Source: Heloderma charlesbogerti (taxonomy: Eukaryota > Chordata > Lepidosauria > Squamata > Helodermatidae). From it: a stretch of 64,000 bases of DNA. Where the stretch lies: assembly GCA_026122225.1 (NCBI GenBank), contig JANEZZ010000807.1:1116001-1180000 (forward strand). The letters run 5' to 3'. The position numbers and the translations under genes were made by a program. Of the stretch, positions 1 to 64,000 are shown piece by piece. The notes beneath the pieces were generated by a model that made no database searches, was not told the origin of the DNA, and worked only from the letters and a program-made list of their open reading frames with translations. Every line of letters starts with the position of its first letter. The stretch's first letter is position 1.

Positions 1-33
1 TGCCGGGAGGTGCCCCAAGATCATCCCCCTCAC

Positions 34-132
34 CATTAGCATGTTGCTGGTCTCCCGGGCGGCAGCATCGTTGTGGGCCTGGAACTGCAGTTTGTCCTGG
101 TACTGCTTGCAGTTCATGCCCTCGTGAATGGC
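34..132 (-). CDS. SHARPIN: SHARPIN coding exon 12 (end of IBR)
   Basis: Acceptor CCCACAG, then residues 591-623 ([15 protein letters not shown] and a helix). H593 and C598 complete the IBR zinc site. Donor GTGAGG at 33 shows that at least one more exon, expected to carry RING2, lies beyond the left edge. Confidence 0.85.
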
Positions 133-3100
133 CTGTGGGCAGGAAGAAGGGTTCAGACTCATTGGGCCCAGCAGAGGTTCCATCCTGCAAGGGGTGATTC
201 CTGGCCAGGCATTGCAGCCTGGCTCACCGGAGCCCCCCAAGGTTTCTGTGCATGCGGCAAGACCACCATGGCCGCCCAGGCCTGCTCTGCAGATGCACCA
301 GCTGGACGTGCCGCCGCCTCAAACTGGGGGGCGGGGGAGGGGCCTAGCTGTGAACGCCCGCCTTTGTGAAAAACAGCCTGTAAGCAGAAAACCACCCCAG
401 CCATAGTTTTCTTTCTCGCTGCCCTGCCATTTTTATTTGGGTGACGTTTTTTATTTGGGGAAGCACGGAAAGATGGCATCATGCCCTGCAGTCTGAGGCA
501 ATACCGTGCGCGCCATCCCCTCATGGTTCCGCAGGTGGAGATGCTGCAGCCCTTAGCTTGTGAGTTGCTCTGTTCCGTCTTCGCACGTTTGCTGCCTCCT
601 CTGCCTTCATGCCCCAAGAGTAGCCCCGTGGGCACTCCTTCGTCCCACAGCGTGCTGGGACTCAGAGCTTCAGTTGCACAGGCAGAATGTAAGAAAAACG
701 GAACGATTGCATTTTCCTAAGGAAGCCATTTCTGCCCTCCAGTCTTGCGCGAAGTGAAGCTAGAAAACAGGTGGGCAGGGGCTGCTGAAGTAGCTGAGGA
801 AGCAAAATGGGTGTCTATGGGTGGGCTAACTGGGCTTGGGGGGCAAGGCCCCTGCCCTCCTTCATGGCCCTCAGGCCTCTCTGCTGACCCATATGCCTGT
901 CTTGTCAGTCCCCCAACATCTTGTGAAATATTCCGATTTTTTTCCCCCGACGCCCTACTGGGCCTCAAGCCCATATAAGCCAGGGCACGCAGCACAGGAC
1001 GCTTTTCCCAGCATGCAACAGTGCTGCTGGAGCAAGGCAGGCTGGTGTAGTCCTGGCTCACCTTGCAGACAAGGCAGTTGAGAGCCCAGCAGATGGGGCA
1101 GCGGAACTCGTTGACGTCGTCCTCGTAGATGCACCAGCCGAGGCAGTCGGCCGTCTGGCAGTGGTAGCTGTTCTGGGCACGGCTCTCGGCCACCGCCAGC
1201 CGCCGCTCCAGGAAGCGCTCGTACTCGTCCCATGACACCAACTGCGGAGGCGGAGGAGGTGTCACAGAGACCCAAGGCGGAAGGGGGTCGGGGCCGGTGG
1301 GGCGCACCCTGTCTTCCCCGTCCAGTGAGGGGAAGTGAAAGGAGCCACAGGCCGCTGCCGCCTCAGCTTTCCCTGCTGCAGGAGGAGGAGTTCTGTGGAA
1401 GTTCTCTAGCGCTCTCGCGCTCTGCTCCACCAAGCAAAGCCGACCCGCGGCAAGGCCGCACTTCTCAGGCAGCTCTGGATGGAGACTGCCCGGTAACTGG
1501 CTGCCACTGGCAGGGCAGGACCCACATAGCCGCCCAGCCCGTCCTGCGGATCCTGAGGACAGGGCTGAGGCCATCCAGACTCACCGCCCGGATCTCCCTG
1601 TCCTGGAGGTGGCTGCTGCAGGCGTAGGAATCGTCTCGGAAGGGGCAGGCCACCTGGGGCTCTTCGCTGCAGCGGATCAGCTGGCGCAGGCAGTCCCTGG
1701 GGCGGGTGGGGAAGCATGTGGGTGAGACTGCTTGCAGTGCACTCCCCCTGCGGTGCAGCCCCCCGCCCCAAGGGCAGGAGAGCACCTCACCTGCAGAAGC
1801 TGTGCAGGCACTCCCGCAGCAACACTCCCTCGCCCGGCTCCACATCCAGGTAGCAGATGCGGCACTCCATCTCCTCCTGGTTGGGCACCAGAGCTTCTTC
1901 GTCCAGCTGGCACAGCTGCTGAAAGTTCTGCAGCCGGTTCTGCTCCTGTGCCTGCGTGGGACAGGGAAAAGCAGAGGTGTTCCCAGCACACAGCAAAGGA
2001 CGGTGCACCTCAGGGCCCTGGCCTGGGGGCCGGGGTATGGACTGCCCGGCTGCGGCAGGGGCACCCACAGACCTGCGGGATGGGGGTGGGGTGGCTTCTG
2101 CCTCCTCTCGGCCAAATTCCCCTTAACTCCACAAAAAGAGGCGGAAGCCTCTTGGCGGGAGAAGAGAACACTCTGAGGCGGGCAGCGCCCTCCAGCGAAG
2201 AACAAGAGACACCGACTGAAGACCTGGTCGCAGAAACCTAGCTAGCAGCACCAGCTCCTTTGCTGCAACAGGCCCCTTTGGCAAGAATACTGATCCAGCA
2301 CTTTGCGTTTCAGAGTGTGTTGCCTCCACTCCCTCAGCATCCTTGCAGCCCCGCACAAGGCGAAGCAGAAAAATAGTGACTTGCCCATTCTGGTCCTTGT
2401 TAAGCTTGTGGCACCTGCAACAGTGGCTGATAAGCCTCTCCCAGCTGCTCATTGAGATGTCCTCGTTTCTCATTCATTCATTCATTCATTCATTCATTCA
2501 TTCATTTCACTGCTATAGCGCCCAATAGCCGAAGCTCTCTGGGCGGTTCACAGAAATTAAAACCAAAAAGCACACAGTAAAACAATATAAGAGATTTAAA
2601 ATACAGATTTAAAACACCAAAGCTGAAAGTCTAGAAAGCTAAAATGCTAAAATGACTGGGAAAATAAAAAGGTCTTCACCTGACGCTGGAAGGAATACAA
2701 CATAGGTATCGGGCGAACGTCACTAGGGAGCTCATTCCACAGCCGGGATGCCATGGCAGAAAAGGCCCTCCTCCTAGTAGCCACCCGCCTCACTTCCTTT
2801 GGCAGGGGCACGTGGAGAAGGGCCACGGAGGATGATTTTAAGGACTGGGCAGGCGCATATGGGAGGAGGCGATCCCTCAGATAAGCTGGCCCCAAGCCAT
2901 TAAGGGCTTTGAATGTTAATACCAGCACTTTGAATCAGGCCCGGAAATAGACTGACAGCCAATGCAGCTGGAAAAGTACTGGTGTAATATGAGCTTGCTG
3001 GCCAGTCCCTGTTAACAATCTTGCTGCCCTATTTTGGACCAGCTGAAGTTTCCGGACCGTTTTCAAAGGCAGCCCCACGTATAACGCATTGCAGTAATCC

Positions 3101-6100
3101 AGACGAGAAGTTATCAGAGCATGGATAACTGTAGCTAGGCTATCTCTGTCTGGATAAGGGCATAGTTGGTATACCAGCCTAAGCTGATAAAAAGTGCTCC
3201 GTGCCACTGAGTTCACCTGTGCCTCAAGTCAGTTCTGGATCCAAGAGCACCCCCAAACTACGAACCTGATCCTTTAGGGGGAGTGCAACCCCCCCCAGAA
3301 CAGGTTGAACATCACCTAGCCGGGCAGACGAACCACCCACTAACTACCTCCGTCTTGTCTGGATTGAGTTTCAGTTTATTGGCCCTCATCCAGTCTATTA
3401 CCGTGCCCAGGCCCTGATTCAGAACAGCCACTGCCTCACCTGGTTTTGATAAGAAAGAGAGGTAGAGCTGGGTGTCATCCATGTATTGATGGCACCTCAG
3501 CCCACACCTCCGGATAACCTCCCCCAGCGGTTTCATGTAGATGTTAAACAGCATGGGGGATAAAACAGAGCCCTGTGGAACCCCATGGCACAATTGCCAT
3601 GGCACAGAGCAATAATCCCCCAGCACCACCTTCTGGAATCGGCCATCCAAGTAGGAGCGGAACCACTGCAGTGCAGTGCCTCCAACTCCCAACCCAGACA
3701 ACCTATCCAGAAGGATACCATGGTCGATGGTATCGAAAGCCGCTGAGAGGTCCAGAAGAATCAACAGGGTCGCACTCCCCCTGTCCCTCTCCCGGCAGAG
3801 GTCATCCCACAGGGCGACCAAGGCAGTTTCCATTCCAAAACCAGGCCTGAAGCCTGATTGAAATGGATCTAGACAATCCATTTCATTCAAGAGTGCCTGG
3901 AGTTGTCTTGCAACCACCTGCTCAAGCACCTTGCCCAAGAAGGGGGTGTTGGCCACCGGCCTATAATTGTTAACATCCTCTGGGTCCAGGTTAGGCTTTT
4001 TCAGGAGTAGTCTGATTACCGCCTCTTTTAAAGAGGCCGGCACCACTCCCTCTCTCAAGGAGGAATTTACAACCTCCTGGACCCAGCCGGACAACCCCTC
4101 CTTGTTTGATGTAATAAGCCATGAAGGGCAAGGGTCAAGCACACAAGTGGTCGACAGGACTTGGCCAAGCACTTTGTCCGCATCCTCAGGCTTCCATGGA
4201 AGCCACAGCTTGTCTCAAAATGCTGCTGCCCGCGTTTGGCTGGCGGGGGGGGTGGTGGCTTCCTTCCACTCAGTGCCCTGGCCACGTGAGAGCTAAGAGA
4301 CCCTACACCACCGCAGCATGTGTGAGTGAGCAAACAGTAAGAGTCCCAGGAGTGAACTGCAATTACTGCGTCCTTCCCATGCGAGACAAAGTCCCAGCTG
4401 CCTGGCTACCTCCATATTCCATAGCGTGCTGCAGCAGCAGATCTCACCATGGGGAAGCAACAGCTGAAGCTTGGGGGTAAAAATTACAATTCCACTTCTG
4501 GTCTTTAGAACACCAGCCTCACCGGCTCAATGTTTATTATGGAGTGGACTGCCTTCTCCTGCGTGAGCCTCCCCACCTGTTTCTTAGGAGCCTTCCTGCA
4601 CACACCTCCACTGAGGGAGACTGGCAGTACCCTGGGCAGGGTCTTTTTTGTGGTGGCCCCATTGCAGACAAACTCCATCCCACACTGGCCAAAACTGGCA
4701 TTAGATCCCTCAACTTTCTTACCAACTTATACTAAGTGGATACCAATTCAGTACTGAGAGCTGATCTCTATTATGATCATCACAGTTAAAATTTGTAATG
4801 CTAAATATTGGAGAATGCTCTCAGCACCTTCAGCACCATGGATATATAAAGTATAGAAACATACCACTGTGGCAAAATTGATAAATTATAGTAAGATAAA
4901 TAGTCAACAGTGATGCAATACATTTATTCAAATGTTGTCTTCCTTTAATATTGGTACAATGAACCTCATCTTCAGATGCAACACATACACATGACAATGT
5001 AAAAGTGAACCCATTTTGTGTATTTTGCAGGGCTCCTTTGAATTAAATCACAAGCATATGTATTTCTCTCTCAAGTATTAATAGGATGTATTATTAGTAT
5101 GCACATAATATTACGTTGAATGTTGGAGTCCGTCCCCGGAACACCCTTCCAGGGCTCAAGCTCTTGGTACCAGCTAAGAGCTTAGAAGGGCATTCCCTCC
5201 CAGCCAGCTTTGGGGGGAGGCCTGGGGCCTAGTGGTGGAGGCCCTGCTCTGGCTGCAGAAGTCCCCAGCACCTCCAGCTACAGATCCCTCTTGGCAGCCT
5301 TTGGGAGGGGCTGCCAGCCCATGTCAACGCAGAGCGAGGTGGACCCGCTCCCCAGGTTCATTAGGCGCATCTCTCGTTCAGTGGCAGAGCACCGGGCTTG
5401 CACGCAGACGGTCCCAGGCTCCATCTCCCACACCTCCGGGTATGGCCGGGACAGACTCTGAAAGCTGGATGTGTGCTGCAGGCCAGAGCAGGCTGAAGGT
5501 AGAGTGGGATCAGCTGGCGCATCCCTGGGCACGTTACAAGAGATGGGCAAGGCTGCCGGACTCTCCGTTGCATAAGAATAGCAACACAATGATGTTTCCC
5601 CAGCCAATATTCAGCTGCTGAATGAAGAACACTGGGGGTGACCAGGAGTGGAATTTGTGGGAAAGGGACTTGTGCGGTCAGTTCAGTGCTGGCAGTGGAA
5701 ATCAGTGTCTAGGCTCAGAATGTGCTCAAAGGCACCTGGTTCCTTAATGCTCCGTTTCTGCCTTTTGCACCTGACCCTGGCTGGTCCATCTCACCTGCAC
5801 TAGAAAGCTGAGGGCAGAGGAGGCTGAAGCCCCACCACTCCTGGCGTGGACAGTCATCAGCGCGACGGGCCAGCCGCCTGACTCCTCACAAGGCGCTTCC
5901 GACAGGGCAGCGCCTGCATTTCACTCTCGCTGCAGGCTTGCCATTTGCTCAGATGGGGTGATTTGTACATGTAGCTACCTACCCGGCTCTGTGGCTGTGA
6001 ACAGCCAGCATTCCTCTGAGAATGCCTGGCATGGGCAGGAAGAAAGCAGTTCCCAGCAGCTGCCCCAGATACATTGATGGCTGAGGCATCCCATGGGAAT

Positions 6101-7667
6101 GCCCTCCTGCCTACTCATCAACACGGGGCATTCTCCACAAGCCCTGCTGGGACAAGCAGGAGAGGGACCTGTGTTCCTGGGCAGCTCCTGCTCATTTCAC
6201 CAGAGCTTGCATCGGAGAACAGGCTGGTAGGTTGTGCTCAGATCTGTCTGTCTGCCACCTTTCGTGGTTCCCCAAACCTGCCTCCTTGCTCATCCTCACA
6301 AGAGGGCCTCTGAGAAGCAGTGCAAGCCCTTTCCAGTTGCCCTGGCGCCAGGCACAAGGCATCATGCGGCAGGCAGGGGGGTGACTGACATTTCGTTTCA
6401 GCCACTTCACTACTACTGACAGCTACTGTGGACTTCCGCCTGGCAGACCACCACTCCCTGCAGAACCAGGCCCCCAGGCACTGAACCAGCTGTTGCTGAC
6501 CACCTCCACCTGTCCCCTTCTCGGAAGGAGACATGCAAGCTGGCTGGCTGAGGGGGCTGCCGCCAGCGGGATGCCACTAAGGGGGCACGCCCCTTTGGGG
6601 AGTGACGAGGGCACCTCCCCCTTCTCGAGCAATGGTGTGTGGGGGAGATCCCAGGGGGAGAGTGTAGGATAGCTGGGGAGGCCGAGGTCCAGCCATCCTG
6701 TGGGTGAGAGCTGAGGGTGGGGGAATTGGCTAGGGTGAGAAGCCAGCCATAGCCCGGGTGACAGCCTCATGGGAGTGTAGAAATGTGGAGTGCTGGAGCG
6801 GGGAGGGGGAATAGGCCTCTTTTAATGGCCCGGTTTGTTTACCTGGCTGCACTGGCCTTTTGTTATTAGTTTCGTATCATTTTAGAGTTGTACATGTGCT
6901 CAGGTGAACCCCAGGGGAGGGAGGAGGAATGGGGTGCCCCTCTTGGAGTCATCTCGGGCAGAGGGAGGCATGGCGTTGGGCATGTCAGATAAGGGAAAGG
7001 CGGGACAGATATTTGAAATCTGTCCCATCTTTCAGTCCTTCCCCCATACTTCAAAATCTAGGTTGCCCTATCAGCCCTCCCTCTGATCTGTTGGTGCTGC
7101 TTTTGAATACAAGGCGAGTCCATAATAAAACAATTATGATCCATGAGTTGATTGTGGATGAAAGGGCTGACCTGGTGTGTATTACTGAGACCTGGGTGGG
7201 GTGGATCTGTCTCAGCTTTGTCCCCCTGGGTACTAACAGTCAGTGCAGCACTAAGCTAGACTGGAGGGTCGGGGGGAGGAGTTGCCATCATCCATAAGGA
7301 TTCTGTCTCCCTCACTAGGGAGCCCATCCATCCTAGCACCGGTTTTGAGGGCCTGTACCTTGTGTTAGGACAAAGAGAACAGGTATGCTGCTGGTGTACT
7401 GCCCACCCCGCTACCCAGCAGTCTCCCTACCTGCGCTGGCTGAGATGGTCTCAGAGATGGTGCTGGAAAACCCCAAAACTGTGGTTCTGGGGGACTTCAA
7501 CATCCATGCCAAGGCTATCCTGACAGGGCCCGCTTGGGACTTCATGGCAACCATGGGGCTCTCTCAGTACATCATTGGCCCAATAGATGTGGCAGGATGT
7601 ACCCTGGGCCTGAGTTCTGCTGTTGGGCAGATGAGGGATGATCTGGTTTTGATGAGGGATGATCTGG

Positions 7668-7707
<40 letters not shown>

Positions 7708-10700
7708 GGGGGGGGGTTCAACAACGCCGTTGTCATGGTCAGATCATTTCCTTGTGAAGTTTGGTTTGGCGGTAGCAGATCCTCCCTGAACGGGTGGGGG
7801 CCCAATTCAGATGGTCCGCCCCCAGAGACTTATGGAATCTGACGGGTTCCTGAATGCGCCGGGGGATTTTCTGGCTGATGATTCAGTTGAGGCATTGGTC
7901 TCACTATGGAATGGTGAGATGGGAAGGGCCACCAATACAGTTGCCCCCAAGCGCCCACTCCGGTGCTGTGGGGCCCATAATTCACCTTGGTTTACAGAAG
8001 ATCTATGGGCAATGAAACAGGCTGGGCAACTGCTAGAGTTCAGATGGCGCAGGTCTTGGAGCGAGTACAACCGACGATTAGCAAAGACTCTTCGTTGTGC
8101 CTATTATGTGGCAGTGAGGAGGGCAAAAAAAAGTCTTATTACACCTTTATTATCTCATCCTTGAAATGTTCCGAGTGGTGAAGACTGTTGGGATCTAGCT
8201 TGGGCTCAGAGAAATTGGGATTGGAACCCTCAGTCATTTGCTGTAATAAATTTGCTAGGCGCTTTGAGGAGAAAGCCAGTTGTATTCACTCAGAACTTGG
8301 CGCTAGTTATCGCAGAGTCTGGGGAGGTGTCCAGTGTTCCATCTGGCTATGTCTCCTGGGATCAGTTTCAGTTGCTGCAGCCTGATGTGGACAAGGCGCT
8401 TGAATCAGTCTGTCCCACCACACGCAAGATTGACCCTTGCCCGTCTTGGCTAATACAGTCTGGCGGGGTAGATTGGGTACGTCCAGGGGGTGGTCCCTGC
8501 TGCCTTGAAAGAGGCTGTAGTGCACCCCCTCCTGAAGAGGACCTCCCTGGACCCAGAAGCCTGCAAGAACAATTGCCCCATTGCTAATATCCCCTTTTGG
8601 GGCAAGGTGCTCGAGCACACGGTGATCGGGCAGCTTCAGACTTCGGAGGAAGCTGATTAGCAGGACTCATTTCAGTCTGGTTTTGGGCCAGGGTAGGGCA
8701 CCGAAACGGCCTTGGCTGCTCTCGACAACCTACTCTGGATGAAGGACTGCTGATCTTCCTGGATCTCTCGGCAGCTTTTGGCACCACTGTCTGACTGGCT
8801 CGGCTCTGCAGGACGGGGGTCGGGGGCATTGTGCTGCGGCGGCTCCGCTACCTACAGGGCCGATTCCAGAGCAGCATTGCGGGGGCCACAGGGCCCTATT
8901 CTACCCCCCATGCTGTTCAGCATCTATATGAAGCTGTTGGGTGAGGTCATTAGTTTTAGGCCGGGGTGTCACCAGCAAGCTGATGCTCCGCTCTGCTGCT
9001 CCTTGTCACTGGAGTTAGCTGGGGCAGTGAAGGTTCTGGACCTGTGCCTGGAGGCTGTAATGGGCTGCCTGAGGGCCAGTAAACTGAAGCTAAATCCTGA
9101 CAAGATGGAGCTCTGTGGACTGGTGGTTCCCGAGTTTGGGAATTGAGTAGGTGACCTATCCTGGATGGGGCCGCACTCCCCCTGAAAGAGCAAGTGCGTA
9201 GCTTGGCAGTACTCCTAGATCCATCCCTGTCGCTGGAGCCCCAGGTGGACTCCGTGGCCCGGAGTACTTGGGGCCAGCTTCGGCTGATCCACCAGCTATG
9301 ACCTTCCCTGGACAGGGACAGCCTCGCCACAGTAGCGCACGCGCTGGTAACTTCCCAATTAGACTGAATTGCACTTTACATGGGTCTGCCCTTGAAGATT
9401 CAGAAGTTGCAGCTAATGCAAAATGCAGCAGCTAGAATGCTGACTGGACTACCTCGTAAAGATCATACACCAGTTTTAAAGGAATCGCACTGGCGACCAA
9501 GATGCTTCCGGTCAGAATTCAAGGTCCTGGTGGTGACATTTAAAGCCCTAAGTGGCCTGGGACCTCAATATTTGAGGGAGCGCCTCTCCCTATATATGCC
9601 TGCCCAAGAACTGAGATCTGTTGGAGGGGCCCTCCTCTGTGTTCCACCAGCGCGAGACACACTAGGGTGAGATGTCGGAGAGGGCCTTCTCTGGTGTAGC
9701 ACCCCAGTTGTGAAATGCCCTCTGCTTCGAGGCCCAATTGGCACAGATGTTGGTTTCATTTCAGTGCCAAGTTAAAACATAGCTTTTCACCAAAGCCTTT
9801 GAGGGCTAAATGAGCTTCCTAAAGTTGCACACTGTTTTAACTGTCTCATTCCTTTAACTGGTATTAGCTTGTTTAATGGTTGAATATGCTGTATCTGTCT
9901 AAATTATTTGTTTTATATTGTTTAAACTGACTTTATTTGTACACTGCCCTGAGAATTTAATGATATAGGGCAGGATACAAATGTTTTAATAAGTAAAATA
10001 ATTGTTCACAGGATTGCACATGCACCATTACCCTCCCACTCTCAGATGCAGTGCACCCTAACGTAACTGGCCCATGGGGCAGGTGATGAAGACAGTATGG
10101 CCAGTGTTGGCTCAGCTGCTCCACCCCAGAAGCACCGCACTAGCACTCACCCCTTCAAAAAGTGTAATCAAGCTGGTCAGTCAAACAGACCCAACAACCC
10201 TGGCATGAGTGCGTGTGCACATGCATCAGAAATGGGAGGAGCCTTTCTTAACGGCCACTGGTTCAGACAGAGGGAGAGTACAGGCCATGGTTTAGGAAAA
10301 GCAACGTAATGCTTCTATAAGAGCTGTGGCCCCTCCCTGGGAGGAGGGTGGGATGCATTTCACCACACTTCTCTTGTCCGAGATGTTTGGTTTGCGCAGA
10401 GGTATGATCACCGACTCCTTGCACTGAGGCCGGATACTTCAGACCAGTGGTACCCATGCATCTGCCTGCCCACCAAGAAAGCTACCACTTGGGTAGTAGC
10501 TGCTGACAAGGCAGCCAGCTCCATAAGGCCGCTGCTGCCAATGGCCCTTTCTTGGGATGGCAGCACTGCAGTCTTTGCCGCTCCACGCAGCAGAACATTC
10601 ATAATTCTTCAGTCAAAATTTCAAGGGGCTACAAACTTCCTTTCAAACTCTGCTTACCCCAGATGTACCTGGCCCTGGCAAACAGCTGGGATACCCCCAT

Positions 10701-13700
10701 TCAGCTGCCAGGCAGTACAGGAAGTTAGGGCAGGAGTTATCCCATGAAGAAATGCAAAGCTGTTATTGTTACACCCCTGCAAGATGTCAGGCGAGACCAA
10801 GTAAGATGCCGCTAAGGCGCCTCTTCAAGCTAGGCCAGCAAATGGTTGGGGGTGGGGGGCGTGAGCACGGTCCGTGAGATTTCTCAAGATGATGTTGTTG
10901 TGCCAGCTGCGGCAGCTCCTCAGTAGGTAAAAGGGCCTTCTGTGGCACAGAAGGCCTCATCCAAGGTTTCTCGAGTGTGAATTTTACAACAGGCTTCCCC
11001 TCGCCACTTTCCAACATTTTCTAAGGGGAACTCACTTGTATCAGTATAATCACACCCACCCCTCCCAATCTGTCAAGGATGCTGAGAAGTAACACCAGAG
11101 CAGGCTGTCTGGCCCAAAGGAATCATTTAATAGAACAAGGGACTTGCCCTCCAGTTCACAGACCCATTATGAAGTAATTAACGTCACCTGAAACTTCCAT
11201 TGCAGAAAAAACACAGTGTTCAGTACAGGGAAAGGACATTTGTTCTCCAGCATGCATTGCTCCCTGGGGCAACCCATAGGGTGCCGGAGCGGGGCCAGCC
11301 GCGCTAGGGCGAAGGCACTGTCTGCTCCCAGATCCGCTGGCTGACTTTGGCAAATGGGAGACCAGCAGAGGCCAGGGCTGCCTCCATCACACGCAGCAGA
11401 CACAAGAACTCTCCTCCGCCCACAACACCCCCCGCTAACCGAGAAGCAATGGGGCGGGGGGGGGGGGGGAGCTGCAGGCAGCCCAAGCATTCTTCCTCAC
11501 AAAGTGCTATGAAGTCAGAGGGCCTCTCTTTCCAGCATGGCTTCAGCAGCAAGTTTCAAAGGCAGCGATGGGCTTCATGACAGACAAACTCCCTGGCTTT
11601 GGGGCGACTTCTGCCAACTGCCCCAGCACTGTGGCTGGCCTGGCAACGGCTTCCTTGCCTGTAACTCCAAAAGGCACACGCGGAGGGGGGCAAGCTAGCC
11701 TGCCAGCACCGACGCAAAGCCAGCAACTGTGGTGGCCCCCGGCAGGCAGGAGCCGCCTCAGACCCAGGAGAGGCAGGGCCACGAGCAGGTGGGGCCAAGA
11801 GCTGAGCGCCACTGAGGCCAGACGCGGCAGGCACCTCCGAGGGCTGGAGGGAAGGGGCGGCAGCAGGCCCCACCCACACATGCCAGCATGTGGGCCAACT
11901 GCCAGGAGGCAGAGCCAGAGGAAGCCACGGGGAGGGCCATGTGGTGGCAGCATCTGGGCAGCCAAAACCTTCATGGTGCGCGGCCACCTCAGCAACAGAT
12001 CGACCGCCTCCACTGGACAACCTGCAAAGCTGTTCTTCCCCTCTTCTTAGGGTCCAAACCACCCCGCCAAACGGTGCTGACACATATTTTCAGGGCAGGG
12101 AGCACAACTAAGGAAAGGTTCAGCTGACATGCCAGGCGGAGAAGGGGCCTCTAGGAGGGACTCAAAGCCAGGATCCACCCCAGGGCTGCCCTTTGTGCAA
12201 GACGATGACCCCAACTCCAGCCTTCATGGCTCACACCATTCGACGCCTCTGTGCATGAGAGGCAGACCCTTGAACAGGGAGGCTTGGTCTGCCCGGCTGG
12301 ACCAGCAGGTGGGCACCACACCACAGAGACTCCCAGGCCTAAGCTGGAGACAGGACAGAAAGGCGGAGGGATGGGGGATGGGGGAAAAGGAGGAGGGGTC
12401 AAGCAGGCCCTGCAGTGTCTCCCTGTGAGCACTGCTGCTGCCAGAGCACTGTTGCCACGCAAGCCGCACATGTCACACTTTGCTGCAATTATCGCAGTGG
12501 GTCCTCAAAGCCCTCTGTAGAGTACCCCACAATATTGCTTTCCCCCGCTTGCTCCAAGGCTGACTGATGCATGAAGCTCCCAAGACCCAGCGGGCAGCAG
12601 AAACCCTCAACTGCAAAATTCTCAGAAGTGACCTGAGGAACCAGAGCGTGCTGCAAGGCCCCCGCCCTGCCAGCAGCCGTGGTTCAGTCTCCGCCTGGCT
12701 CATCTCAACAGCCGCTGGCACGGCCCACTCCTCCCCAGAGGGTTCTGCTGCCTAGGTCAATGCAAGGCCCCACTGCAAAACAGGAGCGTGGGGCAGGCCT
12801 CTGAGAGACAGCTACGAGAACTCCGGGGAGAGGTGGATGAAGTCCTCCAGGGACCCAAGGCTGTGGGCACAGGGCACAGCTGAACCGTCTTCTCTCCTTC
12901 CCTTTTCCTGCCACAAGAGAAAAAAGAGAGAAGAGAAGAGAGTAATCAGGGCCCAGGGCTCGCCGGGAGCCTCCTCCACCCCCCAAGGCTGCTTCACCTT
13001 TAGCACCCCACCCCCACCAAGCCTCCACCAAGAGCTGAGCCAGCCCAGCCCAGCCTGCCAGCCTCCAGGCACACAGAAGTGGTTTTACTGGGCCCAAGGC
13101 GTTTGGAAGGGAAGTTCTTCTTCCAGGGTAGTATACATGCACAAAAACATGGTATGATGAAATAGAATTAAAACAAAGCTCAAAAATATAACTTGCATAA
13201 AGAGCAATTTTTAAAAAACCTATGGATAGGGATAAGTTATACTTAGCATTTTGATAAGTTAAAAAATAATTAAAGCATTACAATACAGGAAACGCTAAAA
13301 ATAACCTACTTCGTACATGTATTCCATTAACAGTAATGAAGATGATTTTGAGTTTTGCATAGTTCCACTGAAGGCGGTATTTGAAACGTGTTGGGCTCTA
13401 TAAACATACTTCTGTGTACCTGGAAGCTTCCTCCCTTCTTTTATTCATTATTCTATTTAAAATATTTCTAGACTGCTTTTAAAGGCAAAAGTCCTCCCAA
13501 GACAGCTCACACAATAAACTCCAATACAGCAAAACCCTGTAACAATGATAAAACAGCCATAATTAATAAAATCAACAAACACCAGCAATAAGACATTTAG
13601 TCCAGACAGTACTAAAATCTAAAACACAATTGCAACTAAAAATCCAGAACAGTCCACTGAGACATACTCAACAGAAAGCCACAGAAAACAAGTATGTCTT

Positions 13701-16700
13701 CAGGGCCTTCCTGAAAGCTTGCAGTGGTGGGAACTGACAGAGGCCCGTCCTCTCCAGATATGGCCGCAGCTAAGCCTAAGCGGGTAAAATGCACTCCTGG
13801 ACATGGCAGCCACCTGGGCTTCCCCAGTTAGCACAGGGACTCCCAGACTGCACACTGGGTCTTTCAAGGGGAAGGCAGCCCCACCTAAGACCAGTTGTAA
13901 CCCTTGCCTTCCCGTTTTCCATTTCCTATACCACAGCCACACTGCATGCTGCCATTTGTAAAAGCTGGAAGGTTCCTTTGCTTATGCCAGTTAAAAGGAG
14001 GACATTTCTGAGGGAAGAGAGATTAATTCTCCAAAGTGTGTTGAGCTGTGAACGATAATAAAGAGAATCGTTTTACCAGCACCTGAGATACGCACCCCCC
14101 TCTTTTTCCTTCGGCTATCAGGTGCCGCTTCCATTTCTATCCTGCTTCCCAGCCAATATTGGCCCCTGAGGCAAGTTACAAACATACCAGAAAAGACTCA
14201 GTAAAAGACAGAACCTAAAAATGCCACAATTAAAAGTACCAGCAAGAGGACTAAGGCTCAAAAAGCAAGTGTCGGCTAAGGAACAAACAACTTCCCAAGG
14301 GGGAAGAGCTTTGGCAGCCCCCTTCCCGCAGACCAGGAGCAGGCTCACCAGGCGCCCCCAGGGTGGGAGCTACACAAGGAGAGGCCCCTCGCCAAAGGCT
14401 GCCAGCACAAGCAGCCATGCCAGGTGCTTTCAACAGTGAGGGCCCTCTCAGAGGGCTTCTCCAGCTGATTGCAAGGTGGGGAAGGGGACCGCCAGCTTAC
14501 CTTCTGGTACTGCAAGATCCCCTCCTTCTCCTGCTGCATCCGCCATAGCTCCATCTCATCGGGCTTGTAGCTCCCAGGAACCACATAGTTGGCAGGCCGG
14601 TCTGTGCTGCACATCTCACAGCCGGGCCGGGTAGGCTTGTTGATGAACGTGCAGGTAGGACACGACCAGCCCGCCTGCGGAGGGAGAGGAGAACACCCAG
14701 TCTCAGCGCCAGCAGGGCCAGTGAGGGGCCAAAGGGCTGCTGCCCTGCAGCCCAGAGCCATCCCTCCCCTCCCACCCACTCATTGCCAGCAGGGGAGGGG
14801 GCCCAATGGAGGAGGCACTCTGACCCCCCCTTCTATAAATATGGGTTTGTGCAGACAGCCGTGTGACACGAGGCAGTGCCACAGGGAGCCCTGATGGGAG
14901 GGAAAGCTCAGGGCAGTTTTGTTGGGACTGGAAGAAGTGCATGTGTGGAGGGGAGGGGGCGATGCCACTTGCACTGTGGCACTGAGCAGTGGGAGCCCCA
15001 CCTGCCCAGAAGTGGGGGCTGCTGTGGGGGCTGGAGGGGTTCGGCCAGGACTGGGAAGCTGCGGAGTGCCCAGGAAGTGGCTGATCTCCCCGATATCCAT
15101 CCTCCTGCTGGCGTCTTTCGCACCTGCGGGCAAAAGAGAGACTGGAGAGAAGTGCTGCCGACCTCCTTCCACGGCGGAGGCTGACGGTGATGGCATGAAC
15201 CTTCCTTCCCCCTAGCTGCAGCGGCCTATGCATGTTCTGCCTACTCTCTCTCGCTCACCTTTCTTCGGCAGAGGGCTGGGCAAGGTGCTGCACTTGTGCT
15301 TGGTGTCGGAGCCATCAGTGAGTGGCGAGGGAGCTGGCTGCAGCACCCCCCAATCTTTGTCCTCCTTGTAGCGCTGCTCTGAGAGGTTGGCGCCCTTTGC
15401 CGAGAGGAGGTAGAGAAAGGCCGTGTCTCCATCGTTCCGGATCCCATAAGAGCCAACAGTTCGGTCGTCCACACAGAGGCACCGGCCAATGATCCAGCGC
15501 TGGACCCCGGGGTGGAACCCATAATCCTGAAAGACCTGGGTGGGCGGGGAGAGGTGCAGAAAGTGGAGAGCAGGTCACCCTGGGTGAGGCCCCAACCTGG
15601 CACCTGCCCCCATGCCTTTTACAGTGCTCAGAAGCCCTGCCTGGCCCTCCCCACCAGGCCAACAGCCACGCAACTGCCACGCAGGTCATCCTTCCTAGAG
15701 GCTGATCTGGGTGGGAGACCAGTAGCCTGCACCCCCATCCAACAGTAGTGGTCGAGGTACCTTCTGCCTGAGCGCTGCAATGGTGGTGTGCGTGTGGACC
15801 CGGGTGGTGATGCTGGCTGAGCACATGGCGTCTTCCACTTGCACTTTCATGCTACAAGGAAGGACAGAGACCCATGAGACAGCCACATCACAGCCAACTT
15901 TGTGCGCGCGGAAAGAGGACCAGAGCCCCACCCGCAACACCGGCTGCCCTGCCCAGCAGCCTCCAGAGGCTCCACCCACTCCCCTCCGCCCTCGCCTGAT
16001 CTCGCTCCTGGGGTAGCAGGACTCCTTCAGCAGGATGCGCAGAGTGGCATGCTGATGAGCAAGCACAGTGGCGCATCGCATGGCCTCCTCCTCGTCCCCA
16101 AGTTCGATAGCCACAGACAGATGGTTCGCCAGGTCTTCTGGGGGAGAATTTTAAGTAGCTGTTATTCATATGCACACCACCTTTCTCCTCTCTTGACACT
16201 GCAGTCATCTCTGACTGCAGTACAACTCTAGTTCATCCTTCTGTCTATTTGTGTTGACTGATGTGAGTGATTTTCTATATTTTAATTGTTGTGGCTCAGT
16301 TTAAGAATCTTGCACTAAAAAGCAAGTTATAAATTCTCTAAAAATAAATAAGCACCCCACTTCCCAATTTGAGGGCAGTTGGAGGGATTTGTAATATCCA
16401 CAGCAAATCCTCCGTCCCCACCCAACCCTGATTAATTGCCCTTTGGGGACCTTTACCTTGCAGTAGTTGAGTTCTATAGGGCAATTGAGACAGGATGTGT
16501 AAACATAACTCACTTCTTTAGTAATTTAGGGAGATTTATGGCAATTGTTGCAACTAGGATTTCTCCAAATTCCCCTCACCAACAATACTTCACAATACCC
16601 AGTTCACCAATCACCATTTTATGAACAGAAGCAGCTGCTTGACTGGGTGCAGGTGGAAGAGCATTTAAAATGTGCAGATGCCATATTTCCTGACAGCTAA

Positions 16701-17544
16701 GTAAAATTTGTCTAATTGATTGACTTGCTAACTCAAATGATCAGGCAAGCAATGGGATTGGCACTATCTTTCCTGTACTTGCAAAATATCATTTTCCAGG
16801 TAGCAAAAGCTGAAAGTGCAACATCTTTTCTAGAAACATTTACTCTTTATTATCCCAAACTGTCTGCCAGCTTTCAATAGGAATGTAGATTCCTTTGGTC
16901 ACCACACCACTAGCTGGGAAGTGCCCCATGCCAGTCTGCCACCAACCTTTCCTTGCAAGCTCCAAGGGCAGAGGGGCCTCAACTTCTGACACAGGCAGAG
17001 AGTTCACAGCCACCAAAGGATGAGGAGGAGGCCGTCCTGCAAGCACACTGGTGCCCTCAGCAGCTGGGGAGAGAGAAGAGTTTAAGGGAGGAGCACTCTG
17101 TCTCCTGGGCCAATTAGGAGGCAGACACTGCCAGCTCAGAGCCCCATTCTATTGGCAGAGGAAGGTTAGGCCTCAAATTCTATACAGGAGGAAAAGCTAG
17201 AGTACAGACAAAGAGTACAGTGCATGCACACTGTCTATGGACTGCTACATCCAATGAAGAGTGATCCTGGATGCTTGGAAACGCCCACACCTAACTGCCC
17301 ATCAAGGCAAACACATCTGGCAGAGTCTACCAGCAGTCTACCCTGAAGAAACCTCACAGGAGCCAGGAACATTGATGCTTGATCTTTAAAGACAGACATG
17401 CCCAAGGAGGAGAAGGAGGAGCAGCAGGCTATAAAAGGTTGCTTAATCTGGAAGCAGCTATCCATTGTGAACACAGGTGAGCTTCATTGATGGTGGAAAG
17501 GGCCTACGCACACACATGCACACAGGTGTGCACGCATGCGCCCA

Positions 17545-17588
<44 letters not shown>

Positions 17589-19587
17589 AGAGGCCCTGGC
17601 AGAATTGGACGCTGCTTGCTCTCACCCCAAGTCTCTGCACTGGCAAATACTCCCATCTTGCAGTGCCAGGAAGCAGGCTGCTCCAACCCAATCTATAGCT
17701 GCCTGCCTGAACCATCTATGAGCTCAACAGTGGAAACAGGCCTGCGGATGAAGGGGCTTATGTGACTGCCCAGGTATGCAGCCTGAACCACCCCCGCCTT
17801 CAGGATGCTACAGCCTAGGAAGGGGGGAGGGGTCGCATTGCAAAGCCTCTCATTCTACGGCCCACAATACACAATTTCAGCAAAGGCAGCCCATTTTCTC
17901 AATATAATGCTTATGGACTCTTGTTGGTTTGGCCCACAAACTCATGCCAACTCCCCCACAGATCAAGCCAACATGGGTAGGCACCTCGTTGCATAAAGGG
18001 TGCAAATGTCTCCCCTCCTGACCATGCCTGCAAAAGTTAACAAAACGTGGCTTGTCTGAGCAGCCAGCCCCCTCTGGGTACCACAGACAGCAGACTGGCC
18101 TGTGTAAAGGCTTCCTTGGGTAGCAGCTGACCTCTGTGCACCTCCCGAAGGGAGCTGCTGATGACCATCCACCACTTCTGCGCCTCATGCTCATCCTCAA
18201 AGTGAAACACAAGGGGGTCGTCTGGGCGGGCCAAGACCTTCAGCTCGTGGCACGTGGCAGTCTTCACCTCGTAGGAGATCTCTTTGAGGCTATACTCAAC
18301 AAAGCTCTGGGGGCAGAAGAGGGTCACTGGACCAGTGCAAAGTCAAACAGCCCAGTCCATTCCACTCGAGGCCTCCACAGTCAAGCTGCGGTCCCCACCC
18401 CCCAGCCAGCAAAGTGGGTAAAATTGTATTTCCCAGGAGAGCCTTCTGAGCCTCCCTTGTCAGTGCTACGATAGTGAAAGCCCCCTGCCCCGGGTAGCTT
18501 AAGAGATCAGATCTCCAATAAAATGTGATGCCCGAGTGGGCTCTCTGTAGGGAAGAAACTTTCCACTACTCCTGAGGAGGAAAGGCAGCCCCTCCCTCCC
18601 TGGAATTCCACACACGGCAGCCAGTAGAACCCATGTGCCCTTTTCCCACCCCCCTCTCTCAGTTCTATCTGCCAAGAGCATCTCACAGTAACAAAGTTGA
18701 GCATCAGGCTGCTTACTGGAAAAAGGAAATGAAAGCCGGGGGGGGGGGATAAGAGGCACCGCTGGCATTCTACCTTCCCCAACCACTGCAAGCCCCCCCC
18801 CCCCCGCCACACAGAACTCAGCATCTAGTCCCCTGGTCTGGGACAGCTCAGGGCACTGGGGCTTGGGGCTAGCTGCTCTCTTCAGCCACAGACGCCATTG
18901 GAATGACGGCAATTTGACAACGGGGGGAAAATGGTTTTGTTTCAGCAGCCTGTGGGCTTGGCTTACGATCTGATCGAGGGCTAGCTGAAAAATCAGGGCC
19001 TACAGAAGGGGGAATCGGGACGGGCCTCGTCGACCTGTGGACGAGGGGGAACCGACGCCGTTCGGAGGGGGTTGGGCACGTCTCTCAACCACGGACCGGT
19101 ACCCGCCTGGCTCGCGGCGCTGCCTGGCGAAAGCAGAGCCTGCAGTCCCCCCTCCAGACCAGCCGGGAGGGAGCGGCCTCCCGGGGCCAAGGAGCCACCT
19201 GCAAGCCCCGCAGCGCCGCTCCACGGACTCGCCCTCCGTGGGCCTCCCCCGCCCGACCCGCGAAGCCGAGCTGGGAGGGCAAAGGGGGGCTCCCGCAAGA
19301 GGCCCACCGAGTCCCCCCTTTCATTGGAGCCGCAGGCCAGCAGCCTGGAGCCGCCCGGCCGCTCTCACCGGCTCGGGCCCCGAGTCCGGCCCGCCCCTCA
19401 GACCGAGACGGAAGCGCTCGGGGCCGGGGGCCGCGCTAAGCTGGAGCCGGAGCAGGCGCTGCGCTTCCCGGCCCGACGAAGACGGCAGAGGCGGCGCCGG
19501 CGGACGCGGCACCCAGGCCCGCGCCGAGGCCAGCACCGCCAGGCCGGGCGGAGCCGGCGCGGAGCTCAAGCCCGGCGCCGCCGCCAT
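34..19587 (-). CDS. SHARPIN: SHARPIN-like gene encoding PH-UBL-NZF plus RBR (RING1-IBR), 3' end outside the window
   Basis: Twelve coding exons join in frame without a stop: 19587-19369, 18306-18132, 17063-16947, 16137-15996, 15851-15761, 15535-15259, 15123-15002, 14674-14501, 1951-1791, 1696-1585, 1241-1062 and 132-34 (1869 nt, 623 codons). The N-terminal half has the SHARPIN order: PH-like fold (about residues 40-131), UBL (about 215-300, with GRCLCV and FLYLLSA) and NZF (C386, C389, C400, C403). The C-terminal half has RING1 (C469 to about C519) and IBR (C558 to C598) of HOIL-1 type. Family knowledge: SHARPIN and HOIL-1 are accessory subunits of the LUBAC linear-ubiquitin ligase in the cytosol; mammalian SHARPIN stops just after the NZF. 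Divergent MAF1 and downstream WDR97 support the SHARPIN locus. RBCK1 itself is a poorer fit, because it lacks the PH-like region. RING2 and the stop lie to the left of position 34. Confidence 0.88.
133..1061 (-). other. SHARPIN intron 11
   Basis: Intron between the two IBR exons. I see no repeat family, conserved exon or RNA gene in it; open frames here have no family resemblance. Confidence 0.6.
1062..1241 (-). CDS. SHARPIN: SHARPIN coding exon 11 (IBR domain)
   Basis: Residues 531-590. [16 protein letters not shown] forms the helix leading into IBR; C558, C563, C578, C581, C586 and C589 follow IBR spacing (C-x4-C-x14-C-x2-C-x4-C-x2-C). The segment [17 protein letters not shown] is very close to HOIL-1. 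Confidence 0.88.
1585..1696 (-). CDS. SHARPIN: SHARPIN coding exon 10 (RING1, second part)
   Basis: Completes Arg493 and gives residues 494-530, with C495, C510 and probably C519 as remaining RING1 ligands ([12 protein letters not shown]). Same layout as HOIL-1, where the segment is ACPF-like and followed by a REI helix. Donor GTGAGT, phase 0. Confidence 0.85.
1791..1951 (-). CDS. SHARPIN: SHARPIN coding exon 9 (RING1, first part)
   Basis: Residues 440-492 plus two bases. After a helical stretch come C469-x2-C472, C487, H489 and C492, the first zinc ligands of the RING1 of an RBR ligase. It is separated from the NZF exon by 12.5 kb, but the phases agree (0 to 0). Confidence 0.85.
2466..4200 (-). 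mobile_element. L2-clade LINE, 5'-truncated, with RT domain
   Basis: Antisense L2-type LINE in the large SHARPIN intron. It ends at a (GAAT)n tail (plus-strand ATTC repeat at 2471-2505). A reverse transcriptase reading frame at 4172-3312 has [40 protein letters not shown] and a YMDD box in place of the usual YADD. Downstream parts read [18 protein letters not shown] and [14 protein letters not shown], typical of the L2 C-terminus. The frame breaks around 2930 and 3220-3310, so it is a dead copy. Confidence 0.8.
2471..2505. repeat. (ATTC)n tandem repeat, tail of the L2 element
   Basis: About eight ATTC units. Position next to the L2 3' end shows it is the element's own simple-repeat tail. Confidence 0.8.
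4210..5360. other. Intron sequence with no recognised feature
   Basis: Part of SHARPIN intron 8. AT-rich between 4740 and 5110. No gene or repeat family that I can name. Confidence 0.4.
5368..5570 (+). repeat. tRNA-derived SINE copy
   Basis: Starts with a Pol III A-box-like GTGGCAGAGCACCGGG and a B-box-like GGTCCCAGGCTCCATC about 30 bases on, with a tRNA-unrelated body after it. The same family recurs at about 20145. It resembles abundant squamate tRNA-derived SINEs; the copy is old. Confidence 0.5.
6830..9990 (+). mobile_element. L2-clade LINE, near full length, degraded
   Basis: Sense-strand L2-like element. Endonuclease pieces are visible at about 7130-7200 ([10 protein letters not shown]) and 7380-7610 ([18 protein letters not shown]). 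RT pieces lie at 8760-9140 ([25 protein letters not shown]) and the C-terminus at 9380-9670 ([33 protein letters not shown]). Many stops and shifts; the YADD box is lost. It ends in an AT-rich 3' tail. Both L2 copies in this intron help explain its 12.5-kb length. Confidence 0.75.
7669..7706. repeat. (TG)n microsatellite within the L2 copy
   Basis: Roughly 17 TG units followed by a G run, interrupting the endonuclease region. Likely length-variable. Confidence 0.9.
9991..13430. other. SHARPIN intron 8, GC-rich unique sequence
   Basis: Long minus-strand frames between 11.3 and 12.1 kb and at 12.7-13.1 kb come from high GC and have no recognisable domain. A G run sits at 11456-11470. I see no exon. 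Confidence 0.4.
13430..13800 (-). repeat. Probable antisense LINE 3' end fragment
   Basis: AT-rich stretch with many AATAA/AAAC runs passing into a part where the complement reads like a LINE C-terminus (CAGGGCCTTCCTGAAAGC region near 13700). Family not certain; L2-like by appearance. Confidence 0.35.
14501..14674 (-). CDS. SHARPIN: SHARPIN coding exon 8 (NZF zinc finger and HOIL-type linker)
   Basis: Residues 382-439. The RanBP2/NZF finger has C386-x2-C389-x10-C400-x2-C403 and the Thr-Phe pair (390-391) that contacts ubiquitin in this family. In mammals SHARPIN ends soon after this finger. Here the exon runs on with [20 protein letters not shown], a linker of the kind that joins NZF to RING1 in HOIL-1. 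Donor GTAAGC, phase 0. Confidence 0.9.
15002..15123 (-). CDS. SHARPIN: SHARPIN coding exon 7 (Pro-rich linker to NZF)
   Basis: Codons 341-381, Pro/Ala/Thr-rich. The acceptor CCCGCAG and entry phase are clear. Three phase-0 donors are possible within 30 bases; GTGGGG at 15001 is the most donor-like, so the right-hand border may shift by up to eight codons. Confidence 0.6.
15259..15535 (-). CDS. SHARPIN: SHARPIN coding exon 6 (UBL, second part, and linker)
   Basis: Residues 249-340. [18 protein letters not shown] and [17 protein letters not shown] form the second half of the UBL; GRCLCV is closer to SHARPIN than to HOIL-1 as I remember them. A charged and then Pro/Ser-rich linker follows. Donor GTGAGC at 15258, phase 1. 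Confidence 0.88.
15761..15851 (-). CDS. SHARPIN: SHARPIN coding exon 5 (UBL, first part)
   Basis: Begins after acceptor TTGTAG and gives residues 218-248, including [19 protein letters not shown] and AALRQK, the opening strands and helix of the ubiquitin-like domain. Donor GTACCT in phase 0. Confidence 0.83.
15996..16137 (-). CDS. SHARPIN: SHARPIN coding exon 4 (LUBAC-tethering helix region)
   Basis: Encodes [18 protein letters not shown] and the following helix, which resembles the conserved helical segment before the UBL shared by SHARPIN and HOIL-1 (known in that family to tether the subunits). The exon ends in phase 2 at ATCAG followed by GCGAGG, a non-canonical GC donor. Confidence 0.82.
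16138..16946 (-). other. SHARPIN intron 3
   Basis: Mostly AT-rich sequence. No repeat family or exon recognised. Confidence 0.4.
16947..17063 (-). CDS. SHARPIN: SHARPIN coding exon 3 (linker)
   Basis: Low-complexity Pro/Leu-rich linker (codons 132-170) between the PH-like domain and the LUBAC-tethering/UBL part. Acceptor CCCCAG precedes it. Donor GTTGGT (16946) is not a strong site, but its phase joins exactly with exon 4 to give ELARKEDLANHL. Confidence 0.7.
17064..18131 (-). other. SHARPIN intron 2 with microsatellite
   Basis: Holds the (CA)n tract; nothing else recognised. Confidence 0.4.
17545..17586. repeat. (CA)n microsatellite
   Basis: Interrupted once near its start (ACACCACAC) and then about 18 CA units. 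Lies in SHARPIN intron 2. Confidence 0.9.
18132..18306 (-). CDS. SHARPIN: SHARPIN coding exon 2 (PH-like domain core)
   Basis: Acceptor CCCCCAG precedes [14 protein letters not shown]; the exon encodes residues 74-131 plus one base. The tryptophan-containing helix near its end ([14 protein letters not shown]) is the usual C-terminal helix of a PH fold and matches the SHARPIN layout. Donor GTCAGC begins at 18131. Confidence 0.85.
18307..19368 (-). other. SHARPIN intron 1
   Basis: Contains G and C runs (18737-18746, 18787-18804) and, from 19.0 kb, the beginning of the CpG-rich promoter block. Confidence 0.4.
19369..19587 (-). CDS. SHARPIN: SHARPIN coding exon 1 (start codon, first PH-like strands)
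   Basis: ATG at 19587-19585 opens 73 codons in a CpG-rich block. Residues 42-61 ([20 protein letters not shown]) resemble the first strands of the SHARPIN PH-like domain. The exon ends in phase 0 at a GTGAGA donor (19368). An Ala/Pro-rich lead precedes the domain. Confidence 0.8.
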
Positions 19588-19799
19588 CGAGCCGCCGCCG
19601 GAACCGGAAGCTGCCGCGGCGCTTCCGGCGCTTCAGCCGGCCGCCCGTCCCCCGGGAACTGCCGCCCGTCCCTGGGGTTCCGGCGCAGGCGCGGGAACGG
19701 GGCACCCGGGATGGTGCTTCTCAGTCGCCTTCAGCCCCAGCATCCAGGGGGCTGCCAGAGGCACAGTGGCTAGACCGGGGTGGCCCTCCCAATCTTTCG

Positions 19800-19866
19800 G
19801 CCTACAACTCCCATCAGCCCCAGCCAGCGCAGCCAATGCCGAGGGCTGATGGGAGTTGTGGGCCAA
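19800..19866. repeat. Short palindromic interspersed repeat
   Basis: Arms ACAACTCCCATCAGCCC and GGGCTGATGGGAGTTGT are perfect inverted repeats around a short loop. Related copies lie near 24345 and 45190. It looks like a small MITE-type palindrome; it sits about 215 bases upstream of the SHARPIN ATG. Confidence 0.65.
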
Positions 19867-20144
19867 AAAGAGTCTGGCGGGCAGACAGCAACGGGGCGGG
19901 GATTCAGGCGTGGCAGCGCAGGCCGGCTGATGCCCTCCCTCCCTCCCTTCCTTCCTTCCTTCCTGGGCGGCGGCGAGAGGCCCGCCTGCCGGGGAGCCGT
20001 ACAGAGCGTCTCGACGGGCAGTGGCTCTCTGCGGGCTCCTTTCCTTTTGTTGGTTTATTTATCTAAAATATTTATTAATGTACCTTAATAATCATAAAGA
20101 TGCGGCGTCAGCAGGAGCATGGCCATGGATCGGAGGAGGATGAG

Positions 20145-20330
20145 GAGGGCCATGGTTCGGTGGCTCTTGCTTGGCACACAGAGTGTCAGGTCCGCTCCCC
20201 GGCGGGGCTAGGAGAGGCAGCCCCGGTCTGCGACCCCGGAGAGCCGCTGCTGGCACTCGGTGTCAACGATACTGGGCCAGATGGACCAGGCCAGGTCTGA
20301 CCGGGTTGAAGGGGCTTCCCATGTTCCTGC
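20145..20330 (+). repeat. tRNA-derived SINE copy
   Basis: Contains GTGGCTCTTGCTTGGCACAC and later GAGAGCCGCTGCTGGCACTC and ATACTGGGCCAGATGGACCA, a tail typical of a squamate tRNA-derived SINE family also seen at 5368. It lies between the SHARPIN and MAF1 promoters. Confidence 0.5.
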
Positions 20331-20899
20331 ACTCCACCCCATTCTGCCCACAGCTCCGCCCGGTTTTGGCTGATGCTTCGGCGCATTTTGGACGCCACCA
20401 AGTATTCCGCCGTAGTAGCCACCCAGGGCGATTCTGGGGTTTCGCTGGCACTGCGGGGCTTCCGCCACCGCCTCTAGCCCCCCAGCTGGCATCTCTTCAA
20501 GACGTAGGAAACTTCCCTGTCCTGAGTCAGAGCCGGAGTCCCACCTGGCCCAGCACTGCCGACACCGACTGGCCGCAGCGGCTCTCGGGGTTCCAGGCGG
20601 GAGTTTTCCCAGCCCCACCTGTGGATGCTACTGGGACCTTCCGCATGCAAAAAGAGGTGCTCTAACACGGCTACAGCTCCTCCCAAGGAGTGCGCCCGTT
20701 ACGTGCACGGTTATGGCAGCTGGCACGGAGTGGTATTAATTACTGCAGCTGATGCTTTATTACAGTTTTGACAAATTGTTTTTAGTTTGCTATTAGTTAC
20801 GCTGCGGTGATATTCTATGCTGGATTTTAATTATTTGCCTTCTGGGCTTCTCCGAACAGAGGCAGAATGTACATCACTTTTAAATACAATTCAATAACG

Positions 20900-21950
20900 C
20901 CGCTTGCGCGTTTAGATACGGCTGGGTAAAGCAGCTTAGGGAGGGTGGCCGCACAGCTCCCGCAGACGCTGGGGAAGCTCCTGCCTCGACCGGCTGTACA
21001 GGCAGGCGCCCCGGTCTGCCTCTCCCGGAACGCCGGGCCGTTGTCTGCACGGACCGCTGGGGATTTGCCAAAGCGCTTGCGCCGTAAGCCGCAGCACCAC
21101 GCCGCCCCCCGCGGCCCCGTCGGCCGGCAAGAGCCCCGCCCCCTCCGCAGGGGACGCGGCTGCGCCCACATTGAGTGACAGCCGCCCTCCGTCTTTGTCC
21201 CTCAGTCGGCCGAACAGCGCCCTTGACGCCGCAGCCAATCAGAGGGCGGCTGTAGCCCGACGGCGGGCCGATGCGGTTGATTAGCGTCAAGACTAGCCAT
21301 TGGAATGCTCCAGTCCCGCCGATTGGCACCCTTCTCCGCCAATGGAAACTGGAAAGCTGGCGAGAGTCCAATCACTGCCCGCGCAGGGCGGACCTGCTCG
21401 CTCTTGTTGTCGTCCTCAGAGGAGTAGACCCTCGCGTCGCTCGCCAGGACCGGCGGCGGCGGCGCGATAAGCCGGCCACGTCGGCCCGACCAGTCGGGGC
21501 CATGTCGAGGCGAGCGGGGCCCCGGCGGGCCACTTGGAGGCGGCGGGCGGCGGCGGCGCAGGCGGCGGCGCCCGATTCGAGTCCCCTCCGGAGGCTGCGC
21601 CGGTCGACGGCGCTCGCCCCCTGAAGGAGCCGGCCTCGGGCCGGGAGGAGGAAGCGGCCCCCCTGGCAGGTCAGTAGCGCGCCGCCCGGGCCCGGCGGCG
21701 GCAGGACTGCGCCTCCCGGCGTGCCGCGCGCCAGAGCCGCCCTGCGAGCGCCTGCGGCCCTGGCGCGCGGCATCCTGGGAGCGGGAGTCTCCTGGCGGCC
21801 GGGCCTGCGCCAGGGCGTCTCCGCGGCGCGCGCGCCCTGGGCAGCGTAGCGCTCCCCCCTGCCGCGATGACAGCAGGATGGAGCCTCGCCCGGAGCGGCG
21901 GCGGCGGCCGCATCGCCACCCGCGTCCGGTGTGCCGCTTTTCCACGGCGA
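20900..21950 (+). promoter_or_regulatory. CpG-rich promoter of MAF1 with five CCAAT boxes
   Basis: CCAAT or its complement occurs at 21235-21239 (+), 21299-21303 (-), 21322-21326 (-), 21339-21343 (+) and 21368-21372 (+). Five NF-Y-type sites in about 140 bases, just before the presumed MAF1 first exon, mark a strong housekeeping promoter. The transcription start is inferred to be downstream, around 21.4 kb. Confidence 0.65.
21400..21669 (+). other. MAF1: Inferred 5' untranslated first exon of MAF1
   Basis: GC-rich sequence downstream of the CCAAT cluster ends at GGCAG followed by GTCAGT, a good donor at 21670. MAF1 in other vertebrates starts translation in its second exon, so an untranslated exon is expected here. 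The 5' border is a guess. Confidence 0.45.
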
Positions 21951-22799
21951 TCCCTACTCAGAGCGGCCTCCGACAGCGTCAAAAAATGTACACGGGAGAA
22001 TGTGACGTTTCCGAGTAAGAGTTACAAATCATAACAAGGACTGAACAGTCATATACATAACTCATAACTATGCCTTAGGAGTAAACAATCCCGTCGTCAT
22101 ACGTACGTCGAACAAAGGAGGAATAACCCCCTCTCGACAGTGAGCTTAACCGCAGGGCAGCAGCCTTTGTAGCTGAAGCCACTGAGGCTGTCAGCCAGGG
22201 CCGCTGGAATGAGCCAGGGAAGCCCGGAGCAGCCCCTGCAGGGCCTGCAGCAGACGCCCCTGCCCCGCCGCAGAAGCAGCAGCCTTTGCCTCAGAGCACA
22301 GAGTTCGAGATCTGGCAGGGCTGCTGGCGCCCCTGCAGCAGGGAATTTCCTTCCCTGTAACCGAACAGCTGCTTCAAGAGCTAGGTGTTGCTCTGTGGTG
22401 GTGGCGGGGTGCTGCTGCTGCTTTTAATGGCCCTGGCATGTCCTCTGGGGACTCCAGCAAGACCCAGCAGTACTAGGAACCCTCCTGACCGGTGGTGAGG
22501 CTGGGTGGCTGGCCAACACCACTGTTCCTGCAGAGACCAGGAGGCAACTTTGGCCAAACCGGGCTCCTCTGGAGGACTCCCCCCACCTCTTTTCTCTTTC
22601 CCTTCTGTTTTCATGCAGTGTCTGCCAATTCCCAATTGCCCATCCAGTCCTCTTGGCACTCCCCTGGACTTTTTGACATTAATTCTGTGTCAGTTTTCTG
22701 GCCCTGGGCTTCAAGCAGCCAACGAAAAGCAATCAAGGGGTTGAAATGGTTGAAAGCTCCTTGAGCAAAGCAGCATGCCAGACCCATTTGCGGGGCCAC

Positions 22800-23165
22800 A
22801 GCTTTGAGTTTTTGACAGACAAAGGCAGTCCTCCTTCACACAGTGCATACTTGAACTATGGAATTTGCTACCATAAGATGTAGGGGCCACCAACTCGGAC
22901 AGCTTTATAAGGGGATTAGACAGATTCATAGAGAAAAATGGCCACTGTCTATCAATAGCCACTATTCATGATGGCTATATACTGTCTCCAGTATTGGAGG
23001 CCTCTGTATGTCAGTTGCTGGGGAACACGAGCAGGAGGGGGCTCTTGTGCTTGAGTCTTGCTTGTGGGGTTCCCAGGGGCATCTGGTCAGCCATCATGGG
23101 AACAGAATGCTGGACTAGAGAGGCCTTTGGTCTGGTTTCATCTTGTGTTCTTACGAACTGCCAAA
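22800..23165 (+). mobile_element. CR1/L3-like LINE 3' end
   Basis: Reads like the last part of a LINE (NSDSFIRGLDRFIEKNG) followed by a 3' untranslated region with GTTGCTGGGGAACACGAGCA and TGCTGGACTAGAGAGGCCTT. The same C-terminal motif (GFKRGLDRF) occurs at about 60895, in the element split by BovB. Confidence 0.6.
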
Positions 23166-24309
23166 GAGCAGCAGCCATGTTGCTTCTTCAGGCCCCCTTC
23201 TTTTCCCCATAATGGCCAGGCACTGCTCTTCACACAGCTGCAGCTGATATCCATGGGGTTCTACAGGTGTGTGCAATCACAGGGTTGCTCCACAGCTGCT
23301 AAATGAAGGTCGATCCTCTTGCAGGAATCCTGGCTGATCTTTCAGCAGCCAGGGTTCCGTCCCAACCATAGGCAGCTTTGATGCCATCACAGGCTAGAAC
23401 TTGGGCATGGACTCTTGCCATCTCTACAGCTTGGCTTCCATGTGGAAGGATCAAACCAGTATAATGAAAGATTTTTGCCTCAGGCTTTAACTAGCCTCTG
23501 CCAAAGTCAAAGGACTCTCCTTTTATTTATCCTTGGAGCACATACATTCATTGTTCTTTTATATATGTGTCAAAAGCAAAGCTATACCCTGGGCTCTAGT
23601 TCTTGTTTTTCTATTTGTGCTGACCTACATGGGGTTGGTGGACAGGATCATGGTAATTGCAGACCCAGGGAATATTTCCATGCAAAGAAGTGAGGCCTGC
23701 CTGCCAGCAACGCTCAGCGGGCTTGTGATGTTTCAGCTAGTGATCAGCAGCAGAATGCACCATCATGCTTCAGTGGCTCAGTGCTTTGAACAGCTTCCTC
23801 TGCCGAGCCACCCTCCCCATTGACTGCTCAATGAGAGGGTTCCCCCTCCCCCGTGTGCCTCCCTAGCCCAGAATGTCCTCTTTCTGAGTACTTCCTTCAG
23901 AGGAGCTCAGGGTATGTCCTATTTGGACCAAGGCTTGTACCCTCCAGCACAGACATCCCAGCTCTGATCCCAAAATCTGTTGCCACCCTCTAAAGGCCTG
24001 GCACACTTGACACAGAAAACCACCAACTTTATTCTTTTTCTTTTTTTAAAGAAGACTAGTCTGCTGCCCCTCTCCCAATGCCATGGAAAGGAATTCTGCT
24101 TCCCCGTCCCTTGGGGAATCCCATCCCCCTGTTTACCCTGGGGCTTAAACCATGGGTGCTGGCACCTAGAGATGTGGCAGACTTCCTGTTCCCACCGAAG
24201 GTCCATATTGGCCTATTGATGTCTAATCAGCAGCTGGCAGAAGGAAATGCTGCTGCCATCATCTTGCAGGCACATCTGTAAGCTGTCCAGAAACCACACA
24301 CCCTTTACA

Positions 24310-24435
24310 CCAGGGATGGGGAATGTGCAGTCCATTGAATCCAGATGTTGTTGAACCACAACTCCCATCATCCCTCACTACTGGCCATCCTGGCTAGGGC
24401 TGATGGGAATTGCAGTCCACCAACACCTAGAGGAC
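24310..24435. repeat. Palindromic interspersed repeat
   Basis: Arms CAACTCCCATCA and TGATGGGAATTGCAG around a 40-base centre containing TGGCCATCCTGGCTAGG, with outer match GTCCATTGAATCCAG/CAGTCCACCAACACC. Longer relative of the 19800 element. Confidence 0.6.
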
Positions 24436-25084
24436 CATGTGTCCTCCACCCCTGCTGTATTCTCTCCCTCTTACAGGGGTGAGGAGGGGGAAGAGCTGGG
24501 TTCATATTCTGGGAACAAAGTCTGATGCTGCTGTCCAGCTGTTTTTTCCAGGGCCCAAGTGCCTTTCAACCAGCCTCCCCTGGCTCATAGTGCCTCCCGA
24601 TCCACTGGTTTCAAGCAGGATGCCTAGAGATTTGGAGTCACTCTACCAGTTTCGCCCACCCCCACCCCGGATGGAGGTTCTAAAGGTGCATCCTCAACAC
24701 AGAGCCCTATCCTGGAAGAGTCCAAGGGCTTTGCTGATCAAGTTGAAGCAGTCTCCTCTAGTGCATGACTCAGGTCTGCACACTTTACTTGTCTTGGTAG
24801 GGAGGATTCTCTACTGAGGTCACACATGTCTCCTGCAGCTGCCCTGTCTGTGGTCTTAGAGCTTGGGGCAGATGCTGGGCTGCAGAGTGATGCTGCCCTT
24901 CATCTCTCTCAGAGCTTATCTTCCCTGGCATGTCCTTGGACCAGGGACCAAAGGCAGGAGGGAAGGGAGTGTTGTGTCCACTGCTTGTTTACAGAAGCTC
25001 TGGTTACAGCAGCCCTTCCAGGTATTGAGTTTTGAATTTTTATATTTCAATATAAAATAACAATAACAATATTTTATATTGCTT

Positions 25085-25172
25085 TATCCTGCACCTTTTG
25101 GTTTAATTTTTGTGAAGCGCCGAGAGAGCTTTGGCTATTGGGCGGTATAGAAATGGAATAAATAAATAAAAT
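25085..25172 (+). mobile_element. L2 LINE 3' end fragment
   Basis: GCTTTGGCTATTGGGCGGTA followed by an AATAAATAAATAAA tail is the same 3' end seen antisense at about 2520 in the first L2 copy. Confidence 0.6.
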
Positions 25173-25915
25173 TGGGGGGGACTTCTGCTGGCCCAGGTGG
25201 TTCATGGTGGATTGGCTCAGATATCCCTTGAATCTAGTGCTCCCGTTTTCCCCACGGGCCAGCCCTGGACCCTTGCCGCAGGGGGAGAAGAGATCTGTGG
25301 CCCTGCCCTCTGGCTTGTTTGCAGAATCTGACCCTTGGAGGTATGCCATCCCTGAGCATGGGGGTTCCATGTCACTACTGTGGTCTGTAGCAACACTGAG
25401 AGGGCAGCCCTCCTCCAGCAGAGCACAGCTCCTCCCACCCAGTCCCATGTTCTGACCAGTCTCAGAGGCACCTGGAAGGTGGCTGAGCTCGTGTGAAGTC
25501 TAGAATCAAAGACTGCTGCAGAGCTGGAGGAAATGGCAGGTGTTGTTGAGCACTTGGAAGTACTGTCAGTCCTCCAAGTTGGATGGTATCTGGGGAGCAG
25601 GGTGAGGATGGGAAAGCCCAGGTGTGAGCATTGCAGAGCGCCACCCCCTATACTCTGGGATGTTGACTGAAGGCTTGGAGAGTGGGGTGGCCATGTCCCT
25701 CTCTGGGTCAGTACTAGAAGATGCAGTGGGGGGGCTCCCTCCAGGGGTGACCCACCTTTCCAAGCCCCAGGAGGGCGCCGTTGTGCCTGCCTTTGGCTCC
25801 ACTTTGAGTCTAGTGCCCCCTTGTGGAGCTCCCTGGGTGGTTGCAGAGCCCTTGTTGTCTGTTCCCAGAGCTGTTGGCATTGGCTGATGACCTCTTCTCT
25901 CTCCATCTCCTCCAG

Positions 25916-26056
25916 GAAGTTCAACATTATAGCTGTAGCACTGAGAACTGTTCTGGTGCCAGGAAGCACAACAATGAAGCTGTTGGAAAACTCCAGTTTT
26001 GAAGCCATAAACTCCCAGCTGACGGTGGAGACGGGAGACGCCCACATCATTGGCAG
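25916..26056 (+). CDS. MAF1: MAF1 exon with start codon
   Basis: Acceptor CCTCCAG at 25915; 58 untranslated bases, then ATG at 25974. Codes for residues 1-27 plus two bases; donor GTGAGG. Confidence 0.93.
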
Positions 26057-29000
26057 GTGAGGGGCAAGGAGGCTCCTCCATGGGGAAACGCCTCTCTTGT
26101 GCATGTTGGCACCCAGCCTTGGAGGTGCTTTTCTGCAGCTCGCCGGCTCACCTCTTCAAATCCTGAGTCTGGTTCATGGTTTTGAAAGAGCAGCTTGTCA
26201 GCCATGGGGTGGGATGGAGGATTGTTCAGAACAGGCTCCTCCCAGGTCTCTACCCAGCTGGTTCTCTGGCTGCTGTGCCAATAATCCATTTGAGCCTTAA
26301 AGTGCTGCCATTAAATACTAGTTCAGCACACTGGAGAAACCTGCGGTGATGGAGCCAACCTGGCATATATATATGTTAGCAAGATCTGGTTGGATGAGGC
26401 AGGTTGATTTAAGCTGTCCCCATTCTGGCCTTCTGAGATCTCAGTGGTGTGTGTGGTAGCTTGGTGGTTGGGGTGGTGGATCTGTTATAGTCTATCATAA
26501 TTCCCAGGTATTCCATCCAACAGTCTCTTTATCAAACATGTAAATGAGAGCATTACTTGATTGCTTCCGATCCTTCCTTCTCTCTTGGAATGAACATTGT
26601 CCTACCCCCACACAAACTGCAGTTATCTACTTAATGAGGGGACTCTACCCCGCCATTTTTTCTTTTTTGAATTTATTATTTGCGTAATTCTGATCTAAAG
26701 TATTGGGAGGGATTAAAAATGGGGCTCCTTTGTGCTCTGTGTCTGTGGGGGAGGGGCCCTGAGGCTTTCTACTAAAACAAATTGTGGAGCCAAGTAACAT
26801 AAGCAGGGAAAATCAAGCTGGCAAATTTTTGATTGGTGTTGTGAAGCTGACTGGGTTGCATTGTCTGATAAGATCCATCTGTGAAATTGAAATCCGGTTG
26901 TGGAACACCCGGCCTTCTCGAGGGAAATCAGTGGGACTTGCAGCCCGGTTGGTAACGCGTGTACCCAGAACACGTGTTCTGCTCAGCTGCAGCCCGCTAG
27001 CCCTGTGCCTTTATAATGTCTGGAAAAGAAATTTAGAATAGTGGAATTGTTTAATGATGGGAAAGCGCAGCTAACAGTTAAAACATTTGTGCATTTTACT
27101 GGAGCGTACAAGTGGTATCAGAAGATGAATGTTGTCTCCCGCCTGGGCTTTGATCAAGCAAGCAGGCAGCCTCCTGCAGAATTCCTGTTCAGGACGTTGA
27201 GGGATGGAAGCGCAGGCAGCAGGGACCAGTGCAGTCCCCAGCTTCAGATCCCTCACACCATTGTAGCATGGGGGTGGGGTGGCGGTGGGGAATTCCCCTG
27301 AACTTGCCTTGAAAGGCGAAATTGATGGGATTTACAGTCCATCTTAAACATGTTTGCTTGGAAGTAAGGGTGCTTCAAAAAGCCGAAGAAGGGAGGGTGT
27401 GGTGACCAAGAGAGGTGGAAAGGGGAGAGGACAACACAGCCCATTCGGCTTTCCCATGTGTGGATGGAGCATAGTGAGATGCACCTGAAGAAAAAAGAAA
27501 AGAACACCTGAAGAAAGCACCAGAACCCCTGGAGCGTGGATGATCATTTGCAATCCACTTGTAGCGTACAGCAATGGTTTTGTGGCACTAGGCACTTTCT
27601 GTCTGGAAGCATCCCTGATGTCTGACTGGGTGTCAGACCCGTTAAGATGGTCTGTCCCCAAATGCTGATGGTGGAATCTAAACGGCTTCCTGGTAGCCCC
27701 TTGGGAGTTAGGGTGCTTCCAGACAAGGCTTTTACTGTGCCATCGCCCTGCCTCATTCTCAAAATTTTGCCCATGGCAGATAGTCCAAACAACATCTGCT
27801 CGTAGCTCTCCTGTGTTTTCCCACCACTTCTTCCATCTTTTTTCTTACCAGAGAAAATCAGTGAAGGCGAAAAAGGCAGGACAGCTGCACGAGGCCTTCT
27901 GCTTGGTAGCACTAGGAGCCCACCCTCCATCTGGAAGGACACTTAGAGGAACAGCTGGCAGCCCGTTGTATCTTGCCAAGAGAAATGCCTGCTCCGACTT
28001 GGGTGCCCCTTGTGTGGCAGATACTAGTCTGGCTCATCCCATTGCATTTGCTTGGATAACTTTCCCACTTTGTAGTGTCAGGATTCCCTTTTGTCCCTGC
28101 TGAACTTCACAAGGCAAATCAAAAACACAGACAAGAGGCTTCTCTCCACAGCTCTTTAATCCTTTACTTCAATGGGTCATACAGATGCAAATTGTCAGTA
28201 ACTCACGGTCTACAAAGGAAAAGACTTCAGGGAGGTCAAGGGGAAGCTACCCAGGTTGAAAGTTGCCCACTGCTTGAGGAAAGGCAGGCAGGCTATCCTC
28301 ACTTAAGGTGGGGGGGATCTCCCTCTATCTTGTAAGCTCTGCTTCAAAAAAGCCAAAGATGGGAAGCCCTGCCATCTTTCTCTTGGCTCTGCATCTGCGC
28401 CTGGCGTCTAAGAATTCAGGCTCTCCACGTCCCCCTTCTCCCTGTTCGCTATCTCTCGGGTGTGCGAAGAGAAACCCTCTCCGTCCAGCTGGACTATTGA
28501 AACCTGAAGAATCTGTCTCTCCCTGTCTGGAAGAGTCTGGGAAAGTTCCTCCCACACGTTTTGCGGTTCCTGTTCAGAATCTGAGCTACTCTGCCACTGC
28601 CTATGCTCAGAGGCACCCCTAACACGTAGGATGTGGACTCTGAGCTCTACTGACCCTTGCCTTTCCTGGCTAATATTTTAAAATGCTTTTTTTTTCATTT
28701 TTCAAGGCATTATTATATAATTTATTAATATAGTAAAATATCTCAATCCAATTATATACAAATTAAAAAATTATAATAAAGGAAATACAAATGGAAACAA
28801 CCATATTTTTAAGTTCTTGCTTATAGGTGTTTTACTACAGGAATACTGGCACTGGATAATGAGAGAGATGGGAACTAATTAGCTAAACCCTTGAAAATGC
28901 TAGAAATTAATTCAAAAATATGGAGCAGAATTTTAATGGTCTCAGAAAGTTTTGGTTGAGTCATTACACTTCAAGAATGGTGATCATTTTTGTAGAAAAC

Positions 29001-32000
29001 TCTCGGGATTGACACAATTTTTACTTGTGTGGAAATCCTACATGTTGTTAGGATGTCCATATTTCAAGATGCCACCCTTGTAGTGACTCCCTAGTGGAGG
29101 GGGCTGGCCTTTTGGGTGGGGGGGATTGTGCATACGGCCCACTGAGAGAACGGGTGGCCCCTGCTGCTTTGACTATTCGGGGACTGAGACTCCCTTCGTC
29201 ACCCTGCTGGATGGCCTGTGCTGGGAGATGGACAGGAGTAGTGTGACCCAGTTGGTTCTCCTGGACCACTCAGGGACTTTTGGTATCACCAGCTATGGCA
29301 TCTTTCTGGATCGGCTTGTCAGGATGGCAGTGGGGGCACCGTGGTGGGCTGCTTCTCACCCCTCCTGCTAGGTAAACACAGCAGAGTCTTGTGGCATCCT
29401 ACAAGACTGATACGCTTGTTATGGCATAAGCTTTCATGGACTATTTTATCTTTATGCAAAGTATCTCAGGGTTGTGGTGCAAAGTGCGAAAATTATCCAA
29501 AGGCTTGGAAGCCAGATCAGCGTCTCTGCATGTCTCCCTCTTGCAGTCCTCTGTACATGGGCAGTTGGCATGCCAGGAACCCGGCTCCCTGGTGCTTCCA
29601 GGCCCTGTGGCCTCTGGGTGGTGGCGGCCTCCCTGTCAGTTCTCCCTGCTTCTTAGGATCTCCTAGGCCCTTTGGTTCCGGAGGACTGTGGGCTGCCCCG
29701 GCCACATCCTCTTTGGCTCAGAGTCACCTGTCTCCCTGCAGGATCGAGAGCTACTCTTGCAAGATGGCCGGCGACGACAAGCACCTCTTCAAGCAGTTCT
29801 GCCAGGAGGGCCAGCCCCATCTGCTGGAGGCCCTGTCACCGCCCCAGACCACAGGGATCAGCCCAAGCAGGTACGGGTGCCCCAGCTCCGCCCCACACAG
29901 AATGGCTTTTCCAGGCAAGCCGGGGCCACCCCCAGCCTCGCTTTGCCCCCTCCTGAAGTGCCCTGGTGGGGTGCTGGGCTGGGCAAGAGTTCTGTTGGTG
30001 CTGCCAGGGGGCGTTCTGCAGCACGAAGCCATCTGACTGGAGAAGGGACACTGTGTGCTGGACATGGCCTGGTCCCAGGGAAACAGGGGTGGAGCGGACT
30101 CGCACAACTTCCTGTTCCCAGACTCTCCCTCTCTTTAGGGTTGTGTGCATGGCTGTTGCTGCATTCTCCACACTATCCCAGGCCACAGGCACGATGGGAA
30201 GAGGCAGGTGTCCATAGGGCCACTCTCTTGCCCAGTGTTCTGAGGCTGTGCTCCAAGATCTGGCAACATCTGCCCAAATCTTAATTTGGCTTAGCAATGG
30301 GCAGCAGAGAGCTCAGCAGGCTCCAGCTGTGTTCCAGGGGCCCTGGCTGGCCAGGGCCTAGTGTCTGCTGTGCAGCACTCCGAGAAAGGCAGCAGACCAA
30401 TCCGTGTCCTGTGTGCTAGGCTCAGCAAGAGCCAAAGTGGCGACGAGGAGGGGCCCCTCAGTGACAAGTGCAGCCGCAAGACTCTCTTCTACCTGATAGC
30501 AACACTCAACGAGTCCTTCCGGCCAGACTATGACTTCAGCGCTGCCAAGAGCCATGAGTTCAGCCGGGAGCCAAGTCTTAACTGGGTAAGTGGGTCCCCC
30601 GCTCCGTGGTCTGGCCTGTGAGCCCCAAGGGGGCTAGCGATTCCTTGGCTGCCCTCTGTCTTTGGCAGGCTGGGCCTTGTAGCGCCTCACCAGGCCTGCT
30701 CCTTACTGTGATGCCTGCCGCTGCCTCCCTCTGATTGCTTGGGTGGCAGCTGAGCGGTAGAAAAGTGGATCCTAGGGCAGGTGGGAGGGACTTTCCTTCA
30801 CATCAGGCTCCAACTCCCTGCAGGTTTTCATCTCCCACCTTGAGCAGGAACTCAAGACCACCCGTGGGAAGCTGTACCACATTCTCTTCAATAAAAGGCC
30901 TTTTGCCCCGGAGATCCTTGGGGTGGGGATGGGGGGCTGTCACTCTGGCACAAACCCATCCCTGCTATAAGCGGCCTTGCATCTGTACGACTGCAGGCCT
31001 GGCAGAGAGGACCTCCTCCTAACATTTCCGCAAAGCGGTGCCCACGTTGGCTGTATAGGGCGGCGGAGGCCAAGCCATTGACCCATATATCTGGTCCCCT
31101 TTTCTACTGCTGCTGAGTCCCACGTGGCTTCCGCTGGAGGCTCCACCCCCCTGCTTCAGCATGACCCAACGTGGCTAGATCTCAGAGGATGTCTCCAGTC
31201 TCCAAAATGGGCAGCCCCCCGCCGCCCCCCCCCACTGCTGGCCTGCAGTCCAGAGGCAAGTCAGCCCTCAGGCCAAAACTGGTTCCCCACTCCCGCCCCA
31301 GTGGATCTTCACAGCACCAGGCAAACGAGCTTTTGCCTAAGCGCTAAGGTTGCTTGTCCACCTCTGCCAGGGAGCCCCACAGCCCCCCATGTCTTGGGCT
31401 GGCCCCCATCCTTTCCTCCCTGGCGACTCCTGCTGGCCCGCTGAAGCCAGTGGGTGCTTGAGGAGCAGCAGCACCCCCCCCCCCCGTCTCCCTAAGTGCT
31501 GCATAAGAGCCCAGCCAGAGCCCCAGGTCTTTTTTCAGGTGGTGAATGCTGTGAACTGCAGCCTCTTTTCTGCTGTGCGGGAGGATTTCAATGCGCTGAA
31601 GCCTCAGCTGTGGGACGCTGTGGACCAGGAGATCTGCCTCTCCGAGTGCGACATCTACAGGTGGGCTCCCAGCAGCGTGCGCAAGGGCCTCCCCAGCCCA
31701 GGGAGGTTGCTCGGGCTCCGGGGCAGGGGATGCTGGGTGGCAGGCCGGGTAGCTCACTGCTCCCCGCTCCTCTCGCTCCACAGCTACAACCCGGATCTGG
31801 ACTCGGACCCGTTCGGCGAGGAGGGCAGCCTGTGGTCCTTCAACTACTTCTTCTACAATAAGCGGCTGCGGCGGATGGTGTTCTTCACCTGCCGCTCCAT
31901 CAGGTCAGGCCTGGGGAGCCCCTGGCCACGGGGTGCTGGCCGGCCCCTCCCCATCGCTCTGTCCCCGGGCAGCCACACGCTGAGGCGCACTCTGTCTTCC

Positions 32001-32338
32001 CAGTGGCTCCACGTACCCTCATCCCGAGGCCGGGAATGAGCTGAACATGGACCTGAGCGAGGACGATGCGGAGGAGGCGGCCGGCCCCTGTGACAAGGAC
32101 GGGGCCAGCGTGGAGGAGGACAGGTGGCCGCGTGTGTGTGTGAATGTGTGGAAGTGACTCTGGGCCCTGCTCTGGGGCACTGGGGCCCTTGCTGCCACTG
32201 GGCAGCTGAGGGAGGGGCTCCCTCGAGGCGGGGCGGGGCAGGCGAGTGACTCAGTGGGCGGGGCGGCCTCCTCTGGCTGCACTTGAGGGCCTCCTCCTTG
32301 CCTCTTCTGTCTGCAGGAGACAAGTGATCTGCATGTGA
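25974..32338 (+). CDS. MAF1: MAF1, repressor of RNA polymerase III
   Basis: Seven coding exons: 25974-26056, 29742-29870, 30420-30585, 31539-31660, 31784-31903, 32004-32123 and 32317-32338, giving 253 residues plus stop (human MAF1 is 256). All junctions are GT-AG and in phase. The product starts [16 protein letters not shown], carries the Ser/Pro-rich mobile loop that mTORC1 phosphorylates in this family (around residues 60-80), and the conserved core with [15 protein letters not shown] and [14 protein letters not shown]. It ends in an acidic tail and the motif VICM. Known role: binds Pol III and blocks BRF1-dependent initiation in the nucleus under stress or starvation. Transcribed away from SHARPIN from a CpG promoter. 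Identification is firm. Confidence 0.97.
27712..27885 (+). repeat. Unnamed interspersed repeat, copy 1 of 3
   Basis: Shares CTTCCAGACAAGGCTTTTAC-like start, CATCGCCCTGCC, TCCTGTGTTTTCCCACC and a CTTACCAGAGAAAA segment with copies at 54325 (plus) and 50047 (minus). Confidence 0.5.
29110..29345 (+). mobile_element. L2 LINE fragment (RT region)
   Basis: Reads [20 protein letters not shown] and GIFLDRL, a decayed form of the L2 RT segment seen antisense at about 3740. It is followed by GTCTTGTGGCATCCTACAAG and CATAAGCTTTCATGGACTA (to about 29445), part of another old interspersed repeat. Confidence 0.6.
29742..29870 (+). CDS. MAF1: MAF1 exon, residues 28-70
   Basis: Reads [19 protein letters not shown] and [15 protein letters not shown], the conserved A-box end and start of the regulatory loop. 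Acceptor CCTGCAG, donor GTACGG. Confidence 0.95.
30420..30585 (+). CDS. MAF1: MAF1 exon, residues 71-126
   Basis: Reads [20 protein letters not shown] and then [18 protein letters not shown]. Acceptor TGCTAG, donor GTAAGT in phase 0. Confidence 0.95.
31539..31660 (+). CDS. MAF1: MAF1 exon, residues 127-166
   Basis: Reads [20 protein letters not shown] and [10 protein letters not shown]. Acceptor TTTTCAG, donor GTGGGC. Confidence 0.95.
31784..31903 (+). CDS. MAF1: MAF1 exon, residues 167-206
   Basis: Reads [19 protein letters not shown] and [19 protein letters not shown], the B and C boxes of MAF1. Donor GTCAGG. Confidence 0.95.
32004..32123 (+). CDS. MAF1: MAF1 exon, acidic tail
   Basis: Reads [20 protein letters not shown] and a run of Glu/Asp residues. 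Donor GTGGCC at 32124. Confidence 0.92.
32317..32338 (+). CDS. MAF1: MAF1 last coding exon with stop
   Basis: After acceptor TCTGCAG only seven codons remain, ending VICM and TGA at 32336-32338. The short terminal motif matches the family end (VICI in human). Confidence 0.9.
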
Positions 32339-32860
32339 TGCCTCGGCCCGTGCACCCCAACCCCACCAAGGCTGGCTCCTCCAGCGTGTTTCCGAAGCCA
32401 ACCCAGCGCTGAGTTGCTCTGCCTGCACGCCTGCCTGCCCTGTGGATACTGCATGATCAGCCGGTGCCTCTGGACGGCCAGGATGCGGCCAGGATTCTGG
32501 ACGCTGCGGGTCTGGCGCCCTTTGCAATGCTGGATCTGTTGCCTTGCCTTTCCAGAGGAGGACAGGACCATCCGGAAGCACTTTCTGTTCCCGACTGGGG
32601 CAGAGCGAACTCTGTCTGTTCACAGCCCCGGCAGCCGTGGTGGGGAGGCAGCGCCTGGCTGGGGTGGGGCCATGCCTCCCTTCCCTCGTGACACCGGATC
32701 CCCCCCAGGCTGGCTGACGGTGGGAATCGTCCGTCTGTTTCAAGTCTCCACTGGGGCTCTTTCTGCCCCCTCCCCACCGGCTACAGTGGCTGATGCTTTT
32801 GGCAACTGTTTTTACTCTTCCCAGTGCTGCAATATACTAATGGCTGGATGACAGGCAGAA
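32339..32860 (+). other. MAF1: MAF1 3' untranslated region (approximate)
   Basis: No AATAAA follows within 600 bases. A variant hexamer AATATA lies at 32831-32836, in TGCTGCAATATACTAATGG, and is the best poly(A) signal candidate. Confidence 0.4.
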
Positions 32861-34346
32861 GCTGGATTTGCTATGAGGGACCCTCCCTCCCTCCTCTCTT
32901 TCTAACCACAAAAGACATTGGGCATGGAGCGAGCCCAAGCTGGCCTGGTAGAAGTCGGGGTTTGGGCATCTTGGTGATGTTGCTGCTTTGCGTTTCCCAA
33001 GGGCTCTCAGAGTTTTATTTTTGTATTCAGGCCTAACTCCCCCCACCCCACTGTCCTCCTGCTGCTGCAGTGAGCTCCTTCCCCGTTCCCAGCCATAGCC
33101 TGTTGGACTATGCTCAGTGGACAAAGGAGCACTTCGCCCTCCCCACTCGAGAGGGGAGGGGGCTCTGGTGCTGACAGAGCAGGAGGGCCACTCCAATGCC
33201 TGCGTCGCCCCCCCTCTCCCAGCGCTGCCTGTTCTTTGCTGCTGTGAAAATGCCCGTCTCCTCCCCCCGTCCTTTCTTTTGCACTGACTCTGATTCTCTC
33301 TTCTGTGTGTGTGCGGGGGGAGGGGGAGAGTGAGCCAGAAGGGGCTGATAGTGGTGGGTGTGGCGGAGGAGTGTGGAAGGGGAGTCGCTGTTGGTGGCAG
33401 AGCTCCCATCCCAAGACGCCTGCTTCTGCTGCCGCCAGCCAGAACACTCCACCATTTTGGCCGTGCTGCTCAAGGTTAGTGTCTCTGTGAGGACTATACC
33501 TTCCCAGGCAGGAGGATATGTCGGCTAGCAGTCCACCAAAGCTGTTTCCCCTGCCTGCTCCCTGAGGCTTAAGGGTAGGGTGTGGAAGCGGGAGAAACAG
33601 AGCAATTTTCCAGGGTGTCATCCCCCCTTTTGTGTTTTGAGTGGGGTAGAGGGGTAACTGAAGGGGGGCTCTGCGCTCCAGAGCCTGCCACCCACTCCCT
33701 GGTGCTACGTGCAGGGCCTCCATAGCTAGAGCCGGAGAGACACGCTGCAGTTCCCCCTTCCTGCTTTCTGTGCAATTCATCTGCCTGGAAGGGAGGGGCT
33801 GTTTGAGGAGGGGCAGCCTGGATTTGGCCCCCCCTGGGCTCCCCTGCCTCTGTTCCCCATTGCTGTTCTCTCACCAGTGCCAGCCAGCAAGCAATTTTGG
33901 GAACTCCTTCTCACCCCTCTCCCTTTAGATTCACTGGCGTGTTCCCTTTCTCCTATGTTTAACTATGTTGCCTAGCAATGATTGGTGTGGCTATAAAAGT
34001 TTTTTCCTCTGTGTCTTAATGTGTCTTTGGGGCACTTGTTCTGTCTATTTCCTTGAAGGAAACGGAGTGGCAGGGGGAGTGGGGAGCTAGCGTGAAGGGT
34101 CTGCGCTGCAAGCCTTCAGGGACACATTTGCTGCCCAGGAAGCTGTGGCTGGGCCTGCAACAAGGACTAGGAGCAGGGGGGATGTGGTATTAAAGGGTCA
34201 GCTCTCACCTTCGGCATTGCCCTTGCCTGTCCTGCCCAGGCCCTCTTGCCCTGTTTGGCGCAAAGGCCTTTGAGTTTCTCGTGGATCTTGTTTGTTGCCC
34301 CTGTAAAGATGAGCAAACTCTACTGGAAGAACCCACAAAAACATTT
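32860..34346. other. Intergenic DNA between MAF1 and WDR97
   Basis: GC-rich, no conserved exon seen. A promoter-like cluster at 33967-33996 is described separately. Confidence 0.4.
33967..33996 (+). promoter_or_regulatory. Promoter-like cluster: X-box-like, CCAAT and TATA motifs
   Basis: GTTGCCTAGCAAT (X-box-like, spacer one base short), then ATTGG (reverse CCAAT), then CTATAAAAG, all within 30 bases. No gene that I recognise starts just downstream, so function is uncertain. Confidence 0.25.
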
Positions 34347-35345
34347 GCTTAGCTGTAGAATTCATAGAATAGTAGGGTTGGAAGGGGCCTCTAAGACCGA
34401 GTCCAACCCCCTGCTCAATGCAGGAATCCAAGTCAGAGCATCCCTGACAGCTTTGTCTTGAATGCCTCCAGTATGGGAGAGCCCACCACCTCCCTAGGGA
34501 ATTGGTTCCATTGTGGTATTGCTCCAACAGAAAGGAAGTTTCTCCTGATGTTCAGCCGGAATCTGGCTTCCTGTAACTTGAGCCCATGATTCTGTGTCCT
34601 GCACTCTGGGATGATCAAGAAGAGATCCTGGCCTTCTTCTCTGTGACAACCTTTCGAGTACTTGAAGAGCGCTATCATATCTCCCCTCAATCTTCTCTTC
34701 TCAAGACTAAACATGCCCCGTTCTTTCTTTCTCTCCTCACAGGGCCTTGTTTCCAGTCCCCTGATCATCTTTGTTGCCCTCCTCTGAACCCTCTCCAGTT
34801 TGTCTGCATCCTTCTTAAAATGTGGTGCCCAGAACTGGACACAGTATTCCAGATGAGGCCTAACCAGTGCTGAGTAGAGGGGAACTAGTACTTCACATGA
34901 TTTGGAAGCTATATGTCTATGAATGCAGCCCAAAATAGCATTTGCCTTTTTTGCAGCCACATCCCATTGTTGGCTCATATTCAGCTTGCGAGCTACAACA
35001 ATTCCAAGATCCTTCTTGCTTGTCATGTTGTTGAGCCACGTTTCCCCCATCTTGTAACTGCATTTGGTTTCTTTTTCCTAGGTGCAGAACTTGGCATGTA
35101 CCCCTATTCAATTTCATTCTGTTTGTTCCTGCCAAGTGCTCCAGCCTATCAAGATCGTTTTGAATTTTGTTTCTGTCTTCCAGGGTATTAGCTCTCCTGC
35201 CCAATTTTGTGTCATCTGCAAATCAGCATTCCCTGCACCTCCTCCTCCAAGTCATTAATAAAAATGTTGAGCACTGGGCCTAGGACTGAGCCCTGCGGTA
35301 CCCCGCTCGTTACCTCTCCCCAGTTTGAGAAGGTCCCAATTATTT
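34347..35345 (-). mobile_element. CR1 LINE 3' part, antisense
   Basis: Minus strand reads a CR1 RT C-terminus: [57 protein letters not shown] and FFSVGAIPQWN-like LSVGAIPQWNQFPREVV. The 3' end has CR1's TCATAGAATAG type terminus and GGGTTGGAAGGGGCC. One frame break near 35050. Confidence 0.88.
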
Positions 35346-38061
35346 TGCTGCCACCCCCTTAAAATCCTGCCCTTAAAACATAGCAGCAAACTGTACACAC
35401 AGAATAGTATTGGAGGGCTGAGTAATGCGATGTCAGCCCACGATTGCATTGTGTGAACGAGATCGGTCTGCCCCTACTGCTCTCTGTTGCTCCTGCGGTG
35501 GTGAAGTGGCTGGCAGCCTCTGCCTGGGCCTGTCTTGTGATTGTGTTACAGTGAACTCATCCACATGCGCCCAGTGCTTTGAACGGAGGAAGTCAGACCC
35601 TTGCTCCATCTAGCCCAGTATTTTTTTTTAATATTCCAAATATAGCCAAACTCACACATACAAAATAAGTACATAAAGAAAACCCATAGGTATGTATATA
35701 CATCTACAATCAATACAATACAAAATCCAAATCCCTACAAAATGACTCCTGGTCCAAGGTCCTCCTAAAGGCTGAGGTATGCTGAATGTATGTTGGACTA
35801 TTTGTCGGGGCAAAACTCTCTTTGGTAATATTCTTTCTCGAAGGAGGCAAGAGCTGTGAGATCACCTTGCCCAATATTGCTGATACCAATGAGCAGCATG
35901 TCTCAAGTTTCTGGAGGGCCCCCGATTGCCCACCCTGGGCCTAGGCAGTGGCTTGAAAAGCTGTGCCTCATCTCTGACATTATTAGTTTGGGTCAATGGG
36001 GAAGCCTCAAGCCAGAGAGAGAGGCCCATTGTGCAGGAGGAGCCTGCAAAGCCCCACCAGGGAGTCGGGTTCAGTTCACCTTTTTATCCAGCTAAGAAGG
36101 CCTCTGTGTTTTTTGGCTAAAGATCCTCCAGTTTGGATTTTTCTAACCAGAGCTGTCACTGATGCAAACTGGGTGGGGAGAGATGCTGCTGGTGTCATCC
36201 GTATCGGTCTTTTCCATCTGCTGATGGACTTTGAAAGCCACTGTGATGAAAGGTTTTTTCTCCTAGCGTTTAGAGGTGTGCCAAGTTGCAGCGCTCCAAG
36301 TATTTCCTAAGACTGTCCAATCTGTGGGGGAGAGTTTGCATTTCACCAAGCACTTGTGTTGCTGCAGCTAAGCTGCACAGTTGTAGCAGGGTGGCCTGAA
36401 GAGATTTGCACCAGCCTGCCATGAGAAAAGGAGGGCAGCCATGGAGGGCTTCTCCATCTGTACTAACTGCAACTGTGCATTTCTGACTCTCCCACCCCAC
36501 CTTTCAGTCTGAAACATAATTTGACATTGGCTTGGCCCTATTAGCAATCTCCCCCATCCCATCCAAAGAACCCCAAAGAAATACATCTTCAGGGAAGGGA
36601 GAGGGGGAATGAATTGTGTGTAACAAATACTGGGGTCTGGTGAGGTCTAGAAAACTGACAGCAGGAATGAAAATATCAGTTTCTGGGGCAACCCCCCCCC
36701 CTTTGAAATAAGCTATGTACAAGTATTCCTAAATGCACGTAGCTTTGCCTAATTTTGCTTGGGAGTTGCATCCTCTGGAATAAAGCAACTGGGTAGGAGA
36801 AGGGTGAGGCTGGGCAGCCAAGGGGCCTAGTTGGTGGCATTTAGGGAGCTGCATGGGACCCCAGGGTCCGAGTCTTTTAGATCTGGGGCTACCTCTGCAC
36901 CTCCCTCCCTCCTGCTGTGCTCTGAAGCTTTTCATCGACCAATTGGAAGGACTGGAGAAACTTCCCATTTTAGATCCTCCAAATGCTAAGAGGTAGAGCA
37001 AGAAACCATTTCCACTGTTATCCTGCTGAAGCCTTTGTGGCAGGAGGACTAAGAAAACGGATTTTATCTGGACCTGTCAATGTTTAAACTGCAGAGTGAA
37101 ACTCCAGTCAAGCTGGGCTCTTCCTGGATCTCAGTGTCCCCCCTTCTCTCAACAGCAGCCCAGGAAGGTTCTTCTGCCTGGACAGCTCTTTTGGGGCTGC
37201 AGCCTGCTTAGAAGCTGCTTAGAAGCAGCCTGTCCACATTGGTAGCGCCAGGACATTCCTAGAGTGCCAGCTGCTTCTCCTGGCAGGCTCCAAAGAGCAA
37301 ATGGGACACAGAGCAGAGGGCTGCCGGCGGCATCAACTCCTTGAGCTGAAGCAGTGGCTGTGGGATCCATGGCTACTCACCTGCCCTTAGTGCTATTGCC
37401 CAGGGTTGGGGGGGCATGCTTTGGGGTTTCTAGGGTGCCGCTCTGGGTAGTGTGTTGGGTGTAGCTAGCCAGGCAGCCGCCCCACCCCACCCCTTCCTCC
37501 AGCACCATTGTGTGGTGGCTGCACCTGGAGAGGTGTCAAAGGCAGGCACTTGGTTATTGCTTTTAATGAGCCCGTTGCAAAGGGGTGTCTGGGCGCTTCA
37601 GGCAATGGCGCCTGGCTGAGAACCGAGCTCCAGCCTTTTGCTCCAGATGCATCAGGGGTCAATACCCTGACCCCTTGCTCTGCTGCTCAGACAAACAGAC
37701 CCTGTTTTGAACTGTGCTCTGCCTCTCAGTGTGCACTGGAGGAAGGGGGGAAGGTCCCGCTGAGCACAGCAGTCCCTACTGTGAATTATGGCGGGATTCT
37801 GGATCTCCTCCTCCCCCTAAGCTCTGGAGGAAAGATCCTGTGCGGGGCCGGGGGAGTGTTTAGGCGAGCTGGATGGTGAACCTTTGCAAACCTCATTCCC
37901 ACAAGCCTCCTTTGGACCCATTTCTGCAGGGAAGAATGGCTGCCCACTGCCCACCATCCCCACTTTGCTTGGGAAAACCAGAGGAAAAAGGGCTGGGGGG
38001 GACAGACAGGGATAAGGGATGGCTAATTTTTCTGCAGGACCACCTGCCCAAGCCTTGCACA
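35346..38061. other. Intergenic DNA, no gene recognised
   Basis: Unique-looking sequence with an AT-rich patch at 35615-35720. No conserved exon, RNA gene or clear repeat. Confidence 0.4.
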
Positions 38062-39522
38062 GAATCATAGAATAGTAGGGTTGGAAGGGGACCATTGAGT
38101 CCAATAAGGCCATCAAATCCAAACCCCTGCTCAGCGCAGGAATCCCAAGTCAGAGCATCCCTGACAGATGGCTGTCCAGCCTTGTCTTGAATGCCTCCAG
38201 TGTGGGAGAGCCCACTGCCTCCCTAGGGATTGGGTTCCATTGTTGTATTGCTCTAGCAGTCAGGAAGTTTCTCCTGCTGTTCAGCTGGAATCTGGCTTTC
38301 TGTCACTTGAGCCCATTATTCCGTGTCCTTCACTCTGGGATGATCGAGAAGAGATGCTGGCCTTCCTCTCCGGGACAACCTTTCAAGAACTTGAAGAGCG
38401 CTATCCTATCTCCCCTCAGTCTTCTCAAGGCTAAACATGCCCAGTTCTCTCAGTTTTTCCTCATATGACCTTGTTTCCAGTCCCCTGATCATGTTTGTTG
38501 CCCTTCTCTGAACCCTCTCCTGCTTGTCTGCATCCTTCTTAGTGCAGTGCCCAGAACTGGACACAGTACTCCAGATGAGGCCTAACCAGTGCTGAGTAGA
38601 GGGGAACTAGTCCTTCCTGAGATTTGGAAGCTAGGCTTCTATTAATGCACCCCAAAAGAGCATTGGCCTTTTTTGCAGCCACATCACATTGCTGGCTCAT
38701 ATTCAGCTTGTGATCGACAACAATTCCAAGGTCCTTCTCACTTGTAGTGTTGTTGGGCCACGTATCCCCCATGTTGTGACTGTGCATTTGGTTTCTTTTT
38801 CCTAGGTGCAGAACTTGATCACATCACTCCAGTGCTGAAGGAGTTGCACTGGTCACCAGTTGTTTTCCGGGCCAAATTCAAGGTGTTGGTTTTGACCTTT
38901 AAAACCCTATATGGCTCCGGCCCAGCCTATCTTAAGGAGCGCCTCCAGCAGCGCCAGACAGGCCGCTTAACAAGATCAGCCTCGGATGGCCGCCTCTCTG
39001 TCCCATCAGCCAGGACAGCTAGACTGGTGGGGATGAGGGAGAGGGCCTTTTCTTTGGTGGCCCCCACTCTATGGAACTCCCTCCCTAGGGAACTCCGCCA
39101 TGCCCCCTCTTTAATGAGCTTCCACCGTGCATTAAAAATGTGGTTGTTCAGGCAGGCATTTGGGATGGGTTAAGGTATTTTAGAAAATGTTTTTATTGTA
39201 GAATTTTGTTTTAAACTGTTTTATTATATGCTTTATACATCGCCCAGAGTGGCTGGGTGACCAGCCAGATGGGTGATTAATAAATATAATAAATAAAATA
39301 AAAATATTCTATTTCATTCTGTTTTCTGCCCAGCGCTCCAACCTATCCAGATCACTTTGAATTCTGTTCCTCTCTTCCGGGGTATGAGCTATCCCGCCCA
39401 GTTTTGTGTCATCTGCAAATCTGATCAGCTTCCCCTGCACCTCCTCCTCCAAGTCATTAATACAGATGTTGAAGAGCTGGCCCGGGACTGAGCCCTGCGG
39501 TACCCCGCTCGTTCCCTCTCCC
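38062..39522 (-). mobile_element. CR1 LINE, antisense, split by an L2 fragment
   Basis: Two CR1 blocks (38062-38817 and 39302-39522) align with consecutive parts of the 34347-35345 copy. Between them lies a plus-strand L2 3' fragment. The CR1 parts carry the same RT C-terminus and several stops. Confidence 0.82.
38818..39301 (+). mobile_element. L2 LINE 3' fragment nested in CR1
   Basis: Reads ITPVLKELHWSPVVFRAKFK, FKTLYGSGPAYLKERL and RAFSLVAPTLWNSLPRELR, then an L2 3' end (ATCGCCCAGAGTGGCTGGGT) and an AATAAATA-type tail. It interrupts the antisense CR1 and is therefore younger. Confidence 0.82.
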
Positions 39523-39529
39523 TATCTTA

Positions 39530-40110
39530 GGCGAGCTGATGCGAAAGGGCCAGCCCAGACCCGCAGAGGCCCCTGCTGGTCATGAGGACTGCCCCGCATC
39601 GTGCCCCCAGCTGGGCTCGGGGCTTTGCCCCGTCCCCGCCGCCCAGGAGGGCTGCCTTGGCCGCTGCATGGCGCGGCTGCTGTGCGCTTCCTGCTCCCAG
39701 GGCCGGGCCCTCCCTGCTTGTCAACAGAACTCTGGTCTCCGCGGCAACACGGCTCGCCGCACAGCTGCCTGCAGGCACTGAGGTAAATGCGGCTCCCCGG
39801 TGGGGAAGTGGGAGGCTGAGGGGCTCCTGCCCCAGGGTAGGGCCCGGCCCGGCCCGGCCCGGCTGGGATTGCCAACTGGCTCTCTGAGGCTCTGCTCCTG
39901 GGCCCTTACCAGCAGCATAAGCAGCGGGCCGTGGCAGTGAGCGATCTCCAGGCCATGGGGCGTGGCTTCTGCAGGCCAGGCTGCGCTTCTAGGCCCGACT
40001 GGTGGCCCCCGGACCCTTTGCAGCGGGGGTGGGGGACAGGAGCGGGGGCAGGCCTACTCGTTCGGAGGGCTGGCGTGGTGCAGCGGTGAGGAGTGTGAGC
40101 CGCCAGGGGC
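39530..40110 (+). promoter_or_regulatory. CpG-rich patch with an X-box-like site, candidate WDR97 promoter
   Basis: GC- and CpG-rich. GTCTCCGCGGCAAC at 39735-39748 resembles the 14-base RFX X-box (one good half GGCAAC, one imperfect half). A donor-like GAG/GTAAAT follows at 39783. It is the only CpG-rich patch upstream of the WDR97 exons on the plus strand. A GGCCC tandem run lies at 39840-39862. Confidence 0.4.
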
Positions 40111-40215
40111 ATTTAGCGCTCTCCTCTGCCAAGCAAGCCCCCGCCTCTCTGCATGAGGATGATAACACTGGCCTACTTTACAGGGTTGTTGTAAGGCTTT
40201 TACTGAGACCAGTGT
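40060..40215 (+). repeat. Old tRNA-derived SINE fragment
   Basis: GCGTGGTGCAGCGGTGAGGA at the head and TTTACAGGGTTGTTGTAAGG at the tail resemble the SINE at 50262, with a diverged middle. Confidence 0.4.
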
Positions 40216-42661
40216 GGTTTTTCTCCCTAGGAGACGGCCAAGTAATATTGTTTGAGGCCGTCTGATTGGGCTGTTGGCCCCTTTCTTGGCTTTTCCAGGC
40301 AGCTCCTGTGCTTCTTTTGGGGAGCAGCTGCAAGAGAACCTCCTCTGACCAGGCCAGAGAGAAGACAGAGCTTCTCACTCAAGTCTGGCGTCTTTAGGCC
40401 CAGGTTCTTTGGGGTGGCAGAAGCAGCCATGGTTTTATTTATTTATGTACTTGTTTATTTAATCAAGCAATCAATCTAAGAGAGCTATAAGCCGCCTTTC
40501 AGAATCCAGTATTTTCTCAAGGTGGTGTTAAAATAAGAAAAAATAAATAAGATCTAAAAACTGTACCGCTAAGAACAACATCAGTAAAACTGGTGTAACC
40601 CTAAACTCTTGTAATTAAAAGCAGTCTGAATTGGCTTTCATTCTGAGGGTTTACGTGTATTGTCATTTTGAGCAACCTGTGATGCAACTTAACAGAATGA
40701 ACGGTTAACTGAATTGATTTTATGTTGCTTTCATCAGCTGTTTTTAATTTTGTTTTATTTATTTTATAATGCTAATTATCAATTTTGTGTAAACCATCCT
40801 GCAAAAAACCCAAGTTGAGTGGGGTTTCAATTTATAAGTAAAGTAATATAGATTAAATCTTTATTTCTAAATTATGTAGCTGCCTTTTTACTAATCCCAT
40901 AGAAATGTGTCATCTGTCGTGGAAAGCATGCATTTAAAAGGTGCATGAGAATTGTAAGTTAGTGAAGAAAAATCATGTTCTTGCTCAGAGCCTATGACGA
41001 TTTTCCACTCTTGCACCCCCTTCCCTCCCTGGGCAAAGCTGTCAAGGGTGCTGGACGTTTTGCATACAAAGAGGGACAAGTTTATTTTTTATTTTTAAAA
41101 AGGCCCCGATCAGGCACCCTTGGCAGCTGGTGCAAGCGTGAAGAGCTGGCTCAGGCTCTGAGTGCTGGAGGCTTCTTCGCTCAAGCCTCTTCCGCAACTG
41201 CCAGAGTCCCTCTGCATGGTTTCCAGAGGGACTTGAAGCCCCCTCTTGCTGGTGGGCAGAGGAGGAAAACCCAACAAAATCCTGACTCTGGAAAGGCTCT
41301 TGAACCGAGCACAGGAGCAGGAACTGTGGCGTGGGAGCCAAAAGTAGGCTCACTGCAACTAGTAAGGCATCATCCTGGCCCCATGCTTGTGGGTGACGAT
41401 TAGCTGTTGGGACAGAGTGCCTTACAGAGCAGGTTGCACAGCAAACCAACTCTGGAAGGTGTGGAGCTGGCTGCATTTGAGCAGCAAGTCAGCTTGCCTG
41501 GCCTCCAATTCCCCAGGCGCCCATAACATAGCAAGGATCCCTCCTAACCCTGACAGGGCTACCGCAGGCCACCAGCTTCTACTGCCTCTCCTGAGCCAAA
41601 GGCCCCTGAGCTCATAGCATCCCACCTGGGACGGCAGCTGAGCAAGAGCCGCGGACATGAAGAAAACCTGCACATGACTGTATTGATGTATTTAATGCAT
41701 GTCTTTGGTCCTTGTGAGGCAGCTTACAATATAAAACATATAATTCTATATGGATAACAAATTTATAAAATCATAAATTAATTTTTAAACCAGTTTCAGA
41801 TAAACCAGTAGCAAAAGCAGCATGTATAATAAAAACTGAAAAGCTAAAGAAGAACAAACCAGTTTTTCAAACCTCTTAAAAACAGCAACAGATGGGTCTA
41901 GCTGTATACTTCTTGAGAGCAAGTTCCACAGAGCAGGGGACACCACAGAGAAGGCCCTAACTCCAGTGGTCTTTCCGCACATGGTCTTTGCTAACAAGGC
42001 TGCTGCTTTCCCAGCAGTGCTTAATTTCAAAACAGAGTGTGTGTGCGTGTTCACATGCTGCAGCTCACACATGTCTGGGTGTGGCATCTTCTGGCTTGGA
42101 AACCCTGCCTTCTCCACATGCCTGGGTATGCTGGAGCTGGTAGTAGTTGCTTAAGGATGACACAAAGGCACTCTGCACTGGCCTTGTACAGAAGTGCGGT
42201 CTTTGTTACAACTTTTCAGATTTTAGAGCTGAACCTGGGCCTTGAAAACAGGTCTTAAGCCTCACTTTTGTCTGCTCTGAGAGGACGGATTCCCTGCCCT
42301 CTGGTGTCCTGTTGGCAGATGAGCCACCCTGTTCTCTTCTGATGCGTGGAAGGGAGACCAAGAGACCCGTCTGTCTTGAGGAGAAAGGCAGCACTGACAC
42401 GCGTTGTGGAGATGCAGGACAGCACCTGTGAGTAGGTTGTCCTTGGGGCTCCACCTGGGGACCCTGAGCTGCCTCCTTCTTTGCAGGGGCATTCTGCTGA
42501 ATGAGGCCAGGAAAGATCTCTGAGGGGTGGTGCTCTCATTGGCACATGTATGGATGCACAGAGACATTGGAGCATCTCCTGCAAAGAGGGGCAACGAGAC
42601 AAGTGGGGGGGATAATTTGGCGGCTTGTCCCGTCCTCATCTTCCGCTCTTTCCTCCAATAG
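40216..42661. other. Upstream of the WDR97 exons; LINE remnants
   Basis: Contains an AT-rich probable LINE tail at 40430-40560 and an antisense L2 3' end at 41690-41990. The start-codon exon of WDR97 may lie here but I could not place it. Confidence 0.35.
41690..41990 (-). mobile_element. L2 LINE 3' end, antisense
   Basis: Minus strand reads GVRAFSVVSPALWNLLSRSI and VAVFKRFEKL, an L2 C-terminus, followed by an AT-rich 3' end. Confidence 0.55.
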
Positions 42662-42840
42662 CAACTCAGATTGGGCGAAGAAAGAGACTGCACCTGCAGT
42701 CACAGCTGGGTGAAAAGAAGAAAAAGGAAGAGGAGGAGGAAGACGGGGTGCGGGAGGAGGCACCGCCCAGCACACGGCAGGCCACGGGGCGCCGGCACTG
42801 GCGCACACTCCAGAAAGGCTTCCGGCATGCTGTGGAAAAG
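42662..42840 (+). CDS. WDR97: Tentative upstream WDR97 exon (basic/acidic segment)
   Basis: Acceptor CTCCAATAG and donor GTACCT (phase 0) bound 59 codons: a Lys/Arg- and Glu-rich stretch, then [18 protein letters not shown]. It joins in phase to the exon at 47530, whose first residues ([18 protein letters not shown]) continue naturally. No in-frame ATG, so an earlier exon would be needed. Confidence 0.5.
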
Positions 42841-45800
42841 GTACCTGGGAACCCCTGGCATGTGGCAGCTGCTTTCAAAGGGAGGTGCGGTGTGTAGCAG
42901 CCCCAGGGGTTGGGCAAAGCGCCACTTGGCACCGCTCAGGACATGGCACCCTGCACACCCTCCAGCCATGCTGTTATTGCTTCAGATGCCCAAGAGGTGT
43001 TCCCTGGCATCGCAAACAGGATTTTCCATGCCCAAACTCTGGTTCACATTAAGCCCCCTGTGGAAGGGAGCAGCCAGTGGTTTGCATGGCTTCTTCACTA
43101 GGACCTTCCTCCTCTTCCCTGTCCCCTGCAGTCTGCTCTATTTAGGCTTCCCAGTACCTTCTGGCAGTAAGAACCACCAGAGACAAGACTCAAAACAAGA
43201 AGATGATGGGGGAAACCTGGGGGTCTAGCAGGGGGTGGGGTTGTTACACTCCTCCACCTGGCCCTCTTAATTGGCTCCCTTAAAAAACAACCTCCTCGAA
43301 GCACCAGTAGTCAGAAGCTTCTTCATCCCCACAGACCACAACATGCTTTATCTGGGAGTGCCTCAATTTATAGAAGTTAAAAACCAAATGGGATCCGATT
43401 GCCTGCAGACTGGGAAAACAAAGCATTTGATTGTGGGTAGGAAAATAACATGAAAACTCAGAGGAAAATCCATGTAGTAGTACAGCAGAAAATACATTTT
43501 TTACTAGCAAAGCTGAAATCAATTGGCACACAAACAAAGACAGTTCTTTAAAAAATCTGACTAAAAGAACATTCATTGCCCCAGGATGGTAAAAGACCAA
43601 AGTCCAACCACATTTACATAGATATAGCAGTGGAAGTCTGTTTTCCAAAACATACGCCCTGTAAGAGGCAGCTGTTGGGCTGGCACTGTCCTCCACAGCA
43701 CATACTGCTTGGAATAAAGGAGATGGCGGCTGCACCCATGAACCTGAATCTCTGAGCCCCCACCCTTGAATACAGAAAAACTCTCATGGGGTTGATAGTC
43801 CAAATGATGTGGGCACAAATCCACATTTTCTGAAACTCCTTTAACTCCAACTTTTTTACGGAAAGTGGCTCCCTGGTGGTTTTACCACAGTGTGCCATGC
43901 CCCCCCACACACACATTAAATCCTGGGTGTGCCTCTGAGACTTGGCATGGACATGATCAAGGGGGTGGGATGCCCCATTCCGTCTTGTTTCCCTAATGGA
44001 AGTAGTTTTTCCCATTGAGAAAATCCTCAGGAGCACAGCAACAACCCCTGACATTACTGCAGTAGTGAGGACACTCATTCACCTTAGCTAGCCTGCTTTT
44101 ACACTTTAATTTATCCCCCGTTCTATGCATATTTACTCATAAGTAAGAAATAAATCTCACTCCCATGCAGTGAAAGGGTTAAAGGCTAACTTTAGTAACT
44201 TGACCTAAAGCGATCTTTCACTATTGTGATGTTATGCTTCTCTGATGTTCTGTAGTTTCTCTGATGTAAAGTCATAGCATCATAGAATGGTAGGGTTGGA
44301 AGGGAACTATACGACCATCGAGTCCAAACCTCCACCTCCATGCAGGAATCCAAGTCAAAGCATCCCTGACAGATGGCTGTCCAGCCTCGTCTTGAATGCC
44401 TCCAGTGTGGGAGAGCCCATTACCTCCCTAGCGAATTGGTTCCATTGTTGTATTGCTCTAGCAGTCAGGAAGTTGTTCCTGATGTTCAGCTGGAACCTGG
44501 CTTCCTGTAACTTGTGCCCATGATTCCGTGTCCTGCACTCTGGGATAAAGCACTTACAGGTAGAACTTCCTACCTCCTGTTGTCCAGGTCCTGGCATCCA
44601 CAGATGCATTTGCAACAGTGTTGCATTCGTTTTCACCCTCCCTTCTTCCGCTGGAGTGGCAACAGTGCATAGCTCCTGGTCCCAATATGGTCTGTGGCTA
44701 GCCAGGGCTCTTAAAAACTGGGAGCGTCTCCCAGCCTTTTTCCTGAGCAGTGTTCTTAAATTGAGGCTAAGAAGGTACTTTACTGGGCCATCCTCTTGAG
44801 GCAAGTCTTCACTGATGTGCAGGCTTCATAGTCAATGGTGTAGTGGTAAATCTTGAAGTGCAGAGCTTATCATGACAGTGTGTGTACATGTCCCCCCCAG
44901 CAGTAGATAGCATTTCCAGTAGATAGATTTCCAGGTTGTTAGGATCAACATAACTGCAATCCTGTGCATAGTTACCTTGGAGTAAGCTCATCAGTGCTTA
45001 CTTTAACCAAAGACCTTCAGCCAGCTGAAATGCAACCTTAATTTTTAATTAGAAATGCAAAACATCTTGCAAAGAAGTGCTACCATTTAAACTGCTGGTG
45101 TGAACCCCATCAAAGAAAGAAAGTATTAAGCCTCTGCTTGATCATTTTTCTCATTTTCTGATGTCCTCAAACGACCCGATGCCCTGCAGGTGTCTTGGAC
45201 TACAGCTCCCATCAGCCCCAGCCAGCATGGGCAATGGCCAGGGATTATGAGAGCTGTGGTTCAAAATGTCCGGAGTGCACCAGGTTTGCCTACCCTGCTG
45301 GTCTGTCACAAACAATAGTAAAGCTTGATGCCTCATTACCATTTCATGCACTTGCCAGAGTGAGGCAGGCCTGTCAGATACCTTGGCAGATGTCCCACTC
45401 CTGTGCTGTGGAAAGTCCTGGAATTGTGCTCCTTGCATTCCCTCTCCATGACACCTCTATTCACAGATCCCCTATCCAGCAGAATGAGAAGACCATGAAA
45501 CGCAGCTCCAGTCCGAGCTTGCCTGCAGGATATCAGGGGGCGTTCTGTGGGAAGACTGCTTGGCTCTGGAGGGTAAACCAGGTTGCAGCTCTGCTTACAG
45601 TAACCCAAGAAATGGAGGTGCAGAATGTTGACAGAAGCTTGTTTACAGGCATCGCGCTCCAAAAGTGGTGTCCTGGTTCAACAGACTGATCGAGGTCCCT
45701 CAATGGGCAGTTCAGATGAGTTTGTGATGAGGGGGAAAGTAAAATATATGCAAAGAGGGCTAGATTTCATGGCACTAGCCAGTTCTGTTAACTGAAATTT

Positions 45801-48800
45801 CTCACTAAATGTTTCTCTCTGGCTGTGGTTTTGACATGAAGTCAGTCTATTATCCTCTTCCATCCATCCTTTGCTGCTGCAGATAGTTTTAGTTGACTGC
45901 ATCCTAAAAAGTGAATGTAGAAGCTTTCTCTTCTATGTTCTACACAAAGGGCCAATCCACATCTTATATGCAAGTAAACTTGGGCTTTGGCCAAAAACAA
46001 TCCCCGATATGACATTCAGGTTTGTTACTTCATATCTTCTTGGACCCATAATATGACTAGTGGGCTCTCCCATACTGGAGGCATTCAAGATTAAGCTGGA
46101 CAGCCACTTGTCAGGGATGCTTTGACTTGGATTCCTGCATTGAGCTGGGGGTTGGACTTGATGGTCTTATAGGCCCCTTGCAACCCTACTATTCTATGAT
46201 TCTATGATCGAGAAGAGATCCTGGCCTTCCTCTCTGTGACAACCTTTCAAGTACTTGAAGAGCGCTATCCTATCTCCCCTCAGTCTTCTCTTCTCAAATT
46301 AAACATACCCAGTTCTTTCAGTCAGGCTTTATTTCCAGTCCCCTGATCATCTTTGTTGCCCTCTGAACTCTCTCTAGCTTGTCTGCATCCTTCTTAAAGT
46401 GTGGTGCCCAGAACTGGACACAGTAATCCAGATGAGGCCTAACCAGTGCTGAGTAGAGAGGAACTAGTACTTCACATGATTTGGTACTAGTACTGACCAC
46501 AGGAGAGAGGGCCTTTTCTGCAGTGGCCCCACACACCTCTGGAATATGCTGCCATTGGGCATCTGCCAAGCCCCATCATTGCAGGCTTTTCAGAAGGCCC
46601 AGAAAGCATACTGTTTTGCTTTGGCCTTCCCCTGATATGTCTGCTGTTATTGTGTTTTTATTGCTTTTTAAGACCATACTGGTTTTTATTATGCATTTTA
46701 TTATTGTACACCACCTTTGGAGGGCTCTTTCCCTGAAAGGTGGCCAAGACATTTTAAAAATATATACATTTAAAAATGGGAACTGCAGTCAAAGAACATC
46801 TGGAGGTCCACCCATTCCACATCCCTGCTGTAAGACGTGCGTTAAACAGACACAACACTCAAGGTTCACAATTAAATCGTAGCTGAAAGGTGAGCATAGA
46901 CTACACTGGCAACTCCAACGTGTTCCCATCTGGCACTCTGCCCAGGCTTAAGTTCTCCTCCAGTCTCCCACTCCCAGGCAGCCCTGCAACTTCCAGCTTC
47001 CCGGAGACTTTCCCCTCCATTAGCCTTCTTGTCCCTGTTGCCTCTCTTTTCCGTACATAGTCACTATTTTTTCAGATTGCAGATGTTCTTCCTCTCACCC
47101 AAGCGCGCGCATGTGCACACACACACTTGTAGCGAAGAAAGTTATCATGGCTGGTAGTCAGAAGCGCGGGCGGGCAGGCAGAGCTCCCTCCATCGGCACC
47201 CAAGGAAGGAGTTGCTCAGGTGGAGGAGTCATGAGAAGAGCTTGAAAGGACCAGAGGAAACCTTGTTGGGCCCTTGTGTCCCCTGCTGAGCTGATTGATG
47301 CAACCCATCCGTAGTGGCAGCTCTGTAGGCTAGTGAGAGCAGGTGACACAGAGAGAAGAAGGCAACTGAGGAGGACCCGGCTGGGCTGGAACCTCAGAGG
47401 TGTCTTATGCCCTGCCCAAGGACAGGGCAGCGCTTTCCTTCCGGGCAAGGGAGGAGAATGCCCCTGAGCCAGGTGGCCCTTCTGCCAGTGGCTGTGCTAA
47501 TGCCTCTTTTTCCTCTTCTTGCTTTGTAGATGAAGAACGAGGAGATGAAGGTGGCCTACCTGAGCCACGGGCTGCAGCACCTGTGCCGCATTGTCCTTGT
47601 CAGCCCCGTGCGCCACGTGGCTCATGATTCACTCAAGCGGACCTTTGTGGTGCTCGACTCGGCAAACATGCTGCACTTCCTGAAGGAGGATGGGACCTAC
47701 AAGAGCTGCAAGAGAGCCCCTGCCCCCATGGCGGGGCTCCTGTACGCCACGCAAGTGGACCAGTTTGTAGCCTGGGATGAGGGGGGACTCCAAGTGCTGG
47801 ACTCCAGCTTCCAGCTGCTCTCCCAGGTGCAGGCTACACTGCCCATCCGTTGTGGCCTTTACAATGAGCAGCTGAACCGGATGGTGACGGCCGGGGATGG
47901 GAACCTGACTCTCTGGGACTTCCGCTATGGCTTCCGGAGCCTGCAGTGCCGCATCACCGTGAGCGAGGGCCTGGCACCCAATGATGTCTTCAGCCACCTC
48001 GCCTTGGGCACCAGCAGCATGGGGCCCCAGTGCTGTTTTGCCGCTTGCAGCACTGGCGCTGCGGCCTTCGATGTCTCCCAGGGAAAACTCCTTTCTTTCA
48101 GGAAGGAACTTCATAGCAGGTGAGGCCTCCCTCGGCCCACACAGAAAACTGGCCTCCTAGCGGGGAGAGCAGTGGGAACATGGGGCCACCGTGGAGGAAT
48201 GGCCATTCTGCACCTTCCTCTCTGGAATGGGGCTGTGGGCAGGTTCTGTCTTGCTTCGTCTTTAACTCATAGTAATGCCTGGCCCCCATGGGTGGGATGG
48301 GAGGAGTGCAAATTGGCTTGTGAAAATCCAGACAAGCCACATCATGAAAACAAGAGTCTGGGTCTGAGGGCGTTTTTTAGTGCAGCTTCCAAATTCCCAC
48401 AAGAAAGTCCCCCCAAATTAGGACACCTAAATGATATTACCTGTTTGCATAAATATTTTGGCTTGCAGAATTTGGCTGACCAGCACTTGGATGACAGTGA
48501 CAAGCACTGAAGGGAGTGGAAGTGGGGGGATGCAGAGGGGCCTGGACTCTGGGGTTGGGTATGTTAATCTTACAATTAACTGAACATTAATTGAAAATGT
48601 GAGGAGTGATTTATAAAATCTGTGGTAATCCAGGACTGGTGTGTAACTAGATTAGGCTCCTGCTGCTGGAAGAATTTTGGAGTCTCACTTGTCAGATGGC
48701 TCTGGCTGCTTGCGGTTCTACAGCGTGTTGTGCAAAAAATCTGCCGTTAGCTTCTGTCCGATGTCCCGTGTTCTCTCCTCCTCTTGTTCCTGCAGTCTTC

Positions 48801-51800
48801 AGTGACTGAATATGCTTCCTATAGTTTCTACAGGCACAGAGCTGATGCAAGTAGTGGATTCTGCCTGGCTGACTGCTCTCACTAAGTCTCCCAGCAAGGT
48901 GCTGTCTTTTCACCAAGAACTTAGAAAATATTCCAAGAAAAAAAAAAAAAGCAGCCACACAATTCACCATTATCTTAAGGCCTATAAATACATAGTCATG
49001 GCATGAGGCCCATTTTGCAACACCAGCAAGGCTGCTCCATTATCTCACTCTGTTCAGCCGGCCAGTCTGTTTAAGAATATCTATATTCTGCCTTTCTAGT
49101 TCCACATTGAACCACTCAAGGCTGCTAACATAAGGAAAGGTTCCTCCTGTGCAAGCACCGAGTCATTGCTGACTCCTAGAGGGACGCTGCTTTCGCTGGT
49201 GTTTTCATGGCAGACCATAGCGGGGTGGTTTGCCATTGCCTTCCCCAGTTGTGACTACCTTTCCCCCAGCTAGCTGGGTACTAATTTTGCCGACCTCGGA
49301 AGGATGGAAGGCGAAGTCAACCTGAGCTGGCTACCTGGGACCCAGCTTCTGCTGGGATCGAACTCAGGTCATGGGGAAAGTTTCAGTTGCAATACTGCCA
49401 CCTACCACTCTGCACCAAGGCCGCTAACATAAACAACAGTTTAAATCCACAACTGCAAAAACAAATCTAAATAAGCAGCAGGTTATGTGCAAAAACCACC
49501 ATCACAATATCAAAGCAGAGAAGTACCAGAACTAACTGACATGCCAAAGTCCCAAGCAAAAGAATTTTCAGAAGGTGGCAAAAGGCCACTGAGAGGATCA
49601 CCGTTTCTAGTCACGGCCATTTTGAGCAAGGTGGTTAATGGTGGTGACTGCAAATCTTAATGATTTTTTTTTTAAATTAGCATTATAGGTGTATAGTGCC
49701 ATACCCCATATAATACCATTTTTTAAGGGGACGGGAACTTTCTGGCCACTGCCATTGGTAAAATGGTGCTGATGGAAAGGTGGTCTTTCCATTGCTTTTA
49801 AAAAGGAATATATTGTATTACTGTATATCACTATAACACTCTTTTGCTGTGTGTATGTGTGTGTGTATCCACACTTAAAAGATTGACTGAAAATAAAACA
49901 AACGGGTGATAAAAATGATGCCCAGTGCAACAGCTATACTGAATGGGTGCTGACCTAGGGTAGGCCTGATCATTCTCCCGGATGGGCCAGTGCCCATATC
50001 GGAATGACACCTTGTGAAAAAGACTGAAGAGTCCCACCTGTGGAGATTGTGCTATTCTTCCATCCATCCATCCTCAGAAATGTTGGGCTTTCTCTGGTAA
50101 AAAAAGAAGGCGGAAGTGGTGCTGGGAAAACACAGGAGGATGACAAGAGGATGATGATGGTGTGTGGGGAATGTGATCGAAGGTGCCACGGTGATTCCAC
50201 AAGAAATTCTCATTTGGAAGCAGCCACCACGGTGGTGGCCACCAGCTTAGGTTGCTTTACAGTGTGGTGTAGTGGCGAGAGTGTTGGACTAGGAGTCGGG
50301 AGATCCGGGTTCTAGTTCTCACTCAGACATGTGAGCTCACTGGGTGACTTTGGGCCAGTCACAGACTCTCAGCCCAACCCACCTCACAGGGTTGTTGTTG
50401 TGAGGATGAAGTAAGTGTGACTGACTTCAGTGGGGCTTACTCCCAGATGAGGGAGTACAGGATTGCAGTCTTAACAATGCAGACAGCGTCACGGAGTCTA
50501 CCCGCTGCCCGGGCTCTTAGTCATGATGCCTACTTGGAGCCTCCATGCTAAGCGCCAATGGCAGGCCACTGCTACCACACAACGTGAACCCTTGAGAGCC
50601 ATCCGTCTGACCGCTGTAAGGAGCAGGATGCTGGCCAAGATGGGCCTTGGGTTTCATTCCAAAGGGCTCTTCTTATGGGGCTTCTCTGCTTCTCCCCAGG
50701 GTGATCACGGATATCACCTACTGTGAAGCAATTGGCTGTGCTGTTACGGCCTCCCGGGACACAACCATCAAGGTCTGGGACAAGGACTGGAACATTCAGA
50801 CGGTCTTTGTGGGCCACACTGGTGAGTGTGGGCACGTGCCCACATAGTGAGGATGAGGAGTGAAGGGCAACAAGCACCCCCCTGCCTTAGATCCAGAACC
50901 TCCACAGGCAGTCTTTGGCAATAACCCCCTCTCTTCCCCCTAAGCAAGGGGCATCCTGGCTCTCTTGCAGGAAAAGCATCCAATTAATTGGGAAGAATGA
51001 GTCCTTGGCCCATCTACAATCACCACCTTCTCCATTACAGAACAGCTGTACCATTGGCAGAAATTCAACAGATTAAGCTTTTATCAGCATGAAAACACAT
51101 TGGAAAAGTGCTGCCTGTTGCATTTCTGGCTGGCCCAGAGCTGTTACAGGCATGAGGCTATTTCCTTCTTAGTTACCATGACTACTAGCTTTGAAGTCTT
51201 GCCTTATCCTCTGAGCCCTTGACCATTCCATCATCCTGTGGCAAAAGAAATTCTGCACATGAATAGTGGGTTGTGCCAAGTAGTAGGAGAGCAAGCAGCC
51301 CTAAGGGAGGACAAGGAGGAGACTTTTCTCCTTCCTGCAGCTATTTTGAATAGCAAAGCAGATGGTCAGAGCGCCCTGAATGCCTTAATTCCCCCCCACA
51401 ACTGGAGAGGAGCTGCAGGTGCGGCCTGCTGTGCTGCTTGCTCCCCCCGGACTGTGAATGCTTCGCCCCTTTGGCATGACCTCTCATACTCCCTGCCCTT
51501 GGCCCACCCAACTTGTGCCCCCAGCTCCGGTAACGGCTGTGACCACCTACCCTCAGAGGCCCCTCATCTTCTCTGCCTCGCAAGACGGCACCATTCGCAC
51601 GTGGAACCTTGACACCATTGACCAGGTGGATCAGGTCCATATCTCAGAGCCGGTGGAGGCCCTGGAGACCAAAACCACATCACGCGTCATCTCCATCTCC
51701 GGCTCATCCCTGAGCTTCTGGAAGATCAACACGCTCTACTCACTGTACGCCCCTTTAGGGTCTCCCCCCAAGCGCCTCAGCTGCTTCAACCTGAAGGCTG

Positions 51801-54800
51801 TGGGCGACTTCCCCGTCCGCGTCCTGTGCGTGTGCCAGGATTCTACAGTGCGGCTGCTGGATGCAGAGAGTGGCCAAGTCTGCTCTGTGCTTTTCCTGGA
51901 GCAGCCCTTCCAGGCCTGGGACGCAGCATACTGCTTGCCCCGGGAGACCCTCTTCGTGCTGTCGGAGCAGGGCGCCCTCCTGCGCGCCAACGCTGCGGCT
52001 GATCCCATGGTTGTCAAGAAGCGCATGCATGCCTGCTGCTGGGACGCCAGGCCCTGCTGCCTCCTGCTCTACAGCCACACCGTGGACCCCGAAGGAGCTT
52101 ACAGCATGTGGCTGCAAGTGGCCGAGAACAAAGGCCACCGAAAGCCATGGCAGAAGCTCCCTCTCCAAATGCAGGACAAGAACAGGTATGGTGTGCTGCG
52201 CGTTGGCACCGCTCGCGGAGCCATCATGCCCTGGGCCTGGGAGAAGCCCTGCTGTGGGACTGCATGGACTGCCCTGCCAGGAGCTGCGTATGCCTCTCTG
52301 TGGCAGACGGGGATGTACCGGGGCTCTGTGCAGCACCTGAGCACCGTGCCCAAGGCTCAACAGCCAGCCCACGGGCTGGGGTGGGCAGGCAGCATTGGGC
52401 TGGACGGCAGGCTGGGTGACGGGTCACAGGCTGCGCCGAGTAGAGGGCCTCCATGCCTGGGGCATGGGTAGAGGCCCATCACTGTCAATTATGGTGTATG
52501 AGCAGAGGAGAACGTTGGAGGTCAAGATGGGGGGGGCGTTGGGTGACCGCTCAAGGACCAGCGTGCTGAGGCCCATGTGGCCTTGGCAGAGGCTTGAGGC
52601 AGGGAGTGCAGATTCCTGGGGGCTAGTTTGGAGTGGGCTGGCCTTGCCACGTGGCCATGAACAAGGTGCCTTCTGATGTCCCACAGAGCCTGCCTGGTGG
52701 TGCAGTGACCAGGGGAGTCATGGGGGTGGGGTGCTTGAACACAGTAGTGCTGGACAGCAGCCTGAGAGCTCGGGATGGGCCTGAGCAGAGGGCTGGGTGG
52801 TCACCTCTGGCTGTCCTGGCCGCAGCCGTGGGATGCTGTTGTCCCAAGCAGATTTGTGTCCTGGCAGGGGCCGCCATGGCCGAGGCGCTCTTCTCTAGCC
52901 TTAGCCCTGGGGCCTGGTTGCAGTGCCAGGCCGCTCCAGGGGAAAGTGAATGAGCAAGACCTCTGCAGGGGACCTTCCACCCCCTGCCCCCCAGCGCTGA
53001 GTCAGCGTTGCCTGAACTCAGCCACTCCTTTGGGGCCAGGCCTTGCGAATGAGGGGGCCTGGCTGCTGGGTGGCGCAGGCCCCGGCCCTCCCCTTCTTAG
53101 ATGTTGACCACGTCATGGCTCAGGTCCTGCGCTGGGGCAGGCTGGGGACTGCTTTGGTTCCCTCCTCCAGATGCTTCCCAAGTCCTGGCCTCTTGCCACT
53201 GCGGTGGAGCGCATCAGGCCTGACTTCGCAAGGGCATGAAGCGGGGATGGGGTGGGGGGAAGGTTGATTTCCTTCTCCTCCCCACCCCATCCCCCGCCCC
53301 CGCCATGGGGCTGGTAACGTTTGTGCTCCTGGGGACTGGGCTGCCTGGCTCTCTGCCGCCTCTGGGCTGGATCCAGAAGTGAGTAATGTCTGACCCCTCC
53401 GGAGACGGCTCCAGTTCAGGAGGAGGCTGTGGCGCGCCTAGCCACGGCTGTTCCCCTCGGCCACTTGCGGAGCCAGGGCCTCGGGGGCTCTCCTGAGCGA
53501 GGGCCAAGCCAGACATTCCTTTAAGTGGATCTCTGAATCCTGTGTTTGGGTTCCCTCTGTCCTAACCCTCCCACCTCCATGCTGGTTTCCCACAGCCGCC
53601 CCCTCCCCCCCCCACGCCCCCAATCCGCTAGCCTGCCATGTGTCTTTGTGAACATGTTTCTTATCATAGGTTTGACTCTCCCTGCCAGGTACTTGCCAAT
53701 TTTAGGGCACCAAAATGGGTTCCTCAGTGTGGTGGAATGGTTTTCAGGCCGAATCCAGTACAAGGTGGAGGCACATGGCCCTAAACCAGTCACCGCATTG
53801 GCTGAATACCCCACCCAGACATGCATCATTTCAGCTGGTGAGTCCTAGCTGGGCAAATCCAAGTACTGGGGTCCCAGGGCCACAGGGCAGCCAGCAAGAA
53901 TGGCCCCATGCCAGAACAAAAATGGGGCCTTGCCTCTAAAACATGTGGTTGAGGGAGGGAGCTGTTGAGGGAGAGTGTCCCCCCACCCCTGTTCCCATTG
54001 CTTCACAGGTCTGCAGCGAAAATACGAGGGGTATTTTCTACCAACAGGAAGGGGTGGGGGGAGGAAGACAGAGACTGAGATGAGTGGGGGTGCTGGGGAA
54101 GGAGAGGGGAGCCAATGTGATGGCAGTGGAGGAGGGTTGGGTTGCTCTGGCAAAGAGGGGGGGCGCTCCAAGGGCGGGAGGGTCTTTTTCTTACCTGCAG
54201 AGGTCATTTCTGCCGCTTTCCCTTAGCCTTTAGTCAGCCACCTCCTGTGGCTTCCCTGCCCGTGTGGAATTGGGGGTGGGGGGAGGGACTGAGCTTTCCT
54301 GCAGGTGGGAAACCATGTTTTCTAAGGGGGCTTCCAGACGTGGCTTTTGTTGTGTCATCACCCTGCCTTGTGCATGCATGGCCAGCTCCAGACAACAGCA
54401 TCTTCCAGGCATAACCCTCCTGTTTTCCCCCACAGCTGCTTCTGTCTTCTTTTTTTTTTTTCTTATGGCAGAAAATCTATTAAGGAGAAAAAGTCTTGGC
54501 TTGGAGTCTTGCACTGAGCAGGGGTTTGGACTCGATGGTCTTATAGGCCCCTTCCAACCCTACAATTCTAGGATTCTATGAAGTCGGAGGCCTGTTCATC
54601 ACTCATTGTCCTTACTGTCTGTTCTGTCCCTTGTTCCATACTGTTCCTGTGTGGAGCCTGACACTTGCGCACGAGGGCTGCTGGCATCCAAACAAACGAA
54701 ACACGACAACCAAAAAAGGCAGATATTGTGACCAGGCTATGCATGGGTTCATTAAATTAGGCCTGGGAGAGCTGAACGTCTAACTAACAATTTATAGGAA

Positions 54801-57034
54801 CAGTACAAGTCATTCCATTGGGGCATAATATGTATCTGGAGAAACACATTAAGCATGTATGGAAATAAACCTGATATAATCAGAAGAAGAATGCCGTCAG
54901 TGCCTGAATACTCATATTTTTACTTATCATGCAGTACAAAACAAAGGGAGACTGAGGCACGGAGGGGCCAATGAAACTGAAACAGAGTGGTGGACAGGAG
55001 CGTTCTCCAGGGTGGGTGGGCATCTTTGTGCTGATTCCATACCTATCCTTGCCCCTGGCACAGGTGCTGATCTCACGGTGAAGATGTGGCGCCTCTTCCC
55101 CTATGCTGAGGAGTGCCTGGTCCCGCTCCTGTGCTTCTCCTGTGCCTCCCCTGCATCACACCTGTGTTCTCTGGGTGAGACTCTGGCGGTGGCCTTCCAA
55201 GACCCTGAAACGGTCACCTACAGCATCGTCTACTACAACCTGATGACACAGACGCGTGCTGAGCATGGGCCTGAGGACGATGCCCAGGATGACATCACAG
55301 GTGCGCAAGAGCTGCCCCAGCTGGGGGGCCTGGGGAGAGGGCAGTGCTGCAAAGGGCTGGGTCCAGGGGGTCTTGGCTCTGGTATCTCACAGCAGCTGCA
55401 TCCCCATTCCATTCCCCTCACCAGGCCTCTGCTGCTGCCCCAACCTGAAGCTCTTTGCCTCAGCCAGCAGGGATGGCTCCATAAAGGTCTGGGACATCAA
55501 AAACAAGCTTCTGCGGTGAGTGACAGGCTGGGCTGGGGCCCTTCCCTCGCCAGCCCGTATTCTGAGCAGGTGACAGTGGTTTCTGGAGGGCAGGCATTGG
55601 CCTGTGGCCGTGTCAAGTCCTTCCTGGCTCTGACGGATGGTTCTTGCCTGCCATCTCTTGACCGGGTCCATTGTGCCCCATGTGGCTTTTGGCCCTGATC
55701 ATAGAATCATAGAATAGCAGGGTTGGAAGGGGCCTACAAGGCCATCGAGTCCAACCCCCTGCTCAATGCAGGAATCCAGGTCAGAGCATCCCTGACAGGT
55801 GGCTGTCCAGCCTCATCTTGAATGCCTCCAGTATGGGAGAGCCCACCACCTCCCTAGGGAATGGGTTTCATTGTCATATTGCTCTAACAGTCAGGAAGTT
55901 TTTCCTGATGTTCAGCTGGAATCTGGCTTCCTGTCACTTGAGCCCATGATTCCGTGTCCTGCACTCTGGGATGATCGAGAAGAGATGCTGGCCTTCCTCT
56001 CTGTGACAACCTTTCAAGTCCCTGAAAAGCGCTATCCTGTCTCCCCTCAATCTTCTCTTCTCAAGGCTAAACATGCCCAGTTCTTTCAGTCTCTCTTCAT
56101 AGGGCTTTGTTTCCAGTCCACTGATCATCTTTGTTGCCCTCCTCTGAACCCTCTCCAGCTTGTCTGCATCCCTCTGCAGCCGGATGCTGCAAAGCATGGG
56201 TGTCAGTGCCTTTGGCTGCAGATGCTGGGGAGTCCGTGCCATGGACATCAGTAGGACTTGTTTCTGAGTGTATCTGCTGCTTGCGCTCCAGGCTTGCCTG
56301 CTGCTTGGGGACCCCACAGTTGCTTCTGAGGCTGTGGCTGGCCTTCCAGGGCACCAGCACTTTCATGCCCTTGATGACTAAATGTGTTTTCTTTAAAGAA
56401 GGGTTTAAGGTGATTTAGCTGTATTTGTAATCTTTTAATGGAAGGTTGCTGGGTGTGTGTGTGTGTGTGACTCTGCCTGTGGCTTTCAGCACCCCTGCCA
56501 TTGCCTGTCCAAGAGGGCTACTGAGGCTGGGGCAGATATGTATCAAGCAGGGTTCACCTCCCCTCCATCCTCTTCTCTGTGGCAGGCACCTGAAGCTGAA
56601 CACCATCCCAGAGAGCCTGGCTTTTGCCAATCACTGGGGAGACCTGCTGGTTGGCATTGAGCGACACCTCTACCTCATCCACCATAGCAAGTACTTGCCC
56701 AGCTACTACAAAATGAAGGTGGGAGTGCCCACTGGCCCTTGGGGGGTAATCCAGGCCTAGGAGCCACCTATGGCTGGTCTGGGCCACCCAGACACGAGCT
56801 CTTGCTAGGGGGATTTCCATGTAGCTGGGAGTCCCTCTATGCTGGGCAGGCAAATGTTGTCTCTTGTGGTCTGTTCCATAGAATTAGGCCACTCATTCTC
56901 TTGCAGCTGCTGTGTGCAAAGTTCCTGGAGCCCATCAAGGACATCCCCCTCCCCATCAGCGATTCCTGCTTTGAGGATCTCATCAGGGAGAACACCAGGC
57001 GACTGAAGCAGGAGCCACCTTTGGAGGACACTGT
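42662..57034 (+). CDS. WDR97: WDR97-like WD-repeat protein, both ends open
   Basis: Joined exons: 42662-42840 (tentative), 47530-48119, 50700-50821, 51525-52185, 53689-53837, 55064-55300, 55425-55515, 56586-56718 and 56907-57034. All phases agree; about 760 codons are present, against roughly 1600 in human WDR97. WD-type blades are visible: [61 protein letters not shown] and [19 protein letters not shown]97 is a long, poorly studied protein linked to cilia/sperm flagella. Its place directly after MAF1 is the main support for the name, with sequence resemblance second. The 3' exons lie beyond the window, across the 57-64 kb LINE nest; the start-codon exon was not found, unless ATG 47530 is the start. 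Confidence 0.8.
44275..44548 (-). mobile_element. CR1 LINE 3' end, antisense
   Basis: Starts ATCATAGAATGGTAGGGTTGG and on the minus strand reads [20 protein letters not shown] and [19 protein letters not shown], the CR1 C-terminus. Confidence 0.85.
45186..45290. repeat. Palindromic interspersed repeat
   Basis: GGACTACAGCTCCCATCAGC and its partner GGATTATGAGAGCTGTGGTT flank GCCAGCATGGGCAATGGCCA. Third copy of the 19800/24345 family. Confidence 0.6.
46058..46206 (+). mobile_element. CR1 LINE 3' terminus, sense
   Basis: Starts at GGGCTCTCCCATACTGGAGG and ends in CTATTCTATGATTCTATGA, the CR1 octamer-like 3' terminus. It joins directly to an antisense CR1 piece. Confidence 0.82.
46207..46490 (-). 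mobile_element. CR1 LINE internal fragment, antisense
   Basis: Minus strand reads [20 protein letters not shown] and [20 protein letters not shown]. Its 3' end is missing; the junction with the sense piece is at ATGATCGAG. Confidence 0.82.
46491..46780 (+). mobile_element. L2 LINE 3' end, sense
   Basis: Reads [12 protein letters not shown], then a T-rich 3' part with TATTGTACACCACCTTTGGA. Decayed. Confidence 0.55.
47530..48119 (+). CDS. WDR97: WDR97 exon, first WD blades
   Basis: Begins directly after TTTGTAG with ATG, which may be the start or simply an internal Met. Codes 196 residues plus two bases, with [17 protein letters not shown] and [17 protein letters not shown]. Donor GTGAGG. Confidence 0.85.
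49130..49430 (-). repeat. tRNA-derived SINE, antisense
   Basis: On the minus strand the B-box is GAGTTCGATCCCAGC, then a body with CAATGGCAAACCACCCCGCT, and an end GGAGTCAGCAATGACTCGGT. That end resembles the BovB 3' end, consistent with mobilisation by BovB. Confidence 0.6.
50047..50175 (-). repeat. Unnamed interspersed repeat, copy 2 of 3
   Basis: Reverse complement carries TCCTGTGTTTTCCCAGCACC and TTTTTTTACCAGAGAAAGCC, matching the copies at 27712 and 54325. Confidence 0.5.
50262..50415 (+). repeat. Sauria-type tRNA-derived SINE
   Basis: Head GTGTGGTGTAGTGGCGAGAG (A-box region), GATCCGGGTTCTAGTTC (B-box), conserved CTCACTGGGTGACTTTGGGC and ACCTCACAGGGTTGTTGTTG. This is the layout of Sauria SINEs found across squamates, one reason to call the host a squamate. 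Confidence 0.75.
50700..50821 (+). CDS. WDR97: WDR97 exon, WD blade
   Basis: One full blade: [20 protein letters not shown], then [20 protein letters not shown]. Acceptor CCCCAG, donor GTGAGT. Confidence 0.88.
50822..51524 (+). other. WDR97 intron, no recognised feature
   Basis: No repeat or RNA gene seen. Confidence 0.4.
51525..52185 (+). CDS. WDR97: WDR97 large exon
   Basis: About 220 codons with [40 protein letters not shown] and [15 protein letters not shown], several degenerate WD blades. Donor GTATGG in phase 2 after AAGAACAG. Confidence 0.85.
52186..53688 (+). other. WDR97 intron, GC-rich
   Basis: High GC gives long chance open frames on both strands; no domain or repeat recognised. 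Confidence 0.4.
53689..53837 (+). CDS. WDR97: WDR97 exon
   Basis: Reads [20 protein letters not shown] and [19 protein letters not shown]. Acceptor CCTGCCAG, donor GTGAGT, phase 1. Confidence 0.85.
54325..54500 (+). repeat. Unnamed interspersed repeat, copy 3 of 3
   Basis: GCTTCCAGACGTGGCTTTTG, CATCACCCTGCCTTG and CTCCTGTTTTCCCCCACAGC followed by a T run and CAGAAAATC match copy 1 in order. Confidence 0.5.
54510..54583 (+). mobile_element. CR1 LINE 3' terminus, sense
   Basis: GGGTTTGGACTCGATGGTCT, CCCCTTCCAACCCTACAATT and GGATTCTATGA: a 70-base CR1 tail. Confidence 0.8.
55064..55300 (+). CDS. WDR97: WDR97 exon
   Basis: Reads [38 protein letters not shown] and a Glu/Asp-rich end. Donor GTGCGC is somewhat weak but the phase fits. 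Confidence 0.83.
55425..55515 (+). CDS. WDR97: WDR97 exon, WD blade
   Basis: Reads [20 protein letters not shown] and [10 protein letters not shown], a clear WD blade. Donor GTGAGT. Confidence 0.88.
55698..56175 (-). mobile_element. CR1 LINE 3' part, antisense
   Basis: Starts ATCATAGAATCATAGAATAG, the repeated CR1 terminus. Minus strand reads [18 protein letters not shown] and [20 protein letters not shown]. It lies in a WDR97 intron. Confidence 0.87.
56460..56470. repeat. Short (GT)n run in a WDR97 intron
   Basis: GTGTGTGTGTG; a minor tract. Confidence 0.6.
56586..56718 (+). CDS. WDR97: WDR97 exon
   Basis: Reads [20 protein letters not shown] and [20 protein letters not shown]. Acceptor TGGCAG, donor GTGGGA, phase 0. 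Confidence 0.85.
56907..57034 (+). CDS. WDR97: WDR97 exon, last in the window
   Basis: Reads [20 protein letters not shown] and [20 protein letters not shown]. Ends at GT/GTAAGC in phase 2. Unspliced reading reaches a TAA at 57036, so splicing is needed for the longer protein. Confidence 0.8.
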
Positions 57035-57044
57035 GTAAGCTGAG

Positions 57045-57613
57045 GACACCAAATAATGTAGGGTGGTTAAAACAAAAAGGGATTGCAAAGAGCTCCAAAA
57101 GGATCTCTCCAAACTGGGTGAATGGGCATCAAAATGGCAGATGCGGTTCAATGCATATTGGGGCAAAAAATCCCACCTTCACATGAATGCTGCTGGGCTC
57201 TGAGCTCATGGTGACTGAACAAGAAAAAGACCTTAGGGTTGTGGTGGGCAGCTCGATGAAAATGTCGACCCAGTGTGTGGCCCCTGTAAAAAAAGCAAAC
57301 TCCATGTTAGACATATAATTAGGAAAGGAATCAAAAATAAAACGGCCAATATCATCCTGCCATTATACAAATCTATGGTGCAGCCACACTGAGAGTATTG
57401 TGTACAGTTCTGGTCACTGCACCTAAAAAAAGATATTGTAGAGCTGGAAAAGGTGCAGAAAAGGGTAACCAAAACGATCAAGGGGCTGGAGCAACTCCCT
57501 TATGAGGGAAAGTTACAGCAGCTGGGACTGTCTGACTTAAAGAAAAAGCGAAGGTCTACAAAATTATGCATGGTGTGGAGGAAGTGCACGGGGAGACATT
57601 TTTCTCCTTCCCT
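57045..57613 (+). mobile_element. CR1/L3-like LINE, left part, split by BovB
   Basis: Decayed RT C-terminus: NIILPLYKSMVQPH, EYCVQFWSLHLKKDIVELEK, VQKRVTKTIKGLEQLPYEGK and LQQLGLSDLKKKR. It resumes at 60780 after the BovB insertion. Confidence 0.7.
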
Positions 57614-57625
57614 CATGATGCTAGA
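57614..57625 (+). repeat. Target-site duplication, left copy
   Basis: CATGATGCTAGA, identical to 60768-60779. It flanks the BovB element. Confidence 0.85.
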
Positions 57626-60600
57626 CCCCTTCATGGATCACTGCCTTGTTGTGGCGAAGGGGCTTGCATAACTCAGTGAAGCCATAAGCTATGCCGTGCA
57701 GGGCCACCCAAGACGGACAGGTCATGGCAGAGAGTTCTGACAAAATGTGGTCCACTGGAGAAGGAAATGGCAACCCACTCCAGTATCCTTGCCAAGAGAA
57801 CCCCATGGAAAGTATCACAAGGCTAAAAGATATGAGACCGGAAGATGAGACCCTCAGCTCGGAAGGTGTCCAATATATTACTGGGGAAGAGCAGAGGGTA
57901 TTTCCAAGTAGCGCCAGAAAGAGTGAAGTGGCTGGGCCAAAGCCGAAAGGACACTCAGCTGTGGATGTGTCTGGTGGTGAAAAGTAAATCCGATGCTGTA
58001 AAGAACAATATTGTTTAGGAACCTGGAATGTCAGATCAATGAATCAAGGTAAGCTGGAGGTGGTCAAACATGAGATGGCAAGATTGAACATCGACATCTT
58101 GGGAATCAGCGAACTAAAATGGACAGGCATGGGCGAATTTAATTCAGGTGACCATCATATCTACTACTGTGGGCAAGAATCCCTTGGAAGAAATGGAGTA
58201 GCACTCATAGTCAACAAAAGGGTGGGAAAAGCAGTACTGAGGTACAATCTTAAAAACGATAGAATGATCTCAGTACGAATCCAAGGCAAACCATTCAACG
58301 TCACAGTAATTCAAGTCTGTGCCCCAACCACTGATGCCTTCATTATGGGGGATTGGAATGCTAAAGTAGGAAGTCAAGAAATCACTGGGATAACAGGCAG
58401 GCATGGCCTTGATGCACAAAATGAAGCAGGACAAAAGCTAATAGAGTTTTGCCAGGAGAACACGCTTATCATAGCAAACACTCTTTTCCAACAGCACAAG
58501 AGGCGACTCTACACATGGACATCATCAGATGGTCAATATCGAAATCAGATTGATTATGTCCTTTGCAGTCAAAGATGGAGAAGCTCTATATAGTCAGTAA
58601 AAACAAGACCTGGAGCTGACTGTGGCTCAGATCATGAGCTTCTTGTTGTAAAATTTCAGCTTAAATTGAAGAACGTAGGGAAAACCACGAAACCATTCAG
58701 GTAAGACCTAAATCATATCCCTTATGAATATACAGTGGAGGTGAGGAATAGATTTCAGAGATTAGACCTGATAGACAGAGTGCCTGAGGAACTATGGACG
58801 GAGGTCCGTAACATTGTTCAGGAGGCAGCAACGAAATCCATCCCAAAGAAAAAGAAATGCAAGAAAGCCAAGTGGCTGTCTGATGAGGCTTTACAAGTAG
58901 CTGAAGAAAGAAGGGAAGCGAAAAGCAAGGGAGAAAGGGGAAGATATATCCAACTGAATGCAGAGTTCCAGAGAATAGCAAGGAGAGACAAGAAGCCCTT
59001 CTTAAATGAACAATGCAAAGAAATCGAGGAAAACAACAGAATGGGAAAGACTAGAGGACTCTTCAAGAAAATTGGAGATCTCAAGGGAACGTTTTGTGCA
59101 AAGACGGGCATGTTAAAGGACAAACAAGGCAGGGACCTAACAGAAGCAGATGAGATTAAGAAGAGGTGGCAAGAATACACAGAAGAACTATACAGGAAAG
59201 AGCTTAATGTCCCTGATAGCCATGATAGTGCAGCCACTGAACTTGAGCCGGACATCCTCGAGAGTGAAGTCAAGTGGGCCTTAGGAAGCATTACTAACAA
59301 CAAAGCTAGCGGAGATGACAGTATTCCAGCTGAGCTATTTAAAATCCTAAAAGATGATGCTGTTAAAGTGCGGCACTCAATATGCCAGCACATTTGGAAC
59401 ACTCAACAATGGCCGCAAGACTGGAAAAGGTCAGTTTACATTCCAATTCCAAAGAAGGGCAACTCCAAAGAGCGTTCAAACTACCGCACAATTGCGCTCA
59501 TTTCACATGCCAGCAAGGTGAAGCTCAAAATCCTACAAGCTAGGCTTCAGCAGTATGCGAACCAAGAACTACCGGAAGTACAAGCTGGGTTTCGAAGAGG
59601 CAGAGGAACTAGAGATCAAATCGCCAACGTTCGCTGGATCATGGAGAAAGCAAGAGAATTCCAGAAAAACGTCTATTTCTGCTTCATTGACTACGCTAAA
59701 GCCTTTGATTGTGTGGATCACAACAAACTGTGGCAAATTCTTAAAGTGATGGGAGTACCAGACCACCTTACCTGCCTCCTGAGAAACCTGTACGAGGGTC
59801 AAGAAGCAACAGTAAGAACCAGACATGGAACAGCCGATTGGTTCAAAATTGGGAAAGGAGTACGACAAGTCTGCATATTGTCACCCTGCTTATTTAACTT
59901 ATATGCAGAGTACATCATGAGAAACGCCGGGTTGGATGAATCACAGGTCGGAATTAAGATTGCTGGGAGAATTATCAACAACCTCAGATATGCAGACGAT
60001 ACCACCCTAATGGCAGAAAGCGAAGAGGATCTCAAGAGCCTCTTGTTGAGGGTGAAAGAGGAGAGTGCAAAAGCTGGTTTGAAACTCAACATTAAAAAAA
60101 TGAAGATCATGGCATCTGGCCTCATCACTTCCTGGCATATGGAAGGGGAAGAAATGGAAGCAGTGACAAGATTTTACTTTCTTGGGCTCCAAGATCACCA
60201 CAGACGGTGACTGTAGCCATGAAATTAAAAGACGCTTGCTCCTTGGGAGGAAAGCTATGGCAAACCTAGACAGCATAGTAAGAAGCAGAGACATCACCTT
60301 GCCAACAAAGGTCCGTCTAATCAAAGCTATGGTTTTCCCAGTAGTAATGTATGGCTGTGAGAGCTGGACTATAAGGAAGGCTGAGTGCAGAAGAATTGAT
60401 GCTTTCGAAGTGTGGTGCTGGAGAAGACTCTTACGAGTCCCCTGGACTGCAAGGAGGTCAAATCAGTCCATCCTAAAGGAAATCAACCCTGAGTGCTCAT
60501 TGGAAGGACAGATACTGAAGCTGAAGCTGAAATATTTTGGCCACCTAATGCGAAGAGAAAACTCTCTGGAAAAGACCCTGATGCTGGGAAAGACTGAAGG

Positions 60601-60767
60601 CAAAAGGAGAAGGGGACGACAGAGGATGAGATGGCTAGATAGCATCACCAATGCAATGAATATGAACTTGAGCACACTCCGGGAGAGAGCAGAGGACAGG
60701 AAGGCCTGGTGTGCTATGGTCCATGGGGTCACGAAGAGTTGGACACGACTGAACGACTGAACAACAA
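57626..60767 (+). mobile_element. BovB (RTE-clade) LINE, near full length, inactive
   Basis: A 3.14-kb BovB element. The endonuclease frame (58039-58593) starts MNQGKLEVVKHEMARLNIDI and has GISELKWTGMG and GDWNAKVGSQEITG. The RT frame (58735-60210) has SNYRTIALISHASKV, CFIDYAKAFDCVDH and the YADD box at 59989-60000. The C-terminal frame (60182-60760) has PVVMYGCESWTIRKAE and FEVWCWRRLLRVPWTARRSN. Stops at about 58592 and 58703, a frame break near 60180 and an endonuclease gap inactivate it. The 3' end GACTGAACGACTGAACAAC is typical of BovB. BovB is widespread in squamates and known for horizontal transfer between reptiles and ruminants. Confidence 0.93.
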
Positions 60768-60779
60768 CATGATGCTAGA
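60768..60779 (+). repeat. Target-site duplication, right copy
   Basis: CATGATGCTAGA, a perfect match to 57614-57625. Confidence 0.85.
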
Positions 60780-60935
60780 ACCCAACGGGGTCATCCTATG
60801 AAGCTGAGTGGTGGAAGATTCAGGGCAAATAAAAGGAAGGACTTCATGCAGCGTATAATTCACTTCCACACAATGTAGTCACGGCTACCAATTTGGACGG
60901 CTTTAAAAGGGGGTTAGACAGATTCAAGGTAACTG
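60780..60935 (+). mobile_element. CR1/L3-like LINE, right part
   Basis: Continues the 57045 element: VVTATNLDGFKRGLDRFK, the C-terminal motif also seen near 22900. Confidence 0.65.
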
Positions 60936-61490
60936 CCACCATCACCTTTTCTGGGAGATCCATTGAGCAGAGATGGCTTGTGGGCTGCATCTTTCTGTCA
61001 CTACTGGGCCTTGCTGGCCAGAGGTTTTTCTCTCCATGTCCCCCACCCCACTCTTCCTCCCTGTGCACTTGCATGGGAGACCAGCGGCTGTTCTCAGGGA
61101 ACGCAGAGCTCACGAGTTTACAAGTCCACAGATCAAAGACGCAGAGTTTCAAAGTGAAAGGTTTCTTCAGGATACAGAAAGAAATAGAAGGGTACAAGGG
61201 GGTGCAACACAACACAGCAAAAACTAAATAAAATAATCTTGCCATACATTTTATTGATTTGGTAGGCTAAAGTCATGGGATACTCACATGATCCAATGTG
61301 AGGGAAAGCTGATTTGAATCCCGAACAGCAGACCTCTTCTAGGCAAAATAGCTCCCAATTTGAATCCTGCAGGCTTAGTAAATGGAGGGTGGGGAGGTGA
61401 AAATGGGTCCCCTGCCTTCATCTCATGGGAGCAGATTTTCTTATGGTCCAGTGGGCAGAGACTGCTTCTAGGGCAGACGTTTTGCATATG
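60936..61490. other. Sequence between LINEs, possibly CR1 5' untranslated region at its end
   Basis: No domain recognised. The 5' end of the following CR1 could lie anywhere in the last part of this stretch. Confidence 0.35.
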
Positions 61491-61550
61491 GGGCAAGATC
61501 TGTCTTGCAGGGAGAACCTCCGACCAGGAGCAATTTGACAGCAATTTGAT

Positions 61551-62576
61551 ATGGAAGGACAAGACTCTCCAGTGGTGGTGACCTGCAAGGTGTGTGCCAT
61601 GTTTGTTTTCTTGCCTGAGAACAACATGGCCTACACCTGCAACAAGTGCAAGTTGATCACGCTGCTGGAGGAAAAAGTAAGTGGACTGGAGCGGCGACTG
61701 TCGACCCTCCGGGGAATAAGAGAACACGAAGAGTTCTTGGACAGAATGGGGGAACTACAGCAGCATAGGGCAGACCAGAAGCTTGAAGAGCAACAGCAAG
61801 ATGAGGCAGTGGGAAATGCTGAGGTGAAGAAAAATGGAATAGAGGATACTCCTTGGAAAACGGTGACAGTTAGGAGAAGAAGAACTAGATGCCACTCTGC
61901 ACCAGTGGAAGCAGTGGAGCTGTGGAACCGATTCCAGGTACTTGCAGATGAGACTGGAGGACAGCCTGCAGAGGAAGAATCACAGGGGAACCTGCATGAG
62001 AGTGAGCAAGAGGCTAAAGGTCAGTCAAACAGAGGCAATGAAACCCAGGCCTACAAGAAGAAGAAGAGAAGAGTGGTAGTAGTGGGAGACTCCTTGCTGC
62101 GTGGGATCGAGACCCAAGTATGTCGCGAAGACCCATGGACTCACCAGGTATGTTGTCTCCCAGGAGGACAGATTAGAGACGTGACTGAAAGGTTGCCTGC
62201 ACTCATAAAGCCCACTGACAGGTATCCCTTTCTTCTCATCCATGTGGGAACAAATGATACTGCCAAGCGGAGCTACGAAGAGATCACGTCAGACTTTGAA
62301 GCGTTGGGAAGGAAACTCAAGAACTTTGGGGCCCAGATAGTTTTCTCATCCATCCTTCCAGTAGTTAGAAGAGGGATAGAAAGGGAACGAAAAATACTCT
62401 GGGTGAATGACTGGCTACGAAGGTGGTGCCGACGAGAGAGATTTGGATTCTGGGACCACGGGCTATACTTCCTGGAAGATGGGCTGTTGGCTAGGGATGG
62501 GTTGCACCTCACAAAGGCTGGGAAGAATGTGTTTGGCCACAGCATGAAGAACTTCATCAGGAGGGCTTTAAACTGA
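61551..62576 (+). CDS. CR1 ORF1 protein with zinc-finger-like motif and SGNH esterase domain
   Basis: Intact 341-residue frame. C12-x2-C15 and C30-x2-C33 form a zinc-finger-like motif followed by a coiled-coil-like Glu/Gln-rich stretch (about 38-90). Basic runs lie at 108-113 and 169-174. The C-terminal half is a GDSL/SGNH hydrolase: VVVVGDSLLRG (S181), HVGTNDT (N235) and DGLHL (D316, H319), so all catalytic residues are kept. CR1 ORF1 proteins with such an esterase are known; the role in retrotransposition is unclear (membrane or RNA-particle interaction has been suggested). No stop or shift, unlike all other LINE copies here. Confidence 0.88.
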   Translation: MEGQDSPVVVTCKVCAMFVFLPENNMAYTCNKCKLITLLEEKVSGLERRLSTLRGIREHEEFLDRMGELQQHRADQKLEEQQQDEAVGNAEVKKNGIEDTPWKTVTVRRRRTRCHSAPVEAVELWNRFQVLADETGGQPAEEESQGNLHESEQEAKGQSNRGNETQAYKKKKRRVVVVGDSLLRGIETQVCREDPWTHQVCCLPGGQIRDVTERLPALIKPTDRYPFLLIHVGTNDTAKRSYEEITSDFEALGRKLKNFGAQIVFSSILPVVRRGIERERKILWVNDWLRRWCRRERFGFWDHGLYFLEDGLLARDGLHLTKAGKNVFGHSMKNFIRRALN

Positions 62577-62599
62577 ATCCTACGGGGAAGGGAGATGTA

Positions 62600-64000
62600 A
62601 TGTTGGGGGTAACGATGGACATTGGCGCATGCACTGCAATGGAGAGAACAGCTCTGATAGCGCCCAATAATAGTCTTCAGACACATGTAGGAAGAAAGCC
62701 AGACTATGAAGCACATGGTCTTCGATGTCTATATACTAATGCCCAGAGTATGGGAAACAAACAGAACGAACTTGAACTCTTAATACAGGAGGGAAATTAT
62801 GACTTGATAGGTATAACTGAGACTTGGTGGGATGACTCTCATGACTGGAATACAGCACTTGAAGGATATAACTTGTTCAAAAAGAACAGGAGGAACAGAA
62901 AGGGAGGTGGGGTTGCACTGTATGTGAAAAATACATATCTCTGCACAGAAATACAGGAGGAGGAGCTTGGTAGCCCCATCGAGAGCATCTGGGTTGAAAT
63001 AAATGGAGCAAAGAATAAAAGGAACCTGGTGGTCGGAGTCTACTACCGGCCACCCAATCAAGGAGAAGACAAGGATGAAACTTTTGAAAAGCAAATAGCC
63101 AATGTTTTAAGGAAGCATGATGTAGTAGTAATGGGGGACTTCAATTTCCCCGATATTTGTTGGGAGACAAATTCTGCAAAACATGGCCCCTCCAGTAAAT
63201 TCCTGACTTGTGTGGCGGATAACTTCCTCCTACAGAAAGTAGAGGACGGAACTAGAGGATCGGCTATCCTTGACTTGATCCTAACCAACAGAGATGACTT
63301 AGTGGATAAAGTAGCAGTTACAGGAACTCTGGGGGAAAGCGACCATGTTGTACTTGAGTTCTTGGTTCTAAGGGAAGCAAAAGCCGAGTGTAGTCAAACG
63401 CGTACCCTGGATTTTAGGAAAGCTGATTTTAATAAACTCAGAACAATGATCAGTAAGGTCCCATGGCAAGCAATGCTAGCGAGAAAAGGAGTCCAAGATG
63501 GGTGGGAACTTTTAAAAAAGGAAATTCTCAAGGCACAATCACAAACAATTCCAACAAGAAGAAAAGGTGGAAAACAACAGAAGAAGCCAATGTGGCTTCA
63601 CAAAAAGCTTAGGGATGACCTGAAAACAAAAAAGGACACATATAGGAAGTGGAAAGAAGGCCAAGTAACAAAGGAAGAGTACAGGCAGGTAGCACAGAAT
63701 TGCAGGGATGGTGTCAGGAAGGCTAAAGCGGAGAACGAGGTGAGGTTAGCGAGGGATGCTAAAAACAACAAAAAGGCTTTCTTCAGCTACGTGCATAGTA
63801 AAAGGCAGAGGAAAGAAATGGTTGTTCAGCTATTAAATAAGGATGGCAAAATGATAACAGATGACAAAGAAAAGGCAGAGGTGCTCAATTCCTACTTTGG
63901 CTCAGTCTTCTCCCAAAAGAGGGTCTATGACCCCCCTGGCAAAGGCGAAGTACAGGCTGAAGGGGCAGGGTTGCAGCTTGAGATCGACAGGCATATGGTC
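62600..64000 (+). CDS. CR1 ORF2: endonuclease and start of the RT region, cut by the window edge
   Basis: Open for 467 codons from a possible ATG at 62600 (others at 62615 and 62750) to the end of the window, with no stop. APE-type endonuclease motifs in order: LYTNAQSMGNK, DLIGITETWW, GGVALYVKN, VVGVYYRPPNQ, VVVMGDFNFPDICW, AILDLILTNRDD and GESDHVVLEF. The segment after 63570 (KKPMWLHKKLRDDLKTKKDT, KAFFSYVHSKRQ) is the linker leading to the reverse transcriptase. It starts 24 bases after the ORF1 stop in another frame. Together with the intact ORF1 this marks a young copy. Confidence 0.9.
   Translation, partial: MLGVTMDIGACTAMERTALIAPNNSLQTHVGRKPDYEAHGLRCLYTNAQSMGNKQNELELLIQEGNYDLIGITETWWDDSHDWNTALEGYNLFKKNRRNRKGGGVALYVKNTYLCTEIQEEELGSPIESIWVEINGAKNKRNLVVGVYYRPPNQGEDKDETFEKQIANVLRKHDVVVMGDFNFPDICWETNSAKHGPSSKFLTCVADNFLLQKVEDGTRGSAILDLILTNRDDLVDKVAVTGTLGESDHVVLEFLVLREAKAECSQTRTLDFRKADFNKLRTMISKVPWQAMLARKGVQDGWELLKKEILKAQSQTIPTRRKGGKQQKKPMWLHKKLRDDLKTKKDTYRKWKEGQVTKEEYRQVAQNCRDGVRKAKAENEVRLARDAKNNKKAFFSYVHSKRQRKEMVVQLLNKDGKMITDDKEKAEVLNSYFGSVFSQKRVYDPPGKGEVQAEGAGLQLEIDRHMV

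Follow-up and report, generated by a model that had tools for sequence, protein, structure and literature searches.

A SHARPIN gene with two predicted ends, one with and one without an RBR, in the lizard Heloderma charlesbogerti

The locus of SHARPIN, an immune-signalling gene, was analysed in a window of 64,000 nucleotides from Heloderma charlesbogerti (assembly GCA_026122225.1, contig JANEZZ010000807.1, positions 1,116,001 to 1,180,000). Here, 12 exons on the minus strand, from 19587 to 34 of the window, are joined into a stop-free translation of 623 codons (Table 1). The preliminary description gave the same 623 codons with twelve junctions in phase; the number of internal junctions is 11. 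These exons encode PH, LTM, UBL, NZF, RING1 and IBR, in this order. GT donors are present at 11 of the 12 exon ends. The exception is exon 4, which has a GC donor (ATCAG/GCGAGG) and whose end at 15996 is needed for the frame. Exons 2 to 12 all have AG acceptors. The join of exon 8 to exon 9 is in phase 0 on both sides of the NZF-to-RING1 intron of 12.5 kb (14501 to 1951). When the assembly was extended to the left of base 1, as had been proposed, RING2 was found intact, encoded by exons 13 and 14. The full long form, including these two exons, is 697 residues in the order PH-LTM-UBL-NZF-RING1-IBR-RING2.

Table 1. Exons of the SHARPIN gene, in window coordinates unless a contig is given.
Feature	Position	Strand	Basis or remark
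Exon 1: start codon, PH part	19369..19587	-	Pfam Sharpin_PH over residues 17-132
Exon 2: PH part	18132..18306	-	joined frame, Pfam, whole-genome PH search
Exon 3: linker	16947..17063	-	joined frame
Exon 4: LTM, GC donor	15996..16137	-	joined frame, Pfam
Exon 5: UBL, first part	15761..15851	-	joined frame, PDB sequence match
Exon 6: UBL, second part	15259..15535	-	joined frame, PDB sequence match
Exon 7: linker	15002..15123	-	joined frame
Exon 8: NZF and HOIL-1-type NZF tail, common to long and short forms	14501..14674	-	joined frame, Pfam, tail motif in relatives
Alternative last exon: 31 residues and stop, acceptor ttctcttgtggcag, phase 0 after exon 8	12812..12907	-	matches of relatives' tails; missed in the preliminary description
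Exon 9, long form: RING1, first part	1791..1951	-	joined frame, PDB sequence match
Exon 10: RING1, second part	1585..1696	-	joined frame, PDB sequence match
Exon 11: IBR	1062..1241	-	joined frame, PDB sequence match
Exon 12: IBR end and linker	34..132	-	joined frame
Exon 13: with exon 14 gives RING2 and stop	G000:C699:1115609-1115466		left of window
Exon 14: with exon 13 gives RING2 and stop	G000:C699:1110962-1110882		left of window

In the 623-residue translation, Pfam detects Sharpin_PH (PF16764, 9.9e-30), which is the sole match listed in the whole genome, LTM (PF25393, 2e-18), the RanBP zinc finger (4.8e-7) and RING. Sequence matches in PDB are human HOIL-1 NZF-RING1-IBR (7yui_B, 5.5e-88), SHARPIN LTM-UBL (5y3t_C, 4.9e-37) and SHARPIN PH (4emo_A, 3.2e-9). 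A SHARPIN-type PH-UBL-NZF protein joined to a HOIL-1-type RBR, as described at first, is borne out by the stop-free frame and by these matches. Judged by the presence of the domains, LTM and UBL, the HOIP-binding parts in SHARPIN, are retained. The zinc ligands of RING1, IBR and RING2 are present in the long form. Those of RING1 and IBR had already been read as kept, with one RING1 position left uncertain; this position is now settled by a 10-residue segment that aligns with CPFIDNTYSC of HOIL-1.

In PMC9834252, RING2 of HOIL-1 is defined by C460, E471, the C-terminal H510 and a Zn2Cys6 cluster with the spacing C-x19-C-x-C-x6-C-x3-C-x2-C. RING2 of the long form matches all three residues and the cluster spacing. 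In 63 vertebrate proteins, hand-picked as full-length from 120 listed relatives and aligned, the ligand columns checked in RING1, IBR and RING2 are invariant, with one IBR His nearly invariant, and the equivalents of C460, E471 and H510 and the cysteines of the binuclear cluster are invariant as well. The long form might still be a pseudoligase, whose RBR folds without catalysis and acts as a scaffold only. In favour of this, mammalian entries and one set of teleost copies do without the RBR. We consider a pseudoligase unlikely, because the catalytic and cluster residues are invariant in the 63 proteins.

The NZF-to-RING1 intron contains an alternative last exon. Splicing of exon 8 to this exon at 12907 would generate a predicted 470-residue SHARPIN without RBR. 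The tails of five short SHARPINs (gecko, rattlesnake, chicken, caecilian-like and echidna) each match the same place in the intron, with a score higher than any obtained from 300 introns shuffled in two-base blocks. The gecko tail scores 48.5 bits (shuffled best 26.6), and the weakest, echidna, 26.2 bits (shuffled best 21.6). The lizard tail is 74% identical over 31 residues to that of gecko, and likewise to that of rattlesnake. In the structure model of the rattlesnake short form, PH, LTM, most of UBL and NZF are good and a helix lies at 411-435; pLDDT stays below 50 over most of the tail (443-447, 449-460). A fold search with this model returned structures of the LUBAC core and SHARPIN PH, and none for the tail. 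The tail may resemble LC3-type or PDZ-type ligand motifs.

Short SHARPINs ending in the same tail occur in gecko, snakes and chicken and in a caecilian-like entry, the squamate evidence being three database clusters. Outside placentals its motif is [DE]-x-F-[IL]-H, followed by C-terminal E-[FY]-[CS]. A diverged tail is seen in monotremes, most listed marsupials and many placentals. A tail model built free of mammals gives 3e-9 and 1e-8 for the two monotreme entries; among five marsupials, three lie at 2e-6 to 9e-6 and the other two do not reach 0.01. The best shuffle out of 330 gives 0.024, and the best value among 126 long-form entries is 2.3. When the monotreme and marsupial tails are added to the model, 0.01 is reached by 16 of 59 placental entries and by 1 of 590 shuffles. 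The remaining 43 do not attain this level, and taken singly the placental tails match weakly. In several primate- and rodent-like entries the protein stops short of the conserved tail. In teleosts, a second SHARPIN copy is RBR-less in appearance (15/15 rows). Homology between teleost and tetrapod tails lies mainly in EKGRRE and position, and one of 12 teleost tails reaches 0.01. The tail exon would date to the tetrapod ancestor at least, and probably to the bony-vertebrate ancestor.

The tail exon could instead be a poison exon whose inclusion leads to decay of the transcript, with no short protein made. In the 1.6 kb that follow the tail stop there is neither AATAAA nor ATTAAA, and an ATTAAA first occurs at 11131, as such an exon would allow. 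Set against this, the tail is kept as protein in gecko and rattlesnake, and its diverged form makes up the C-terminal end in the monotreme, most marsupial and many placental SHARPINs listed. A poison exon is thus improbable, and a translated end is preferred.

The fusion is not peculiar to Heloderma charlesbogerti, as judged from database sequences. The complete HOIL-1 catalytic signature is kept exactly in 106 of the 120 listed database clusters, from sharks to birds, and by our count the Pfam PH mark is present in 113. Because 106 clusters carry the complete pattern, chance or an assembly artefact is rejected. The Elgaria long protein shares 88% identity with the 623 residues of the lizard; its AlphaFold model is fair to good for PH, NZF and RING1 and poor for UBL, IBR and RING2 (mean pLDDT 64). 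A long-form entry (P0109) lies on a 2990-base contig and a short-form entry (P0190) on a 2213-base contig. Both look like spliced transcripts, because neither contig has room for the many introns of the gene. PH and RBR occur together in proteins from cartilaginous fishes to birds, which agrees with the suggestion of an ancestor having both, and the RBR form of SHARPIN would date to the jawed-vertebrate ancestor at least. If the RBR exons were a separate downstream gene or an RBCK1-like duplicate, the SHARPIN transcript would stop at the NZF or at the tail exon. The 12.5-kb intron is indeed long and holds an in-frame last exon, but phase 0 is preserved from exon 8 to exon 9, RBCK1 of this genome is also interrupted by an intron at that position, and the database proteins, including P0109 on its short contig, run unbroken over the NZF-RING1 join. 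A separate gene is very improbable.

Many of the 120 clusters are already named "sharpin", and long "sharpin" proteins of about 700 residues, from Elgaria, Anolis, Strix and others, are in databases as annotation. In the titles and abstract openings of the literature matches listed, neither the RBR in SHARPIN, its function nor the alternative last exon is described. What is new is the conserved alternative last exon in the NZF-to-RING1 intron; the RBR-bearing SHARPIN itself is already in databases.

The identity of the gene as SHARPIN, proposed from the start, agrees with its PH and LTM matches and with its place between CYC1 and MAF1, which were located by tblastn with human protein probes. 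Human SHARPIN likewise lies between CYC1 and MAF1. A separate RBCK1 is present at a different locus, on another contig of the same genome. Over NZF-RBR, it is 73% identical to human RBCK1, whereas the window gene has 61% identity with human RBCK1 and 62% with the lizard's own RBCK1. HOIL-1/RBCK1 (PDB 8eaz, 7yui, 8bvl) shares with the lizard long form LTM-UBL-NZF-RBR, the C460/E471/H510 residues, the Zn2Cys6 cluster, an NZF tail with a YXP motif and the intron after the NZF exon. It differs in locus, and neither PH nor a SHARPIN-tail-like exon was found in the lizard RBCK1 locus; local PH matches there are weak, and the genome PH search lists the SHARPIN exon only (5 candidates scored). RBCK2 and HOIL-N are splice variants of RBCK1, and likewise represent alternative products of a HOIL-1-type gene; RBCK2 is without the RBR.

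In the phylogeny proposed as a check, 31 SHARPIN-type RBRs are split (100/99) from human RBCK1 and the lizard's own RBCK1. The grouping of cartilaginous fishes and RBCK1 as one clade in the RBR tree (66/78) is uninformative. In the PH-to-NZF tree, mammalian SHARPIN is nested among the tetrapod proteins (SH-aLRT 88). The later trees include five cartilaginous fishes, one turtle and one frog whose NZF was missed by the motif filter of the first tree. That the window gene is RBCK1 with an acquired PH domain, as the name RanBP-type and C3HC4-type zinc finger-containing protein 1 of many database relatives might suggest (an RBCK1-like name had been guessed correctly), is hardly credible and is rejected by synteny, by the separate RBCK1 and by the trees.

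Mammalian SHARPIN, a LUBAC subunit (PDB 4emo, 5y3t, 5x0w), has the same order of PH, LTM, UBL and NZF and, in human, the same locus neighbours. The mammalian protein stops after the NZF, whereas the lizard long form continues into the RBR; the lizard short form likewise ends soon past the NZF. RING2 is seen in 0 of 66 mammalian entries, against the 106 of 120 listed clusters. Ending after the NZF is therefore a mammalian trait, not a trait of the vertebrate family. The HOIL-1-type NZF tail is also absent in the four mammalian rows inspected. The platypus model is without a Pfam NZF and may be incomplete. The preliminary view that mammals lost the RBR from SHARPIN holds for the absence itself and is incomplete in that the gene has two ends. 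Because the gene carries an alternative RBR-less last exon, the change is better read as mammals having kept only the short product. Mammalian SHARPIN looks like the ancestral short form, kept once the RBR exons were lost, because the tail exon is shared with short SHARPINs outside mammals.

It is quite likely, on sequence grounds, that one squamate SHARPIN gene can be read in two ways, both old: splicing of exon 8 to exon 9 would give the 697-residue RBR form, and splicing to the tail exon the 470-residue form, without RBR and with the conserved tail end, of which mammals kept the short one. Both ends may be used in this animal. The long form would join LUBAC via UBL and LTM, like mammalian SHARPIN, and could act as a HOIL-1-like ligase, with ester-linked or mono-ubiquitin as the expected product. 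LUBAC in this animal might then contain three RBR subunits. The short form would be a non-catalytic LUBAC subunit, like mammalian SHARPIN.

With somewhat better than even confidence, this may be extended to most vertebrates: one SHARPIN gene, by the choice of its last exon, would supply LUBAC either with a catalytic subunit that acts as a second HOIL-1-like ligase or with a non-catalytic subunit that bears a conserved C-terminal motif of its own. The two forms would have parted at least twice, with mammals and the teleost second copy each keeping the short form only. If so, cells could tune the amount of ester or mono-ubiquitin activity carried by LUBAC. SHARPIN is viewed as a non-catalytic adaptor because it has been studied in human and mouse. 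The human protein and that of mouse, the basis of laboratory work, would have neither the RBR nor the linear-ubiquitin NZF tail nor the motif. Should both forms be made in most other vertebrates, the mammalian protein would be a derived remnant, and mammals would be no guide to what LUBAC consists of in fish, chicken or lizard. Two questions could now be tested: whether two subunits of LUBAC once shared the HOIL-1 activity, and what partner is bound by the conserved tail that is missing from human SHARPIN.

The minus strand of the window (G000:C699:1116001-1180000) carries a SHARPIN gene. The 12 exons of the preliminary description join into 623 stop-free codons as claimed there, although its "twelve junctions" are 11 internal ones. 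The donor of exon 4, which ends at 15996, is GC, and the remaining 11 exons have GT. The intron after exon 4 (within 16137-15851) is of the GC-AG type, with the donor GCGAGG. The joined protein matches Sharpin_PH, LTM, RanBP zinc finger, and RING in Pfam, and the PH of SHARPIN, the LTM-UBL of SHARPIN, and the NZF-RING1-IBR of human HOIL-1 in PDB sequences. Exons 13 and 14 lie in the 20 kb left of the window. RING2 with its catalytic Cys, for which this side had been proposed, is complete in them, and the whole predicted long protein has 697 residues.

Coordinates of features in the window and to its left
Feature	Position	Strand	Remarks
Exon 13	G000:C699:1115609-1115466	-	left of the window
Exon 14	G000:C699:1110962-1110882	-	left of the window; with stop codon
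Tail exon (alternative last exon)	12907-12812	-	acceptor ttctcttgtggcag; phase 0 on from exon 8
WD-repeat-like reading frame	51458-52468	+	weak Pfam matches below cut-off
Retroelement-like reading frames	57988-62573	+	one RVT_1 (3e-35), one GDSL-like lipase domain (4e-9)

The GDSL-like lipase frame is perhaps an ORF1 of a CR1-like element, and the WD-repeat-like frame perhaps belongs to the neighbor gene WDR97. The coordinates of the latter overlap with the MAF1 end only by the strand side of the window. Another RVT_1 frame (2e-33; 3315-4214, minus strand) lies inside the 12.5-kb intron between exon 8 (NZF) and exon 9 (RING1), whose length is in part due to it.

For HOIL-1, PMC9834252 names Cys460 as the active-site residue, together with Glu471 and His510 at the C-terminus, and describes a binuclear zinc cluster with the spacing C-x19-C-x-C-x6-C-x3-C-x2-C. 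All of these have equivalents in the Heloderma long form, with identical spacing. Among the best 120 of 385 relatives, 106 contain the whole RING2 pattern, 5 contain the Cys/Glu core with a different C-terminus, and 9, including the short proteins P0065 (gecko) and P0080 (rattlesnake), contain neither. The checked ligand and active-site columns are invariant across 63 aligned long proteins hand-picked from the same 120, and one IBR His is nearly invariant.

SHARPIN sits between CYC1, which is some 6 to 9 kb to the left of window base 1, and MAF1 (25974-32142), both located with human protein probes. The human gene order is presumably likewise CYC1-SHARPIN-MAF1. RBCK1 of the same Heloderma genome is on another contig (C1879). 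It has pieces of LTM, UBL, NZF, and RBR, and an intron follows its NZF exon at the matching place. Over NZF-RBR (315 residues), it shares 73% identity with human RBCK1; the SHARPIN of the window is 62% identical to the Heloderma RBCK1 and 61% to the human one. The RBR phylogeny proposed in the preliminary description (33 rows, unrooted) places the window gene among 31 SHARPIN-type proteins, apart from the two RBCK1 proteins (100/99). Synteny, the separate RBCK1 locus, and this split rule out that the window gene is RBCK1. The 31 proteins are from cartilaginous and ray-finned fishes, coelacanth, amphibians, turtles, birds, and squamates, so the PH-plus-RBR architecture is at least as old as the jawed-vertebrate ancestor.

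P0065 and P0080 share a C-terminal tail different from the long forms; the best E-value of the tail model against 126 long-form entries is only 2.3. This tail matches an exon inside the 12.5-kb intron, overlooked in the preliminary description, whose 12 long-form exons stand. The predicted short product has 470 residues. The gecko, rattlesnake, chicken, caecilian-like, and echidna tails match the exon at 48.5, 48.9, 38.5, 41.2, and 26.2 bits; their best scores in 300 introns shuffled in two-base blocks are 26.6, 22.3, 21.9, 20.8, and 21.6 bits. No AATAAA or ATTAAA is seen within 1.6 kb downstream of the tail. Searching the database with the tail gave three clusters (5 candidates), all from squamates. 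The tail also ends two entries from the search for human-SHARPIN-like proteins, P0187 (chicken isoform X2) and the caecilian-like P0190; the nearest relatives of P0190 are two caecilians (76%). The short form P0190 and the fish long form P0109 are on contigs of 2213 and 2990 bases, too short for SHARPIN introns, and are taken as spliced transcripts. The tail exon is dated to the tetrapod ancestor at least.

Among the matches listed, 64 ray-finned entries were placed in a tree, 59 of them from teleosts. Fifteen of the 59 fall into two groups (SH-aLRT 87 and 89), all without the RBR, and the other 44 are 36 long, 6 short, and 2 partial; as these are counts of listed entries, a long member of the short-only copy could exist. 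The two groups are unjoined in this tree, while in a smaller tree a single clade (87) holds 13 short-only entries. The short and long proteins of two pairs (P0214/P0225, and P0191/P0207 from one genus) are near-identical in the shared part, as would be expected for two products of one gene. The fish tails begin with EKGRRE and end otherwise (SLLYNLDQDY and the like). Only 1 of 12 reaches 0.01 with the tail model, so homology between fish and tetrapod tails is argued from position and the common start.

The database search for human-SHARPIN-like entries was set to at least ~398 residues, so long mammalian forms should rank high. Neither the RING2 core nor the tested RING1 motif is present in the 66 mammalian entries among the best 120 of 263 (8 of the 66 assigned by similarity); as the length filter drops human-length entries, the share of mammals with the tail is not readable from this set. 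Both monotreme entries end with GSLDDFIHLSSEFC. Of the five marsupials, three have the ending SLD-x-FLH-[LM]-SSEFS, a fourth is diverged, and the fifth is truncated. Many placentals have the C-terminus REDGPSLPGPRSLDPLLNLSGDLC or similar. Among the P0122-P0188 tails, those of pangolin and macaque entries appear frameshifted when set against the placental tail. With the non-mammal tail model, the two monotremes score 3e-9 and 1e-8, three of the five marsupials lie between 2e-6 and 9e-6, and three placentals between 0.003 and 0.009; 0.024 is the best value among 330 shuffles. Once monotremes and marsupials are added to the model, 0.01 is reached by 16 placental entries out of 59 and missed by the other 43 (shuffles, 1/590). 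Several primate- or rodent-like entries stop before the tail (AAAST or similar), including P0122, which is identical to human SHARPIN. Some placental lines seem to be losing the tail. From these comparisons we conclude that mammalian SHARPIN probably is the old short product and that the RBR exons were lost before the monotreme-therian split, a date resting on two annotated monotreme models, of which the platypus one is without Pfam NZF. The earlier proposal that mammals lost the RBR is supported; as the gene can end in two ways, it is better put as mammals having retained the short product alone.

The tail is mostly predicted to be disordered in a model of the rattlesnake short form, and short motifs often lie in disorder. 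Its last residue is Cys in chicken, the caecilian-like entry, monotremes, and many placentals, and Ser in squamates and marsupials. It is preceded by Glu/Asp and a bulky residue, resembling a C-terminal binding motif.

After the NZF, the window gene and all nine non-mammals compared have Y-x-P-D-x-x-E-x-x-R, and a helix is predicted there in the structure model of the rattlesnake protein. PMC10511788 states that HOIL-1L is so far the only protein for which such an NZF tail has been identified; its Arg237 contacts the proximal ubiquitin, and the tail is tied to the core by Glu234 and the YXP motif. The four mammalian SHARPINs compared are without this tail.

Databases already contain the long form, so any novelty would lie in the gene with two ends and in how the mammalian protein is interpreted. 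Two alternative ends, a full catalytic signature, and conserved UBL and LTM are observed in the SHARPIN sequence. The long form would belong to LUBAC and have HOIL-1-like activity; the short form would be a non-catalytic LUBAC subunit whose tail may bind a partner. The paralogue product RBCK2 presumably lacks the RBR. Since RBCK2 and HOIL-N are published splice variants of RBCK1, regulation of SHARPIN by two ends may have a precedent in its paralogue.
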